Source: Cafeteria roenbergensis
Lineage: Eukaryota > Sar > Bigyra > Bicosoecida > Cafeteriaceae
Assembly: GCA_008330645.1 (NCBI GenBank)
Contig: VLTN01000018.1
Location: forward strand, 124,001-188,000
Direction of reading: 5' to 3'
Length of the DNA: 64,000 bases
The notes under the pieces were generated by a model that was given only the letters and a program-made list of their open reading frames with translations, had not been told where the DNA came from and did not search any database. The position numbers were made by a program, and so were the translations under genes. Numbering within the stretch: the first letter of the stretch is position 1; each line of letters opens with the position of its first letter. Shown piece by piece: positions 1-64,000 of this stretch.

Positions 1-370
1 GCTCCCTTTGATCTGAAGCAGGCGCACCCTCCGCCCTCCTTGCCCGAGAGCCGGGGGGCGCTGGGAAAGCTGAGGGCAGGACGGCGTGCGGCCGCCGAGC
101 AGCAGCGTGCGGCGGTCTCACCCAAAGCCATCACGCACGAGGTGCCCATGCTTGCAGCCGGCAGTGCAGCCCCTCAAGCGCGCGCCCCTTCGCAAAGGCC
201 GGCGGTGCGGCGCAGTCGTAGGACGAAGCGCGACCGGTCCGGTCCGCGCGTGCGCTTGTGCTGTGGAGTGGCAACCGGCCGCTGCCAGCGGCTGACCTAA
301 CTCGCACGTCGATTGGGCGCGCTGTTTCCGCACTTGGCCGCGCAGGGCAACTCCAACTCAGCACCGGCTG
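1..370. other. Left-edge stretch without a supported gene
   Basis: Short open frames occur on both strands, but none has recognisable protein features. It lies directly upstream of the BIRC6-like E2 gene and probably holds its promoter and 5' leader. An exon of a gene cut by the left edge cannot be excluded. Confidence 0.4.
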
Positions 371-3300
371 ATGGCCTCCGGTGGGCTTGCCGCTGCGCAG
401 GCTGAGGCGGCTGCCTGGCTTGCGTCTGCTTCCGCCCGGGAGCCTGCTCTCTCGGGCGAGCTCGGCGAGGCGGGAGATGGGACCTTTTCGGTTGTCATTT
501 CCCGCGCAGGCGCCGCGCCTGTGGCGCTGCTGCTGCACGTCCCTGCTGACTACTCGCAATCGCCGGCATCCGGAAGGGTCGTGAGCTGGCTGCGGCCGGG
601 CGGCCGCGCATAGGATCGAACGCCCTAGTGGCGAGCTCTCCGTCCATCGTTCTTGGCTGATTCCGCGCCTTGTCACGTGTCGTCCCCGCAGGCCCTGAGC
701 TCCAGCTCTGACGAGGGATGGGTACAAGCAGTCTGCGGCCAAGTGGCGAGCGCCACTTGCGGCCAGAGCGTTGGGCAGGTGCTTGATGCGATCGAGAGAG
801 GATGCGCTTCGGCTGCTGGAGCTGCCCAGTCCTGCAAGGGCGAGGCTGCAGAGGCGGTAGACAGCATGGAAGACGACACAACAGGAGGCGATGGCGGCGA
901 AGCTGCCGGGGTTGACGATGACGCGGAGGACGCCGATGACGACTTCGTCGTCGGCGGCGACGGCGACGACGCCGATGACGACGCCGACGACGACGACGAC
1001 GACGCGTCCGATTTTTCGTACGGGGACGACATTTACGGTGGCAGTGACGTGGAAGTGGACGGCGACGGCGACGAGGACGACGCTGACGCTGCCGGCGCAG
1101 GGGCAGCCATGTCCGCAAGCGCCACTGTTGCTTCGGGGGCTAGCGGAAGCGGCGAGCACGCAGACTGGGTTGCCGAGCACGCCCTGTTCCGCCGCCTGCG
1201 AGAGGCCGAGGAGGCCAGCCGCGCATCGGGCGCGTCAGCCCTGCCGCCCTCGTCTCGGCACGTGAGCAGTATCTTCTCGAGCCGAGAGGCGGGACAGGTG
1301 CTCATCCAGGAGCTCAAGGCGCTGCGGGAGGTGGCCTTCTCCCACGGCCTGGTGGCAGAGCCGGTGGGAGACGACGTCTACCAGTGGGTGGTGAAGCTGC
1401 GCAAGTTCCCGCCCAAGTCCGCGGTGGCCAAGGGCCTTCGCCGGCTCGTCGAGGACGATCGCTTCGGCTACGACTACGTGGAGCTGCAATTCAGCTTCGC
1501 AAAGGGGCTTCACCCGTTCTACCCGCCCTCCGTGCAGGTGGTGAGGCCACGGTTGGCGGGTGCTGCCATGTGGCGCGTGATGAACCTGGCGCCGCTGCAG
1601 CTGGAGAACTGGAAGCCGGTTCGGCCCAACGGCATGCTCGACGTCGTGCTCGCGGTCCGCGACAGCCTCGCCGAGTGGGCGCAGGTGGACATGGACCACC
1701 CTGCGAACTCGCTCGACAACACCAGCGGGGCCTTCTCGGAGCTTGAGAGGCTGCTTGCCACTCTGCTGTCCGTCAGCCAAACCCGACCCCGAGCGTCGAC
1801 CGGCGTGTCCGCGGAGGAGGAGGCTAGCAATAGGGCTGCGGAGGCTGGCCGTGCTGCCGCGGCTGCGGCCGTGGCTGCGGCCGCGACTCCCGCGGCGGCA
1901 ACTGACAAGCCGCCCGTGACGCCCCAGGCGCCTGCCCGCCCGTCAGCAAGCGGGGGCGCCAAGTACTGGGCCAAGGGCACCGGGTACTCGAGCCAAAGCG
2001 ACAGCGGCTGGGACACCAAGGCCTTTGTTGCGGCGCGCGCTGAGCGCGACCGGCAGCTGATGTGCTGCCTCCGCGGCCTGCTCGCCTACCTCGACCCCGT
2101 CACCCCGGGCCAGGACCGCACCAGCACAGCCGCGGAGCTGGGCGCCAAAGCGGTGGCGGACAAGATGGGCAGCGACATCGAAGGCGCCGCCAAGGCCGCC
2201 GCCATCGTCGCAGCGGAGTCCCTGGACCCGTTCAAGGTCACGCCGCCTCCGTCCACGCGCTGGCCGGGGTTCGGCTCCGACCCGGAGCGCTTCGCGTTCA
2301 GGGCCACGGCTGACGCGCTCGCCCAGCTGATTCGCAAGCGCGCCGCTCGCCTCCCGCCCTCCGCCTCGCCCCCCTCCGAGGCCCTGGCGGCGAACGTCGA
2401 GGAGCAGACCGCCGCTGCCGAGGCCATCAAGGACGTCCCGGCGGTGCGCCAGCAGGTGCTTCTCGAGGCTGGCCATGTGCTGGCCGGGTCCTGCTTCCTG
2501 CCCTTTCTCGCCGACGCGCTCGGCAACTCCACCCTGATGCAGCTGCACCACCAGCAGGCGCTGGTGCGCGTGCTTCTGGAGCTGCTGCGCCGCGTCGCAG
2601 CCTTCCCCGCCCTGGTGGGAGTGCTGGCTCTGCCAGCCAAGTCGGAAGCCGGAGGCGACTCGCTTGCGGACATCCTGGGCAGGCTCGCAGTGCAGGCGCG
2701 CGTGGCGGGGGCGGAGAACAAGGGCGAGTACGATCAGCTCTTCGACATCGTGGAGACGAGCCGGCAGCTCAACGAGGCGATCGAGGCGGCCAAAGGGGAG
2801 GTCGATGCCATGGCGGCAGCCGAGCGCGAGGCGGCCACAGCGGCGGGGCTAGGCGCAGCGGATGACGCCGCCGCCGCGGCGGAAGCGCCCAAGCCCGTCG
2901 CAGGAGCTGCGGCTGCCGCAGGGGCTTCCGCGGGCGAGACCGGGGAGCCCGGTGACGCGAGCGAGGAAGCCTACTGCGACGCCATGCAGGGTCTGCGGTA
3001 CGGCTACCTGTCCTCGCCCTCCATCCCGGGGTACCACTACGCAGCGCCTGCCGCAGCCGTGCGCAAGAGCAGCCGCAAACGCATGCGCCGCGTGGGGCTG
3101 GAACACTCGGCGCTGATGGAGTCCCTGCCTCTGTCGCGGTCCTCGACCGTCTTTGTGAGGTATCCGGAGGCGCGTGCGGACACACTCCGCGTTCTCATCA
3201 TCGGCCCGGAGGACACGCCCTACTCGGGGGGCGCGTTCATCTTCGACGTCTTCTTTCCCAACGACTACCCCGAGGGCCCGCCCAAGGTCAACCTCCAGAC

Positions 3301-4014
3301 CACGGGTGGCGGCACGGTCCGCTTCAACCCAAACCTCTACAACTGCGTGAGTGCCTGCTTGGCGGCGTGTCCGGCAAGCCTTGCAACAGGTGGCGGCGCG
3401 CCTTTCCCGGCCGCCAGGCGTGGCGCACGCGCGCCTCTTCCTAGCCCGCCGGTGCTTCCGCGCGCGCCCCTGCCGCTCGGGTGCTTGCCGTGTGTCGCTC
3501 ACGAGCGCTGCCGCCAGTCCCCCTCCTTCCACCGCTCCGGCTCCTCCCCGACTGCGCGCTTGCTGCGTCGCAGGGAAAAGTGTGTTTGTCTCTCCTTGGG
3601 ACGTGGTCAGGATCGGCCGGCGAGGCGTGGGATCCGAGCGTATCAACGCTCAATCAAGTCCTCATCTCGATCCAGGCGCTGATCTTGGTCCCCGACCCGT
3701 ACTGGAACGAGCCCGGCTTTCAGAAGCGCATGCACACTGCCGAGGGAAAGGCGGCAGCCTTTCAGTATGCGGACCAGCGCCGCTTGCACACCATTCGGCT
3801 TGCCATGCTCGAGCAGCTGCGCTGTCCCCCCCTCGGCTTCGAGGAGGTCATCAAGCTGCACTTTGCACTGCGCGGCAAGGCGCTGCTGAAGCAGTGTGAG
3901 GATTGGGCTGCTGATAGCGCCAAGCATGGATCCACTTACGCGTCCGGCATCGCTGCCGCCGCAAAGGAATTCAAGGAGCTGCTGGCCCGCAAGGTCAAGC
4001 TCCGCAGCCGCTGA
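371..4014 (+). CDS. BIRC6-type E2 ubiquitin-conjugating enzyme, 1,101 aa, 3 exons
   Basis: Exons are 371-580, 692-3346 and 3574-4014, all joined in phase 0 (donors GTGAGC and GTGAGT, acceptors CGCAG). The C-terminal part (about residues 868-1085) is a UBC domain of the BIRC6/UBE2O type. It has the FNPNLYN segment in the HPN position, the active-site Cys in GKVCLSLLGTW (about residue 959, start of exon 3), and the long C-terminal helices ending in AMLEQ, HF and CEEW-like elements typical of BIRC6. A second UBC/UEV-like fold at about 279-406 (YDYVELQFSF, HPFYPPSVQV) has no obvious catalytic Cys. Residues 139-201 are very rich in Asp. No BIR domain is visible, and the protein is far shorter than animal BIRC6. 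It should transfer ubiquitin from E1 to substrates, perhaps acting as a combined E2/E3. The start is the first ATG of exon 1. An upstream exon cannot be excluded. Confidence 0.85.
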
Positions 4015-4271
4015 AGTCGCGCTTTCAGCGAGCTTGCAGCCAGTGCCCATGGCCTCCCGCCCAGCGGCGGATGCCCCTGCCCAGAGCAAAGGCGGACCGC
4101 GAATGCGTGTGGGGTGCTGCTGGCGGCCTTCAACAAGTGGGAGCGGCTCCGCCAATGTGCGCACCATCACAACCGCGCACGGTGCAGGAGCAAGCATCCG
4201 CTGCAGAGCCACACGCGAAAGGGGTGCTGCGGGGGACGATGCTTCGCAGCCGGCCACTCGCAGCGTGAAGG

Positions 4272-6305
4272 ATGATTTCGCGCGTCCTGGGCCGGGCCGC
4301 AGGGCTCGCCAGGGCCTCCCCCTGCGCGGGCAGCGCAGCCCTGGCCGCGGACGCTGGCTCAAGGCTGGGCAGCACACGGGCGTGGGCACCATTTGCAGCC
4401 CAAGACCATGCTGATGACTCCGACCACGAGCACAGGGCTGTCCACGCCGGCGTGCTGAGCGGACTTGCTACTGCGCGCGACGGCCAGCGCTTTGTCGCCC
4501 AGTTCCGCGGCGTTCCGTACGGAGAGGAGTTCGAGGCGATGCTGATGCAAGCTCTGCTGGTGGACACAAGGCTCATGCGCACGGGCAACTTCAGCAAGCT
4601 GGAGCTGTGGAACGCCATCGTCGGGCGGCTGGCGGGGCACGTGACGGACACGCTGCATGCGCGCGCGCGCGTGCCAGTGAAAGGCCAAGGCCCGCGGGAG
4701 ATCCGGCGGTCGCGCGCCGCGTGGGCGCGGCAGCCAATGCATGGCACCGGCGAGCGCGCGACCATGCTTCTTCCGCGCGTGGTGGCTCTCTCGCACCTGT
4801 GCCTGGACGCCATGCGCGACACGGGCGTGGTTGCTCGGCCCGCCCACTGGGCCCGCTTGTTGCGCGCCTCGGCAGAGCTGGTCATGGCGTCGCTGCCCGA
4901 CGGGTTCGCCCCAGACGCCAGAGCCGTGGAGCTGTGCGTTGAGGGGCTGGGCAGCCTTCTCGCCCGCTTCGACGCCGACGTGGAGGCGGGGCTGGCAGAG
5001 CCCCCGCGGGCGGCAGACCTGGCCCCCCCAGTGCTGGCTCTCTCGCTGCGAGGCGACGCCCGCGCCCAGGCAGCCTTCGTCCTGGCGGTGAAGCTCGAGG
5101 CCATGGCCGGGGCACCCAGCGCGCGCTCCCGGCACGTCAGGGACCAGCGCCGCAGCCAGCCAGTGGTCCGCGCCTGGCTGCCCGAGCGGCTCTGGGGCTG
5201 CCTCATCAAGGGCATGGCGGCGCGTGGGGACGTGGCGGGCGTGCGGTCTGCGCTGCAGCGAATGAGGTCGGGGCACAGCACGTCGCTGTGGGCTCTTGCC
5301 GGCCGCCAAGAGCCCTCCCCCGCACCCGAGGCCGGGGCTGGCGACTTCAGTGGCGAGTGGTCCGGCGACGACGACAGCCACGACGACGACGACGACTACG
5401 ACAACGGCGGCCGCCGCCGCCGCGGCCATCACGGCCGCTGCGGGGAGCAGGGCGCGGGGCCGACGGGCGCCAGGACGCCCCGGGCCGGAGCGGGGTCCGA
5501 CGCCCCAGTGACTGCTGCTTCGCCCAGCGACTTTGGCGTGCATGTGATGCCGGTGGAGCCGTCTGGGCAGACGCTGCGCCTGCTTGTGCGGGCGCACGCC
5601 CTGGCCAGGGACTGGGGCGGGGCGCGGGCCGCCATCGATGAGGCGCTGGACGCCTTGGCGGCAGCTCCGCCTCCCAGGTCGTCGGCAAGGCCGCGGGACG
5701 CAGACGCGGCGGCCGCGCCGAGGGGCGGCGCCGGCGGCGCTCGGGCCGGGGACGACGCCGCGGGGCTGTGGGGGGAACTGATGGACGCGGCCGTGAGGGG
5801 CGGCGAAACCGCTCTGGCGCGCTCGGTCTTCGAGGAGGCGTCGGGGGCCGACAGCGGGGCGCTGCAGGAGCTGCCCGGGTGGCTGTGGCAGCTGCGAGTC
5901 CGGGCGTCGAGCTGCCCCGCGGACGCAGAGGCGACACTGGCGCGGATGATGCGGGCAGCGGCAGGCGCCGACCCGCCTCGCGCCTGGCCCGGCATCTGGG
6001 CCACGCTGTTTGACCTGCACGAGTCGCAGCGCTGTCCCGAGGGAATGGCCTCGGTCATTGGGCGGATGCGAGGCGGGGTGGTGTGCTGGGCGGCGTCGCG
6101 GGCGGAGTCGGCGCAGCCATCGTCGACCTCCGCTGGGGAGCTTGTGTGGGCCACGCACAACGACATCACAGCCCCGGTGGGCCAGGTGGAGGTCCTGACA
6201 AACTCGGTCGCCCCGAGCGTGGCGTTTGCGCGGCGCGCTAGCAACGGTGGCCGGCGCGGCGGCAAGCGCACGAGCAAGCCTTCGGCAGCGCGCCGTCGTG
6301 CCTAG
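4272..6305 (+). CDS. PPR-like helical-repeat protein with organelle leader, 677 aa
   Basis: This is a single open frame from the first ATG. The N-terminus is rich in Arg, Ala and Ser with no acids for about 38 residues (MISRVLGRAAGLARASP...), which looks like a mitochondrial targeting peptide. Several stretches fit the helix-turn-helix pattern of pentatricopeptide repeats: about residues 303-336 (LWGCLIKGMAARGDVAGVRS), 429-465 (LRLLVRAHALARDWGGARAA), 499-528 (LWGELMDAAVRGGETALARS) and about 575-605. A run of Asp/His followed by Arg/Gly lies near residue 365. PPR proteins bind organellar RNA sequence-specifically, but no target can be read here. The C-terminus is basic. The call could change to another alpha-solenoid. 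The gene is tandem with the E2 gene upstream (257 bp gap). Confidence 0.6.
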   Translation: MISRVLGRAAGLARASPCAGSAALAADAGSRLGSTRAWAPFAAQDHADDSDHEHRAVHAGVLSGLATARDGQRFVAQFRGVPYGEEFEAMLMQALLVDTRLMRTGNFSKLELWNAIVGRLAGHVTDTLHARARVPVKGQGPREIRRSRAAWARQPMHGTGERATMLLPRVVALSHLCLDAMRDTGVVARPAHWARLLRASAELVMASLPDGFAPDARAVELCVEGLGSLLARFDADVEAGLAEPPRAADLAPPVLALSLRGDARAQAAFVLAVKLEAMAGAPSARSRHVRDQRRSQPVVRAWLPERLWGCLIKGMAARGDVAGVRSALQRMRSGHSTSLWALAGRQEPSPAPEAGAGDFSGEWSGDDDSHDDDDDYDNGGRRRRGHHGRCGEQGAGPTGARTPRAGAGSDAPVTAASPSDFGVHVMPVEPSGQTLRLLVRAHALARDWGGARAAIDEALDALAAAPPPRSSARPRDADAAAAPRGGAGGARAGDDAAGLWGELMDAAVRGGETALARSVFEEASGADSGALQELPGWLWQLRVRASSCPADAEATLARMMRAAAGADPPRAWPGIWATLFDLHESQRCPEGMASVIGRMRGGVVCWAASRAESAQPSSTSAGELVWATHNDITAPVGQVEVLTNSVAPSVAFARRASNGGRRGGKRTSKPSAARRRA

Positions 6306-6844
6306 GCAAGCGAAGGTGTCCGTACGGTGCTATGGGGTGCCCTTGCCTGAGCGCGGACCCGTTGATTGTGTGCACTCGCGCCCGCCCAAGGCTTGAAGCA
6401 CCGCCTGCCGGAGTGTGCTCGAAATTGCAACCGCAAAGGCTGCCTCGGAGGCCTGACCTTGCCTCCTGGGAGTCACCTCGCCGACAGCCCCTACATGGCA
6501 AGGGTGCCCTGATGTCCCGTGCGGTGGTCTTCGCGACGGCGCAGCGCCTTCAGCCCCTGGAAAGCCCCGGCTCGTCTGCCCAGCGCGCAGCGGTTGCTTT
6601 TGGCTCCAAGCCCTGCACTCCAGCGGCAAGCTCGGCAAACCATCAGTGCCCGGCGCGCGAACGGTACCGTGGCGACCCGGGGCGGCGGAATGCGGCGGGT
6701 GTGGTCTCCCGCTGCTGCGTCTCTGGAGCCCGCTGGGCGGCGGCGGACCTGCCGTTGATGGGACGATTGACTGGCAGAGCCCTGCCGACCTCTGCCGAAC
6801 GCGCCTCGCGCGTGCGTCAGGGCACTACTGCAGGCTCGGGAGGC
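6306..6844 (+). other. Gap upstream of squalene epoxidase, open in its frame
   Basis: This 539-bp stretch has no independent gene. It stays open in the squalene-epoxidase frame, with in-frame ATGs at 6332, 6512 and 6758. A longer N-terminus is therefore formally possible, although the residues look like non-coding sequence. It probably contains the promoter and 5' leader. Confidence 0.45.
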
Positions 6845-9248
6845 ATGGACACGGCCCAGCTCGCAGACATGCTCTCGGGTCTCCAACCTGACGAGTGGAT
6901 GGCTGGGGCAGCGGGCGTCCTCGTCGCGTACTGCGGCGCCGAGCTGTGCATGCGCCCGGTGGCTGTCAAGACCGCGTCTGCAAGCGCGGCCCCTCGCTGG
7001 GACCTTTTCGGCGTGTTCAACATCGCCGCCCTCCTCGCTGCCGCTGCAGCGTGCACGTCGCTCGTGCGGGCACCGCCCGCCGGGTCCAATGGCTGGCAGG
7101 CCATGCCGGACTTCGCGAGCCTTGACACCCGCACGATTGTTGCCGTCGCCACTCTGATTGTCTGCCTCACCTACGCCTTCGCGTTTTGCGGCGTGGCGCT
7201 CGTTTGGAGAGCGATCGAGGACGAGAGCCAGAACGAGTCCATGCGCGTGCCGAAGCCACTGCCTGTGGACGCGGCAAAGCGCATGGCAGCGGCCCGCATG
7301 GAGCGCCTTCGCGCCGCCGGCATGGACGCCGACGTGATCATCGTTGGCGCTGGCACTGCCGGCGCCGCCCTTGCAACCCGCCTCGGCCGCCAGGGCCGCA
7401 ACGTCATCATCATTGAGCGCTCGAATGACATTCCCGTGAGAATCCCAGCCGCCCGCTCCTGGCTCGCGCTGGGGATCGCGTGCCGAGTCGTATCGCGTCC
7501 GTGCCCGGCTCCGTTCGGAGCAAGCGCGCGCGCGGTTCCGTGCACTTGAAGGATCTTCAAGGGCAACGCGCCAGCCCCTGCCCCTTCGTCGCTCCTGTGG
7601 ACCCTCGGGTTCCACTCCACGGAGTCGCGCCGCCCAATCGCCGCGCCACCGGCTCAAGGGCGAGCTCCTGCCCGGATGTCTCAAGGCGATCCCTCCCTCC
7701 CTCCCTCCCTCCCCGCGCCCATCCACACGCGCGCATGCACCCCTTTGATCTCCGCAGGAGCGCACCGTCGGCGAGCTGCTGCAGCCGGGAGGCCTCGCCG
7801 CTCTGGAGCGCATGGGCCTGTCCGAGGCAACCGACGCCTCTCGCATCGACTCCATCGCCGTCGAGGGCTACGTGTGCATCACGCCTGGAGGCGGCCCGGA
7901 GACGGACCTGCTCCTCAACTACCCCGACGACTCTCCCTCCAACGCTGACCAATTCCTCGGCTTCGTTGGAGGGCCCTCCGCTGTGGCGGCGGGCGACAAG
8001 CGCCCGAGCGGCAAGGTCCCGTCCAAGCAGACCAGCGGCACCGGCGGTCCTCCTCGCGGCCGCTCCTTCTGGAACCACCTCTTCGTGCACGAGCTCCGCC
8101 GCCTCGCCCGCGCGGAGCCCCTCGTTGACTTCCGCATGGGCTCTGTGCGCTCCCTCCTCGTTGACGGCGAGTCGGAGGACGGAGAGCACGATGCCGGCAC
8201 GGGATCCGGCTCCTGCCGCGGCGTGCGCTACGTCGCCGAAGATGGCACCCGCTGCATCGCCCGCGCGCCGCTCGTCGTGGTTGCGGATGGAATGTTCTCC
8301 ATCATGCGCCGCCGCCTCGACGCCGGACACCCGATCCCAACCTCCTCCTTCGTGGGCTACCTTCTCCACCACGCTGCCGACGAGCCCTGCGTCCCGTACC
8401 CGAACCGAGGCCATGTTGTCATGGCCGACCCCAACCCCATCCTCCTCTACCAGATCACCCCCACCCTGACCCGCATCCTCGTCGATATCCCAGGCGTGCC
8501 CCCCGCCGAGGAGGGCTGGATGCGCCGCTACATGGAGGACCGCGTCATGCACCAGCTGCCCGAGCGCGTGCGGCCCATCTTCCGCGACGCGCTGGCCACT
8601 CAGGAGCCCGTCACGTGCGTCAACAAGCGCCTCCCCGCTCGCCCGCCCTCGGTCAAGCGCGCCCTCCTCCTCGGCGACGCTTGGAACATGCGCCACCCCC
8701 TCACCGGCGGCGGCATGACCGTGGCTCTCCGTGACGTGGAAACCTTCAGCAACGCCATCGACGGGGTGGACATTGACGAGGATGCAGCCCTCGACGACGC
8801 CCTCGCAAAGTTCAGGCAGGTCCGCCAAGGCCATGCCGTTACCGTCAACGTCTTGGCCAACGCCCTCCACCGCGTCTTCACGCGCCCCGACCACGATGAC
8901 GGCACCCGCGCGGCCCTCCGCGAGGCCTGCATCGAGTACCTGAAGCTCGGTGGCCCCTCCTCTGCGGGCCCGGTCGGCCTCCTTGCTGCCCTCTCGCCCA
9001 AGCCCATCGTCCTCGTGTCTCACTTCTTCCTCGTTGCGCTCTTCGCCATCCGCCGCGCCCTGTTCCCTTGCCCCACGCCCGTGAGCATCATGCGCTCGTA
9101 CCGCCTGATGAAGATCGCGTGCATGATCATCATGCCGCTCGCCAGCGCGGAGGACGTCGCCCCGCTCTCGTGGGCGCCCGTGCGCTGGGGGCTGGACCTC
9201 ATCTTCGGCTGGTCTGCCATGGACGTCGACGAGGTGACTGCAAAGTGA
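6845..9248 (+). CDS. SQE: Squalene epoxidase (squalene monooxygenase), 693 aa, 2 exons
   Basis: Exons are 6845-7435 and 7758-9248 (donor GTGAGA, acceptor CCGCAG, phase 0). The enzyme uses FAD, O2 and a P450 reductase to convert squalene to 2,3-oxidosqualene at the ER, the first oxygen-dependent step of sterol synthesis. The dinucleotide fold VGAGTAGAAL is at about residues 163-172. The intron falls just before ERTVGELLQPGG, the SQE signature. The DG motif VVVADG and the FAD-binding GDAWNMRHPLTGGGMTVAL follow in family order. Three hydrophobic segments at about 17-33, 55-75 and 97-118 precede the FAD domain, and more hydrophobic stretches sit near the C-terminus (FFLVALFAI, IACMIIMPL). It is a conventional flavoprotein SQE, not the unrelated AltSQE of diatoms. 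The ATG at 6845 was chosen because it immediately precedes the membrane/FAD portion. It is the first of three same-strand sterol genes. Confidence 0.95.
7690..7714 (+). repeat. (CCCT)n simple repeat in the SQE intron
   Basis: About six tandem copies of a pyrimidine tetramer lie some 45 bp upstream of the CCGCAG acceptor. Its position suggests it may act as the polypyrimidine tract of this 322-bp intron. Confidence 0.85.
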
Positions 9249-9695
9249 GCTGACGTCGCATTTCGCCGGCTCACGGCGCGCGATGACACGTTCGTCTCCC
9301 AGCGCCCATTTTGCTCGTCTGGCGGGCTCTGCAACTGCTCCTGGACCAGAGTGACATGGGTTTGGGGAATGCGGTAGATTTGGCGCACAGCGCGGTCACT
9401 CAAAAAGCGCTGGCCTATTCTTCGCCAGGTCACACACCATAGCAAGCTGAAATGTCACAAACTCGCTCCTTGGCTCTCTGTCCTCTGCACAAGTGATTGG
9501 ATGTGCTGCATCTGAGCCGGACGGCAGTGGGGCGGACGTCGCACCAGCAACCCGAATCAGGCCTGCTTGCGGCAGTGGGCAAGAGCTCGACGCTTCGAAT
9601 TGCCGATTCGCCATCGTTCATGGACATAGGTAGCTGGTGGACGAGGGGGGGGGGGGAGGAATCGGAGCGGCGAAGCGCGCTCGACCTTGGACATC
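9249..9695. other. Convergent 3' gap between SQE and the ELWxxD gene
   Basis: No gene is supported. It holds the 3' ends of two convergent genes and an uninterrupted run of 12 G at 9645-9656. It is visibly less GC-rich than the coding regions beside it. Confidence 0.6.
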
Positions 9696-12600
9696 TCAAA
9701 CCTCGGCGCCGTCCTTCGCAGCAGCTACTCCGCTGGCCGACTGGAGCCCGTTGTCGCTCGCACCGGGAGCTGCCGCCGAGTTGCCGATGGCCGAGCGAGG
9801 CGCCTCGCTGCGCTTTCGCGATACTCGGGAGAGTACGAATCCGCAGCAGAGCAGCACAGCCAAGGCAGCGAGTGCGATGCCAACGATCAGACCCACCGAG
9901 GTTTCTCCCGCGGTCGAGTCTGGGGAAGGCCCGACATTGATCGGCGCGCCGCTGGCTTGGGTGATCGTGGTCGGGGTTGCCGAAGCTCCGGCGGACGCAG
10001 TGGCAGCCGCGCTTGGCGAAGAGCTCGAGGAAGGGGCTTGCGTTGCTGCCGAAGATGGAGCCGTGGAAGCCGACGCCGACGCACTCGGCGTCGCGGACGA
10101 CACGGCGCCCGTCGAAGGCGACGATGAGGGAGATGCGCTGTGCGATGCAGTGGCACTCGGGCTCGGCGACACGGAGGCAGATGCGGAGGCCGATGCGGAG
10201 GCCGATGCGGAGGCCGAAGATGGAGCCGTGGAAGCCGACGCCGACGCACTCGGCGTCGCGGACGACACGGCGCCCGTCGAAGGCGACGATGAGGGAGATG
10301 CGCTGTGCGATGCAGTGGCACTAGGGCTCGGTGATACAGAAGGCGACGCGGAGGCCGATGCGGAGGGCGATGCGGAGGGCGATGCGGAGGCCGATGCGGA
10401 GGCCGATGCGGAGGCCGACGCACTCGGCGTCGCGGACGACACGGCGCCCGTCGAAGGCGATGCTGAAGGAGATGCGCTGTGCGATGCAGTTGCACTCGGG
10501 CTCGGTGATACGGAGGACGATGCGGAGGGCGACCCCGACGCACTCGGGGACGCGGAAGAGGAAGCCGTGGCGCTCATCGACGGGGTTGGAGACGGGGTCG
10601 AAGTCGGCGTTGGGCTGGGAGTGCCCACGAATGCAGCATGCAGCTCTCGCCCAGTCGCAGCGCTCCCGACCGCGCTGAACACAAGCTCGTCCCCGAACAG
10701 CAGCAGATCTTGAGGGCCAGCGCCGGTGATGCCAGGGAAGACGTCATCGGCAAGATCCGTGGTTCCTGCGGAGTAAAGCCGAAACAGCTCTTGACCAACA
10801 GCAGGATGATAAGCCGAAAAGAACATGTCGCCTGTGGGATGAAATTGGACGTCGTGGATCGATGTCAGCTCTGGAAGCAGAAAGTCATCGAAATTAACCA
10901 AGGTGCTTGTGCCCGGAACCAGCGCCAGAAGTCGGTAGAATTGGCCTGCCATGTGGATGTTCACGAACATCAGAGCGTTTCCATATACCAGCATTTCGTC
11001 GAAAGATGAACTTCCTGCCCCCGAGGTCAAGTCCGCAGTGAGCGAAGCGCTTGTGCCATCCCACTGAAACAGCTCCGTGCCCTTCGTGGAGGTGGTGGCG
11101 CCGAAATAGATCGCGTTGCCGAGGAGCGTGAGGGCAAAAGGATTCGATGGGGTGGCACCCGCCTCGATGTCAGCAAGCACCTGAGCCCCAGCAGATGTGG
11201 CGTACGCCCAGAGCTCGCAGTCTTGGTTGGTGCCGCACATGCACGCCATGAACACTGTGTTCCCGGCCACCTCGAAGTTGTTGCAATGCGACCCCACGGA
11301 GCCGCTTGCAATGTCTTGCACCAGTTCAAAAGCCTCCTTGCCCAGGTGCTTCCACAGCTCGGCACCGTGTTCGGCAGAGGAGGCCGCCATCAGCAGCTCG
11401 CCGTCGACTGACACGAGGGCTGTGGGCGATGTGAGTGCGGCTCCAGTGCCAGCTTCCGACAGACTGGGCGCCACCATCGTCGCGCCGTGGGACGTGTTGA
11501 ACATCCAGAGCTGATTAGCGCTGGTGCCGACATCGGCAATAAAGAACACGCTGTTGTCGTGGATGCAGAACGTGCGAGCATTTGACCCCTGCGTTCCCTG
11601 CTGCGGCATGAGGGGTGAGACGCCCGATGCTGATGTCACGGCCAAGTCAGACTCGGCGCCGGAAGGACTGTACAGGACATTCAGCGTGCCGTTGAAGCTC
11701 ACAAGGCCGGACACAGAGTTGGTCTGGTTGGCAGTCAACCCTTGCGCATGGAGACTGAGAGATGTTCCGTCAAAGCGGAACACATGGTTCTGTCCACCGG
11801 GTCCCGAGCTCGCGTTCCACCCAAGGCCGTACATCTCGTCATTGTGAACGGTCAGAAATGACACGTTTGTCAGCTGAGGAGAGACGGCGTCGACCAGGAC
11901 CGGCTCGCTGGCCCCGTCAAGCTTGAAAAGGAACCGCTCGGTCGTTTGTGCACTGAAGTATAGGGAGTCATTGAATGCCACCAAGAACTGGGGGAAGCTG
12001 CCTCCTGCTCCCGGCTTGAGGTCGGACACGAGTCGCGCGCTCTGGTTGCGGTCGAAAGCCCAGAGTTCCGTGCCTGCGTCGGGGGCGTCCGCCTCTGCAG
12101 CCATGAAAAGCGTTTCGTTCACGGCAACCAAGAAGGCAGGGCTGCCGCCCTGGCCGGCGGCACTCTTGAACTGGTGGGCGATGGACACATGCCCGGATGC
12201 GTTCAGCACCCATAGCTCTGGGCCATTGGCCCCGTCATCGGCCTGGAAATAAAGTTCGTCGCCCAACCGAGTCATGTACTTTGGGCTGCCGCTGCAAGGT
12301 CCGGCGCACAAGTCCGCAACAAGCGTGATGGCCGATGTTGTGAGGTTCATGGCCACCAGCTCGGTGCCAACCAGCTCCGAAAGTTGCGCGCTAAAGTACA
12401 GCCTCCCGTTCAGCTCAGCGAAATGGGCAGGGTGGCCGCTTGCGGGCCCTGGGTTGAGGTCTGCGACAAGGGTGAGACTGCCGTCTGGGCTGAGGGTCCA
12501 GAGCTCGTTTCCCATGGCGTCGTCGTTGCGTGCTGCCATGTATAGGTTGCCGCGCACGGCGACAAGCTCGGAGTCCACGTCGCGGACGAACGGGTTCCCG

Positions 12601-12737
12601 TTGATGTCCCGGATCAGGCGAGCTGGCGTGGCCGCTATCGCGACAGCGGCGAGGGTACACGTGAGGAGCAAGCATGCAGCTGCCGTGGGGGCAGGGGCTC
12701 CGCGCTTTGGAAGAAGTCTCGGCGCCGAGCGTACCAT
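9696..12737 (-). CDS. Cell-surface protein with ELWxxD repeats, Ser-rich stalk and one membrane span, 1,013 aa
   Basis: Single exon. The ATG at 12737 begins a classical signal peptide: a short basic start, then a hydrophobic core near residues 17-36. The ectodomain up to about residue 700 holds around ten repeats with the pattern G-x-ELW (GNELW, GPELW, GTELW, GAELW, CELW, GTELF, GQELF), each after LYFxA-like strands. This is the ELWxxDGT repeat family, probably a beta-propeller-like fold. A stalk of almost pure Ser/Ala/Pro/Thr spans about 702-926 and is probably heavily O-glycosylated. A single transmembrane helix (GLIVGIALAALAVLLCCGFV, about 946-968) and a roughly 45-residue basic/acidic tail follow. 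Type I topology is inferred. The repeat family is best known from bacterial secreted proteins. Adhesion or recognition is a guess from architecture only. Confidence 0.85.
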   Translation of the reverse strand: MVRSAPRLLPKRGAPAPTAAACLLLTCTLAAVAIAATPARLIRDINGNPFVRDVDSELVAVRGNLYMAARNDDAMGNELWTLSPDGSLTLVADLNPGPASGHPAHFAELNGRLYFSAQLSELVGTELVAMNLTTSAITLVADLCAGPCSGSPKYMTRLGDELYFQADDGANGPELWVLNASGHVSIAHQFKSAAGQGGSPAFLVAVNETLFMAAEADAPDAGTELWAFDRNQSARLVSDLKPGAGGSFPQFLVAFNDSLYFSAQTTERFLFKLDGASEPVLVDAVSPQLTNVSFLTVHNDEMYGLGWNASSGPGGQNHVFRFDGTSLSLHAQGLTANQTNSVSGLVSFNGTLNVLYSPSGAESDLAVTSASGVSPLMPQQGTQGSNARTFCIHDNSVFFIADVGTSANQLWMFNTSHGATMVAPSLSEAGTGAALTSPTALVSVDGELLMAASSAEHGAELWKHLGKEAFELVQDIASGSVGSHCNNFEVAGNTVFMACMCGTNQDCELWAYATSAGAQVLADIEAGATPSNPFALTLLGNAIYFGATTSTKGTELFQWDGTSASLTADLTSGAGSSSFDEMLVYGNALMFVNIHMAGQFYRLLALVPGTSTLVNFDDFLLPELTSIHDVQFHPTGDMFFSAYHPAVGQELFRLYSAGTTDLADDVFPGITGAGPQDLLLFGDELVFSAVGSAATGRELHAAFVGTPSPTPTSTPSPTPSMSATASSSASPSASGSPSASSSVSPSPSATASHSASPSASPSTGAVSSATPSASASASASASASASPSASPSASASASPSVSPSPSATASHSASPSSSPSTGAVSSATPSASASASTAPSSASASASASASASASVSPSPSATASHSASPSSSPSTGAVSSATPSASASASTAPSSAATQAPSSSSSPSAAATASAGASATPTTITQASGAPINVGPSPDSTAGETSVGLIVGIALAALAVLLCCGFVLSRVSRKRSEAPRSAIGNSAAAPGASDNGLQSASGVAAAKDGAEV
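10051..10560 (-). repeat. Tandem repeat coding the Ser/Ala stalk, periods 165 and 174 bp
   Basis: The same roughly 110-bp core appears three times, with the landmark GCACTCGGCG at 10081, 10246 and 10420. Short GATGCGGAGGCC-type units of varying number separate the copies. Copies 1 and 2 are nearly identical, while copy 3 has several substitutions. All spacings are multiples of three, so the stalk frame is kept. This suggests recent expansion and possible length variation between strains. Confidence 0.9.
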
Positions 12738-13587
12738 CACGGTCGCGGCGTTCACACAGGCAGTCTTGGTGACGAGAGTGCCTCGCTGGCCGAGGGCTTG
12801 CTTGTCTCTTGCTTGCACCCAAGCGAGCCGCCCAGGGGGTGTTTCACCTCTGCAGCTCGGTGGCGGGTTCGCCGGCCGGGGGTCCGCGTGGCCCCAGGTG
12901 TGGACATGATCAGCCCCGCACCGCCGTCGTGGCTCTGTTTTCGCGGTGCGCTCGTCAGATTCCCGACCGACCACAGTCACAAGCCAGTCAGTCAGCCACA
13001 GAAACGGGCCAAAACAATCGACTGCCCGCAGCTGCCTTCCGCCAGCAAGCCTCGACGCGCGAACTGACGAGAGGGCAAGACTCTCCATGCCGCACGCAAC
13101 CGAGCATCTGCGCACCGGCTGCCCCGCGGGAAGGCCCCCGCTGACGCAGGCGGCGATTTCCGACAGCAGCAAGCCATGCAGCGGCACAAACCACTGCCCG
13201 CAGAGATTCCACTCCGGGAGGGCGGGCGCAACTGCCTCCGCTGCCGGGGCGAGAGGAGCAGTGCTGCGAGAAACCCTTGCATCGACCAGGGCAACCTTGC
13301 TGGCAGCTTGTCGACGGCCTCCTGCCTGGGGCACCCCATGACCCAGCCGCCACAAACCCGGCAAAGCGTGCCAGTCGTCAGCGCCATGTCGAACACGACG
13401 TGGGCTCCGCTGCTGGCCCATTGCCAGGGGCAATCGATCTTCGCCAGCGAAAACGCCAAGCGAGGTGCACATCTGACGCCAGGGACCAAGCTCACCGCCA
13501 GCTGCAGCCAGTGAAGCGCTGCATGGCGGGGGAGGGCTTTTGCTTTCTCCATTGCATGAACGCCCGCAGGCCGTATGGATGCACTGT
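12738..13587 (-). other. 850-bp gap upstream of the ELWxxD gene
   Basis: Open frames on both strands lack any recognisable protein feature. It separates two tandem minus-strand genes and should contain the promoter of the surface-protein gene and the 3' end of the ankyrin gene. I see no RNA gene or repeat in it. Confidence 0.45.
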
Positions 13588-15234
13588 TCACGGCGGTGAT
13601 CCCGCCTCCATCAGGTCTGCGCGCAGCTCTTCCATCAGTTCCGACGGACAGTCGGCCCAACGGTCAAGCACTGCCGCCGCGTCGGTCCGCCAACGGCTTC
13701 TTTCGCCCGGCGGCACGCTCAAACCAGAGGGACCGGCTGACGAATCAGAGTCGCCGAGATCGCCGGAGTCGACGCTTGCAGGGCCGCGCGCGCCCACAGC
13801 AGAGTCTGACCTGGCTGCAGGTCTGGGAACCGTCGATGGCGCTAGCTTGGCGCCGGCTGAGCGAAGAGCCTTGACTCGCTCAACGAGCTCTGTGGTGTGC
13901 TCTTTGCCCGCAAGCTGCTTGAGGCAAGCCAGGAGCAGGGGCTCTCGAACCTTGCCTGCAACCACTGCGCCGCTGGCGCCAGCGTCGGCGACCATGGCCT
14001 GGACGGCGGCGACGTCGCCTTCCGTGGCTGCGATCCAGAGCGGGGTGCGGCCGCGCTTGTCCGCCGCCTCCGGATCGGCCCCCGCGCCGAGGAGCAGCAC
14101 GACGCACGCTCGCGCGTCGCCAGGCCTCGCCTCGTGCGCAGTCCCCACGCAATGGAGCGGGGCCCAGCGACGGTGGTTGCGGCTGAACCCGGCGTCGGCG
14201 CCTGCCCCCAGCGCCGCGGCCACGGCCCCAGGACTGGACCGCGCTGCCGCGCAGTGGAGGATGGTGCAAGACGGGCCCTTGTCCGACAGCTTGGCCCTTG
14301 CCAGGCCAGGAACGACCCTGCAGAGGGCCGCCACCGTCCCGCCGCAGTCGGGGCTGAAGCACTCGGGAAGGGCCGCGTCCAGCGCGTCCAGCACGCACTC
14401 GGGCACTGCCTCCGTCTTGGCAGGCGCAGTCCCGGCCCGAGCTGCAGCCTTTGCCGGAGCAGCAGCCCCCGCAGCGGCGGCAGCGCCGCCACCCTTGGGG
14501 GCCTTTCCACCCTTGGACTCCTTGCCGTGCGGCAGAGCCTTGGCCGCCTTCCCAGGCCTGCGTGGCTTGGGCGCGGGAGCGTTGCCAGCAGCGGCTGCCA
14601 GGGCAGCGCGCTCGCCCCCTGCCGGGACCGCGCCTTCCAGGTGGAGCTCCGTTGCGCCCCTGTCGTCCTGGTCAACAGCGTACACTACCGGCCTTCCGCT
14701 GCGCTGCGCGTCCAGGCACTGCTGCAGCAGCTCGGCCGCTGCCGCCGGGTTACCCAGCCGGGCGGCGTGCAGCAGGCCCAGGCCCGTGTCTTCCGGTGCC
14801 AGCGGGGCGCCCTCAGTATGTCCCATGGCGGTGGCCACCTCGCCGAACCCCCTGCGCAGCGCGGCGTTCATTGCGCTCGTGCCGGACGCGTTGGTCGCGC
14901 GCGCCGGGAACTCCAGCCTTCGCAACACGTCAGCGAGGCGGCCGAGCGCCTCGTGGCCAGCGGGGTACCATGGAACTGAGCTAATGAGAACATATGCGGC
15001 GGTAGCCCGTGCGGCGGGGCTCAGTGGCCGGCACGCAGCCAGGAATGCATCGAGGTCGTGCTGCTTTGGCCCTGCTGCTCCGGGCTCAAACGCCGACGCC
15101 AGGGCGCACGCCGCCAGCACGCCCGTTCCAGCACGGGTCTCCTCCTCCTCGTCGCCGGGGTCGACCCCGTTGCCCGTTGGCAGCGGGCACCGTTCCGAAG
15201 CGAGCATGAGAGCGTGTGCCAGCAAGTCGGACAT
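13588..15234 (-). CDS. Ankyrin-repeat protein, 548 aa
   Basis: Single exon. The first true ATG is at 15234 (MSDLLAHALM); the frame upstream of it opens only at a GTG. Three to four ankyrin-like units lie at about residues 325-450. They include TILHCAAARSSPGAVAAAL, APLHCVGT, ACVVLLLGAGADPEAADK and GRTPLWIAATEGDVAAV, which carry the TPLH and GADP hallmarks. An Ala/Lys/Gly-rich low-complexity linker is at about 245-285. The Ser/Asp-rich C-terminus shows no further domain. Ankyrin arrays mediate protein contacts, and no partner can be inferred. It is divergent from the cyclase gene, starts 264 bp apart. Confidence 0.75.
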   Translation of the reverse strand: MSDLLAHALMLASERCPLPTGNGVDPGDEEEETRAGTGVLAACALASAFEPGAAGPKQHDLDAFLAACRPLSPAARATAAYVLISSVPWYPAGHEALGRLADVLRRLEFPARATNASGTSAMNAALRRGFGEVATAMGHTEGAPLAPEDTGLGLLHAARLGNPAAAAELLQQCLDAQRSGRPVVYAVDQDDRGATELHLEGAVPAGGERAALAAAAGNAPAPKPRRPGKAAKALPHGKESKGGKAPKGGGAAAAAGAAAPAKAAARAGTAPAKTEAVPECVLDALDAALPECFSPDCGGTVAALCRVVPGLARAKLSDKGPSCTILHCAAARSSPGAVAAALGAGADAGFSRNHRRWAPLHCVGTAHEARPGDARACVVLLLGAGADPEAADKRGRTPLWIAATEGDVAAVQAMVADAGASGAVVAGKVREPLLLACLKQLAGKEHTTELVERVKALRSAGAKLAPSTVPRPAARSDSAVGARGPASVDSGDLGDSDSSAGPSGLSVPPGERSRWRTDAAAVLDRWADCPSELMEELRADLMEAGSPP

Positions 15235-15498
15235 TTTCGCAACCCGACACTGGCGCACGCCCAGCGCCTCCCCGCACACGCGGGCGGGTCCTCCGGCAGA
15301 AACGGGCGAGCGCGGGGGGTGGGCATGCGCGCTCGCCCCACTGCACGCTGCGACGCCTCAACTCCCCCGGCGCCTGGCTTAGCAGAGCCTGCCGTGCGGG
15401 CGACGCTTCACCAGCATCAACAACAGCCTTGCGAGGCTGCCGGCCGCCTGCCGCGCACCTTGAGAGGGCCGGCACCTTGCGCCCAGGAGAGCGGAGCG
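15235..15498. promoter_or_regulatory. Shared upstream region of ankyrin gene and oxidosqualene cyclase
   Basis: 264 bp separate the two divergent start codons, so both promoters must lie here or overlap the leaders. No TATA box or other known element stands out. The call rests on geometry alone. Confidence 0.45.
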
Positions 15499-18258
15499 AT
15501 GGAGTGGGCCACTGACCCGGTCGTCCTCCTGAGCATCGTTGCCGGGGCGGCCTTGCTGCTCGTGCTGCAGTGGCAAACAGCTCGCCCGGCCGCTGGGTTT
15601 GGGAGCGGAAGCAACACCTGGTTCCGCCATATCGACTCGACGCCCCGCAAGCACCAGCCCAAGCACCACAAGCTGGAGCACGTCTGGGAGTACACCGGGC
15701 GGGGAGTGAGGCCCAACGCCAGTGGCGACGGCTTCGTGGACGACATGACAGGCGAGGAGGTGGTTGGACCCCTCGCAGGCCGCCAGACTTGGCGCCCGCA
15801 CGCCCGCGACGACGAGGACACACTGCGAGCTTTCGAGCCGGAAGACAAGGCCTTCAACCCGGTCAAGAACCCGGTGAGCACTGGAGCTGCGAGTCAAGCT
15901 TGCGCGCAGTTGGCGGCGTCCTCGTCACACGCACAGCACTGGCCTCGCGCGCGAGCTCCCCCACTCTCTCGCCTTCGGGGGCCCTTGCCATTTATGTCCG
16001 TGGTGGGGGCGAGGGAAGGGGCAGGGGCAGTGCTGTGCGCGCAGTCGCTCGAATGGCGCGCCCGCATCCCGGCTCCCGTTGCCGCTGGCAGTATCCTGGC
16101 TTTGCGCTGACGGTGGCTGCTGGAGTCCATCGCGCTTGCCGTTCGTCCCCGATGTGTCCGGGCCCTGCCGTGCCCGCAGCACGCGGCGGACAAGCTCCTT
16201 CGCTATCAGATGCGCACCCAGAAGGGCCTCCCCGCGCCGGGCACCACGCCCTCTCGCGGGGCGGCCGCTGCCGCGCGTGCCACTGTGGTAGACGCCCTCC
16301 GCGACGGCATTGACCACCTCGTCTCCCTTCAAACCCCAGACGGCCACTGGGCCGGCGACTACGGAGGCCCCTTCTTCCTGCTCCCCGGCTTCGTGATCAT
16401 GGCATACGTCACAGCCGTGGACCTCGGAGCGCCCACCCGGTCCGCTCTGCTCACCTACCTCCGCAACCACCAGCAGGCGGACGGCTCCTGGGGGCTCCAC
16501 CTGGAGGGCCCGGGCACGATGCTCGGCACGGCGCTCAACTACGCGGCCGCGCGCCTCCTCGGGATGGCCAAGGACGAGCCCGCCGCCGCCCTCTCGCGCT
16601 CCTGGCTCAAGGCCCAGGGGGGCGCCGTGTCCATCCCGGCCTGGGGCAAGGTGTGGCTCTCCGTCCTCGGCGCGTACGACTGGGAGGGCGTCAACCCCGT
16701 GCCCCCGGAGCTCTGGCTCCTGCCCACCTGGCTGCCCTTCCACCCCGCCAACTTCTGGTGCCACGCTCGGATGGTGGCCCTGCCCATGACGGCCCTCTAC
16801 GGCGCCCGCTTCATCGGCCCGCTCTCCCCCCTCGTCACCAGCCTGCGCTCCGAGCTCTACCCCGGCACCGACTACGCCTCCATCCGCTGGGCCGACCACC
16901 GGCTCAACATCTGCCCGCTGGACCTCTACTCGCCCCACACGCCCCTGTTCAAGCTCGTCTCGTGGGTGCTCGGCGCCTACGAGCGCGTCGCCGTGCCCTT
17001 CCTCCGCCGCGCCGGCATGGCTGCGGCCCAGGCGTACCTCGACGCGGAGGACCTGCAGTCCAACTACGTGTGCATCGGGCCCGTGAACAAGGCCTTCAAC
17101 ATGGTCTGCTGCTTCGCCTTCCACGGCCCGGACTCCGCCCTCTTCCGCAAGCACGTCGCTCGCGTGAGGGACTACCTGTACGTGTGCGAGGATGGCATGC
17201 GTGTGCAGGGCTACGGCGGGTCGCAGCTCTGGGACACCTCCTTCGCCGTTCAGGCCGTCTGCGAGGCGGGCATGGGCGCCAGCGTGGCGCCGCAGCTGCG
17301 CCGCGCCCACGCCTTCATCGACGCCTCCCAGGTCCGGGACGACGTGCCCCTCACCAAGGAGTTCCACCGCGACACCGCGCGCGGCGGCTGGACGTTCAGC
17401 ACGGCCGACAACGCCTGGCCCGTGGCCGACTGCACCTGCGAGGGCATGCGCGCCTCGCTCGCCCTAGAGGCCGGCGGCTTCGCCGGCGAGGACGGCGAGC
17501 TCGCCGCCAACCGATACTTCGCGGCCGTCAACCTGGTCCTTGCCTACCAGAACGCCGACGGGGGCTGGCCCACGTACGAGCGCGAGCGCGGCGGCTCGTG
17601 GCTCGAGTCTCTTAACCCCGCCGAGGTGTTCGGCGACATCATGATCGACTACTCGTACATCGAGCTCACGTCGGCGTGCATTCAGGGCCTGGCCGAGTTC
17701 CAGGGCCGCTTCCCCGGCCACCGCGCCGCGCAAATCAGCAAGGCCATCGACCGCGGGATGGCGTTCATTCGCCGCCAGCAGCGGCCCGACGGCAGCTGGT
17801 ACGGCAGCTGGGCGGTCTGCTTCACCTATGGCGCGTGGTTCGCCGTGGAGGCGATCCGCACCGCCGGCAACGCCGACGACGCCGCGCTCCTGGACCGCAC
17901 CTGCGCCTTCCTCCTCTCCAAGCAGCGCGACGACGGCGGCTGGGGCGAGACGTACCTCAGCTGCCTCAAGAAGGAGTACTGTGACGCCCCGTCCAGCAAC
18001 GTCCAGACCGCCTGGGCCCTCCTCGCCCTCATCGGCGCCCAGTGCCCGGACCGCGACGCCGTCGCCCGCGGCGTGCGGTTCCTCCTCGCCTCGCAGACCA
18101 AGGACGGAGACTTCCCCCAGCAGCAGACCGTCGGCATCTTCAACCGCTCCTGCGGTATCTCCTACAGCAACTACCGCAACATCTTCCCCGTGTGGGCTCT
18201 GGGGGCGTACGCTCGCCGCTACGACTTCCAGGATGCCACGCTCGTGGGCACCCTCTGA
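15499..18258 (+). CDS. OSC: Oxidosqualene cyclase, predicted lanosterol-type, 817 aa, 2 exons
   Basis: Exons are 15499-15873 and 16180-18258 (GTGAGC/CCGCAG, phase 0). The enzyme cyclises 2,3-oxidosqualene to the first sterol skeleton. Family marks are clear: QW-type motifs (GHWAGDYGG, GGWPTYE, GSWYGSW, GGWGE), GSQLWDT at about 472-478, and the catalytic acid in DCTCE (D542-E546; usual form DCTAE). The Cys in AVCFTYG that hydrogen-bonds the acid is present. Aligned without gaps to the plant STADHGWPISDCTAE block, the site reads STADNAWPVADCTCE, so Arabidopsis H477 and I481 correspond to N536 and V540. The Y410 equivalent is Y470. Asn plus Val favour lanosterol over cycloartenol. About 40 residues precede the usual N-terminal NTWFRH/VWEY region and include a hydrophobic helix (9-25), so the protein may be anchored by a transmembrane span. 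Confidence 0.95.
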
Positions 18259-18464
18259 CCGCAGAGCGGCGACTTCGGAGCCTTCAGTGCGTCCCGCCGC
18301 TCGGCTCGGGCGCCCAGCGGAGAACTGGCCGGCCGGCCGGCGAGGGCGCGCCCTTCCGGGCTGCCAGCTCGCCTGCGCGCCAGCGTGCGTGCCAACATGC
18401 GTGCGAGTGTGGCGGCCGCCCTCGCAACGCCTCCTCTCCCCAACGCAGCGCACTCACGCACCCA

Positions 18465-18500
<36 letters not shown>

Positions 18501-18721
18501 CACAGCGCACGCAGCGCGCTCGAGGTCGGCCCCAACACGGCTGCGCATGCGACGGCGCGTGCGGACTACGTGCTCCACGATCTTGGCAGAGGCGCGTGGG
18601 GCAGCGGGGTCGGAATCGCGATGCTGTTGCGCAGCTGGCAGCTCGCGACCTCCAGACGAGAGAGAAGCACGCACGGCACGCACACAGGCTCACACTTCCC
18701 GTCACGCAACCGGGAGCCAAG
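18259..18721. other. Convergent 3' gap between cyclase and Nop12-like gene
   Basis: No gene is supported. It contains the two 3' ends and a CACG microsatellite (listed separately). Confidence 0.6.
18463..18501. repeat. (CACG)n microsatellite
   Basis: Nine to ten uninterrupted tandem CACG units lie in the intergenic stretch downstream of the cyclase. The length is likely to vary between strains. Confidence 0.9.
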
Positions 18722-20534
18722 TCACTCCCTGCCCCGGCCACCGCGCCCGCCACCGCGCCCGCCACCGCGACCACCGCCCCGACCACGGCTGCCGCCGCGC
18801 CCACGGCCACCGCCGCCGCCCCGGCCACCGGAAAAGCCGCCGCGCCCGCCGCCGCGCCCGCCGCCGCGGCCTCGGGAGCCCCCCCGGCCCCTGGACGACC
18901 CGCCCTGCGCCTTACGCCGCATCGCACGCGCCGCGTCCACGCCGGCGCGCGCGCCCATGTAGTCCGGCACCTCGCCGCGAAGGCGCCGGCCGCCTCCGCC
19001 GCGGCCCTCCTCCTCCTCGCCGGCCTCGCCCTCCTGGCCCGGGGCCTTGCCCGCGGCGCGCATGCGGCGAGCGGCGCCGCTCTCGGAGCCGTCGGCGCCC
19101 GCGCGCCCGCCCCCGCGCCCGCCCCCGCGCGCGGCCGCGGCGGAGCGCACGCCAGCCTCGGTGGTGACGGTGCGGCGCTTGCACGGCGCCACCTGGAGCT
19201 TGCGGCCCGACAGCTCGAGGCCCTTGTTGGCCAGCGCCAGCGCCTCGGCCACGGGCACGGAGTCCACGAAGCGCACGTACGCGATCCCCTTGCCCTGGTT
19301 CGTCACGCGGTCGCGAGGCACGCGCACGCTGTCGATGACGTCATCGCCACCGCCGAGGTTGCTCGCAAAGAGCGCGCGCACGCTCTCCTCGGTTGCGTCG
19401 TAGGGGAGCTGGCCGACGAAGACGGTGCGCTTGTTGTCGGCCGCGGCGTCGGTGCCGGAGGCGATGTCGGCGCGGAGGTGGTGGCCGAGGACGACAGCGT
19501 TGTGCAGGACCTTGCGGGCCGCGACGGCGTCGTCCTCCGCCTTGAAGACGACGTAGGCGTTCATGCTCTCGCCGCCTGCGAAGCGGCCCTGGATGAAGGC
19601 GGCGCGGCGCTGGGTGCGGTGGCCTCCCTCCTTGGCGGCAGCCACGTTGGTGAGGGGCACGGAGCGGAAGCGGATGGACTCGATGCGGGGGGCGGCCTCG
19701 CGGCGGAGCTTGAGCGTCTCCGGGTCGTCGCGGGGGGCGGCAGCGGCGGCGGCGGCGGCGGAAGAGGAGGAGGAGGAGTCATCGGCGGCGGCGGCTGCCG
19801 CAACGGCCTCGGCAGCGGCCTGCTCCTTTGCCTCCTCTGCGGCCTCGTCCTCGCTGTCGCTGTCGCTGCTGCTGCTGCCAGAGCCGCCCTCCTCGGGGTC
19901 CTGGTCGTCGGCCTCGGCCTCCTCCTGGCCGTCAGCCTTGCGGGCCCGCTTGGCGGCGCGCTTGGCCTCGGCCTCCTTCTTCGCCGCCTCCCTGGCCGCG
20001 TACTCGGCCTGCTTCTTCTCTGCCAGCACTCGCTGGGCCTCCACGCGCACCTTGACCGCGTCGTCGTCGATGCTCAGCCCAAGAAGGGCCGACACAACGA
20101 CGCGCGTCAGGATCTTAGTGGTCATGTGCAGGGGCACGTTGCCCAGGAAGAGCGTGCGCTTCTGGCGCTCGTCCGACTCGAGGTCTGCACCGTGCAGGTG
20201 CTTGCGGCGGCGGCCAACCTTGGGGCCGGCCCCGGCCGCAGCGCCCTCCTCGCGGGGGCGCTTCTTCCCGCGGGCCGCCGCCGCCTCCTCGGCCGTGGGC
20301 GCATCGGGCACAGCTGCGAGGCGAGGGTGAGCCAGAATGCACGGCGGCAACGGCGGTTGGTGCAGCGGAGCGCGGGATGGGCGGACGCAAATCGCAGGAG
20401 CGCTTGCAACTGCACGGTGGGCCGGGCACACAGGGGCTGCGATCGCCCTTTTCCGGCGCGCGCTCACTGGTAGCTGCCACGTGGACCAGGGACTCCCCGG
20501 ACGGCGCCGCGAACGCGTCTGCAAGGGTCGCCAT
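18722..20534 (-). CDS. NOP12: Nop12/RBM34-like nucleolar RNA-binding protein, 552 aa, 2 exons
   Basis: Exons in coding order are 20468-20534 and 18722-20313 (GTGAGC/CGCAG, phase 1). Two RRM domains are visible. The first begins KRTLFLGNVPLHMTT with an RNP1-like NAYVVFK. It is split by a long Ala/Glu/Lys and acidic-Ser insertion, as in the Nop12/RBM34 family. The second is RTVFVGQLPYDATEE with GIAYVRFVD. A basic GKKRPREEG stretch near the N-terminus looks like a nuclear signal. The C-terminus (about the last 85 residues) is an RGG/GAR domain typical of nucleolar proteins. The family member Nop12 acts in 60S/5.8S rRNA maturation. The gene is divergent from the WD40 gene, with 131 bp between starts. 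Confidence 0.85.
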
Positions 20535-20665
20535 GGCTGCTATGCGGCCCAGAAGTGCTGCTCCGCGCGACTCGCTCTGCTGGTTCAGCCTCGGAGTTCC
20601 AGTGGCAGCAACTCTGACCTCGCAATTCGAGCGGCGATGCAACACTTGTGCTGCTCCATGCGCTG
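20535..20665. promoter_or_regulatory. Bidirectional promoter region, Nop12-like / GNB1L-like
   Basis: Only 131 bp separate the divergent ATGs, so the two genes very probably share promoter DNA. No canonical element is recognised. Confidence 0.55.
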
Positions 20666-22450
20666 ATGGAGAGCCTGGTCGCGCCACCGCCTGCGCCCCG
20701 CACGGTGCTGCGGGATCTGGCCTCTTCGCCCAGTACATGCCTGGACCTGGCGTCCGACTGCGGCCGGGAGCTGCTCGTGTCCGGGTGAGCGCGAGCGAGC
20801 ACTTGGACGGGTCCGCGCGCGCCGCCCCCGACTGCAGCCCCGTGTTGCTCCGGCTTACGCGTGCGATCCTGCTCGAAGTGACTGCCGCCGCGCAGGTCCG
20901 ACGATGGGCGGACCACGGTGTGGGACCTGGCAACGTCCAAGCACTGGTACTCGTGGCCTGCGCACGAAGCAACCGTGCTCGCGGTGGCGCTGCTCAGCGG
21001 TGAGGACGACTCGGAGGGCTTCCGGTGCCGCATGCTCACGCACGGCCGGGACGGGGAGGTCCTGATTTGGGAGTGCCCGGCGCCGTGGCGCTCCGGGGCG
21101 CCGGCAAGCGCGCCGCCCCCTGCGCAGCTCGCCCGCGTCTCGGCCGGAGTGGGATCCTACTGCGCAACGGCGCATGCGCTTTGCCCTGCGCCGCGGGGCC
21201 TGCAGTCGCTCCTGATGGTTGTCCCCGGCGGCCTGGAGTCTACCTCGAGCGCTGCCGTGGTCACCGCCTCTATCGATGTGACGGCAGCGCCAGGCGATGC
21301 CCGGGCCTCCGCCGCTGGCTGCACCGACGCTGACGACGCTACCAGCGCCGCAGCTGCCTCAGTCCCAGCGCTCGACGTCGACGAGGCGGGAACGGAGTTG
21401 GTGGTGGCTTCAGCCGCTGGCCGGCCCGAGGTGCGACGGGCGCTTGAGGCCGGGGCGAGGCTCCCCGCGGTGGCGGGGCGGCCAGCCTACGCGACCCCGC
21501 GCCTGGGGAGCGCGCCCCCAGCAGCCTCCCGGGCAGGCGGCGCCCCAGATGGCTCGTTGGCGCCGGGGCACTCTGAAGCGCCTCTCGGCCTGGGTCCGCA
21601 GGTCAGCTGCGTGTTCGAGCCGGACGACCCCTCCGCCGAGCCGGACCAGGGCCTCGGGGAGGACGGCCTGCCCAAGCGCGCGGGCATGCTCATGGCCGCG
21701 GCGCTGCTTCGGTGCCCGCGCAGAGCACCGGCCGACGCCGCTGCTGGCGCGGCCGACGGCGGAGAATGGGCTGTGCTCGGGTACGACGCCGGAAGGGTCT
21801 CCGCGGTGCGCACTTCGGACGTGCGCGGTCCCTGGAGCGCGGAGCCAATGGACCCCGCCTCCCGCGCCCGCGCCCTGGAACCTGCACGGGCGCTCGTCTC
21901 GTCGACCCACCCGGCCCTGCACCCCGTGACGGCGGTGGCCGCGTCCCCCGACTCTTCGATGGTGGCGGTCGGCACTTCCGCGGACTTTGTGGTTCTCGTG
22001 CGCGTCACCTGGGAGGAGGTGACCGTGGCGCGCGAGGCGGCGGGCGGGCCTGCCGGCCGCGACTCGGGGGCAGCAAGGCAATCGGGCGCAGGGCGTGGCC
22101 TGGGAGCCGTGTTCGGCGGTCGAGCAGCGCAGCCGCCTGCGTTGGTGGAGCACGCTCGCGTTGTGCGGCCGCGCCTTGAGCCCGACAGAGCCGTGCAGCT
22201 GCCCCGGGCCGGCGTCTCGAGCGTTGCATTCGCCATGAGCGGCCGGGCGCTCGTTGCCGCGTGCTGGGACGGCAGGGTTCGCATCTTTGACACGTCGCAA
22301 GGCCTGGAGCAGGCCGCGTGCCTCGCCTGGCACCGCGTGAGCGCCTACAGCTTGTCCGTGGGCGCCGGCCCGCGCGGCAAATCCGCAAGGTTTGCCACCG
22401 GCGACAAGGAAGGCCGCATCGCGGTGTGGGACGTAGCCCTGGATGAGTGA
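20666..22450 (+). CDS. WD40 protein of the GNB1L/Asa1 type, 557 aa, 2 exons
   Basis: Exons are 20666-20784 and 20896-22450 (GTGAGC/CGCAG, phase 2). The join yields PAPRTVLRDL...LLVSG followed by SDDGRTTVWDLATSKHWYSW, HEATVLAVALL and LTHGRDGEVLIWE, which matches the start of GNB1L. The C-terminus (SSVAFAMSGRALVAACWDGR, RIFD, then LAWH and GDKEGRIAVWDV) matches its last two blades. The middle holds degenerate repeats with Ala/Pro-rich insertions, so the protein is longer than human GNB1L (about 330 residues). GNB1L and fungal Asa1 work with the TTT/ASTRA co-chaperone that matures PIKK kinases. The exact orthology is likely but not certain. Confidence 0.7.
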
Positions 22451-22674
22451 CCGCACCGAGCGGCGGCAGGCTGCGCGGCCACCGAACCGCGGCTCTCGGG
22501 CACGCAATCAGAGGCGCCGATGCATTCCCCTCTCGCCTCTGCGCGAACAGCAACCGCCGCCATCGCACGCTCTGCTGCCCTAACCTCAGCACGTCGTCGG
22601 TCCAGCCCGACTTTGTGCGCTCCCCCGCCGGGGGGCGCCCACTCGTGGCCTTTCCGAAGGAGCGAAGCTGAAGG

Positions 22675-25600
22675 ATGGCTGCCCACCAGTCGAGTGACGT
22701 GAGCCGACCGCGGCGGCGTCCCTGCGCGGGGGCAGGCGAATCGCGCTGGTCGGTAACTCTGGGCGCTCGCTTGCCAGACCAAATCTGCGCTGCTGCGCGC
22801 CCCCGCCCCGCTGCCGCAGGCCGTGTTCGAGGGGGCCGACGCGGACCAGATCAAGATGATGGAGGAGCGCGTCATCTTGGTGGACGAGGACGACAACGTG
22901 GTGGGCGCGGCCTCCAAGAAGGACTGTGAGGCGCCGTTTGAGTTGGCCAGCAGACGAACGGGGAGCGCAAGTCCCCGAGTTTCCACCCCCCGCCGCCTGC
23001 CGCGATGGCGCCACCCCCGCGGCGGGCGCCTCAGCTTGCTCGGGGGGTGCCCTTGCTGCTTTCCCGGCGCCGGCGACCCTGTGGCGAGTCCCCGGCGGGC
23101 TGCGCATTGCCCGGCGCACGCCGCAAGGCAGCGGGCGAGCCGCCAGCAACCCTCGCTGTGCGCCTGGCCCGTTTGGCTCGATCTTGCCCCGGCACCGCCC
23201 CGCCCCGCCCCGCCCCGCCCCTCCCCCGTGGTCCGCAGCGCACCTCATGGAGAACATCGACAAGGGCATGCTGCACCGCGCCTTCTCGGTCTTCCTGTTC
23301 ACGCCCGACGGGCGCCTGTTGCTGCAGAAGGTGAGCAGCGCCATCGGTCGTGCGCTGCCGCACCTCGGCGATCCGCTTGCGCCCGGCCCGACGCGCCCGG
23401 GAATGCCCCGCCTCCAGACCTTGCCGCTGCCACTGGCCACACTCTTGCGCTTCCGGGGGGAGGCTGCCATGCCTCCCGCGCGAAAGCCAGCGGGGGATCT
23501 GTTGCGAGCGGCCTCGCGCTCCGCTCGACGTCAGGAAACATTCCGGTTGCCGTTGGTCCGGCGGTCCGCCTCGCGACACATGCGCCCCTACCCCTGTCCC
23601 TGCCTCGTGCGCCCACCCTGTTTCGCCCCGTGCAGCGCTCCGAGGCCAAGATCACCTTCCCCGGGTTCTGGGCCAACACGTGCTGCAGCCACCCGCTGTC
23701 CACGCCGCTGGAGCTCGAGGAGCGCGACGCAATGGGCGTGAAGCGCGCCGCTCGCCGCAAGATGGAGCAGGAGCTCGGCATCAACCCGGACGAGGTCCCG
23801 CTCTCCAGCTTCCGCTACCTCACGCGCATCCACTACGTCGCTGGCTGCGGCGACGGCGTCTGGGGCGAGCACGAGATCGACCACATCCTCGTCTGCACTC
23901 CGCCCACCGTCCCGGTGGTGCGGCCCAACGACAACGAGGTTGCCGAGGCCCGCTGGTTCACCGCGCCGGAGCTCAGCGCGTTTGTTCGTGACGCCCTCGA
24001 GGGCCGCTCCGAGGAGAAGATCAGCCCCTGGTTCGGCATCATCGAGAACACTCTGCTGCACCCCTGGTGGGAGGCCCTGGCGCGCGGCACGCTCGCCGAC
24101 CACGTGGACGCGGTCACCATCCACCGGGCGGACGACCTGCCCACGGCGTCTGCCGCGCGGGCTGCCGAGGGCCGCGCCGAGCCCGCGGCTCGCCCCACCG
24201 CCGCCTCGGCCGCGCTTCCTGACGGCGGCTCGCACACCGGCTCCGACGGCGACGCTTCCAAGAAGCAGGGCGCCTACGGGAAGGTCAAGGTGCACTCGGA
24301 GGGCACGCTCTCGCAGCTCTGCCGCTTCGACGAGGTGGCCATCGCCGCGGCATACAAGCTCGGCCTGAGCAAGGCCGCCGCCGTGGAGTCGCTGCCAGAC
24401 TCCACCTCGGCCGACTACCTCTGGTGCGAGGAGATGCTGTGCAAGACCAGCCGCTCCTTCGCCCTGGTAATCCAGCAGCTGCCCCTGCCCCTCCGCAAGG
24501 CCATCTGCATCTTCTACCTCGTGCTCCGCGGCCTCGACACCGTCGAGGACGACATGACCACCTACATCGGCCGCGAGGCGGAGAAGCTCGACACTCTCCG
24601 CGGCTTCTGGCGCCGCCTCGATGACCCCACCTTCCACATCGACGGCGTGGGCGAGGCCGACGAGCGCGTCCTGCTCGAGCGCTTCAGCTCCGTCAACACC
24701 GCGCTGGCCGGCCTCCCCGGGGACGTGCGCGCCGTGATCCGCGACATCTGCGCCCGCATGGGCGAGGGCATGGCCCGCTTCGCGGGCCGCGACCTCAGCG
24801 GCGGCACCGAGAGCTCTGCCGAGTACAACCTGTACTGCCACTTCGTGGCCGGCCTCGTGGGCGAGGGCCTCTCCCGCCTCTTTGCCGCTGACGGCTACGA
24901 GAGCCCGTCCGTCGCCGCCAACACGGCCCTCTCCAACGACATGGGACTCTTCCTCCAGAAGACCAACATCATCCGCGACTACCTCGAGGACCTCGTTGAG
25001 GGCCGCGCCTTCTGGCCGCGCGACATCTGGGGCGACTACGCCCCCTCCCTCTCGGCGGTGCGCGACTCCCCTCGCTCCCTCGAGTGCCTCAACCACATGA
25101 TCTCGGACGCGCTGCAGCACGCCCCGCACTGCCTCCGCTACCTCGAGAGCCTCCGCGACCCGGACGTCTTCCGCTTCTGCGCCATCCCCCAGCTCATGGC
25201 CATCGCCACCCTCGAGAAGCTCGCCAACAACCCCGACGTCTTCACCGGCGTGGTCAAGATCCGCAAGGGCCTCGCCCTCAAGCTCATCTCCGGCTGCGAC
25301 GACATGACCTTCGTCTACGACACCTTCCTCGGCCTCACCCGCGCCGTGACCGCCAAGATTCCCGCCGACCACACCGTCGCCTCCACCGCGGCAGCAGCCG
25401 CGCTCGAGGACGTCGAGGCCGTGGCTCTGCCCCGCCTCCCCGCCTCCTCGCTCGAGGCCCTCTTCAGCGTGCGGACCATGCTGGCGGTGCTCGCCGTCTT
25501 CGGCGTCACCCTCAGCCACCTCTACTCCCGCTCCGCCTTCTGGGAGGACGGCCTTGCCTCCGTGCCCCGCATCACCGACAAGTGGGACGTCCTCGTGCTC

Positions 25601-25909
25601 TGCGTCATGGTCGTCTGCATCCTCTACTGCTTCGCCTTCCTCGGCCTCCCCGTCATCCTCTTTGGCGCGAACCGCGCCCCTGCGCCCGGCTCGGGCAAGG
25701 CCGTCCCGGAGTCCTCTCTCGAGACCCTCGGCGCCGACGCGGCCGGACCGGTGTCGGCCAGCAGCACCCCCGCATGCAGCCCCGCCGTCGCCGCCCTTCT
25801 CAAGCAGCGCAGCGAGGAGGCCGCGCGCGGGAAGCCCACGGAGGCGGAGCTCCGCGCCGAGGGCGAGATGGCGGCCACCGAGGCGAGGCGCCGCGCCACC
25901 GCCCACTGA
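22675..25909 (+). CDS. IDI-SQS: Isopentenyl-diphosphate isomerase-squalene synthase fusion, 845 aa, 4 exons
   Basis: Exons are 22675-22698, 22778-22925, 23239-23330 and 23636-25909 (phases 0, 1, 0). Residues about 30-255 are a type-I IDI. They include [17 protein letters not shown], the catalytic Cys in NTCCSHPL, the Nudix helix RRKMEQELG and the metal/acid site [10 protein letters not shown] Lys/Ser/Gly linker leads to squalene synthase from about 310. That part carries the first Asp-rich motif DTVEDD (about 389), [13 protein letters not shown], and the second, [12 protein letters not shown] (about 536). Two hydrophobic helices near 700-724 and 739-765 anchor it, where SQS usually has one, and an Ala-rich tail of about 75 residues follows. 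One chain would thus interconvert IPP/DMAPP and make squalene from two farnesyl-PP at the ER. The same fusion order is known in diatoms and haptophytes. The 24-bp first exon is the weakest part of the model. Confidence 0.95.
23195..23220 (+). repeat. (CCGCC)n pentamer repeat in IDI-SQS intron 2
   Basis: Five tandem pyrimidine-rich pentamers lie just upstream of the CCGCAG acceptor at 23238. Like the repeat in the SQE intron, it may serve as the polypyrimidine tract. Confidence 0.85.
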
Positions 25910-26433
25910 GGCGGCCTTCCCGCACCGGCTGGACGCTGCCCTGTGCCGCCTGCCGCGGACAGAACCCGGGAGGTGCCTTCCGCCTAGACGCTGGCGCTTC
26001 GGAAGCACGCCCGCCTCCGGCCCCGCAGCCGAGCTCGCGCGCGCGCGCAGCCAGCCCCACCAGCTAGAGCCACTGACCTTGATGCGTGTGCTGCTTGCCA
26101 CGAGTGTTTGGGAATGAGTGACTGAGTGTGTCTTCGTGCGTTCAAATGCAGATGCACATGCAAGAGCGGGACGACGGGAGTGCGGTTGTGCAGCGGCCAC
26201 GACCCGCGTGGCTCACACCCGCCCTCCTCTCCTCCTGACATTGGCTTGGCTCGTCTTTGCAAAACTGGGGGTCGTCATTCGCTCAGCCACGCGCGCTCGC
26301 TCGCCGCGAGCACTTGACCCACGAGCGCGGACACGCCTGTCCTGCGGATGCGCATGTCCTGTCCACGCTCAGTCTCGCCCCGCGCGCGCGAGCCGTCAGG
26401 AGCGCGACTGCTCGCCAGGGCGCCTCGCTCGGC
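25910..26433. other. Convergent 3' gap between IDI-SQS and DECR1
   Basis: No gene is supported in these 524 bp. It includes a more AT-rich stretch at about 26080-26170, likely 3' UTR. No repeat or RNA gene is seen. Confidence 0.5.
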
Positions 26434-27621
26434 TCACTTGCCGGCCTTCTTGTTGCCCTTGCGGATGATGGACTCGAGCATGTCCCACTCCTTGTCCGAC
26501 ACCTGCTGGAGGGCGTTGAACTCGCCGCCGAGCGCCACCGTCTCGCCGCCGTCGAAGTTGACGATCTCGCCCGACATCCAGGACGCGTACGGGGAGCACA
26601 GGAAGGTGGCCAGGTTGGCGAGCTCGTCCGGAACGCCGAGGCGCTGGGAGGGGGACCGCTCTGCGAGCGCAGGGAGGGGGAGGCGCCGCACGGGCAACAC
26701 GCGCAGTCGGAATCGCAGTGGCAGTCGCAAGCGGCCGGATTACGGGGCGGAGGCGCGGACTGCTACACAGGCGCGAGGGGTGGGGCACCGCGTCAGCCAG
26801 CGCCGCAATGCAAGCCAAGAGCTCGCCGCGCAACGCTAGCCGGGGCGCTGCTCACGGATCATCATCTTCTTGAACTGGCCGGTCGGGTCGAGCCGGGAGA
26901 AGGCGCCCTCCGTCTCGATCGGGCCGGGCGCGATGCCGAGGAAGCGGTGGCCGTACTTGGGTCCCCACTCGGCAGCCAGGCTCTTGATGAGAGCCTCGAC
27001 GCCGGACTTGGCGCAGGCAGAGGGGAGCACGTAGCCGGAGCCGGTGCTGGCGTACGTGGTGGTGATGGCGAGGAACACGGCGGAGCGCTCGGCCGCGTTC
27101 AGGCGGCGCGCGGTCTCGAGGGTCACGTTGGCGGTGCCGTTGAGCACAATCGACACGATGCGCGAAAAGGCGTTGGCGGAGAGGCGCTCCGAGGGCGCAA
27201 TGAAGTTGCCCGCAGCGTTGTTGACGATGACGTTGGGCAGGCCCAGCTCGGACTCGACGGAGTCGAGCATCGACTGCACGCCCTCGACAGAGGCCACATC
27301 GCACGGCACGGCCAGCACGGGGCGGCCGGAGATGGCCTCGATCTCCTTGGCGGTGGCGCTGATGACTTCCTGCTTGCGGCTGGAAATCACCACTGACGCA
27401 CCCAGGGAGCTGAAGCGCGTGGCCATCGCCTTGCCGAGACCGGTGCCGCCGCCGGTCACAAGCACGACCTGGTCCTTGTAGGTGTCGCTGGGGAGCATGG
27501 CCTCCGTGCGAGGCGCGAACGTGGCGTCGCTGCGGAAGCGGCGGCCGGCAGAAAGCCCGGCGGCCGCGCGGTTGGCGAGCGGCGCGGCAGCGCGGACGGA
27601 GCGGGCGGCCGAGGAGAGCAT
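26434..27621 (-). CDS. DECR1: Mitochondrial 2,4-dienoyl-CoA reductase (SDR family), 330 aa, 2 exons
   Basis: Exons in coding order are 26856-27621 and 26434-26660 (GTGAGC/CGCAG, phase 1). The enzyme reduces 2,4-dienoyl-CoA with NADPH so that polyunsaturated fatty acids can be beta-oxidised. Visible are an Arg/Ala/Ser leader without acids (first ~35 residues, mitochondrial type), the nucleotide site [13 protein letters not shown], and [10 protein letters not shown]. The DECR-specific catalytic set follows: Tyr in [11 protein letters not shown] and Ser and Lys in [11 protein letters not shown]. The tail [28 protein letters not shown] and NFDGGE matches DECR1 closely. The length equals the family norm. 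It is convergent with IDI-SQS; both touch lipid metabolism, but a link is not shown. Confidence 0.93.
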
Positions 27622-27993
27622 GGAGCAGTGAGTCGGCGCGGTTCGGCGGGGCTGGTGCGGCGTGGGCTTGGTGCCTCGCGCGTGTGCTGCCGCAGGGCGC
27701 GGCTGCGCGTGGAATATATGGAGCGCTGCCACGGATCCGCCCGGGTGCCGGCAGAGTCGAGTGCGGGCTCTCTGACTCGCCGTTGCGCGCATAGAAAATA
27801 GCCAAGCGGACGCAAGCCGACGCGCTGGAGCCAGTGCTTGCCCCGCCGCCTGGGGCAAGCGCGATTCCCCGGGCTGGGGCTGCGAGCGGGTCAGTCCCCG
27901 GCAAGGCCGGTCTGCCGCTGCGCTTGGGCCTGGGCCTTTCTCAGACTGGCGGAGCTCATGCACAGGACGCAGGCGTGGCCACGCGAGCGGCGC
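27622..27993 (-). other. Gap upstream of DECR1
   Basis: 372 bp between two tandem minus-strand genes. It has no coding signal and presumably contains the DECR1 promoter. Confidence 0.45.
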
Positions 27994-28650
27994 TCAAACA
28001 CGGGCCACGTTGCCAACCATGGGCGGCGCGTCGGCCGCGGTGGCGCCCTCCACGAGGCGCGCAAAGGCGAGGCCGCGGTGCAGCCTCTCGTCCGTGCAGC
28101 CCACAAACATGAAGATGAAAATGGGGATGCACAGGATGGTGGCGAAGACGCCCTTGAACCACGCGTAGCCCACACCGTCCATGGAGCCGCCGCCGAGGAC
28201 CGCCGCGATGATGCCCACGGTGGGCAGGCCAACCACAACGGTCCACCAAATGCCGATGGCGAGCGCGCGCAGGCCAACGTGCATGATGCGCACCGGGGTC
28301 AGGCGCCTGAAGAAGCACGAGTCGGCCACCGTGCTGGACAGAGGGGGCATGGTCCCCTTCTTGATGTCCTGCACGATGCCGTTGGCGCCGAAGAGCACGG
28401 TAAGGGAGCCGATGAGGAAGCAGGTGAGCAGCATGTCCATGAGGATGCAGCTGTTGACGGTCGAGTTCCACTTGATCACGTACAGGCGGGAGAAGTCCTC
28501 GGGCTTGATGGTGCCCCACTGGCTGAGAGAGGCCCACTCGAAGCCAAAGTTGACCCCGAAGTTGACGATCATGGAGATGACAATGTTGACGCGAAAGGTC
28601 AGCGTTTTGGTGGCGTCCCAGAGGGTGGGCATCACCTTGGCCTCCTGCAT
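27994..28650 (-). CDS. Four-helix membrane protein of unknown family, 218 aa
   Basis: Single exon from the ATG at 28650. Hydrophobic segments lie at about residues 20-42 (NIVISMIVNFGVNFGF), 70-93 (LMDMLLTCFLIGSLTVLFG), 120-150 (GLRALAIGIWWTVVVGLPTV) and 160-182 (FATILCIPIFIFMFVG). Loops are short and contain PEDF and FRRLTP. The sequence just upstream of the ATG ends TGCCGCAG in coding sense, a good acceptor, so a 5' UTR intron or a small upstream exon is possible. I do not recognise the family. Confidence 0.75.
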   Translation of the reverse strand: MQEAKVMPTLWDATKTLTFRVNIVISMIVNFGVNFGFEWASLSQWGTIKPEDFSRLYVIKWNSTVNSCILMDMLLTCFLIGSLTVLFGANGIVQDIKKGTMPPLSSTVADSCFFRRLTPVRIMHVGLRALAIGIWWTVVVGLPTVGIIAAVLGGGSMDGVGYAWFKGVFATILCIPIFIFMFVGCTDERLHRGLAFARLVEGATAADAPPMVGNVARV

Positions 28651-29429
28651 CTTGCTGCTGCGGCAGGAAATCGGCAGGGTGGCGAGTGGTCAGTTGAGGG
28701 TGGCGGCCGCGAAACGGCGCTTGCTTGGGGAGCGCGGTCGCGGGCCATGGCGCGCGCCATGCCGCAGTTGGCGGAGATCGCTTCAACATGAAATACGTCT
28801 GCACCAGGCTGCAGCAGTCGCGCCAGCGTCGGCACGCTCCCCGGGGGCCAGCCATCGCCCCACAGCATGGCCCCGGCGCACCACAGGCCCAGCCCTGACG
28901 CCCCTCGCGGCCAGGCACGGCCCTGCGGGGAGCGCTCGCCGCGCTCGCCCCGTTGCGCCTCTTCTCGGCCTCTGCGCTGCTTGGCCTCCCTTGCGCCGCA
29001 GCGTGCAGCCCGACCCCCGCCCCCCACACGCACCGCCCGCCCGCCCGCGCAAGCAGTCTGCCGGTGGAGTCGGCTGCCGCGATGCCGGGCTCACCCTGCG
29101 TCCCTGCCGGCTCGACGAGGCTGCGCGAGAGTGGGGGGCGGGTCGCCCCGTTGAAGAACCTTAGGCTCGGAAACGGCGCTCTGCTTGCCAGAGTTGTGCC
29201 GCAACTCAGCAGCAATAGAGCCCGCGCGCACCTCGCCGCGCCCGCGAGCCGGCACACCGCGCCAACGCCCGCGCCCAGAGGCACAAGCTGTGCGTCTGCT
29301 CGACAGTGCTTGCTGGAGCTTCCGGCCCGGACCGGCCCCGAGGCTGCGCCTTGCCCCGCCGTGGGTCAATCATCCGGCCAGTTTCCTTGACGCTGCGCCG
29401 CGAGTGATCCGGGCAACAACCGGGACCGC
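28651..29429. promoter_or_regulatory. Divergent intergenic region between two membrane-protein genes
   Basis: 779 bp between divergent starts. Apart from a possible 5' leader intron of the minus-strand gene, no feature is recognised. It presumably carries both promoters. Confidence 0.35.
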
Positions 29430-30680
29430 ATGGCGCGCGCTGCGGCCCAAATCCGGGCGCGAACGCGGCTGGATGGCGTGAACCCTACCAGCCAGCCTGC
29501 TGCCTTCGAGGCGGACGGCCTCGAACCCGAGGCGGAGCTGCAGAGCGTGCTCGGGCGCAGCGTGTGCACCGAGGGCGTGGTCGGCTTCCTGGCGATGCTC
29601 ATCGGCCTCATTGCGAGGACGCAGTACAACCACCTCGCGCTGTACTCTGACTCGCGCGCAGGCGCACCCCTGGTTGCGCTGCTCATCGCGAGGGGGTCAC
29701 TCGGGTTCATTTGCTTGGGCCTGGGCGCCGTCGTGTGGTGGACCCAGGCAGCCGTGGTTTCGGAGCGGCACCGGAATCGGTTCGTGCTGCTGCTCATCTT
29801 GTCCAGCATCCTGAACCTGTGGACTGCGGTGGCAACGTGCATGGCCACGGCGCGCCTGGAGGAGGTGGCGTACGGAACGAACCGCTCGCTCGTCTCGGCG
29901 CAAATCGGCATCATCTGCTTCGCGCTGCTGGCCGACCAGATTTTCAGCGTGGTCTTTGTCGTGGGTCTGTGGCGCCTGGGCGACGTTGTGGAGGCAGAGC
30001 GCCCGGAACAGCGCATGAACAGGCGGCAGGCGCGACGAGCAGCGGCCGCTGTGGCGTCGGGACGCGGCACGGCAACTGACATGGACCCAGACTACTGGGA
30101 CGGGGACGAGCGCAGGCGGGCGGAGCATACTCGCGGCACGCAGCAGCACCGCCACCACAAGCACAGGCGCCCGGACCGCGCTCGCCGGGGACAGCTCGAT
30201 GCCGATGGCGCCTTCGACGACAGCCGCGCGGGGGCCACGGCGCCGCACGAGGGGGCGCACTGGCCGGTGGGCAGCGCAGACACCCCAGCGCCGCACCGCC
30301 ACGGGGGAGGCGCCAGCGAGGACGACAGCGAGGGTGGCGACGACCACCGTGTGGAGCTGGCGCTCGCCCTCTCGGCCTCGGAGGTTATGCACCGGGCCGC
30401 GGCGCGGACGCAGGCGGCGGGCGACGCCGGCCTCACTCCGGCCGCGTCCGCGCTGGACACCCCGCAGGCGCGCGGCGAGGCCGCCCAGCGTGCCCGCGGG
30501 GGCGCGTTCGGCGCGGAGCCCCGGGCGGACCCCCGAGCGGCGTCCGAGCCGCGCGCGGGCCGCGGCCACGCTCCGCGCGGCGGCGCGCCGGGTGCGCCTC
30601 ACGTCCGCTCGCGGTCCTCAGGCGGCGCCATTGCGGTGGCGGATCCGCACCCGGCGGCCTCGGCCCCGCCGCCGAGCTGA
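29430..30680 (+). CDS. Four-helix membrane protein with long disordered tail, 416 aa
   Basis: Single exon. Four hydrophobic segments (about 48-63, 78-107, 116-140, 150-180), including GVVGFLAMLIGLIA, GSLGFICLGLGAVVWW, FVLLLILSSILNLW and IICFALLADQIFSVVFVVGLW, are followed by more than 200 residues of low complexity. The tail is rich in Arg, His, Asp, Ala and Gly. Both termini are probably cytosolic. No family is recognised. The architecture (four spans plus polar tail) resembles the protein at 59060-60596, but I see no convincing sequence similarity. Confidence 0.75.
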   Translation: MARAAAQIRARTRLDGVNPTSQPAAFEADGLEPEAELQSVLGRSVCTEGVVGFLAMLIGLIARTQYNHLALYSDSRAGAPLVALLIARGSLGFICLGLGAVVWWTQAAVVSERHRNRFVLLLILSSILNLWTAVATCMATARLEEVAYGTNRSLVSAQIGIICFALLADQIFSVVFVVGLWRLGDVVEAERPEQRMNRRQARRAAAAVASGRGTATDMDPDYWDGDERRRAEHTRGTQQHRHHKHRRPDRARRGQLDADGAFDDSRAGATAPHEGAHWPVGSADTPAPHRHGGGASEDDSEGGDDHRVELALALSASEVMHRAAARTQAAGDAGLTPAASALDTPQARGEAAQRARGGAFGAEPRADPRAASEPRAGRGHAPRGGAPGAPHVRSRSSGGAIAVADPHPAASAPPPS

Positions 30681-30942
30681 TTGCCCGCGCAATCCCTACC
30701 ACGCGACTGAGTGGATGATGCGTGGACACCGCGTGGCTGCGACTGCGCTGTCGGTCGGCATGTTCCGGCACTGTGAGCCACAGCTTGGGCTGCAACGACT
30801 GTCGCGCGATGCTGCTCTGCCGCGTAGCCGGCCTCGCATGCCACTCTCCGCCCTCCAGTTAAGGCCGCCAAGCACAGCAAACTCTTCGATTTGGCCTCGG
30901 CTGTCCCCTCCCCCACGGGGCGTGGCGGGGAAGGCCTCCACA

Positions 30943-31845
30943 ATGGCGGCGGCCAAGAGCAATGCAGTTGCCCAAGTTGCCGACGCGCTGTTTGGCACGG
31001 CCGCCCATAGCTTGCGCATCGCCGTCGTCAGGGAAGGCCCCCGCGGACGAGTAGCAGACCGCAAGCCCAGCATGGGGCGCGTGTGGCCTCCCATCGAGGC
31101 TGGAGCGCTTGCGGCGTCCTCGACGGCTGGCGGGCAACTGTGGGTTGGCTCGCTTACGTCGGTCGCGCGCCCCGAGCGCCTGCCCCCGCTGGGAATCGGG
31201 TGCGTTGTGTCGATTGTTGACGAATTGTCCACAGCGAGCGCCGCCGCGGGGCGGCTGGGGCGGCTGGGCGTTGTTCACGAGGTGATCGTGGTGCGCGACC
31301 GTCCCGACGCGGCCGCCTTGCTGGCCAGCGAGTGGCCGCGAGTCCTGGCCGCGTTCTCGTTGGCAAAGGGCAGGGGAAAGTCTACGCTGCTGCACTGCCA
31401 TGCCGGGATCAGCCGCTCGGTTGCAACCGCCCTCGCTGTGCTCACGGCCACGGAGGCTGCAGGCGGCATGGGCCAACCCCTGCCCGTGGCAGCGCGCGCA
31501 GTGCTGCTCGGCCGGCCACAGGCTCGGCCCAACGACGGCTTAGTTGGGGCGCTGCTTGGTTGGGGCGCTGGCGGCGGTGGGGCCGGCTCTTCGGGCGCTG
31601 GCTTGGCAACAGCAGGCTCGCATCGGTCAGCAGCTGATGGGCCGGCTGGGCCAGGGCGCACGGACGACAGGAGTGTTGGTGGTGTGCCTCGCCCGGCTGG
31701 AGCCGAGCGACCATGTGCGGCCTCGCCTCCTGCCGCGGGAAGCGTCGGCTCTTGCTCGGCCAGCGGCCCCGAGGCTGCTGCAACGGCACTGCTTGCCCTC
31801 CCCAGCATGCAGCGCTACTTGCCTAGCACCGCCGGGAAGCCCTGA
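30943..31845 (+). CDS. Dual-specificity protein phosphatase, 300 aa
   Basis: Single exon. The P-loop LLHCHAGISRS (about residues 148-158) is the HCxxGxxR(S/T) signature of Cys-based phosphatases. It is preceded by LWVGSLTSV, VSIVDE and a candidate general acid in VVRDRPDA, which together fit the DSP fold. The conserved Ser/Thr after Arg is present. The C-terminal ~120 residues are Gly/Ser/Ala/Pro-rich and probably disordered. Substrates cannot be inferred. The ATG at 30943 starts an Ala/Ser-rich leader; in-frame ATGs exist upstream, so the N-terminus is uncertain. Confidence 0.8.
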   Translation: MAAAKSNAVAQVADALFGTAAHSLRIAVVREGPRGRVADRKPSMGRVWPPIEAGALAASSTAGGQLWVGSLTSVARPERLPPLGIGCVVSIVDELSTASAAAGRLGRLGVVHEVIVVRDRPDAAALLASEWPRVLAAFSLAKGRGKSTLLHCHAGISRSVATALAVLTATEAAGGMGQPLPVAARAVLLGRPQARPNDGLVGALLGWGAGGGGAGSSGAGLATAGSHRSAADGPAGPGRTDDRSVGGVPRPAGAERPCAASPPAAGSVGSCSASGPEAAATALLALPSMQRYLPSTAGKP

Positions 31846-32245
31846 CGTTTGCCGCTCTTGCGCTTGTCGCCCCCCGAGGCCAGCGAGCGAGCGAACGTGC
31901 CGGAGGCGACTCCACCCGCGTCCTTCTGGCCGGCACCACTCGAGGAAGGCTGGGGCCGAATCGCGGGACGCCAACGCTTGTCCAACAGCGAGCCCGCTGA
32001 GTGCATTATCCAGCCTCTGGTGCGGCCGGCCACGCACACTCCAGTCGCACGGGCCGCTCACGCGCACTCGAGTCGCACAGGCCGAGCGCAGAGCAGAGCC
32101 GGCGCTGCCGAGGCCCGACGCCTCCCTCCACGCAGGTCGCCCACCGCCGAAGCCGAGCGTGCCCGATTGCAGCTCTCGCTCCGATAAGGACTCTGTCTGT
32201 GGGTGCTTGGCTCGCGCAGGTTGGTGCTTGGGGCGGGGGTGGAAC
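31846..32245 (+). other. Gap between phosphatase and RsmH-like gene
   Basis: 400 bp with no supported gene. It could hide a short first exon encoding an organelle leader for the methyltransferase downstream, but I cannot point to one. Confidence 0.4.
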
Positions 32246-33553
32246 ATGGCGATTGGCCGCGTCGTGGCGGCTGCCGGGAAGCACGTTCCCGTGATGCTGC
32301 ACGAGGCAGTCAGGGCCCTCGCCCTGGCTCCAGCGCTGGCGGCGGGAGATGGGCACGTGCTAGTTGACTGCACCCTTGGCAAGGGCGGGCACACTGGCCT
32401 GCTGCTGTCGTCGGTGGCGACTGCGCGCGTGCTGGGAATCGACCGCGACCCGTCGGCCCTGCAGGCGGTTCACGAGGACGGCCTCAGCGCCGGCGGTCGA
32501 CTCTGGCTTGCGCATGCGTCGTTCGCAGAGGCTGCTGGCCTTCGCGCGGCTGTGTGTGGCGAAGCCGGCTTTGCCGGGATGCTGGCAGACCTTGGCGTCT
32601 CGAGCATGCAGCTGGACGACGCCGCACGAGGGTTTTCGTTTCGGGGGGGGAGCGAGGCACTGGACATGCGGTTCGACCAGAGGCACCCTTCGCTAGTGGC
32701 GGCGGGTCGGTGGGGCGCCGGCGTGGTCGGCCGGCTCCCGGAGCGCGACGAGGCACGGAGCTGGCCGAACCGCCCAAGCATTGGTCCGTCGTGCCCCAGC
32801 AGCCGTCTGACTGCCGCGGAGCTACTGCAGGGCGTGACGGAAGCTACTCTGGAGCAGTCGCTCACTCTCCTGGGCAACGAGCCTCGGGCCAGCCGAATCG
32901 CTGGGGCAATCGGGAAAGTGCGGAGCCTGGCGCCGCTTCCACCACGCTTTGCCGTGGCGAAGAGGGCACGCGCCCAAGGGCAGGGCCAGGCGCTGCCGCC
33001 CTGGGCGACTTGCTCTGGGTTCGCCAGCCTGGTTGAGGCAGTGAGCGGCGGCCCGTCGCGCACCAAGACTCACGCCGCAACCCGCACCTTCCAGGCAGTC
33101 CGAATGCTCGTCAATGACGAACTCGGCCACCTGGCAACGTGGCTTGGCGAGGCCCCGCAATGCTTGGCACCGGGTGGCAGGCTCGCGGTGATCACCTTCC
33201 ACTCTGGAGAAGACGCGCTTGTGGCAGCCGCGTTTCGGCGCCTCGTCGCCACCGGTTGGTTTCGAAAGCCTGCGATTCACGGTGCCAGGGACTCCGCGCC
33301 GAGCTCGCACGAGGTCTCCAGAAACCCGCGCGCTCGGAGCGCGCGACTTCGGGTGCTTGAGAGGACGCTGGCCAGTGAGCAAGGACCGCTCTCGTGGAGC
33401 CGCGAGGATCTTGTGGCATCGTTGCCGGCCACGCTTCGAACTGCAGTCGGAATTGCTGCTCGAGCGCAGACCGAGGCAGGGGGTCAGGGGCAGGCGGCTG
33501 CGCCTCCGCTTGCGTCGGCGTTGGACGCAGCTCGGCAGCGCCGCCGTCTCTAA
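32246..33553 (+). CDS. RsmH/METTL15-type rRNA (cytosine-N4)-methyltransferase, 435 aa
   Basis: Single exon. The family methylates C1402 (E. coli numbering) of small-subunit rRNA with SAM; eukaryotic members serve mitochondrial or plastid ribosomes. Motifs appear in family order: HVPVMLHEAV, the SAM site DCTLGKGGHTGLLL, GIDRDPSAL, LADLGVSSMQLD, RGFSFR, LDMRFD, TRTFQAVRMLVNDEL and PGGRLAVITFHSGED. Two insertions are unusual. About 40 residues lie between LDMRFDQ and LTAAELL, and about 25 lie before the TRTFQA block. Neither has GTGAG donors, so they look like real insertions and not introns. No clear targeting peptide precedes HVPVML, which suggests a missing first exon or an internal signal. 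Confidence 0.88.
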   Translation: MAIGRVVAAAGKHVPVMLHEAVRALALAPALAAGDGHVLVDCTLGKGGHTGLLLSSVATARVLGIDRDPSALQAVHEDGLSAGGRLWLAHASFAEAAGLRAAVCGEAGFAGMLADLGVSSMQLDDAARGFSFRGGSEALDMRFDQRHPSLVAAGRWGAGVVGRLPERDEARSWPNRPSIGPSCPSSRLTAAELLQGVTEATLEQSLTLLGNEPRASRIAGAIGKVRSLAPLPPRFAVAKRARAQGQGQALPPWATCSGFASLVEAVSGGPSRTKTHAATRTFQAVRMLVNDELGHLATWLGEAPQCLAPGGRLAVITFHSGEDALVAAAFRRLVATGWFRKPAIHGARDSAPSSHEVSRNPRARSARLRVLERTLASEQGPLSWSREDLVASLPATLRTAVGIAARAQTEAGGQGQAAAPPLASALDAARQRRRL

Positions 33554-34394
33554 CAGGCGCTCCTGATGACGCGGCGCGCGTTGGCTGCAGTAGCGGCGCA
33601 GAGAGGAAGGGAGAGAGAGACAGAGAGGCAGGGGCATGCGCGTTGGTCCGTTGACGGTAGCGCATCCCGCCGTGCAGACTTGCACGCATGCACTCAAAGC
33701 TCGGCAGAGCTGCCGCGCATGCACGCGAAAACGACCGTGCTCGAGCCGCGCAACGAAGCCAGCCCGCACGCTGGCCCTCAAGTCGCGTACTTGCCGCCGG
33801 GGGGTTGGGGCGCGATCCTGCCTTGTCGTGCGGGCAGTGGCGCAGGCTTCCGAGCAAGGCTGCGGCCACCCCAAGCGGGCGCCGAGCTCCGGCGGAACGG
33901 GTAAAGCAACGCAAAGCGCGTTAGCGTCACTGCGTCGGACTTCAGGAAGCAGCTGCTGCTGCCCCCCTTGCAGCAACACGCGTGGGCGCGTGCTGCCTTG
34001 GTCATCCCGGGCGCCGTCAAAGCCCGTCTGGGGGGTGCGCGGTGGCGCCACTGATGCCCGATGGGGCAGCAGCTCCTGGGCGAGTCCGGCGTCGAGTCCG
34101 CACCCTGTGCGGGTGGCGTCGCTGCTCCAGGGTCGCCGACTGCGTGAGCGTTGCCATGCTGCGCCTGGTTCGTGGCGCGTTGCCCAGAACCGCCACCTGG
34201 CTCGTTCTGCTGCAGAAGCAGCGAGATCGCCCGGCGGCACGAAGCGCCGCAGCATTGTGTCACCGTCGTCACGATGATCCGGCGGCCCCCGGCTCCCAAG
34301 CTGCCAAACCCCGCCCCGGGCCCGCCGCGCCTCGCAGCTTCCTCGGAATGGCATCCCACTGTGCTGTGCGTCGCGCTCCGTCTCCGCGAAGACC
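33554..34394. other. 841-bp gap without a supported gene
   Basis: A purine-rich stretch (GGAAGGGAGAGAGAGACAGAG) sits near 33603-33625. Open frames on both strands have no recognisable protein features. It probably contains the 3' end of the methyltransferase gene and the promoter of the next gene. Confidence 0.4.
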
Positions 34395-37310
34395 ATGCTG
34401 GCGCTGGCTGTCGCGACTGCAGCGGCGGCAACAGCCTCGCTGACCTTCGGGGTCGCGGCGCCTGGGCTCCCGGCCCGGCGCAGTGCCCTCGCTGCGGCCT
34501 TTCACGTCTCCCTGACTCTAGTACAGGCAGGCTTCTGGTGGAGATTCACGGGGGGGCGCTCAGTGTCTTGGCGCTGCTGGCTGGCCCTCGCGTTGCTGGC
34601 GGCGATCGCGCGCGCAGGACTTCGAGTCGGGACCGTGCTCCTCGACGAAACAGACGTGCTTGCTGATGTGGAGCTCCCTATTCTGGTTATGCACCGCCCG
34701 CTACAAAAAATCGTGTTCCGCCTCTACTTCGTCGGCGTGGGTATCATCCAAGTGGCGGTAAGAGCTCGCGCTCCCAGCGCCCGCGTGCCGCCTGAGTCAA
34801 ACGGGGCCGCTCCGCGTCTGGAATTCAGATCTCAGTGCCTTGTGTCCTGTTCGCCACTGTTCGGGACTCGCCCGCAGGTTCCGCTCTTGTTCTTTCTGCC
34901 GTACAACGTGGCCTACCAGCAGCGCGAAGCGAACGCCGCCGACCTCGTCAAGGCTGAGCGGGACCGGCAGCGGCTGGAAGCGGCCGTGCTGGCTCGCGCC
35001 GCGGCTCCAGCGCCACGGCTGCTCCCTGGGCTTGGTGGACGTCCGATGGTCCGAACGTTCTCGGAGCTTGAGCTAGCGGGCGGCGTGTCCCACAGCACCA
35101 AGGCTGGACAACGCATGTCATGGTGGAGCTCCCTGCTTGCATCCGACAGAGATGCAAGCTTGACCATGCAGTCGGGGCACGGAGACGCCACGTCTCCGCC
35201 TCTGCGGGCACCAAGCGCGACTGTGTCAACGCGCATCAGGGACCCAACGCTGCGGCACGCTTTGCGCATCGCACGAGCCGCGGAGCAGGTCCATGTTGGA
35301 GCCCAACTCGATCGGATGGAGCAGACGGAGCCCTCTCCGTGCGATGCCAGCGAGAAACGACCTGACGGGTCGGTCACCAGGACGCCCAGGGCTACCTCGG
35401 CCGAAGCTGCTCCGCCTGCGGTACCCGCTCGGCCGCCCCCCACACTCGCAGCCGCTCAGGCCGGTCGCCCCCTCGCGTCCGGGGCCTCTCAACCAGGCCA
35501 GACCCCAGGGCGGGCAAGGGATGGTATCGAGCGCAGCTCCGCTACCAGCCATTCGGAGCGCCCGCAAGGTGCCGACGCGCTCTCGAGTCGGGCGCTGGTC
35601 GGCGGGCGCGGCGCGAGGGGCGAGCAGTCACCTGCCGCTTTTCCGGCTCCGGTGTGGCGGGCGTGGGCGTGCTGCGGGAGCGTCGTGCCCCCGTCAGAGC
35701 TGGAGCTCTGGTACCTCGTTCACCCTGCCTCGCCGGGCTGGAACCCTCACGCTGACGCGCTGCCTTGGCGACACGTGTGCTGCGACCCCTCCGGCCGACT
35801 TTGGTGCTGGCGCAAGTCTGCCCGCCGGGTGGCTCCGTCTGCGGAGCTTGGGGGCTCGCAGCAGCCCAGCTCGGGGCGGGGCGCATCCTCGCAGGCTGGT
35901 GAGGGCGCCTTGCTGGTCCTCTCGGCTGCCAAATCGGACGGCAGCGACAGGGAGGCACCCCAAGACGACGACGGGATCGCCGCCACAACGACTGGCCAGT
36001 CGGTCTCTGGCGGAGTGCTCACTCCTGCTCGGACGCCTCGCCGGCTCCTCTCCAGGAAGCAGGCAGTGGCATCTACGCGGGTGGGCGCCGCCGCCCGATT
36101 CCGGATGGCTCGCGATGCCTGCATGTGCCTGTCCGCGCCGTGCTCGCGAGCGGCAAAGGGGGACTGCTGCAGGCAGGCGTGTACTCGCCGGGGAGCGGCC
36201 TGGCCGCCGGGCTTCATGACTGTGGTGGGCACTGGAATCGCGATTTTGAGCACTGCGGTTGGGAACGTGCCGTTCGAGACTGGCAGCCGTTTAACTCTGT
36301 CTGTCGCCAGCTTCGCAATCGCAGTGGCCTTTTGTGCTGCTGTCATCTTCGATTCGGCCCGGCGAGAAGGCTCGCGACGGCGGCTCGACGGCGGATCGCT
36401 GCTCGGCGCCCTGGTGATTCTCGACACAGCCATGGGAGGCTCGGGAGCTGCCTTGGAGATCGTAACGTCCCTCCGCTCCGTCGGCGGGCTGGTCTTCGTG
36501 GGGGCGCTCTGGTCTTACCAGATCGTGGTTTCGGGCGTGATCTGGGTGTGGCAGCTCGTCGCTCCCGCAGTCATGCTCCACCCGGACCATCGCCACAGCT
36601 TCCTGCTGGTTTTGGAGCTGGCAATGACGATGTTCACGCTGATGACGCTGGTCCTGTCGCAGCCGCTGACGCGGTGGGAGTTCTGGGTGTCGCTGCTGTC
36701 TCGGGCAGGGGCCCTGGTGCTTCTCAAGACCCAGGCCCCGGACGACCTATTTGCGATGCTCCGCGGCTCCCGTGCGCAGGCGCGGTACGCGACGGCTGCC
36801 CGCGGAGATTCGCTCGGGTCCAGAACGCTGCACTCGCTGGCCGTCGAGCAGCTCGCATGCGGGTGCGTTGCGGCCGTAATCTGCACGGAGCAGCTCCTCT
36901 GGGCCGTCGGGTGGATCGACATCCCGGTGCTGGCGCTCTCCACTGCGGAACCAGGGAAGGAAACGGACGCGCTGTGGTCGGCTCTAGCCGCCCTTGTCGC
37001 CATCGGGCTGATTGCCGTGCCGCTGGCTGAGACCCGCGTCCGGCAGAAGATGGCGAGGTCCAGGCTTCGGGCGGCCATCATCGCCACGCTCGCTGCGGTC
37101 CGGCTGGGCCAGGGATCCAAAGCCGGCACTACCTTCGTTGAGCCTGCCTCGGTGCCCCCCCGCGCGGAGGCCCCGTTGCCGCAGAGATTCGCCACTCAGC
37201 TGAGCATCGGCAGCTCCAACGCCGTCGAGTTTGCTGTGGTCGTGGTGTTCGCGGTGCTGGCGGGCGTTTCAGGCGTGTACAACGTCATGTCCAAGCACGT
37301 GACCATCTAG
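34395..37310 (+). CDS. Large multi-spanning membrane protein of unknown family, 931 aa, 2 exons
   Basis: Exons are 34395-34757 and 34878-37310. The 120-bp intron (GTAAGA/CCGCAG, phase 0) is a multiple of three without stops, so retention would only insert 40 residues. The N-terminal ~135 residues contain three to four hydrophobic segments that end FFLPYNVAYQQ. A long polar, Ser/Pro/Arg-rich region follows (about 165-580) with a Cys/Trp cluster (WACCGSVV, WRHVCCDPSGRLWCW). The C-terminal ~380 residues contain seven or eight more hydrophobic helices (GFMTVVGTGIAILSTAVGN, SFAIAVAFCAAVIF, FLLVLELAMTMFTLMTLVL, FAVVVVFAVLAGVSGVYNV). I recognise no family. A transporter or receptor role would be speculation. 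Confidence 0.75.
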   Translation: MLALAVATAAAATASLTFGVAAPGLPARRSALAAAFHVSLTLVQAGFWWRFTGGRSVSWRCWLALALLAAIARAGLRVGTVLLDETDVLADVELPILVMHRPLQKIVFRLYFVGVGIIQVAVRARAPSARVPPESNGAAPRLEFRSQCLVSCSPLFGTRPQVPLLFFLPYNVAYQQREANAADLVKAERDRQRLEAAVLARAAAPAPRLLPGLGGRPMVRTFSELELAGGVSHSTKAGQRMSWWSSLLASDRDASLTMQSGHGDATSPPLRAPSATVSTRIRDPTLRHALRIARAAEQVHVGAQLDRMEQTEPSPCDASEKRPDGSVTRTPRATSAEAAPPAVPARPPPTLAAAQAGRPLASGASQPGQTPGRARDGIERSSATSHSERPQGADALSSRALVGGRGARGEQSPAAFPAPVWRAWACCGSVVPPSELELWYLVHPASPGWNPHADALPWRHVCCDPSGRLWCWRKSARRVAPSAELGGSQQPSSGRGASSQAGEGALLVLSAAKSDGSDREAPQDDDGIAATTTGQSVSGGVLTPARTPRRLLSRKQAVASTRVGAAARFRMARDACMCLSAPCSRAAKGDCCRQACTRRGAAWPPGFMTVVGTGIAILSTAVGNVPFETGSRLTLSVASFAIAVAFCAAVIFDSARREGSRRRLDGGSLLGALVILDTAMGGSGAALEIVTSLRSVGGLVFVGALWSYQIVVSGVIWVWQLVAPAVMLHPDHRHSFLLVLELAMTMFTLMTLVLSQPLTRWEFWVSLLSRAGALVLLKTQAPDDLFAMLRGSRAQARYATAARGDSLGSRTLHSLAVEQLACGCVAAVICTEQLLWAVGWIDIPVLALSTAEPGKETDALWSALAALVAIGLIAVPLAETRVRQKMARSRLRAAIIATLAAVRLGQGSKAGTTFVEPASVPPRAEAPLPQRFATQLSIGSSNAVEFAVVVVFAVLAGVSGVYNVMSKHVTI

Positions 37311-37616
37311 CGTTTTGCCACACTGGCCGCCGCCCTTTGAGTCTCGGCGGCGAGCCGTGGCCTGGCGGACCAGAATGTTTCATGTTATTCTTGCAACGCA
37401 ATTGCAGCGAGTGTCGCAGGCCTCCCCGATTGAGTGCGAGGCCGCTCCTCTGTTTCGCCCACGAATCTGACGAGGAACAATGGTGCTGTTGGCACCGCAA
37501 GCACTGCGTTGCCGAGGTTGTGAGCGGGGCAGAGCGCGAGCATAGCGCAGGAACTTCCAGCAACGCAGGCGCGAAAAATAAGATCACATTCTGGGAGAGT
37601 GCTTGAACCGCGAACC
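37311..37616 (+). other. AT-richer gap upstream of the ankyrin-AAA+ gene
   Basis: 306 bp with no coding signal, less GC-rich than its surroundings. Likely 3' UTR of the membrane-protein gene and promoter of the next gene. Confidence 0.45.
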
Positions 37617-40558
37617 ATGGCATTCGGCTCCGGACACAGCTTCGGCGCTCTGGGCGACGACGACTTGCTCGACGCGCCGGCGGGCGCCGACGAGGCGCTG
37701 GACCGGGCTGCCGATCTGGTCCGCCTGGTCGACGCGATTCACGCCGCGAGAGGCACCGCGGCCGCCGAGTCAAGCCATGCGCAGCTCCTCCACGCGCTGG
37801 CGGCAATCACGGACGCCAGCATTATCCGGACTGCGCGTGTCGACGTCTCATTTCCTGTGAGTGGCCTGGGGCACGCCGACGACTGGAAATCGCGCCCGCT
37901 GTTGCAACCTGCCGATTGCACCGCTTGCCTCGCGATCCCTCGCAGAGTGAGTCGGGCGAGGTTGTAAAGAGCATGCCGCCCATGCTCCTGGCGGCATGGC
38001 GCGGTGAAATCGCCGCCGTGAAGGCAATGGTCGAGCGAGCCGCGGAGCTGGCCAAACGCGAGCCCAAGCATGTGAGCGCCTCGCCTCTGAGCTGAGCACA
38101 GCGCGCGGCCCCCTGGACGAGGCACGGCAGCCTTGCTGGTCGCTGACCATAGGAGTGTTGTGCCCTCTTGCGTGGGTGTCCTGTCGCAGCTCGCGCGCTC
38201 CCTCAAGAACATGCTCAGCAACGAGTGCGCCAGAACCCCGGCGGCGGACGTGCGCCCTTCGGACGCGGTGATTGCGGAGGTCTCGCGGGTGCTGGCGTCG
38301 GACTTCGGGAGCTCGGCCACTCGGCTGGCCGCTTCGGTGTCGAGCGTGCCCGACGCGGCCTCGGCTGAGCTCGGGCGGGAGGCGTCGACGGGCGACAAGT
38401 CTGCCGCCACTACGAAAGCCGGCGACGTCCTTGGTGGAGGGACCAGCGCTTCCGACACGCCTCGCTTCCCTGCTCCGGTGGCCCGGACCGACACCGAGCG
38501 CCTCATCCTCGCCCGAGTGGATCAGATTTGCGAGGCCGCCGCGCGGTCGTCCTCCACCGGCTTGGAAAAGATTGTGTCGTCGCTCGACCGGGTGATGCTC
38601 AAGCGCCTCATCAACCGCAGGGGGTCCAAGGGCGACTCTCCGCTCTCGACTGCCATCGGTGCTGGTTCGTATGACTGCGCCGAGGTGCTTCTTGAGCACG
38701 GCGCGCAAGCGGACATGCGGCCGCAGAACTGCGAGGACGTCCCCGTTCTGGCCATGGCCATCACCACGCCTGGCATCGACAACGTTCGCACCACCACGCT
38801 CTTGTTGTCTTACAACGCCGACCCCTCAGTGGAAACGCACGAGGGGCAGACGATGATGGAGCTGGCGCGCGTGCGCGGCAACCGCCCCATCCGCTACTGG
38901 CTGACCGTGGCGCAGACCCTGCCTCCAGTGCCGCCGCTCTCCTTGGGGCTTGAGGCCAAAGTGGGGCTTGCGCGCCTGCGAGCCCTCGAGTTCAGCCTGG
39001 TCGGCCAGATGCCGGCCAAGCGGCAGGTCGTCGCGGCCATCAGCGCCTTCTTCCGCCTCTATGATGCCAAGCGACGGGGTGGGCGTCCCGTCGTCATGCT
39101 CTTGCCTGGGGTGAGCCGCCAGATTGCAAGGCGCCGCGCGCTCGATTGCGACGAGCCTGCTGCCGCTGAGCGCCTGGGCCCGCGCGCCCTCTTGCTGTGC
39201 TCCAACCTTCGCAGCCGCCAGGTCACGGCAAGACAATGCTGGCCAAGGCCATCGCGCGCGTGATTCAGCCGCTGGCCAAGCGCTCTGGCGGGGAGCTCCC
39301 GTTTGCCACGCTGAACTGCTCCGTTGACAAGTCCTCCGCAAACATCTTTGGCGGCGACATCCACACCGTGGGAAAGGGCGGCGGCAAGCTGACGCGCATC
39401 TGCGGCAAGTTCCACGCCAACCCCGCGGTGATCGTGATCGATGAGATCGACAAGTGCTCACCGGACGCGCTCAAGGGGTTCTACCGCGTCTTCGACGACG
39501 GAAGTGAGTGGCTGCCGTTGCGTGCGTGGTGCTCCCCGGGGCAGCGTTTCGAGCGCTGTGGGGTATGGCCCGCACCGCGCATCGCTCGGCCTGCTTCGGC
39601 AATGACTCACTGTTGCACCGCGGCTTCCGCTCGCTCGCTCGCTCGCCCGCTCCGTGCACCCGCAGTTCTGGACAACACTGGCGGCGCCAAAGACCTGCCC
39701 GAGATCGACTGCTCGAAGCACATTTTCGTGCTCACATGCAACTGGGCGCAAAAGCTCATCCAGACTCGGGACGTTGACCTGCGCGACAGCCTGGACGACC
39801 TGTTTGACGAGGAGGCCGACGAAGCCGCGCGCCGCGACGCAGTGAACCGCATGGGCGTGCTGCTGGAGCGTCTCAGCGACGAGGTCAAGGACACGATTCG
39901 GTCCACGCTGTCGAACATGCGGTCGCCCTTCGGGGGCGCATCGGCTGGGGCCGACGCGCTGGTTGGGCGCATGCAGACGATTGTTCCCTTCATCTCGCTG
40001 ACGCCGGACGAGGTCACTGTCATCACTGCTCTCTTCCTCGAGAGCCTCAAGGCGTTCATGCGCAAGCCGCCCATCCCCCCCGCTCTCGGGCCTGGCAAGT
40101 ACCACGGCAACATGCGGCTGCTCTTCGAGGACGCTGTCATCGACTTTGTTGCCAAGCGGTACCGGCAAGCAGACGGCGTGCGCTCCATCGAGCAGGAGAT
40201 CCGCAACCTCGAAACGATGCTCGCTTCAGCTGCGCGACTTGGCTCCATCTCCAACGGGGACGACGTAGTGTTTGCCTTGCGGCAAGTCTACATCGCGGAG
40301 AAGCTGTTCGACTACGTGGCAGTCTTCCGCCGCGGGGACGAGCCGTCTCTCTTTGACGTGCTGGCGGCAGACGAGGCAGCGCCTGCCTCGGGAGCAGGCG
40401 CAGCGGCAGCGGCATCGGCCGCGGGCGCCTCCGCAGCCGGGGCCCGCGCCAGGCCCCGCATGGGGGCTCCCGAAGTCGCGGACGAAGCCGCCATGCTCAG
40501 GGAGGCGTTGGGCGCAGCCGAAGGCGACGATGACGACGACGATCACGCCGAGGCCTAG
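37617..40558 (+). CDS. Ankyrin-AAA+ (ClpB/Skd3-like) protein, 822 aa, 5 exons
   Basis: Exons are 37617-37856, 37946-38071, 38190-39110, 39215-39503 and 39666-40558. Splicing at 39110/39215 rebuilds the Walker A motif GPPGHGKT, half on each side, which supports the model. Upstream lie ankyrin-like units (PMLLAAWRGEIAAVKAMV; SPLSTAIGAGSYDCAEVLL; LLLSYNADPSVETHEGQTMM). Downstream come Walker B VIVIDEIDK, a sensor-1 Asn in FVLTCNWA, and a Clp-type C-terminal part with SIEQEI. The tail is Ala-rich and ends with six Asp. Ankyrins plus one Clp-class AAA domain is the layout of the disaggregase CLPB/Skd3, but no mitochondrial leader is visible and orthology is unproven. It is expected to use ATP to unfold or remodel proteins. 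Confidence 0.85.
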
Positions 40559-40688
40559 CTTGGACAGACCATGCCCGCGCGGGCGAGTGCAAAGCTGAGC
40601 GCGATGTGAAAAGGTTTATCTTTTGTCGGGGGCCTCTCTGCCCCCGTGGCGCTTCGTGCTCGTTCCGCACACGGAATGGCGGCGTCAC

Positions 40689-43600
40689 TCAGTGTCGCTC
40701 GCTGCCAAGATCCGCTCCACAGCACAAAGACGACGCGGTTTGCAGCTGCGCCGCGCAGCTTGTCAGTGAGGGCCTGGCAGCAGGGTCTGTCTGCAAACAC
40801 CGCTCGACCAGGTCCGCCACGCAGGTCCAAGGCGTCGCGTCTGGGCCGCTTGCTTGGTCGCTCTTGGCGCCTGTCCCAGCCGGCACGAGGCCGGCAGCGA
40901 TGAGGTCCGACAGGCACGGCCGGAGCCTGTGCTCGCACACAAGCTGCTGCACGCTCGCGCCAGCCAACCCGTTCGCGGCAGCTGCGACCGCCAGGGGGGT
41001 GTCCCCATCCACGAGGCCGCCCAGCACAGCGAGGACAGTCATGCCGAAGGACCACGCGTCCACAGCCGGCCCGACTGCAGCCGCCGCAGATGCGTCCGAC
41101 GCCCTCGCCCACAGCTCTGGGGCAATGAAGGCGTCTGTCCCAACAGCAGGGGCGCTCACAGAGGAGGAGGATCCCAGCCTGACCAGGAGGGAGCTCGGGG
41201 CGCAGCTTGTGGAGCCGTCTCCGTCCCCGTCCTCCGACGCGGCCCGTCCCAGAGGGCCGGACATGGTTGCCTCGTCGGCCCTGCGGCCGCGGAACGACTT
41301 GGCAGAGCCAAAGTCTCCGATGCAGGCCTGGGCGCCTCGGAGGAATATGTTCGCGGGCTTCACGTCGCGGTGCATGAGCTTGCGGGCGTGCAAGTGGGCG
41401 ATGCCGTGGGCCGCGTCGGCCAGAAGCTGCAGCCGATCCTGCAGCGGCAAGAGCCGCCAGGAGAGCGCCGTGATGGCCGCCGTGTCGCTGCGTTCCCCAG
41501 CCAGTCCGCGTCGGAGCACGTCGGAGAGGCCCATATCTGCAAGAGCCCCTCGCAGCGCGCCGGCGGGCCCTTCCCCCGGGGCGCTGCCGTCGGCTGCATC
41601 GGGCAGCGCGCCCGCAACTGCCCGTAGCAGCCCGAGCATGTCGGCCGCAGCCCGGCGAACCGCGCGCAGCAGCTCCTCCACGGAGCGCACGGCGTGCACC
41701 GGGGCGTGGAGCGGCCAGGCGTCCGCGCGGGTGCGGCTGGCTAGCTGGGCCGCCGTGACGAAGCCGTGGCGCCGGCTTGACAGAACGGCCGTGCTCCCCA
41801 GGGCCGGAAGGGGCTGCAGGGCGAGAGGCTGCCCAGCGCACGCAGCCAGCTTTGCAAGCGCGCGGCAGGCCAGGTCCTCTGCGGCGGGCAGGCGGAGGGC
41901 GATGGGGGCGCCCCCCGGCACCCCGGCCGGCGCGGCGCCCGGGAGAGGCCTCGCGCCGCCACTCCCGGCCCCCTCCTCGCAATGGTCCAGGACGTCGTCA
42001 GTGAGGCCGAAGTCTGGACCGCCCAGCAGCAGGTGCAAGATCACGCACGCAGGGGCGCGAGGCGCCACGAAGAAGGCCCCCGCCTCCTCTGCCACCACTG
42101 CTGGCGCGGACCCCGGCGCTCCCGGAAGGATTCCGAAGCTCTGCAGCACGTGGGGGTGGCCCTGGGCTGCAAGCACGGCGGCTGCCTCGCGCGCTCCCGC
42201 CTCGTCCACGGCTCCCAGCGTGCCAAGCGTCTTCACAACCACCGGCACAGCAGCGCCCTCGGGCCCGGCTGCCCGCAGCTGCGCCAAGTGCAGCTCGACA
42301 CCAGAGTGCGCCTGGCGCAGGAGCAGACTTACCGCCGACGGCGACCGCAGCGCCCGCGACGGCGTCTCGAAGGACGGGGTGCCGCTCAGATGGTCCGCTG
42401 CCACCCGAAGCGGCATCACGCACCGGCGATACAGCAAGCGCGAGCTGTCCACCGCGGTCACGGTTGAGAGCAGGTCGGTCAGCGTCACGGCCGGCCTGTG
42501 CCCCCGAGAGCCCGGTGCCGGAGCCGCTGTTGCCGCAGTTGCCGCTGGCGCCGCTGGCGCAGCTGTTGCCGCTGTTGCCGCTGTTGCCGCTGGCGCCTCA
42601 AGTGCCGCCTCCTGTGACACGTTTGGGGCTGCTCGCTGCTCGCCCGCAGCGTCCTGACGGTTCCCGGCGGCGCCGCTCTGTGCCTCCGCGGCTGCCTTCC
42701 TGACTAGGGCGGGCAGGATCTCTGAAAGCTGCCGCTTCACTTCCGCTGCGACGCGCTCCTCAACCAGCCGCTTCACCGCCGCGGCGAGTTCCGAGGGTCG
42801 CTCCAGCGCGCCGGCAGCGCCTCCCCGCGCGTCCCCCTCAAGCCCCAGATCCGCGGCCAGCGCCAGGCACACCGCCCTGGACGCCGCGTCAGCCTCGGAG
42901 CGCGCCCCGCTACCAGCAGCAGGAGCAGCAGCAACAACAGCAGCAGGCGGGGAGGCCGGCTGCACAGCCGGCGGAGATGCTGATGCCGCTGCGGCGGGAG
43001 CCTCGGCCCTGGCAGCGGCCAGCTTCTCAGCCGCAGCTGCCAGCCGCCGCCGCTCCGCCGCCGCCACGGCCCTGAGGTCCTCCATGGCGTCCTCAGCCAC
43101 CATGCGCAGGTCCGCCTCCGCGCCCACCTGTGCCCGTGAGACGGCACCCAGCCCGGCCGTCAGGGCGGTCCGGGTCGCAGCCTCGGCCTCCTCCCCGGCA
43201 GCCTCGAGCTCCTGCCGGCACCTGGATGTGACGTCACGCACGAGGGCCATGCCGGCGGCCACGCCCTCGCCCAGCGCCTCCAAATTGGCCCTGGCCTCCT
43301 GGGCTGCGGCCTCTGCGCCGGCCCGCGCAGCGGCACCCCCCTCAACCACCCGCGCCAGACTGGACGCAGTCTCCCGCTGCGAAGCGGTCAGCTGGTCCAG
43401 CATAGACTCGAGCCGCGACACCGCGGCCTCTTGAACGCCGATGGCGCTGCTAGCGTCCGGCGCGGCGCTGCTCTGCGTTTCGCTCACAATGGCTGCGCTG
43501 GCGGAAGCGCCCTCGCTGGGCCCGCCGCCCGGGGACGCCAATGACCGCGAGCCCGGTAGAGCACCTGCGACGTTGCCTCCAGCCGGAGCAGGCGGAGTCG

Positions 43601-45227
43601 CTTGCTTCAGCGGGACAGCTGCCGAAGGCAGCACCGCTGGCTCGGAGCCGGCCGCGACCGCGACGGGGACGGCGACTGGCACCTGAGTGGCCGCTGATTG
43701 ACCGGCAGAGGCGCCGGGCTCGTCGGGCGTTGGCGCGGCTGCCGAGCCCCCCTGGCAGGCGGCGTCCGGCTCATTGCGCGCGTGTTCCTCCCATGCGCCA
43801 CCGCCGGCTTCCGCTGGCCCGGGCCAGCCCCAGGCTGCAGGCTGGTCGTTCCACCCGCGGTCCTGCGACGACGCGTCGCCCCACCCGCCGGAGGCCAGCG
43901 CGGCTGAGGAGTCACTGGGCTCGTCCCCGCTGCGCTTTCGTGTCGGGGGCGGCGCGGCACCCTCGGCGGGAGGAGACCCCTCCTGCGGCGGCAACGTCGT
44001 CTGCTCCGCCGGGGCCGCAGCCGAGTGAGCCGCTGACCACGGAGCGGGCGAGTCATGCAGTGATGGGCCACCTGCGCGGGGGGAGGCCCCCGACGAAGCG
44101 TCTGCTGGCCCGGTTGCCGCAACTGCTCCTTCCTGCGCTGTCGCTGGCCCGAAACATGCGCCCGGCACGCGCGGGCAGGCCACTGACGCGGGGGGCGGGA
44201 GGGGCGCAGTTGCAGCGGCCACGCCAACAAGCAGACTGTCCTGGAACCGCGCCGCGTCGAGGCTGAAGGCTGGCGTGCCCACGGCATCCATCATTGCTGT
44301 CATCGCCGCCGCGGCCTCCCCCCCCCGCGCTGCGGCGAACGGGGCCAGGCCCAGCACGACGCCTCTGCGGTCCTCCGCCGCGCGGCTGGCGCCACAGTGC
44401 AGCAGCAGCCGAAGTGACCCAATGTCGCCCGCCGCGGCCGCAAAAAACGCGGGCGGCGGACCCGGCAGCCGCCGACCTGACGCGTCGGCAACCTCAAATG
44501 TCTCGGGCATCGGGGCCGTGACGGCGGCCCTCAGCAGGTGCGGAGGGCCGAGCGACAGCAACACCGCGACGAGCTTGGGGTCAGCGCAGGCCACAGCAGA
44601 GTGCAGCGGCGAAATGCCAGAAACGGAGCGCCTGCCAGGGTCCGCGCCTGCGCGGAGCAACAGGGCCGCGCATTCGACAGCCTCATCGTAGCGAGCCGCC
44701 CGCTTGTCCCGGAAGCCCACAGCCTTGCTGATTGCGACGTGGAGCGCGGAGCCTTCGTCGTTGGACGCGTCCGCGGTCGCGCCTTCCGCCAGCAACATGG
44801 CGAGGCACCTAGCCGATGCCGCTCGCGACGCTGTCATGACCGCGTTGGCGTCTCGCCCCCTCAGCCTTGTTCTCTGCGAGACGGAGCGCCCAAGGAGAGC
44901 GGCAACGCTGCTGGCAGGGGCGCTGTGCCTGGAGGGGCGAGCAAGGCAGTCCACCGCGACTGGTCGTGCCCGCGTGCTCACCAGCTCGGGCGTCACGCAA
45001 ACGCCGAACTCCAACAGCAGACGAAGCACATCCTCTGCCCCTGCGCCAGCTGCCAGCTCCAGAAGTGTTCGAGGCTGCGCCGCCAGCCAGGTGGGCCGTG
45101 CGCCCCGGACGCGACGAGCAGCCTCGGACAATTCGGCCACTGCAGCGGGCGTGGAAGCGGCCAGCAGCTCGCCTAGGCGCTCGCAGCGGCGCCCCACGAC
45201 TGCGCTGAACACTTCGTTGGTGTCCAT
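40689..45227 (-). CDS. Ankyrin-repeat protein kinase, 1,512 aa
   Basis: Single exon. The first ATG is at 45227 (MDTNEVFSAVV); the frame continues 93 bp upstream only to a non-ATG codon. Ankyrin-like units fill about residues 50-330 (TLLELAAGAGAEDVLRLLLE, SALHVAIS, SPLHSAVACADPKLVAVLL, FFAAAAGDIGSLRLLLHCGA). A long Ala/Pro/Glu-rich region and a predicted coiled coil (about 600-830) follow. The kinase domain is C-terminal. It has Lys in PVVVKTLG (about 996), HRDVKPANI (about 1283), DFGSAK (about 1302), then GTDAFIAPE and DAWSFGMTVLA. All catalytic residues are present. About 220 residues are inserted between the N-lobe and the HRD loop. Substrate and pathway are unknown. It is convergent with the AAA+ gene (130 bp gap). 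Confidence 0.85.
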   Translation of the reverse strand: MDTNEVFSAVVGRRCERLGELLAASTPAAVAELSEAARRVRGARPTWLAAQPRTLLELAAGAGAEDVLRLLLEFGVCVTPELVSTRARPVAVDCLARPSRHSAPASSVAALLGRSVSQRTRLRGRDANAVMTASRAASARCLAMLLAEGATADASNDEGSALHVAISKAVGFRDKRAARYDEAVECAALLLRAGADPGRRSVSGISPLHSAVACADPKLVAVLLSLGPPHLLRAAVTAPMPETFEVADASGRRLPGPPPAFFAAAAGDIGSLRLLLHCGASRAAEDRRGVVLGLAPFAAARGGEAAAAMTAMMDAVGTPAFSLDAARFQDSLLVGVAAATAPLPPPASVACPRVPGACFGPATAQEGAVAATGPADASSGASPRAGGPSLHDSPAPWSAAHSAAAPAEQTTLPPQEGSPPAEGAAPPPTRKRSGDEPSDSSAALASGGWGDASSQDRGWNDQPAAWGWPGPAEAGGGAWEEHARNEPDAACQGGSAAAPTPDEPGASAGQSAATQVPVAVPVAVAAGSEPAVLPSAAVPLKQATPPAPAGGNVAGALPGSRSLASPGGGPSEGASASAAIVSETQSSAAPDASSAIGVQEAAVSRLESMLDQLTASQRETASSLARVVEGGAAARAGAEAAAQEARANLEALGEGVAAGMALVRDVTSRCRQELEAAGEEAEAATRTALTAGLGAVSRAQVGAEADLRMVAEDAMEDLRAVAAAERRRLAAAAEKLAAARAEAPAAAASASPPAVQPASPPAAVVAAAPAAGSGARSEADAASRAVCLALAADLGLEGDARGGAAGALERPSELAAAVKRLVEERVAAEVKRQLSEILPALVRKAAAEAQSGAAGNRQDAAGEQRAAPNVSQEAALEAPAATAATAATAAPAAPAATAATAAPAPGSRGHRPAVTLTDLLSTVTAVDSSRLLYRRCVMPLRVAADHLSGTPSFETPSRALRSPSAVSLLLRQAHSGVELHLAQLRAAGPEGAAVPVVVKTLGTLGAVDEAGAREAAAVLAAQGHPHVLQSFGILPGAPGSAPAVVAEEAGAFFVAPRAPACVILHLLLGGPDFGLTDDVLDHCEEGAGSGGARPLPGAAPAGVPGGAPIALRLPAAEDLACRALAKLAACAGQPLALQPLPALGSTAVLSSRRHGFVTAAQLASRTRADAWPLHAPVHAVRSVEELLRAVRRAAADMLGLLRAVAGALPDAADGSAPGEGPAGALRGALADMGLSDVLRRGLAGERSDTAAITALSWRLLPLQDRLQLLADAAHGIAHLHARKLMHRDVKPANIFLRGAQACIGDFGSAKSFRGRRADEATMSGPLGRAASEDGDGDGSTSCAPSSLLVRLGSSSSVSAPAVGTDAFIAPELWARASDASAAAAVGPAVDAWSFGMTVLAVLGGLVDGDTPLAVAAAANGLAGASVQQLVCEHRLRPCLSDLIAAGLVPAGTGAKSDQASGPDATPWTCVADLVERCLQTDPAARPSLTSCAAQLQTASSLCCGADLGSERH

Positions 45228-45375
45228 GAGATAGGGGGCCGCGCTTGCGAGTCGGCGTCCCGATTCCGTCCAGCGAGTGAGGCGGCTTTGAGTTCGGCCC
45301 CGCTGCGCAACAATGCTCAATCAGCGTTGCCTCGCGCCCGCGCCACAACAAGTGCAAGTGCCGGCATGCACAAAC

Positions 45376-45380
45376 CAAAA
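45376..45380 (-). terminator. Likely RNA polymerase III terminator (T5)
   Basis: On the minus strand a TTTTT run lies a few bases after the 3' end of the tRNA-like element at 45383-45474. This is the standard Pol III stop signal. No comparable T-run separates the two elements. Confidence 0.55.
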
Positions 45381-45382
45381 AT

Positions 45383-45474
45383 TTCTCGCTCCAGGAGTCG
45401 AACCTGGTTTCGATAGTCTGATGTTTCTCCCCTCAAAGGAGCATCTGAAAATCTCAGGTGCCGCCACAGCAAGA
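45383..45474 (-). tRNA. tRNA-like gene, long variable region, possible Ser(UGA)
   Basis: 92 nt. The 7-bp acceptor stem is complete (TCTTGCT with AGCGAGA, one G-T). The T-arm is perfect (CCAGG TTCGACT CCTGG) and contains a Pol III B box. A CTCC/GGAG stem closes a 7-nt loop TTTGAGG that would present anticodon TGA. The length and 18-nt variable region fit a class II tRNA. The D-arm does not fold normally (about 23 nt, without a clear GG loop) and the A box is weak. The identity is therefore tentative, and a tRNA-derived pseudogene is possible. Confidence 0.45.
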
Positions 45475-45477
45475 GTA

Positions 45478-45550
45478 AGCCGGCTCATCGGGAGTCGAAC
45501 CCTGAACATTGCGCTTGCAACGAGCGTCCTCTCCCGCAAGCAGAGCCGGC
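45478..45550 (-). tRNA. tRNA-like gene, 73 nt, anticodon uncertain
   Basis: The acceptor ends are perfectly complementary (GCCGGCT with AGCCGGC), and the total of 72 nt plus discriminator is the standard class I length. The B box GGTTCGACTCC is intact and the D-loop segment GCGGGAGAGG looks tRNA-like. The inner stems are poor: the T-stem pairs only three GC pairs around the loop. The anticodon arm pairs best with a loop lacking U33 (TTG), or imperfectly with anticodon TGC. It lies three bases upstream of the second element, in the same orientation. Confidence 0.42.
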
Positions 45551-46062
45551 ATATTGCTAGATCGCCCATTTTTGGTCCTCTGACGTTTTCATGTCTCAGA
45601 GAAGGGCGGGGGCACTGTAACGACGACCACGGTTCTGAACTCTCGCCTGAGGGAGAAGCCTCGTGATGCATCTCGCGACTTGCGAGGTGCTGAGCAAAGG
45701 CATGCCACGGCGACCACGGCCAGCAGCCTGGCTCGAAAGCGCGGATGCAACTGAGGCAGATCTCTGTTTGTGTGGGTGTGCTGCGAACCCATTCCCAAGC
45801 ACGGCAGCGACGGTTGGCTCGCTCGGGGAGACGCCGTCGGTGTTTCTTTCGCTTCTCGCGCGAGAGCGCCGCCTGCCCGACGACGAGGGCAAGCCTGGCA
45901 GCCCGAGCTGTAAACGAGCGATTCAACTCCCAGCAACCGTGTGAGCAACGCAGGCAGCACAGACGCCAACACGGCGGGTGTGTATTCCGTCGACGCGTCA
46001 ACTCGAGCCAATTCAGGCTTGCCTCGGAGAGACAGAGAGCATGAGCAAGCCAGCGTCACCCC

Positions 46063-49000
46063 TCACGCAGTCGTTTCAACAAGGCCAGGGCGGGCGCGCA
46101 GTCGGAGGAATGCTCCCCCCACGCGGAAGGCTCGCCACATGCCCAGTGCTTGATTGCTGGCCGTCACCATTGCAGCGGAAGAGGCAACACGGGAGGCCCA
46201 CTCGCCGACACTGCCGTCCGCCCCAGACGACAAGTGCGCTTCCGCCTCCGCTTGTTGGATTCTGAGCCTCACGGCCTCGCTGTGCTCGTGAGAATTCTCG
46301 TCCAAGCCCTCCTCGAGAGCGAGTTCTGTTCCAAGGGCCACGTCCGCTCCTTCCCACTGCGAGAGGAATGCCGATTCGGCCGAAGACAGGCTCTCCAGCG
46401 ACGCCCCCAGCTGAACTCCCAGCGCTGCGTCGCTCGGGCTGGCACGTCGCTGGCGCCAACCAGCTTCCGGATCAGCAGGCCTGCTCTTTGCCGCTCCGGG
46501 GCTGTCGGCCGCGCCAATCTCTGCCTGCGCGGCGTCGTCAGAAGCACGCTGCGAGTGCCTGGCCCAGAATGCTTGCACGAGGCCAGCCGCAGCCAGCGAG
46601 AGGGTTCGGAGGGCGGCGGCGCCGCTGCCCGCAAGAGGGGTGCTTGCACCACCACCAGGCCAATCCCGTCCCGTGAACTGGAGGGGAACGGGCTGCCACC
46701 GCGCATCCGGCGCGAGCTTTTCAAGCAGCTTGCTGGCGCCACGAACGCTGCATGCCGCAGCAGCTGCCGGCTCGTCCAGTCTCGCGTCGGCAGGAGCACT
46801 CTGCAGAAGCAGCCCCTCCGGGGGGATGGACAAGAATCCTGCTCGGAAGAGCAGGTGGCACACGACCGACGCCGCCTGACCGCCGGCAGCCGCGGCCCCA
46901 CCTGAGGTCGGGCCCGAACCCTCCCCCCACCCGGCGCCAACTGGAGTGGAAGCGCTGACTGCAGCCACGGCGGCGAGCGGAGGGAGCAAGGTGCGAGTCA
47001 GTCCCATGCTGGCCAGCCGCGAGTCAGCAACCGCCTCAGCGAAGAGCCGTCGGGACACCTCAATGGTGTCATGCAGCGCAGCCCCGCTGCCAGAGAGGCC
47101 GGTGTCAGATGCCTCGTCGTCAGAATCGTCCTCAGACGACAGCGACGGCTCGGGGTCGCTCGGAGCCATACCAGGGGCGGCAGCGCGCGAGGGTTCCCGA
47201 GCTCCCCCGGCTGCGGCTGCGCCCGGCTCTCGTGATGCCGCAGCCGTTGCCAGGGTCGAGAGCCGCGGCGGCACCACGTCGTCGCGCTGGGCAGTTGCAC
47301 TCCCGGCGGGCCACTGGCCTCCAAATGGCGGCTGCGTCCACGGCCGCACCACGCCTTGGTAGCCAGCCGCGTGGCGCCGCACAACGTCACCGGCCTCTTC
47401 CAGGCCCGCAGCGAGCAGCTCTGCGGCGGCAGCAACACGGGACGGGGCACGCGTCGCTGCCGCCGCGGCAGGCAGCAGGCCTCGTGCCGATGGCTTGTCC
47501 GAGCGGGCTGAGCCCCCGCCACCGGCAGCCGACGACCCTGACCTTGCTGATGCACTGTGCGTGTCCGCGTCGTCAGCTGTCCCGTCGGCGCCCCCCGACT
47601 CCGGCGCCGAACCTGCCGCGCTGGGCATCGAGGCTCCGCAGGAAACTGCCCAGCGGAGTGAGGAGTCAGGCCAGGCGCGGGCCAGCGCGGCCTCCACGTC
47701 TGCGGCACAGAGCGACGCGCCGCTCCCCCCTGCCGCGACGGACGCCGCAACAAGCCTCGCGCGCGCGGCAAGCGTTCGCGCAAGACAGTCCTCGACCCAC
47801 GCTCGAAAAAGGCACCAGACAGCCCAGCCCGCGTCAAGCCGCGCATCAGCTGGCACCAGCGAGAGGGCCGCCTCCTCAAACAGCCACAGCGAGGGACCAG
47901 CCCCCGCCCGCTGGCCCTCACCCACGTGCCTTGCAGGGAGCGCGGCAGGCGCCAGCACCGCCGCGTCCGAGGCAGGGTCGTCGGGGGGCGAGCACAGCCG
48001 CCACGCGAGGGTTGCGGCCGCCTCTGGGAGCAGCGCCGCTGCGAGGGGCCTGGCTGCCCGCATGGCATCCGCCACGCCGAACCTGCTCGTGGCGGGCTCT
48101 GCGAGCCACGAAACGTCCGCGTCTGCGGGCGAGGCCGCTTCCTGGCTGGTTCCAGACCGCGCGCTGCCCAAGCCGCTGCGCGCAGTAGAGACCTTGGGGC
48201 CCGCGACGGGCAGCGCCAAGGCCACGGCACGGCAGGCGGCAGCGAGCACGTCGGCGGCGAGCGGCGACGCTGCCACGGCAGCGAGAGACGCCAGCCTCGC
48301 TCGCGCCCACTGGTCGGGTCCCTGCCCTCGGCGGGTTCGCAGGAATATCGAACCGGCGCGCAGACCCCACAGACGCTTGCGTCGCGGGAGCCTCCCGGAG
48401 GGTCCCGGGTCTAGCCCGCTTGCACGGAGCGCCTTCCGGACAGCATTGGGCATGCGGTCGAGCCCCGGCACCAGGAAGCCCCACCGGGCGCCGCCCAGTA
48501 GGCAGGCCACGCTTCCGCTCGCTGCACCCACACAGCGGGCGAGCGCCGCCGTGCCAACCGCCTCCTCGTCGTCGGCCGCGTCGTCACCGGCCCCATCGCC
48601 TGCTCCTTGGCGCGAGCTCGCCTTGGACTGTGGCCGGCTTCGGCTTGAGCCGAGCAGGTGCCCTCGCCGCCCCTCCTCGTCCGAGTCCGTCTCGTCGCCA
48701 GGTGCGGCCGCCAGACCGCCGCCGCCGCCGCCTGCGCTCCCAGCAGCTGCGCTCTCGCTCGCGTGGCCCAGGGCCGCCTCCGACGTAGCCCTCGCCTGCC
48801 TGTCTGCTGCTTCCTCCTCCGCCTCCTCTTCCAATCGGTCGGCTGCGAGGGCGGCATCTGCCAGGACTTGCGGCGGAACGGCGGTCTGCTCGCGCCAGGC
48901 CCCCGAGGCCCCCGCCTGTCTCGCCGCGCTGTCCACCACGCCCCACACGGCGGCTGCCCGCGCCTCGGGGTCCTGCAGCGCGCTCCCTGCCAGCCGCTCA

Positions 49001-52000
49001 ATCGCTGCCAGCACGCTCCTTCCACAGGATGCGTCGGCCGCCACGGCGCCCTGCGCCCTGCGAGCGCCGTCGGCAGACGTCAGCAGGAGCGCGCTCGCCA
49101 GCACATGTCGCAGGAGCCTCCCCGACAGCGGTGAGAACACCGAGGCCTGTGCGTCCCGGCCAGGGTCCACGCCGAGCGTGACGTTCTGGCCCGAAGTGGG
49201 CGCCTTGCCCGTCGAGCAGAGCGCAGCTCGCATGGCCAGCGCGTGGGTCAGCCCGTCGCCCGGAGCGGGGCACGCCAGCCAGCCGCAGCGAGCCAGGGTG
49301 CGGCGCAGGCTCGGCCCGGGCACAACGACCGCGTCTCCGTTCGTCGGGTCAGGAATGGGCGTTGGGGGCTCCGCGTGGGCTGCCGCCACGATTGCGGCGG
49401 CCGCTGCCGACAGCACAGCTGCCGCTCGAGGCACGCCCGTCGCCGGCAGCGTGCCCCCCCCGACGGCAGACCGAGACCTCACCAGGAGAGCGGTGCCCCC
49501 GAACGGCCACCCACCCGTGGCCTCTCTCCAGGCTCGCTGCAGCCTCGACGCCGCCATGGCGCGCCTCACCCTCCGCATCGCGACCGCAGCCCCCGCGGTG
49601 GAGGCTGCCGGCACCGCCTCAGCGTGCATGGAGGCGACAGCATCCCCCGGGTACGCGGAGCGCACCACCGCCGCCCACGCCCTCGCCGCGCTCAAGGGCA
49701 GCCGCGGCGCCACGCCTGCGGGCAGGGCCGCCAGCGGCGATGCCGAGACCGTTGAGAGCAGCGTAGCCGCCCCCGCCGCCGGCCTGGCCTTGCCAGCTGC
49801 GACCCGGTGCCACCTGGGAGGACCGGCGGCGCCGGCGGCACGCCGGATCGCGTCCACGGCAGAGAAGGGCGACCTGCCGCCACGCGCTGCCGGAGCGAGT
49901 GCTAGCCCGTCCTCGGCAGCAGGGGGCGCCGCCACCGCGAGGAGCGCGAGCGAGGGCGCGTCCCTCCGCAGCATCCCCTCCAGCGCGTTCATCTCCTCCT
50001 CAGCTGCCTCCACTGCGGGGAGCAGGCTTCCCGCCCGCTGCCGCCAGGCAGGGCCGGCCACTCCGCAGTCGTCCAAGGCCTCGGCGCGGAGCGAGGCCAG
50101 CTCCCGCAGCAGCCACAGGTACGCCCGCAATGCCGGCCGCCCGTCCATCGTTCCCTGGGCTGACCGCCCCGTGCCAATCGCCTCGTCGAGCGCGCGGTGG
50201 ACTTGCCGGCGGGCGTCCCTCACTCGCTGGGCGGCCCTGGTGCCGACTGCCGGCAGGGACCAGCAGGGCTCCTCCTCGTCCAGATCGGGCGCCGGCAGGG
50301 CTCCGGCCCGGCTGCGGCCGGACCGCGCCGTTCCCGGTGCGCCAGCCACCGAGCCCGACGCCCGGCTGCGGGCGGACACGCTGCCGCTCGCTGCGATGGC
50401 GAGCAGGCTCTCGGCAGCACGGACCGAGGCGCCCGCCCCCTGCAGGGCAGCGGCGCGCGCTTGGTCTGCAGCGCTCTGCCACTGGGCAGGCAGGCCACCG
50501 CCATGGTTCCCCGGGGCACCTGCGGCGCCGGCCCGCATCTGGGCCCGACGGCGCGCCACCTGGTGGGGGGTGGGCCCCAGCCACGGCGCCAGGTCGCGCT
50601 CCAGCGCCGCCATGCGGGCGTTGACCACGTCAGCGGCGGCGGCGCACTCTGCCCGCGACCACGCCCACGACGGCAGCATGGGCACAAGCGGCACAACGAC
50701 CCCTGCCGATGAGGGAGCCCTGCCCGTCGACGCCGCGCGAGCGACGACGCCGGCGCCCGTTGCAGCCGCCGCAAGCACCCCCGCGACCCCTGAGAGCACG
50801 AGAGCCGACTGGGACGCCCGCCCGCCGGGGCCGCGCTCGTGACCCTGCCGCGCGTCTGCGCCCTCACCGGCCTCAGCCCCGCCGTTGGGAGGCTGCGCCC
50901 CCTGCAGGCCGAGCCTCAGTGCCGCCACCATGTCGGAGGCGTGGGCGGCGACGGAGGCTCCCGCGGCCACCGCCGCCGGCCCGCCAGCCACCAGCCCACG
51001 GAGCGCGGACCGCAGCAGCGCCGCGCCGCTCAGCTCCCCACTGGCGAGGGGCAGGGGCAGCCGAAGGGCCCATGGCCCGGCAGTCACGCCCGCCTCCTCC
51101 GCTGCGCGAAGGAGGTCGAGAGCCGTCGCGCTGCCTGCCCGAGCTCGCTCCACGGCGGAGCGGCGGATCGCCACTGCAAGCCGCGCAGGCAGCCCGGGCA
51201 CGAGCACGTCCAGCAGGCGCTGGCTGCGAGCCGCGCTGCTCACGTCGATGCTGGCGGCGCCGACAGGGCCTTCCTCTGCTGCCGGCTCCACGGCAGGCCT
51301 GGCCGCCGCAGAGTCCTGGCCAGACAGCCGGGAGTCCGGCCGCGTGGCTTCCAGCAAGGGCGTCCATGGGGGGGGGATGGCCTCCCCCCACCAGCCCCTG
51401 TGCGGCGGGTCCTGTTTCATCCCGCGGTGGGGGCCGAGGAGCCGGCCGGGCTCTGGCGAGCCCGGGGCGGGACCGGCGGCGCTGCCGACGCCCGAGTGCC
51501 GGTTCCCGGGCTCGGCACCCCTGGTCGTTTGGGCCTGCAGCAGCGGCGGCACGGCGCGCTCGGTGACGTCACCACCGCCATGCGCGAAGCTCGCGCTGGA
51601 GCGCGCTGACGCCAAGGCCGGGCCGTCCTCCAGGACGCTTCCGCTGCGAGCGGACAAGGCGCCTGCCTGGGCGGGCAGCATCGCCCTCAGACACGCTTCG
51701 ACCGCGTCGGAGCGACGCTGCTGCTGCGACCTGAGCGCGTCCAGCAGCAGGCACAGCACCTCGAACAGCTCCACGCAGTATGCGTCTCGGGGCGTGCCGG
51801 CACGCGCAGCGCCGGCGGAGGCCGCCGACGCCGTGGCGCGGAGCAGCGCTACCTCTGCCTTGCGCTGAGGCGTCTCGGCAGGAGCGCGACGGCGGCGGGG
51901 TTCGCCTGCCACGGGCGGAGCAGGGAAGGCGGGCCGGCCGCTCCTGCTCGACCCGGGGCCCTCTCCGGGTGACCCTGCCACCGAGGTGGCCTTGGAGGAC

Positions 52001-55000
52001 GTCAGCCTGCTCATCAGCGGCGGCACGGCCGACGAGGCGGCCGCGGGCACGTCCTCCCCCCGCGCCAAGGCAGCCAGTGTCTCGTGCCCGCCCTCGCCGT
52101 CCAGCACTCTGGCGGCCGCGGCGTTGGCTGCCTTTGCTGCCGCCTGCGCGCCGATCGCAAGGTGCTCAGGGAGCCTGCCGGCTGCCGGGCGTGCGGTGCA
52201 GGCCACGGCAAGGACCGTGGATTCCCGCAGCGTCGGGCCGGCGTAGCGGAGGCAGCGGCAGACGGCCGCGAGGGCTGACCGCAGGGGCAGCCACACCCGC
52301 CGCGGAGCCAGCAGCAGGTGCGACCGACGCAGGGCTCGAGCAGCCCGGCGCCGCGACATTACCCTCGCCGCCTCCAGCGCGGGCACGGGGCCTCCCGAGG
52401 CGGGCAGGGCGCGAGCGTAGTCCGGGAACAGCCCTGCAGCCATCACGGCCAGCGTGCCGTCGGCAGCCCGCCGCAGCCACGCGGCCGACGGCGCCTCCCG
52501 CTCTCCAGCGGCTCTGGCCCGTGCCTGGCGCAGCGACCGGGGCAGCGCCGTGCCCACGCGCACCATCGCCGCAGCGGCCTGCAGAGCCGCCGCGGGGGCG
52601 ACAAAGGCGTCCTCCTCGTCCGAGTCGTCCTCCTGGAAGGCGACCGCCTCCACGTTCACCCGGCCCCGACGCACGGCGCGGGGAGCCGCGCCGTTGCCCG
52701 AGCCCGGGGTCGAGGCCGAAGACTGAGCTGGCTGCACCACTGCCGCCGCCGCCGCAGCAGTAGTAGCAGCATGCGGTTTCGTGACCTGCTGGTCATCCTT
52801 GCCCCAATCTCCCTCGCTCTTCCAGCCAGCGAACGCCACGAGCCCGGACGCCCCCCAGAGGGCCCTGGCCTCGGCGTCGTCGGGCCCGGCCATGTCCGCG
52901 TCGTTGGCCGCGTCCTCGCCCGACTGGGCGTCGGGCTGCTCGCCGATGGCGGCAACTTGGTGCGCGGCCAGCATGAGCGAGTCATCGGGCTCTGCGGCTC
53001 GCCGGCTCCGGCGGTACGCCTCCTCGTCCGGCCGTTGCGCTCCGGCCTCCAGCCCGGCCTCGTCTACCACCGCCTCCACAAACGCGGGCAGGTTTTCCAC
53101 GTCGCACTCAGACGAGTGAGGGCCCCAGTGCGCCGGGGCGTGGTCGCCGTCGCCTGCCCGAAGCTCGCGGGCGCAAAACACCGCAAACGCTGCCCCGTCG
53201 GCTCCAGCGGTTTCATCGAGCAGAGCAAGAGCGACGCGCCCCTCGGGGCTAGCCGCCGCCCACGAGCGTACCCCGTAGTAGTATGTCCACCGCCTGACGT
53301 CAGCGGGGCTTAGCGCCCCGCCCGACCGCTTGGACGCAGCTCTGTCCGCCCTGAGGGCGGCCGCAGGGAGGCCGGCGGAAGACCCGCAGGCGGCCTCCAG
53401 CGCTTGCAGGGACGAGGGCCCTGCGAACCACGCGTAGACGAAATCGGGCCAGCGCTCGGGCGCCTGCCCCCGCGAGCGGCGAGACTGGTCCGAGCGAGCC
53501 TTGGCACAGAGCATCGCTCGGAAGCACCAGCGGGTCCAGGCCACCGGGCGGCGCACAGGCGGGCGTGGGAGTGCGCCCAGAGCCGGGAGCAGGCTTCGGA
53601 ACGCCGCGCACGGCACTCTGTGGACCAGCGCCGCCTTGGCCGCCGCTCTTGCCGCTGCCTCCTGCGCCTCCGCTGCCGCCTTGGCCGCCGCGCCCAGAGC
53701 CGCGCCACTCCCGCCACCGGGTGCCGCTGCCGGTGACGCCTCCGGTCGGTTGTCCGTCGCTGCGGCCCCAGCTGCCAGCTCACCGCGAGCGACACCGTCT
53801 TGCTGCTCTGCGTCCGAGTCGCTCACTGAAATCACCGACGCCGAGGAGCCGTCCGCCGGCGGCGGCGAGTCCTCGTGCCCCTCCAGCCAGGCAGAAGCGG
53901 CCGCCTTGGCCGCCGCCCTCGCCCTCTCCACGTCCCCCTTGAGCGCGTCTCGCTCTGCCTGCAGCGCCTTCACCTCGTCGCGCGCCGCCTGCAGCGCCGC
54001 CTCCGCGACCCGCGCTCGGGACGCGTGTTCGTCCCGCTCTCGCTCCGCCAGGGCAATGCGCTGCTCGGCAGCCTCTGCGCGGGCCTTGGCTGCCTCCGCG
54101 GCGGCCCTGTGCCTGTCCGACGCCTCGGACGCGGACTGCGCCTTCACCAGCGCCACGCCTGCGTCCAGCGCCGTCCCGCCCGAGACGGCGCTGTGCAGCG
54201 CGTCCAGCGCCCCGTGCAGCTCGCGCGCCTCTGCCAGAGCTGCCTCTCTGCGGCCGGCCTCCTCCTGGAGCCGCTCCTCCCATGTGCGCACGGCATCCTG
54301 GAACTCCTCCCTCAGAGACGCCTCCACCTCCGCCTCCACCTGCCGCCTGTCCGCCATCGCAGAGCGTAACGCCTCCTTGGAGCTCGCCAGCCGGCCGTCC
54401 AGTGCGCCCGCCACCGACCCCAGCGCCACTGCGACTCGGTGCGCAACCCCGGTGGCTGCCACCCACCCCGACCTGGACAGCCTGACGGTGCGGGCGAGGG
54501 CCGCACTCACTGAAGTGAGCTCCGTTTCCACCTCCCCCAGTGCAAGGTCCGACCGCTGCTGCTGCACAGCCGCGCCAGCCAGGGCCGTCGCCGCCGCCGC
54601 CAGAATCCCCTGTGTGCTGGCAGCCAGCGCGCCCTCCATGCTCGCAGGCGCGGACGCCTCGCCGGCCTCAGACGCCGCATGGGGGCTGTCCAAGCCGGGC
54701 GGGGACTGGCTCCGAGGGCGGCGCGCCATCGCCGGGCCGGCATCGGGCGCGAAACCCCCGGATTGCGCCCTGCGCCGAGGAGTGGGCGAAGAGGAGGAGG
54801 AGCCGCCGCCACCGGGGCTTCTCGCCATCCATGCAGCGCCCCCCGCCGCGCCCAGCAGCTCTTGCGTGCACTGCTGCACCGCAGCCGACAGCCTGGCGTC
54901 CAAACCAGACAGTCCCGTCCGCAGGGCGGCGGAGGACGAGGCGCCGGCGCGAGAGCGCGGCCGCGCGCGGGACGCCCCGGCGAGCTCCGCCGCAGCCTCC

Positions 55001-55812
55001 GCTGCCCGGCAGGCTGCCTGGACAGGCCCCAGCAGCGCGGCCTGCTCCGCCTCCACGCGCTCTTGCCGCTCGCGAGTCTGGTGCCGGAGTGACGGCTGTC
55101 CGGGCACCGGCGTGGCGCCCTGGCCGGAGGCGGGCCCGACGCGCGTCAGCGTCCCGTCGCGGCTGCGCACGGGCGGCAGCTCGCGGGCGATGGCGCGGGC
55201 AGCCCCTCCTGCTTGCGGGCTCAGCGCTTCGCTGGACCTCTCGCGCACAGGCGACACCGAGCCGCGAGAGCCGGTCGTTGTGGCGGATGCCGTCCCAAAC
55301 GCGAGCGTGGCGGACGCGGCTGAATAGGAGCTGGACGCTGCCCAAGGCCGCCGCCCTCGGCCGGCCATGGGGCTTGCAGAGACGCCCCTGGCCACGGCAG
55401 AGGGCAGGCCCTCGGCAGCGGCCGCCTCGGCGTTGGACTTGGCCTCGGCTGCGGCGCTGTGGCGCTCGCGCTGCGCCCGCATCGGGCTGGCCGCGCCTGC
55501 AAGCGCGGCGGAGGGTCCGCCTTTGGGGCTCAGCGTCCATGTCGGCCTGCTCGCGCTTGCGCCGCTCGCCGAGCGCCGCGTCAGCGGCAGTTGCCCTGCG
55601 GACGCGCCCAGCCTGCGCCGCCTGGCCGTTTGCACCACGGCAGAGTCAGGGGCCCAAGCCCCGCGCTGGGACAGCGCCGAGCCAAGTCGCAGCGCTCCGT
55701 CCGCCGCAGTCACCGGCCGGGGAAGGTGCAGCGCGGGGGCGGAGGCTGGTCCGGTCGCGGAAGTAACGGGCCTGCGAGAGACCGCTGGCCGGCCGCGAGC
55801 ACCGCCAGACAT
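46063..55812 (-). CDS. Giant disordered/coiled-coil protein, 3,249 aa, intron-free
   Basis: The frame is open for 9.75 kb. The first ATG is at 55812 (MSGGARGRPAV); upstream the frame has only non-ATG starts. The N-terminal ~420 residues are basic and Ser/Arg/Pro-rich. A heptad-like Glu/Ala/Arg coiled coil covers about 440-640 (EEFQDAVRTWEERLQEEAGR, AERERDEHASRARVAEAAL). Further on are globular-looking patches with Trp and Tyr (WPDFVYAWFAG, RRWTYYYGVRSW), Leu/Ala helices, and one IQ-like motif near 2,090 (ASRLQRAWREATGG) that could bind calmodulin-like proteins. Much of the rest is Ala/Ser/Gly low complexity. I recognise no family. It lies next to IFT70 on the same strand, and a cytoskeletal or flagellar scaffold is conceivable but unsupported. 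Confidence 0.75.
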   Translation of the reverse strand: MSGGARGRPAVSRRPVTSATGPASAPALHLPRPVTAADGALRLGSALSQRGAWAPDSAVVQTARRRRLGASAGQLPLTRRSASGASASRPTWTLSPKGGPSAALAGAASPMRAQRERHSAAAEAKSNAEAAAAEGLPSAVARGVSASPMAGRGRRPWAASSSYSAASATLAFGTASATTTGSRGSVSPVRERSSEALSPQAGGAARAIARELPPVRSRDGTLTRVGPASGQGATPVPGQPSLRHQTRERQERVEAEQAALLGPVQAACRAAEAAAELAGASRARPRSRAGASSSAALRTGLSGLDARLSAAVQQCTQELLGAAGGAAWMARSPGGGGSSSSSPTPRRRAQSGGFAPDAGPAMARRPRSQSPPGLDSPHAASEAGEASAPASMEGALAASTQGILAAAATALAGAAVQQQRSDLALGEVETELTSVSAALARTVRLSRSGWVAATGVAHRVAVALGSVAGALDGRLASSKEALRSAMADRRQVEAEVEASLREEFQDAVRTWEERLQEEAGRREAALAEARELHGALDALHSAVSGGTALDAGVALVKAQSASEASDRHRAAAEAAKARAEAAEQRIALAERERDEHASRARVAEAALQAARDEVKALQAERDALKGDVERARAAAKAAASAWLEGHEDSPPPADGSSASVISVSDSDAEQQDGVARGELAAGAAATDNRPEASPAAAPGGGSGAALGAAAKAAAEAQEAAARAAAKAALVHRVPCAAFRSLLPALGALPRPPVRRPVAWTRWCFRAMLCAKARSDQSRRSRGQAPERWPDFVYAWFAGPSSLQALEAACGSSAGLPAAALRADRAASKRSGGALSPADVRRWTYYYGVRSWAAASPEGRVALALLDETAGADGAAFAVFCARELRAGDGDHAPAHWGPHSSECDVENLPAFVEAVVDEAGLEAGAQRPDEEAYRRSRRAAEPDDSLMLAAHQVAAIGEQPDAQSGEDAANDADMAGPDDAEARALWGASGLVAFAGWKSEGDWGKDDQQVTKPHAATTAAAAAAVVQPAQSSASTPGSGNGAAPRAVRRGRVNVEAVAFQEDDSDEEDAFVAPAAALQAAAAMVRVGTALPRSLRQARARAAGEREAPSAAWLRRAADGTLAVMAAGLFPDYARALPASGGPVPALEAARVMSRRRAARALRRSHLLLAPRRVWLPLRSALAAVCRCLRYAGPTLRESTVLAVACTARPAAGRLPEHLAIGAQAAAKAANAAAARVLDGEGGHETLAALARGEDVPAAASSAVPPLMSRLTSSKATSVAGSPGEGPGSSRSGRPAFPAPPVAGEPRRRRAPAETPQRKAEVALLRATASAASAGAARAGTPRDAYCVELFEVLCLLLDALRSQQQRRSDAVEACLRAMLPAQAGALSARSGSVLEDGPALASARSSASFAHGGGDVTERAVPPLLQAQTTRGAEPGNRHSGVGSAAGPAPGSPEPGRLLGPHRGMKQDPPHRGWWGEAIPPPWTPLLEATRPDSRLSGQDSAAARPAVEPAAEEGPVGAASIDVSSAARSQRLLDVLVPGLPARLAVAIRRSAVERARAGSATALDLLRAAEEAGVTAGPWALRLPLPLASGELSGAALLRSALRGLVAGGPAAVAAGASVAAHASDMVAALRLGLQGAQPPNGGAEAGEGADARQGHERGPGGRASQSALVLSGVAGVLAAAATGAGVVARAASTGRAPSSAGVVVPLVPMLPSWAWSRAECAAAADVVNARMAALERDLAPWLGPTPHQVARRRAQMRAGAAGAPGNHGGGLPAQWQSAADQARAAALQGAGASVRAAESLLAIAASGSVSARSRASGSVAGAPGTARSGRSRAGALPAPDLDEEEPCWSLPAVGTRAAQRVRDARRQVHRALDEAIGTGRSAQGTMDGRPALRAYLWLLRELASLRAEALDDCGVAGPAWRQRAGSLLPAVEAAEEEMNALEGMLRRDAPSLALLAVAAPPAAEDGLALAPAARGGRSPFSAVDAIRRAAGAAGPPRWHRVAAGKARPAAGAATLLSTVSASPLAALPAGVAPRLPLSAARAWAAVVRSAYPGDAVASMHAEAVPAASTAGAAVAMRRVRRAMAASRLQRAWREATGGWPFGGTALLVRSRSAVGGGTLPATGVPRAAAVLSAAAAAIVAAAHAEPPTPIPDPTNGDAVVVPGPSLRRTLARCGWLACPAPGDGLTHALAMRAALCSTGKAPTSGQNVTLGVDPGRDAQASVFSPLSGRLLRHVLASALLLTSADGARRAQGAVAADASCGRSVLAAIERLAGSALQDPEARAAAVWGVVDSAARQAGASGAWREQTAVPPQVLADAALAADRLEEEAEEEAADRQARATSEAALGHASESAAAGSAGGGGGGLAAAPGDETDSDEEGRRGHLLGSSRSRPQSKASSRQGAGDGAGDDAADDEEAVGTAALARCVGAASGSVACLLGGARWGFLVPGLDRMPNAVRKALRASGLDPGPSGRLPRRKRLWGLRAGSIFLRTRRGQGPDQWARARLASLAAVAASPLAADVLAAACRAVALALPVAGPKVSTARSGLGSARSGTSQEAASPADADVSWLAEPATSRFGVADAMRAARPLAAALLPEAAATLAWRLCSPPDDPASDAAVLAPAALPARHVGEGQRAGAGPSLWLFEEAALSLVPADARLDAGWAVWCLFRAWVEDCLARTLAARARLVAASVAAGGSGASLCAADVEAALARAWPDSSLRWAVSCGASMPSAAGSAPESGGADGTADDADTHSASARSGSSAAGGGGSARSDKPSARGLLPAAAAATRAPSRVAAAAELLAAGLEEAGDVVRRHAAGYQGVVRPWTQPPFGGQWPAGSATAQRDDVVPPRLSTLATAAASREPGAAAAGGAREPSRAAAPGMAPSDPEPSLSSEDDSDDEASDTGLSGSGAALHDTIEVSRRLFAEAVADSRLASMGLTRTLLPPLAAVAAVSASTPVGAGWGEGSGPTSGGAAAAGGQAASVVCHLLFRAGFLSIPPEGLLLQSAPADARLDEPAAAAACSVRGASKLLEKLAPDARWQPVPLQFTGRDWPGGGASTPLAGSGAAALRTLSLAAAGLVQAFWARHSQRASDDAAQAEIGAADSPGAAKSRPADPEAGWRQRRASPSDAALGVQLGASLESLSSAESAFLSQWEGADVALGTELALEEGLDENSHEHSEAVRLRIQQAEAEAHLSSGADGSVGEWASRVASSAAMVTASNQALGMWRAFRVGGAFLRLRARPGLVETTA

Positions 55813-56213
55813 TGCGCAACGCCCCTGGGTGCCACCCTCTTGCGCAGCCAGCAATGCGAGATTGCTGCAGCCAAGTCGCCGCGCAGTTGTGGGGCCGCAG
55901 GGACTGCGGGGTGCGCTTGCTGGGCGAGTGCGATGGGGCGGTGGCGCCCCCTCCGCAAGGCCGATGTCGCTCTGCAGCCGGCTCGCTCGCTCCGCCACGC
56001 CCGTGCAGGCACCGCAGCGCTCCGGGCGGGTCGGCGAGGTTGCGTTTGATGGCAACGCGAGGGCGCTGGCCGTGCGGGCGAGGCGATTAGGTGTACATTC
56101 TGACGAATCACACGCAGCGGCAGGGCGACGAGCACATTCAAGTCGGCGGGCGTTGACCGGGCAGCCAGCGGCAGGAAGCGGCGCGGGCTCGTCCGCGACG
56201 AGACGCAAGGAGC
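55813..56213 (-). other. Gap between IFT70 and the giant gene
   Basis: 401 bp between tandem minus-strand genes. The frame of the giant protein runs open through it but contains no ATG, so it is more likely promoter and leader. Confidence 0.5.
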
Positions 56214-58805
56214 TCACTGCTCCCGCACGCGCAGGAAGACGCGCTTGAGCGTGCGCGCCTCCACCATCACGTTGTGCACGGCCGGGTCCACCGGAACAGC
56301 GTCGGCTTGCTCGATGCGCGTGACCACGGACTTGCCGGCCGCCGCCACGCCGTCCAGGAACTCCATGAGCATTGCAAATGTGGAGTCCTTGAGCACGACC
56401 ATGTGCTTGGCCATGCCCTCGGCGAGGCCGAGCAAGCAGCGCTTGGCGTAGAACCAGGTGTCGGTGCCGAGCTTGCGGCTGAAGGGTTCGAGGCTCTTGA
56501 CGACGCGGCCGATGCCGAACTCAAAGTTCCCCTTGGCGCAGTAGAGGGTTCCGATGACCAGGTTGACGATGCACAGGTGGAACACAGGCTTGTCGTCCCC
56601 GTCGTCGATCAAGGCCTTCTCGGCCTGCTCGATGCGCCGCATCAGCTCCTCCGCGACCTCGTTGCTGGCCGTCATGATATAGGCGACGCAGAGGTTCGCA
56701 AGGATGATCGCGGTCACGTCGAGCAGCTTTTCGCTCTTGCTCACCACGGGCTCGTAGTGGCGGATAGCGTCCTCGTACCGCTCAGTCATGAAGCATACGT
56801 GCGCCACGTTGAGCTTCCAGGTGGGGTGCTCGGAGCAGAATTCGGCCGACTGCCTGAAGAGCCTCTCGACCATGTCCCAGTGCTCGCGGTCCCAGTAGAC
56901 CTTGGTCATGCCCATGAGCACGGGAATGAACCGCTCCAGCGCGCTGTCGTACTCCTCGAGGCACCGCTTGATGGAGGCGCCGTCCTGGAACAGGCGCGCG
57001 TCCTGGATGCTCTTGGTGAACTTCCGCAGGCTGTCGATGTGCCGCGAGGTGAGCGCGTCAAACTTGCGGAACGCCTCCGCGGGGGACGTCTGCACGGTGA
57101 TGCTGGCCTCGATGAAGTCCGCGAGGTCCGGCTCGAGGTGCTTGTAGGCCAGGTGGGCGTTCTCGGCCAGGATATCGGCCGCCAGGTCGAACGCCTCGTG
57201 CTTGAGGTAGAGCAGGAGCAGGTTTCGGAGGGTCTCGTGGGGGAAAGGAGGGTTCTGAAGCAGGAAGTTGAGCTTGCGGAACCCGGCCTGCGGGTCCGAC
57301 TCGAAGTGCACGAGCGCCTGGTTGTGCAGCGTCACCGGGTCGAGCTCCTCCTCAGCACTGCGGGCGAGGGCGGGGGGGCAGTGGGGCAGCACAGCGGGGA
57401 GGGGGGAGGTGGGGGGGGGGGGGAGGGGATAAGGGGCTGGCTGGCTGGCTGGCTGGCTGGAGCGAATCCTGCGGCGGGCGGGGACGGAGGAAACGACCAC
57501 GGGGCAGCAAGGGCCCTCCCGAGCTGGTGCCTACGGCTGCAGCATAGGTTGCGGTGGCGGCTCACCGCGGGGGCATGTCGGAGAGGGCTTCGGCAGCGGA
57601 GGACTGGTTTCCGAACTTGAACTCGATGGCGGCGCGCAGGTTGAACGCCTCCACCAGCGCGGTTTCGCGTAGAATCTGGGTGTTGCCGACGCTACGAGTC
57701 TGCGGGCCGGGAACGGTGTCGACGGGGGCGGCGGGGGCACGCGGGGTGGCGAGGGTCCTGGTCGCGAAGGCGGTGCGCGGATCGGGCGGGAGCGTGCGCG
57801 CAGGCCACGGAGGGAAGAGCGTGGCGCACGCCCGCAGGAGTGGCTGCAGCTGCTGGCAGCCAGGCTCATCGCCAGCGGGCGCGCAGGCGCGGTTGCTCGC
57901 GCGGGGCTTACGTCCAGGCCTCCCGTGTTGGAGCCAACGCTGAGCTCTGGGTGCTCGCGGACGCCCCGCTCGATGATGTCGCCCACCAGCTCGAGCGCGC
58001 GGCGGTACTCCCCCGCCTGGTAGTGGCAAAGCGCGATGCCGTAGGCGACGGACGCTTGCCAGCCCAAGATGCCGGCCGCCTCCTCGAACTTGGCGCGGGC
58101 CTCGTCCGTCTTGCCCTCCTTGAAGCGGATGCACGCGGTCCCGATGAGGGAGTCGGCGTCCGTTGCGTCGCCCTCGCTGAGGAGGCTCTCGCAGGCGGAG
58201 ACGTCGTCCTCCTCGTACTTGATCGCCGCTTGCAGCATGGACATGCGCTGCGAGTGCTCAGCGCCATCCACGCTCATGGCCACCTTGGAGGCGTCAGCGT
58301 AGATCCCGGCCTTGTAGAGGCTCTGCGCGTAGTAGATCTTGTACTCTTCCACCTCGGGGTGGAACTGCACGAGCTGCTCGTACGTCTGCGGGCGGCGCGA
58401 GCAGCGGGCGCACGATCAACGGGAGCAACTGCTGGAAAAAGCCTGCTGCCCGGCGCAAGCACGCCACCAGCGCCTCAGGGCTCCCTCCTCACGCACGCAC
58501 GTCACTTCGCAAGCCCCCAGAACGGGCTGGTGGCCGGAGCCACGAAGCCGCGAGCTCACCTGGGTGGCTGCCCGAAAGTCTTGCAGGTAGTAGTAGCAGT
58601 AGCCCAGGAGCGACAGCGCCGCGCGGGAGCGAGGGAAGTTCTGCAGCTCAACGTTGAGCAGCCCCACAGCGTCCGCATACTTTTGCTCCCGGATGAGGCC
58701 GTAAATGGTCGCCGTGGCCTTGCCCTCGGGGATGCCCGCGCGCCCGGCAATGCCTCCCATGCCCATCGCGGTTCCCATCCCCGTGCGAGGCACCGCAGTT
58801 GCCAT
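56214..58805 (-). CDS. IFT70: Intraflagellar transport protein IFT70 (TTC30/DYF-1), 665 aa, 4 exons
   Basis: Exons in coding order are 58560-58805, 57912-58385, 57566-57699 and 56214-57357 (phases 0, 0, 2; donors GTGAGC, GTAAGC, GTGAGC; acceptors all CGCAG). The splices restore family motifs: SLLGYCYYYLQDFRAATQ joined to TYEQL, SNTGGLD joined to TRSVGNT, and LSDMPPR joined to AEEELDPVTLHNQAL. The protein is a TPR superhelix wrapping IFT52 in the IFT-B core, needed to build cilia and flagella. Highly conserved stretches include LLLLYLKHEAFDLAADILAE, CIVNLVIGTLYCAKGNFEFG and LGTDTWFYAKRC. Its length equals the human protein. The only visible departure is a short Gly/Met-rich N-terminus. Confidence 0.96.
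57411..57460. repeat. Poly-G and (CTGG)n repeats in the last IFT70 intron
   Basis: A run of 13 G (57411-57423) and about six CTGG units (57436-57460) fall inside the 208-bp intron. In transcript sense they read as a C-rich tract upstream of the acceptor, so they may serve as the pyrimidine tract. Confidence 0.85.
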
Positions 58806-59059
58806 GCTTCCTCCGAGCAAGCACGCCCACGGCCTGTTGTGTAACCGACTGCGGAGCCGGCCCGAGCTGGCCGGTTGTGCCGCGGCACTGGACGGGCGCG
58901 AGCCCGCTGCCCGTTCGGCACGCGGCCGTTGCCGGCGACTCTGCCAACCGTGGCTTCCGTCGATTGTGTACCCGCCGCGCAGCTGGGCTGCGAGCCCACT
59001 CGCCCAAGCGCACAGCGCGCCAACTCTGTCGCGCTCGCGTCGGCTGGGCGGCTGTTAAC
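58806..59059. promoter_or_regulatory. Shared upstream region of IFT70 and a membrane-protein gene
   Basis: 254 bp between divergent ATGs. No known motif (for example an X-box) was recognised by eye. The call rests on geometry. Confidence 0.4.
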
Positions 59060-60596
59060 ATGTCAGCTCGACGGCCTCGCGTCATTCGCAAGGAGTTTAC
59101 AACGGGGGACGGGCTCGACCTGGGCAAACCGGTGAACATTTCCACGCGCTTTGCCAACGAGTACCCGCCAGAGTGCGCGCTGGACATGGTCAAGTCACGC
59201 CTGGACTACCATGGGCGGCCCGCGGGTGCCCCTGGGGCGGACCGCCGGCTTGCCACGTTCTCGCGAGGAATTTGGGTCCAGCGCTTGGCCACCTTTCTGT
59301 TCAGCGTCACTATCATCGTGACAGCGAGCGGCATGCTGTCCTTCTGCCTGTTTCGGGACTACTGCTTCCGCAACAAGCCTGCGGCATCCCCGGTCGTTCT
59401 CGTGCTGGCCTTCCCGGTCGCTGCGGTGGTGATATTCTGCCTTGGCCCGCTCGGCCTCACTGCGATTTCGCTGCGCATGCGTGGATGCATGGCGTTCACG
59501 GTGCTCTTTCTCGTCGCGTGCTGCGTGACGCTGCTTGTGGGCAGCATCTTGGCCCTGACAACGCTTGAGCCGGACACGATTTCTCGCGTTTCGACAGCAG
59601 GCTGGGCGAGCCTCTCGCCGCTGGAGAAGCGGGCGTACACAGGCGGCATCGGTGAGGAGGTCGACACACGCCTCTGCGGCGCCAGGCTTTGCGTTCCTCC
59701 TCTTTCCCCGTGCCGCCATCGCCCCGCTCGGCTCGCGCCCCCTGTCCCAGCCCTCGCTGCCTGGTCTCACTCCACCCCCGCCCCGCCCGGCTCTGCCCGG
59801 CTCCCCTCCTCCCCTTGCCGCAGAAGAGCTCCGCTCTGTGATTGAGGGCGACGCCATAGTGGTCGGCACCTTCGGCGTCCTCGCCAGCGTGCTTCTGACG
59901 CTTGCAACCATCTTCTCGGCCGCCACGTGGACCCAGTGGGGTCCGTACGGCACGGACGAAGGGTGCTGCGGCTCCTCTCACACCGGGCCGCTTCGAAGGC
60001 TCGACGGACGCTTCACGGCGGCAGAGCAGCGGGAGCACGAGGAGCTGTCTGGGGCAACGGAGCGTGCGGCGGAGGCCGAGCGGGAGGCCGCAGAGGAGGA
60101 CGCGGACCAGGCGCAGCAGCGGCAGAGCCGGAGACGGCTTGCCGAGCAGAGGCGAATCGCGAGGGAAGGGGCAAGGGCCGCTGAGGGAAAGCAGGCCGAA
60201 GCGGGCGGCGAGGCCGCCGCCGGGGACGCCAAGGACGCCTCTGCGAGCGACGAAGACGACTCGGGCGCCGAGGGGGGTGCAGCTCGGGGAAGCAGCAGGG
60301 CAGGGTGGGGTCGACGCGGCTCGCGTGGGGAGGACTCCGACGGCGCCGCCGGTGCTTCGGCAGACGAGAAAGCAGCTGACGACGGCGGCGGCGGCAGGGG
60401 TGGCAGCGGCCGACGAAGCGAGCCTGGGGCCGGCGGCGGAGGGCCGCTGCGGCCGCAGCGGCCCTCCGCCTCTGAGCGCGGGCACGGCGCTGCTGGCGCG
60501 ACTGCCGGCGCCGCCGACGACGACGACGACAGCGCACCGCCGGTCCCGCCGCGGCGGCGGGGTGGCTCCGACGCCAAGGGTTCGCGCCAGCGCTAG
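59060..60596 (+). CDS. Four-helix membrane protein with charged tail, 454 aa, 2 exons
   Basis: Exons are 59060-59651 and 59824-60596 (GTGAGG/CCGCAG, phase 1). Hydrophobic segments include FLFSVTIIVTASGMLSFCLF, VVLVLAFPVAAVVIFCLG and FTVLFLVACCVTLLVGSILAL in exon 1, and VVGTFGVLASVLLTLATIFS at the start of exon 2. A long cytosolic-looking tail then begins with a Glu/Ala/Arg helix, probably coiled coil, and continues as acidic and Gly/Ser/Arg-rich low complexity. It is tetraspan-like, but the tetraspanin CCG motif is absent. Family unknown. A perfect 36-bp palindrome lies in the tail-coding part. Confidence 0.78.
60435..60470. repeat. Perfect 36-bp palindrome inside a coding exon
   Basis: Sixteen bases (GGCGGAGGGCCGCTGC), the self-complementary centre GGCC, then the exact reverse complement. 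With more than 85% GC it could form a very stable hairpin in DNA or mRNA. Confidence 0.95.
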
Positions 60597-60715
60597 AGGC
60601 GCCCGCCGGCCTCGACCGCGGTGTGATGCGGGACCCAGCATCGGCGCGCTGGGCAGGCAGCCCTAGCTGGCCCTGGCTCCAGCTTCGGCTCCAGCCGGCG
60701 GCTGCCTTGCCGGTG

Positions 60716-62773
60716 TCACCGCAGCGGGTGGCGCGTGCTGGCTGGGGACGCCGCGCGTCGGTCCGGGCTCCGCTGCCCTCCCCTCCTGGCTCTCACAGGC
60801 AGGTCCTGCGCAACGGCACCTGGCGAGCCTGGGGACCCCGGGCGGCCAGTTGATGATGCCTGCATGGCCCACGTTGGGGCGGGCGAGACTGAGAATCCGC
60901 CTGGACTGCTGCCTGCCGAGTCGAGCACCATAGGCGCCGCTGCCACGTCCCCTGAGCTGCCCACGCCGCCCCCTCCCCAGCGGCGATTGGGCGCAGGGCC
61001 AGCACTCGCAGCAGCATTGCCATCGTCGCCGCCGATGGCGGCGCCGGCGGCGGCCGCAGCAGCTCTGGCGTGGGATTCGGGCCGCGGCCGCTGGCGCCTC
61101 TGCACCGGCGTCAGCAGCACCGGGCCCGCGCTGGACGTTGGCTTGCCGCGCCTGGGCTGGCTTTCGAGGCGCTCGGCCTCGGCACGCTCCTTCCGCTGTT
61201 GCAGCATTCCGGCTGGAAGCACGCGCTTGAGAGCGCGCAGCTGCTCTACGAGCGGTGCGTCGGCGGGAAGCACCGCAACCTGGTGCCTGGACCGCCTGAG
61301 GGCGTGCGCCTCGTCGCGCAGCTGACTCTGAGCCTCCACCAGCGGCCGCAGGCGGGGAAGGCGGGCCATCACGGCGGGGTGAAGCCTTGCAGCGTCTGGC
61401 AGTGTCGCCTGGGGGTCGTTTTCCGCGGCATCGGCTAGCGGCTTGGCCTGCTTGCGTGGGGTCCTCCGCAGCCTCGCCCTGGTCGTGGCAGAGTGCGCGA
61501 GCTCGGGAAGTGGTGTGTGGTATCCCAACACGGTGGTGCCCCGCACGATGGCCTTGGTCAAGGCCTTGGCCCGACGCCTCCAAAACCGCACGCCAAATGT
61601 CCGGCGCTGGAAAAACTCCCTTGCCTCCCGCAGCGACGTGAGCATTGCAGGCTCGTCCTTGCACACCCGGACAAAGTCCTCCAGCACCATGAAACACCCG
61701 TAGCCTGAGTACTGCGAGTAGCTCAGCTGCGCTCGCCGGCGCTCTCGCAGGCCCATGACGTTTCGGCGGAGCGCTGCGTCGTCGGGGGTCGCGTCTTCCT
61801 TCATGAAGTCGGGAAAGTCCCGCTCGAACCGCTCAAGCGCAATGCACGGCTCCCCGTCAAACTCCCCCATGGCCAAGTGCGCAAAAGCCATCTGCACCAG
61901 CTCTGCGTCTGATGCCACGCACAGGTTATGAATGGTCCACACGAACTCGTCGTAGCGAAGCTTGCCCTCCTGGCGCGGAGCGCTGAATGTCATCACGAGC
62001 TGGAACATCCCGCTTTTGGGAACCCTCGCTGACAATAAGGAGGACACGTCGCGAGATAAATCGCGCAGAGTCACGTACCCTTTGGAGAGCAGGTCAAAGT
62101 CTGCGAAGAGCCTGATCAGCTTCACCGTGTCTGGGCGACTCAGGGGCAGCAGCAGCCCCACTGATACCCGCGAGAGGGATGCAGCTGCAGCCGCATGCAC
62201 TTTGGAGTGCTCCAGCAGCGCCCGCCCGTGCCACACTAGCGCTTCGGCGCGAGCCGTCAGGGCGTCGGCGGCGCCTGGCCTGGAGCGTGCCGACGGAGCC
62301 ACGCCTGGCCCGCGGGGGCAACAGCCCCGCGGGCTGACGACCCTTGCCTGGAGGAGCACGACGCACACGCGGAGCTCTTCGCCAGGCCTATCGATGTGTA
62401 GTACGTGCTCGAGCGGCCACCACGGAGGCAGCGGAGGCCCGGCGTCGTCGGGGTGAACCACCTTGACCCCGTTTTCCGGCAAGCCCGCGCTAGACACAGC
62501 CGCTGACGACACAAGAACATAACCCGACTTGAATCGGTCCTCGGGTGGCTCTCCCGGAGCGGCAGCGCGCCTGCGTAGGTCTTCCGCACGGTCTTGCATT
62601 CGGGGGTTTCGCTCCGCCGTTTTGATGTCAAGCCTCAGGACCAAGAATCGCAGCGCGTTCAGCAGCTGAATGTCCGACCAGTGCCACATGTCCGACACCC
62701 GGGCAGGCCACGGCACCGGTACCAAGGGCGCTGCGCCCTCGGGAATGTCGGGCAAGGAGGGTCCGCAGCCCAT
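60716..62773 (-). CDS. N-myristoylated EF-hand-like protein, 685 aa
   Basis: Single exon. It begins MGCGPS: Gly2 with Ser6 fits N-myristoylation and Cys3 fits palmitoylation, so membrane attachment is likely. Residues about 210-330 resemble paired EF-hands of the calcineurin-B or frequenin type (KLIRLFADFDLLSKGYVTLRD; LRYDEFVWTIHNLC; ELVQMAFAHLAMGEFDGEPC). The calcium-loop acids are incomplete, however, so Ca2+ binding is doubtful. The C-terminal third is basic and Ala/Pro/Ser/Gly-rich. No enzymatic domain is visible. A GC hairpin at 62308-62334 lies in the frame. The role is unknown, with regulatory or scaffold function plausible. Confidence 0.72.
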   Translation of the reverse strand: MGCGPSLPDIPEGAAPLVPVPWPARVSDMWHWSDIQLLNALRFLVLRLDIKTAERNPRMQDRAEDLRRRAAAPGEPPEDRFKSGYVLVSSAAVSSAGLPENGVKVVHPDDAGPPLPPWWPLEHVLHIDRPGEELRVCVVLLQARVVSPRGCCPRGPGVAPSARSRPGAADALTARAEALVWHGRALLEHSKVHAAAAASLSRVSVGLLLPLSRPDTVKLIRLFADFDLLSKGYVTLRDLSRDVSSLLSARVPKSGMFQLVMTFSAPRQEGKLRYDEFVWTIHNLCVASDAELVQMAFAHLAMGEFDGEPCIALERFERDFPDFMKEDATPDDAALRRNVMGLRERRRAQLSYSQYSGYGCFMVLEDFVRVCKDEPAMLTSLREAREFFQRRTFGVRFWRRRAKALTKAIVRGTTVLGYHTPLPELAHSATTRARLRRTPRKQAKPLADAAENDPQATLPDAARLHPAVMARLPRLRPLVEAQSQLRDEAHALRRSRHQVAVLPADAPLVEQLRALKRVLPAGMLQQRKERAEAERLESQPRRGKPTSSAGPVLLTPVQRRQRPRPESHARAAAAAAGAAIGGDDGNAAASAGPAPNRRWGGGGVGSSGDVAAAPMVLDSAGSSPGGFSVSPAPTWAMQASSTGRPGSPGSPGAVAQDLPVRARRGGQRSPDRRAASPASTRHPLR

Positions 62774-62985
62774 GGTCGCGAGCGCACCGCGGCCAGCTCA
62801 AGGCCGCGCCACCCTCCTTTGCCTGTCGCTCTGGGTGGCGCGTGCGGCACGCGACAGGCTCGCGCTTTGCTTGCAGGAAAGGTGGCAACCGTGTGCTTGC
62901 GCTCGCTTGCTTGCTTCAATGGCGGGCAGAGCGCACATTCGATTCTTGCATCTTAAGCAACGGGACAAACGCACAGCCGGCTGGA

Positions 62986-64000
62986 CTAGTCGAATTCGCC
63001 GTACGCGGCCCGGGTCGTTGCCTTGGGTGCTGGTGTCTGCGGCGCTGCTTCGACGCCGTGGGCTTGCAGCCGAACCGCCGCCGCAATACGGCTCAGCTCG
63101 GCAACGACCTCCGTGCTCTTGGGCCGCTGCGTGGGGTCATACGAGCAGCAGCGGGCGATGAGCACCGCAAGCGAGCGGGGCATCGCCCTGGCGGCTTCAT
63201 AGTCTTCCTTTTCGAACTGGTCGTCGTCGTCAGACATTGCGGCGTCGCCAGCGAGCGCCACCTCAAAGTCCGCGCCGTCTGCAGATGACACTCCAGTGTT
63301 CACGCCAAACCCAGCAGACTGCGTGGACTGCAGTCCGGCCTGCGGCGGGTGGGAGCCGGACTCTCCCTCGAACCAAGCGAGGTCCGTCCAGTCCCGACCG
63401 CCCACCTCGCACTCGGCCTCGGCCTCGGCCGCCCCCGCCTCCGCCTGCCCCATCTCCTCGAGGCTGCGGTGCGCGGCAGCGTCCGCCTCCTCGACGAGAC
63501 GCGCTTCCAGGGGCCCGGGAAGGCGGCGCTCCGTCACAATGCAGCGGCTGATGTCCATCACCTCCACGTCGCCACCGAAGGGAGGCAGGAGCGTCACCGT
63601 CTCCCACATGAGCACCCCAAAGCTGAACACGTCCTGGGCGAGATCATTTTGCAAAGCCAAGGCCGTTTCGGCGGCAGTGGGGGGTGCGGCGCGCGGCGTC
63701 TGCCCCCCTCGGCGCTGGTCCCGGCGCTGGCGCCGCGCCTTCCTCGACACCCACACTTCCGGCGCGCGGTACTGCATCGTGGTCGCGAACTTGCTCGTCT
63801 TGGTGGCCTGCTCGGCCACGCTGCGCACCTTGGAAAGGCCAAAGTCGCTGATCATGGCCCGGGTTCGAGACTGGTCGAGCAGGATGTTGTCTGGCTTGAG
63901 GTCCCGGTGCGCAATCGGCTGGCGCGTGTGCTGCTCCGCGTGCAAGAAGGCCAGCCCCGACGCGATGTCGGTCAGCAGGGCCATGCGGCTGGTGAGGGGA
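62986..64000 (-). CDS. Protein kinase, TKL-like, C-terminal part (cut by window edge)
   Basis: The gene runs off the right edge; its ATP-binding N-lobe is outside. Visible in order are ALLTDIASGLAFLH, HRDLKPDNILL, SDFGLSK, the activation segment ending in YRAPEVW, DVFSFGVLMWE, and the closing CCSYDPTQRPK. This order and the LxxALDIAxGLxYLH-like helix suggest a TKL or plant-receptor-like kinase. The catalytic Asp residues and the APE are intact. About 150 acidic, Ala/Glu-rich residues are inserted between helix F and the last helices. The bases at 63988-64000 read as a possible splice acceptor (CTCACCAG) in coding sense, so an intron may begin at the edge. Confidence 0.88.
   Translation of the reverse strand, partial: PLTSRMALLTDIASGLAFLHAEQHTRQPIAHRDLKPDNILLDQSRTRAMISDFGLSKVRSVAEQATKTSKFATTMQYRAPEVWVSRKARRQRRDQRRGGQTPRAAPPTAAETALALQNDLAQDVFSFGVLMWETVTLLPPFGGDVEVMDISRCIVTERRLPGPLEARLVEEADAAAHRSLEEMGQAEAGAAEAEAECEVGGRDWTDLAWFEGESGSHPPQAGLQSTQSAGFGVNTGVSSADGADFEVALAGDAAMSDDDDQFEKEDYEAARAMPRSLAVLIARCCSYDPTQRPKSTEVVAELSRIAAAVRLQAHGVEAAPQTPAPKATTRAAYGEFD

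Follow-up and report, generated by a model that had tools for sequence, protein, structure and literature searches.

Oxidosqualene cyclases that carry Tyr, Asn, and Val (Y,N,V) at the positions equivalent to residues 410, 477, and 481 of Arabidopsis CAS1 (AtCAS1) have been described in oomycetes and in plants. The purified Y,N,V enzyme of Saprolegnia parasitica (SpLASA) yields lanosterol as its single product, and the same triad has been reported for cyclases predicted in S. diclina and in three species of Aphanomyces (Dahlin et al., 2016; PMC5101207). A follow-up to this oomycete work has been published (PMC5289490), and two Aphanomyces cyclase sequences were called cycloartenol synthases in an earlier EST paper (PMC2248709). 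According to Dahlin et al. (PMC5101207), the Y,N,V triad was previously known only from plants, and the Arabidopsis and Lotus lanosterol synthases carry it; in their set, Y,H,V represents the bacterial lanosterol-type triad and Y,Q,V is unique to the Euglenozoa. The product of both dicot enzymes (Arabidopsis At3g45130 and its Lotus japonicus counterpart) has been reported as lanosterol (Kolesnikova, 2006; Suzuki, 2006; as cited), and these enzymes exist beside a cycloartenol synthase, which plants cannot do without; turning cycloartenol into phytosterols depends on a cyclopropyl sterol isomerase (PMC8172173). In the bacteria tested by Wei et al. (2016; PMC4919349), the residue at human position 453 shows complete correlation with the product, Val accompanying lanosterol and Ile cycloartenol. 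Val alone is no proof of lanosterol formation, since plant tirucalladienol synthases also carry Val at position 481 (PMC6423090).

The cyclase analyzed here is encoded by Cafeteria roenbergensis, a bicosoecid stramenopile, in a stretch of 64,000 nucleotides (the window; positions 124001-188000 of contig C18, 70.2% GC) within a searched genome of 36,303,456 bases in 167 contigs. A search of the window at Rfam gathering thresholds returned 0 matches. The gene model, drawn by eye from the genomic sequence, comprises two exons on the plus strand encoding 817 amino acids: exon 1 (15499-15873, residues 1-125), a predicted GT..AG intron in phase 0 (15874-16179, with a GTGAGC donor whose GT starts at 15874 and a GCAG acceptor), and exon 2 (16180-18258, residues 126-817 and the stop codon). 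The spliced product reads ...KNP|HAADKLLRYQ... across the junction and resembles KHSADLLMRLQ of AtCAS1. Profile searches detect both cyclase domains above cut-off (PF13243, 1e-61; PF13249, 3e-52), and exon 2 aligns with human lanosterol synthase (PDB 1w6k, E 2.5e-200). The subfamily model TIGR01787 clears its cut-off of 322.7 with 673 bits; TIGR03463, the model for the bacterial type, reaches 703 bits and falls short of its own cut-off of 851. With both domains and the TIGR01787 subfamily model over cut-off, the predicted gene product is an oxidosqualene cyclase, and it is the single PF13243 cyclase found in the genome searched.

The region translated from positions 17206-17442 of the plus strand (QGYGGSQLWDTS...FSTADNAWPVADCTCE) contains the three diagnostic residues. 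Tyr470 (17212-17214, codon TAC) aligns with AtCAS1 Y410 and human T381, Asn536 (17410-17412, codon AAC) with AtCAS1 H477 and human C449, and Val540 (17422-17424, codon GTG) with AtCAS1 I481 and human V453. The sequence-only reading that preceded this work had assigned the same three AtCAS1 equivalences. The two-exon model reproduces its residue numbers, all three residues align without ambiguity to AtCAS1, and an alignment with 1w6k that is gap-free around positions 449-459 and the DCTAE motif confirms the assignment; the misassignment that this reading had named as a possible refutation did not appear. The AtCAS1 sequence used for this comparison was entered by hand, and its residues 410, 477, 481, and 483 read Y, H, I, and D, as expected. 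The Cafeteria cyclase thus carries Y,N,V in place of the Y,H,I triad of cycloartenol synthases, and it shows the residues by which lanosterol synthases are recognized, with Val at human position 453 (V540) and a residue other than His at 449 (N536). Several further residues are retained, including W476, F531, W669, F779, and the pair H320 and Y591 (human H232 and Y503), whose AtCAS1 equivalents H257 and Y532 are typical of cycloartenol as well as lanosterol synthases (PMC6423090).

In its residues, the Cafeteria cyclase falls among the Y,N,V lanosterol synthases already described from oomycetes and plants, and the sole oxidosqualene cyclase found in this genome very probably works as a lanosterol synthase. 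In such an enzyme, Asp542 would protonate the epoxide of 2,3-oxidosqualene and trigger a chair-boat-chair cascade leading to the protosteryl cation. With Asn536 and Val540 replacing His and Ile, the rearranged cation would then be deprotonated to the 8,9-alkene of lanosterol, avoiding the loss of the C19 proton that closes the cyclopropane ring. The sequence-only reading had invoked CAS1 mutagenesis from the Matsuda laboratory (Lodeiro et al.), in which the same two substitutions reportedly yield almost only lanosterol. It had also presented the triad as a state reached naturally on a CAS-like background. The lanosterol-type nature of the triad stands, given that the Y,N,V enzymes of S. parasitica, Arabidopsis, and Lotus make lanosterol, while the CAS-like background is not supported. 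The natural Y,N,V state is not new, and the Cafeteria triad is a further case of a known type, since Y,N,V has been published both in S. parasitica and in plants; among the titles listed in a literature search of open-licence PMC articles, none concerned the Cafeteria cyclase.

The closest described counterpart, SpLASA, shares with the Cafeteria cyclase a stramenopile origin, the Y,N,V triad, and the PF13249 and PF13243 domains (PMC5101207). The two proteins are of similar length (805 and 817 amino acids, respectively), and the transmembrane stretch predicted at the N-terminus of SpLASA is paralleled by a hydrophobic stretch at about residues 4-26 of the Cafeteria protein, with a hydropathy maximum of 2.24 over 19 residues from residue 5. 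The product has been demonstrated for SpLASA and is predicted for the Cafeteria enzyme. The dicot lanosterol synthases differ in their genomic context, operating beside a cycloartenol synthase where Cafeteria has one cyclase found. A lanosterol route has also been proposed for the dinoflagellate symbionts of the Symbiodiniaceae using a similar line of evidence, namely lanosterol-type residues and no isomerase gene found (PMC7527140), but that proposal is backed by sterol profiles under inhibitors, while the Cafeteria route is read from its genes.

The search for a cyclopropyl sterol isomerase in Cafeteria bears on this reading. An Arabidopsis CPI1 query entered by hand found no match in the Cafeteria genome even at E 1. 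As a control, the same query was run against 12 bacterial genomes, taken from the 19 behind the bacterial cyclase loci of our alignment, and matched in two of them (E 5.8e-42 and 4.0e-25), with a weak match in a third (E 0.19). A bacterial isomerase homologue used as query gave two weak matches in the Cafeteria genome (E 0.055 and 0.15), which reach about 2e-5 each when the database is reduced to the two loci and composition correction is switched off. These matches were judged to be due to chance: they lie on different contigs, in biased GC-rich frames devoid, by eye, of any conserved isomerase motif, and the same two places were matched neither by the Arabidopsis query nor by a second bacterial homologue. 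The missing isomerase constitutes weak evidence for a lanosterol route, because marker-gene recovery in Cafeteria assemblies is only 82-84% (PMC6972860), the first query was entered by hand, and matching proceeded exon by exon. Two myxobacterial genomes (those of cyclase loci L013 and L015) encode homologues of the plant cyclopropyl isomerase, at 38% and 30% identity (L028 and L029), yet their cyclases L013 and L015 are of the Y,Q,V type. The L015 genome contains, in addition, a divergent cyclase with His and Val (L044), but in the L013 genome no cyclase besides the Y,Q,V one was found. Isomerase presence in bacteria, hence, does not track the triad.

Other components of the sterol pathway were located elsewhere in the Cafeteria genome. 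A CYP51 gene lies at positions 159469-160779 of contig C46 (best PDB match 1.8e-117), the ERG4/ERG24 family, which includes the C14-reductases, has two matches, and the FA_hydroxylase family has 15, not resolved into individual enzymes. A search for the sterol C24-methyltransferase with PF08498 returned nothing in the Cafeteria genome, and the control genomes were equally silent; four matches to a yeast ERG6 query (25-36% identity) appear by eye to be generic methyltransferases. PsaA and PsaB also had no match in the Cafeteria genome, which fits a heterotroph but may simply reflect missing organelle contigs. Halocafeteria seosinensis, a member of the same order, has been reported to express genes for a cycloeucalenol-isomerase-like protein, squalene monooxygenase, and a C24-methyltransferase (PMC5447177). 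If both this report and the absence of the isomerase from Cafeteria hold, the sterol route differs within the bicosoecids.

The surroundings of the catalytic acid depart from those of other cyclases. In an alignment of 24 rows, comprising the Cafeteria protein, AtCAS1, 8j5z, human and yeast enzymes, and 19 bacterial relatives, the motif at the acid site reads DCTCE (17428-17442, plus strand). Its catalytic Asp542 and the adjoining Cys543 are D and C in 24/24 rows, and Cys545 (17437-17439) occupies a position where 20 of the 24 rows have Ala and three have Ser. Leu621 (17665-17667, plus strand) stands where the remaining 23 rows all have Cys, at the site of human C533 and AtCAS1 C562. For C562, a hydrogen bond to the catalytic Asp has been put forward as a possibility (PMC6423090), and this strongly conserved Cys, which was not used here as a defining feature, is lacking in Cafeteria. 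With Leu621 encoded by CTC and Cys545 by TGC, a single base error is an unlikely source of either residue, because no Cys codon can be reached from CTC, nor any Ala codon from TGC, in fewer than two base changes. The nearby Cys625 was considered as a substitute for the Cys lost at 621 and rejected, since Cys is found there in 15 of the 24 rows, Cafeteria included. The Cafeteria protein departs at 3/75 columns that are invariant in the other 23 rows, with Ala249 for human L161, Gly471, adjoining Tyr470, for N382, and Leu621 for C533. Judged by sequence comparison, this count is not extreme, because the same measure gives 14/86 for the hand-entered yeast ERG7, 12/84 for 8j5z, and 4/76 for the human enzyme (2/74 for AtCAS1 and 0 to 2 departures for the bacteria); what appears to matter is where the departures lie. 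A further unusual residue is Ala325, equivalent to human Y237 and Tyr in 22 of the 24 rows; in the human structure, Y237 reportedly lines the substrate channel. Leu621 could alter acid strength or rate.

These departures lend some substance to the alternative that the enzyme forms mixed products, or still makes cycloartenol, through residues outside the triad, the modified acid site (Leu621 and DCTCE), or Gly471. The loss of the Cys partner of the catalytic Asp, the change beside Tyr470, and the Ala at human position 237 would all be compatible with an altered product. Set against them, the Y,N,V cyclases with a reported product (S. parasitica, Arabidopsis, and Lotus) yield lanosterol, and no isomerase that would process cycloartenol was found in the Cafeteria genome, so that this alternative appears improbable beside a lanosterol synthase.

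The distribution of triads among the 19 bacterial relatives, which leaves out the Cafeteria sequence, bears on how the Cafeteria triad arose. Y,N,V is present in 5/19, Y,Q,V in 3/19, and Y,H,I in 11/19. Chance is no concern for the Cafeteria residues themselves, but with five such bacterial relatives the pair cannot be called rare. All five Y,N,V cyclases belong to the Methylococcales (L004, L005, L006, L007, and L011), accounting for five of the six rows from this order, the sixth (L008) having Y,Q,V. These Y,N,V and Y,Q,V loci from bacteria broaden the picture of triad distribution drawn by Dahlin et al. Tyr at position 410 is shared by 19/19 bacterial relatives, whether accompanied by N,V, Q,V, or H,I, and is hence no marker of cycloartenol synthase ancestry. 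The sequence-only reading, which proposed a CAS-like background, had noted the Tyr410 equivalent as a feature of cycloartenol synthases; that background draws no support from it, and the tree of the 24 aligned rows leaves the Cafeteria sequence unplaced. In this tree, the AtCAS1 and yeast rows were entered by hand, the yeast row is long-branched, and the Cafeteria row triggered a treekit warning of unusual letter composition. In separate approximately unbiased tests with the triad columns included, grouping the Cafeteria sequence with the two plant rows is not rejected (p-AU 0.365), and neither is grouping it with human and yeast (p-AU 0.181). The placement in an oxidosqualene cyclase tree advocated earlier has thus left the sequence with neither plants nor opisthokonts, but it did reject a clade of the Cafeteria sequence with the six Methylococcales rows (p-AU 4.2e-5). 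When the three triad columns are removed, the tree implies 4 changes at position 481, counted over the 23 rows that have either V or I there, and, over all 24 rows, 6 at position 477.

The identical triad of five Methylococcales cyclases could point to acquisition of the Cafeteria gene from a bacterium with this triad, a methanotroph for example. Besides the rejection of the corresponding clade, on which grounds transfer from a methanotroph was discarded, the gene model contains an intron and its neighbors are genes of a eukaryotic pathway, all of which makes such an acquisition extremely unlikely. These Methylococcales enzymes are 44-45% identical to the Cafeteria cyclase, and under this model the Cafeteria triad does not share its descent with that of the Y,N,V bacteria. 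A scan of viral contigs found no relative.

Two vertical histories can be envisaged for a Cafeteria lanosterol synthase. On the one hand, Y,N,V may have been inherited from an ancestral stramenopile lanosterol synthase shared with the oomycetes, with no conversion of a cycloartenol synthase, a scenario compatible with the lanosterol synthase reading. For the oomycete enzymes, Dahlin et al. (2016) proposed as possible an origin in an early ancestor of lanosterol type with a Y,H,V triad (PMC5101207), and the failure of the 24-row tree to group Cafeteria with either plants or opisthokonts agrees with shared inheritance. Cycloartenol use near the Cafeteria lineage, as suggested by the Y,H,I triads of a brown alga and two diatoms (PMC5101207) and by the cycloeucalenol-isomerase-like gene of Halocafeteria (PMC5447177), argues against it, leaving inheritance a reasonable possibility short of a probable one. 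On the other hand, Cafeteria might have passed from a cycloartenol to a lanosterol route through the two substitutions engineered in CAS1 in the laboratory, losing the isomerase that Halocafeteria kept and rebuilding its acid site around Leu621 and DCTCE. This conversion can be advanced only tentatively and we regard it as rather unlikely.

The cyclase gene lies between two other genes of early sterol synthesis. Upstream, a squalene epoxidase gene spans approximately 6332-9248 on the plus strand, with an FAD-binding part at about 7331-7465 and a catalytic exon at about 7812-9248; it is supported by PF08491 (8.3e-76), by FAD-binding matches, and by the PDB squalene monooxygenase 6c6n (1.7e-62), and constitutes the single squalene epoxidase match in the genome (C18:132265-133077). 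Downstream, profile and PDB matches delimit a gene fusing isopentenyl-diphosphate isomerase and squalene synthase at approximately 22823-25909, also on the plus strand. Its NUDIX and SQS_PSY domains are over cut-off, as is TIGR01559 (380.5 bits, cut-off 286.75), with TIGR02150 just below (104 bits, cut-off 105.8), and it matches PDB structures of squalene synthase (2e-79) and of the isomerase (2.6e-22). The gene likely contains introns, because the isomerase part is spread over several frames. The same two-domain fusion is found in the diatom Phaeodactylum (PtIDISQS), but in the diatom an alternative squalene epoxidase serves the pathway, where Cafeteria has the classical enzyme. Just beyond the fusion gene there is a short-chain dehydrogenase on the minus strand (26839-27963; PF00106, 1e-29), resembling by eye the 2,4-dienoyl-CoA reductases, and further along the window the same strand bears an open frame of 3384 residues (46063-56217) that is, by eye, rich in Ala and Arg.

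Lying on one strand within about 20 kb (window positions 6332-25909), the predicted genes for the formation of squalene, oxidosqualene, and the first sterol form a loose cluster, interspersed with unrelated genes, namely one ankyrin, one RRM, and one WD40 gene, and with one unassigned frame. Under the rough assumption of uniform random placement, the chance of finding this particular triple within 19.3 kb is about 8.5e-7; for any three out of a set of 12 to 20 sterol genes the figure is about 2e-4 to 1e-3. The CYP51 and ERG4/ERG24 matches map to contigs other than that of the cluster, and no sterol enzyme was recognized by eye in the 10 kb flanking the window on each side. No title listed in a search of the open-licence PMC literature dealt with the clustering of these three genes.

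With a lanosterol synthase in Cafeteria, the Y,N,V lanosterol-type cyclases known by experiment in oomycetes would gain another branch of heterotrophic stramenopiles. It would then be possible to test how often, and in which direction, lineages have switched between the cycloartenol and lanosterol routes, in a group that may include both. The Leu at the acid-partner site of the Cafeteria enzyme is a natural experiment on the need for that Cys, and the three-gene early sterol cluster is worth checking in other stramenopiles.
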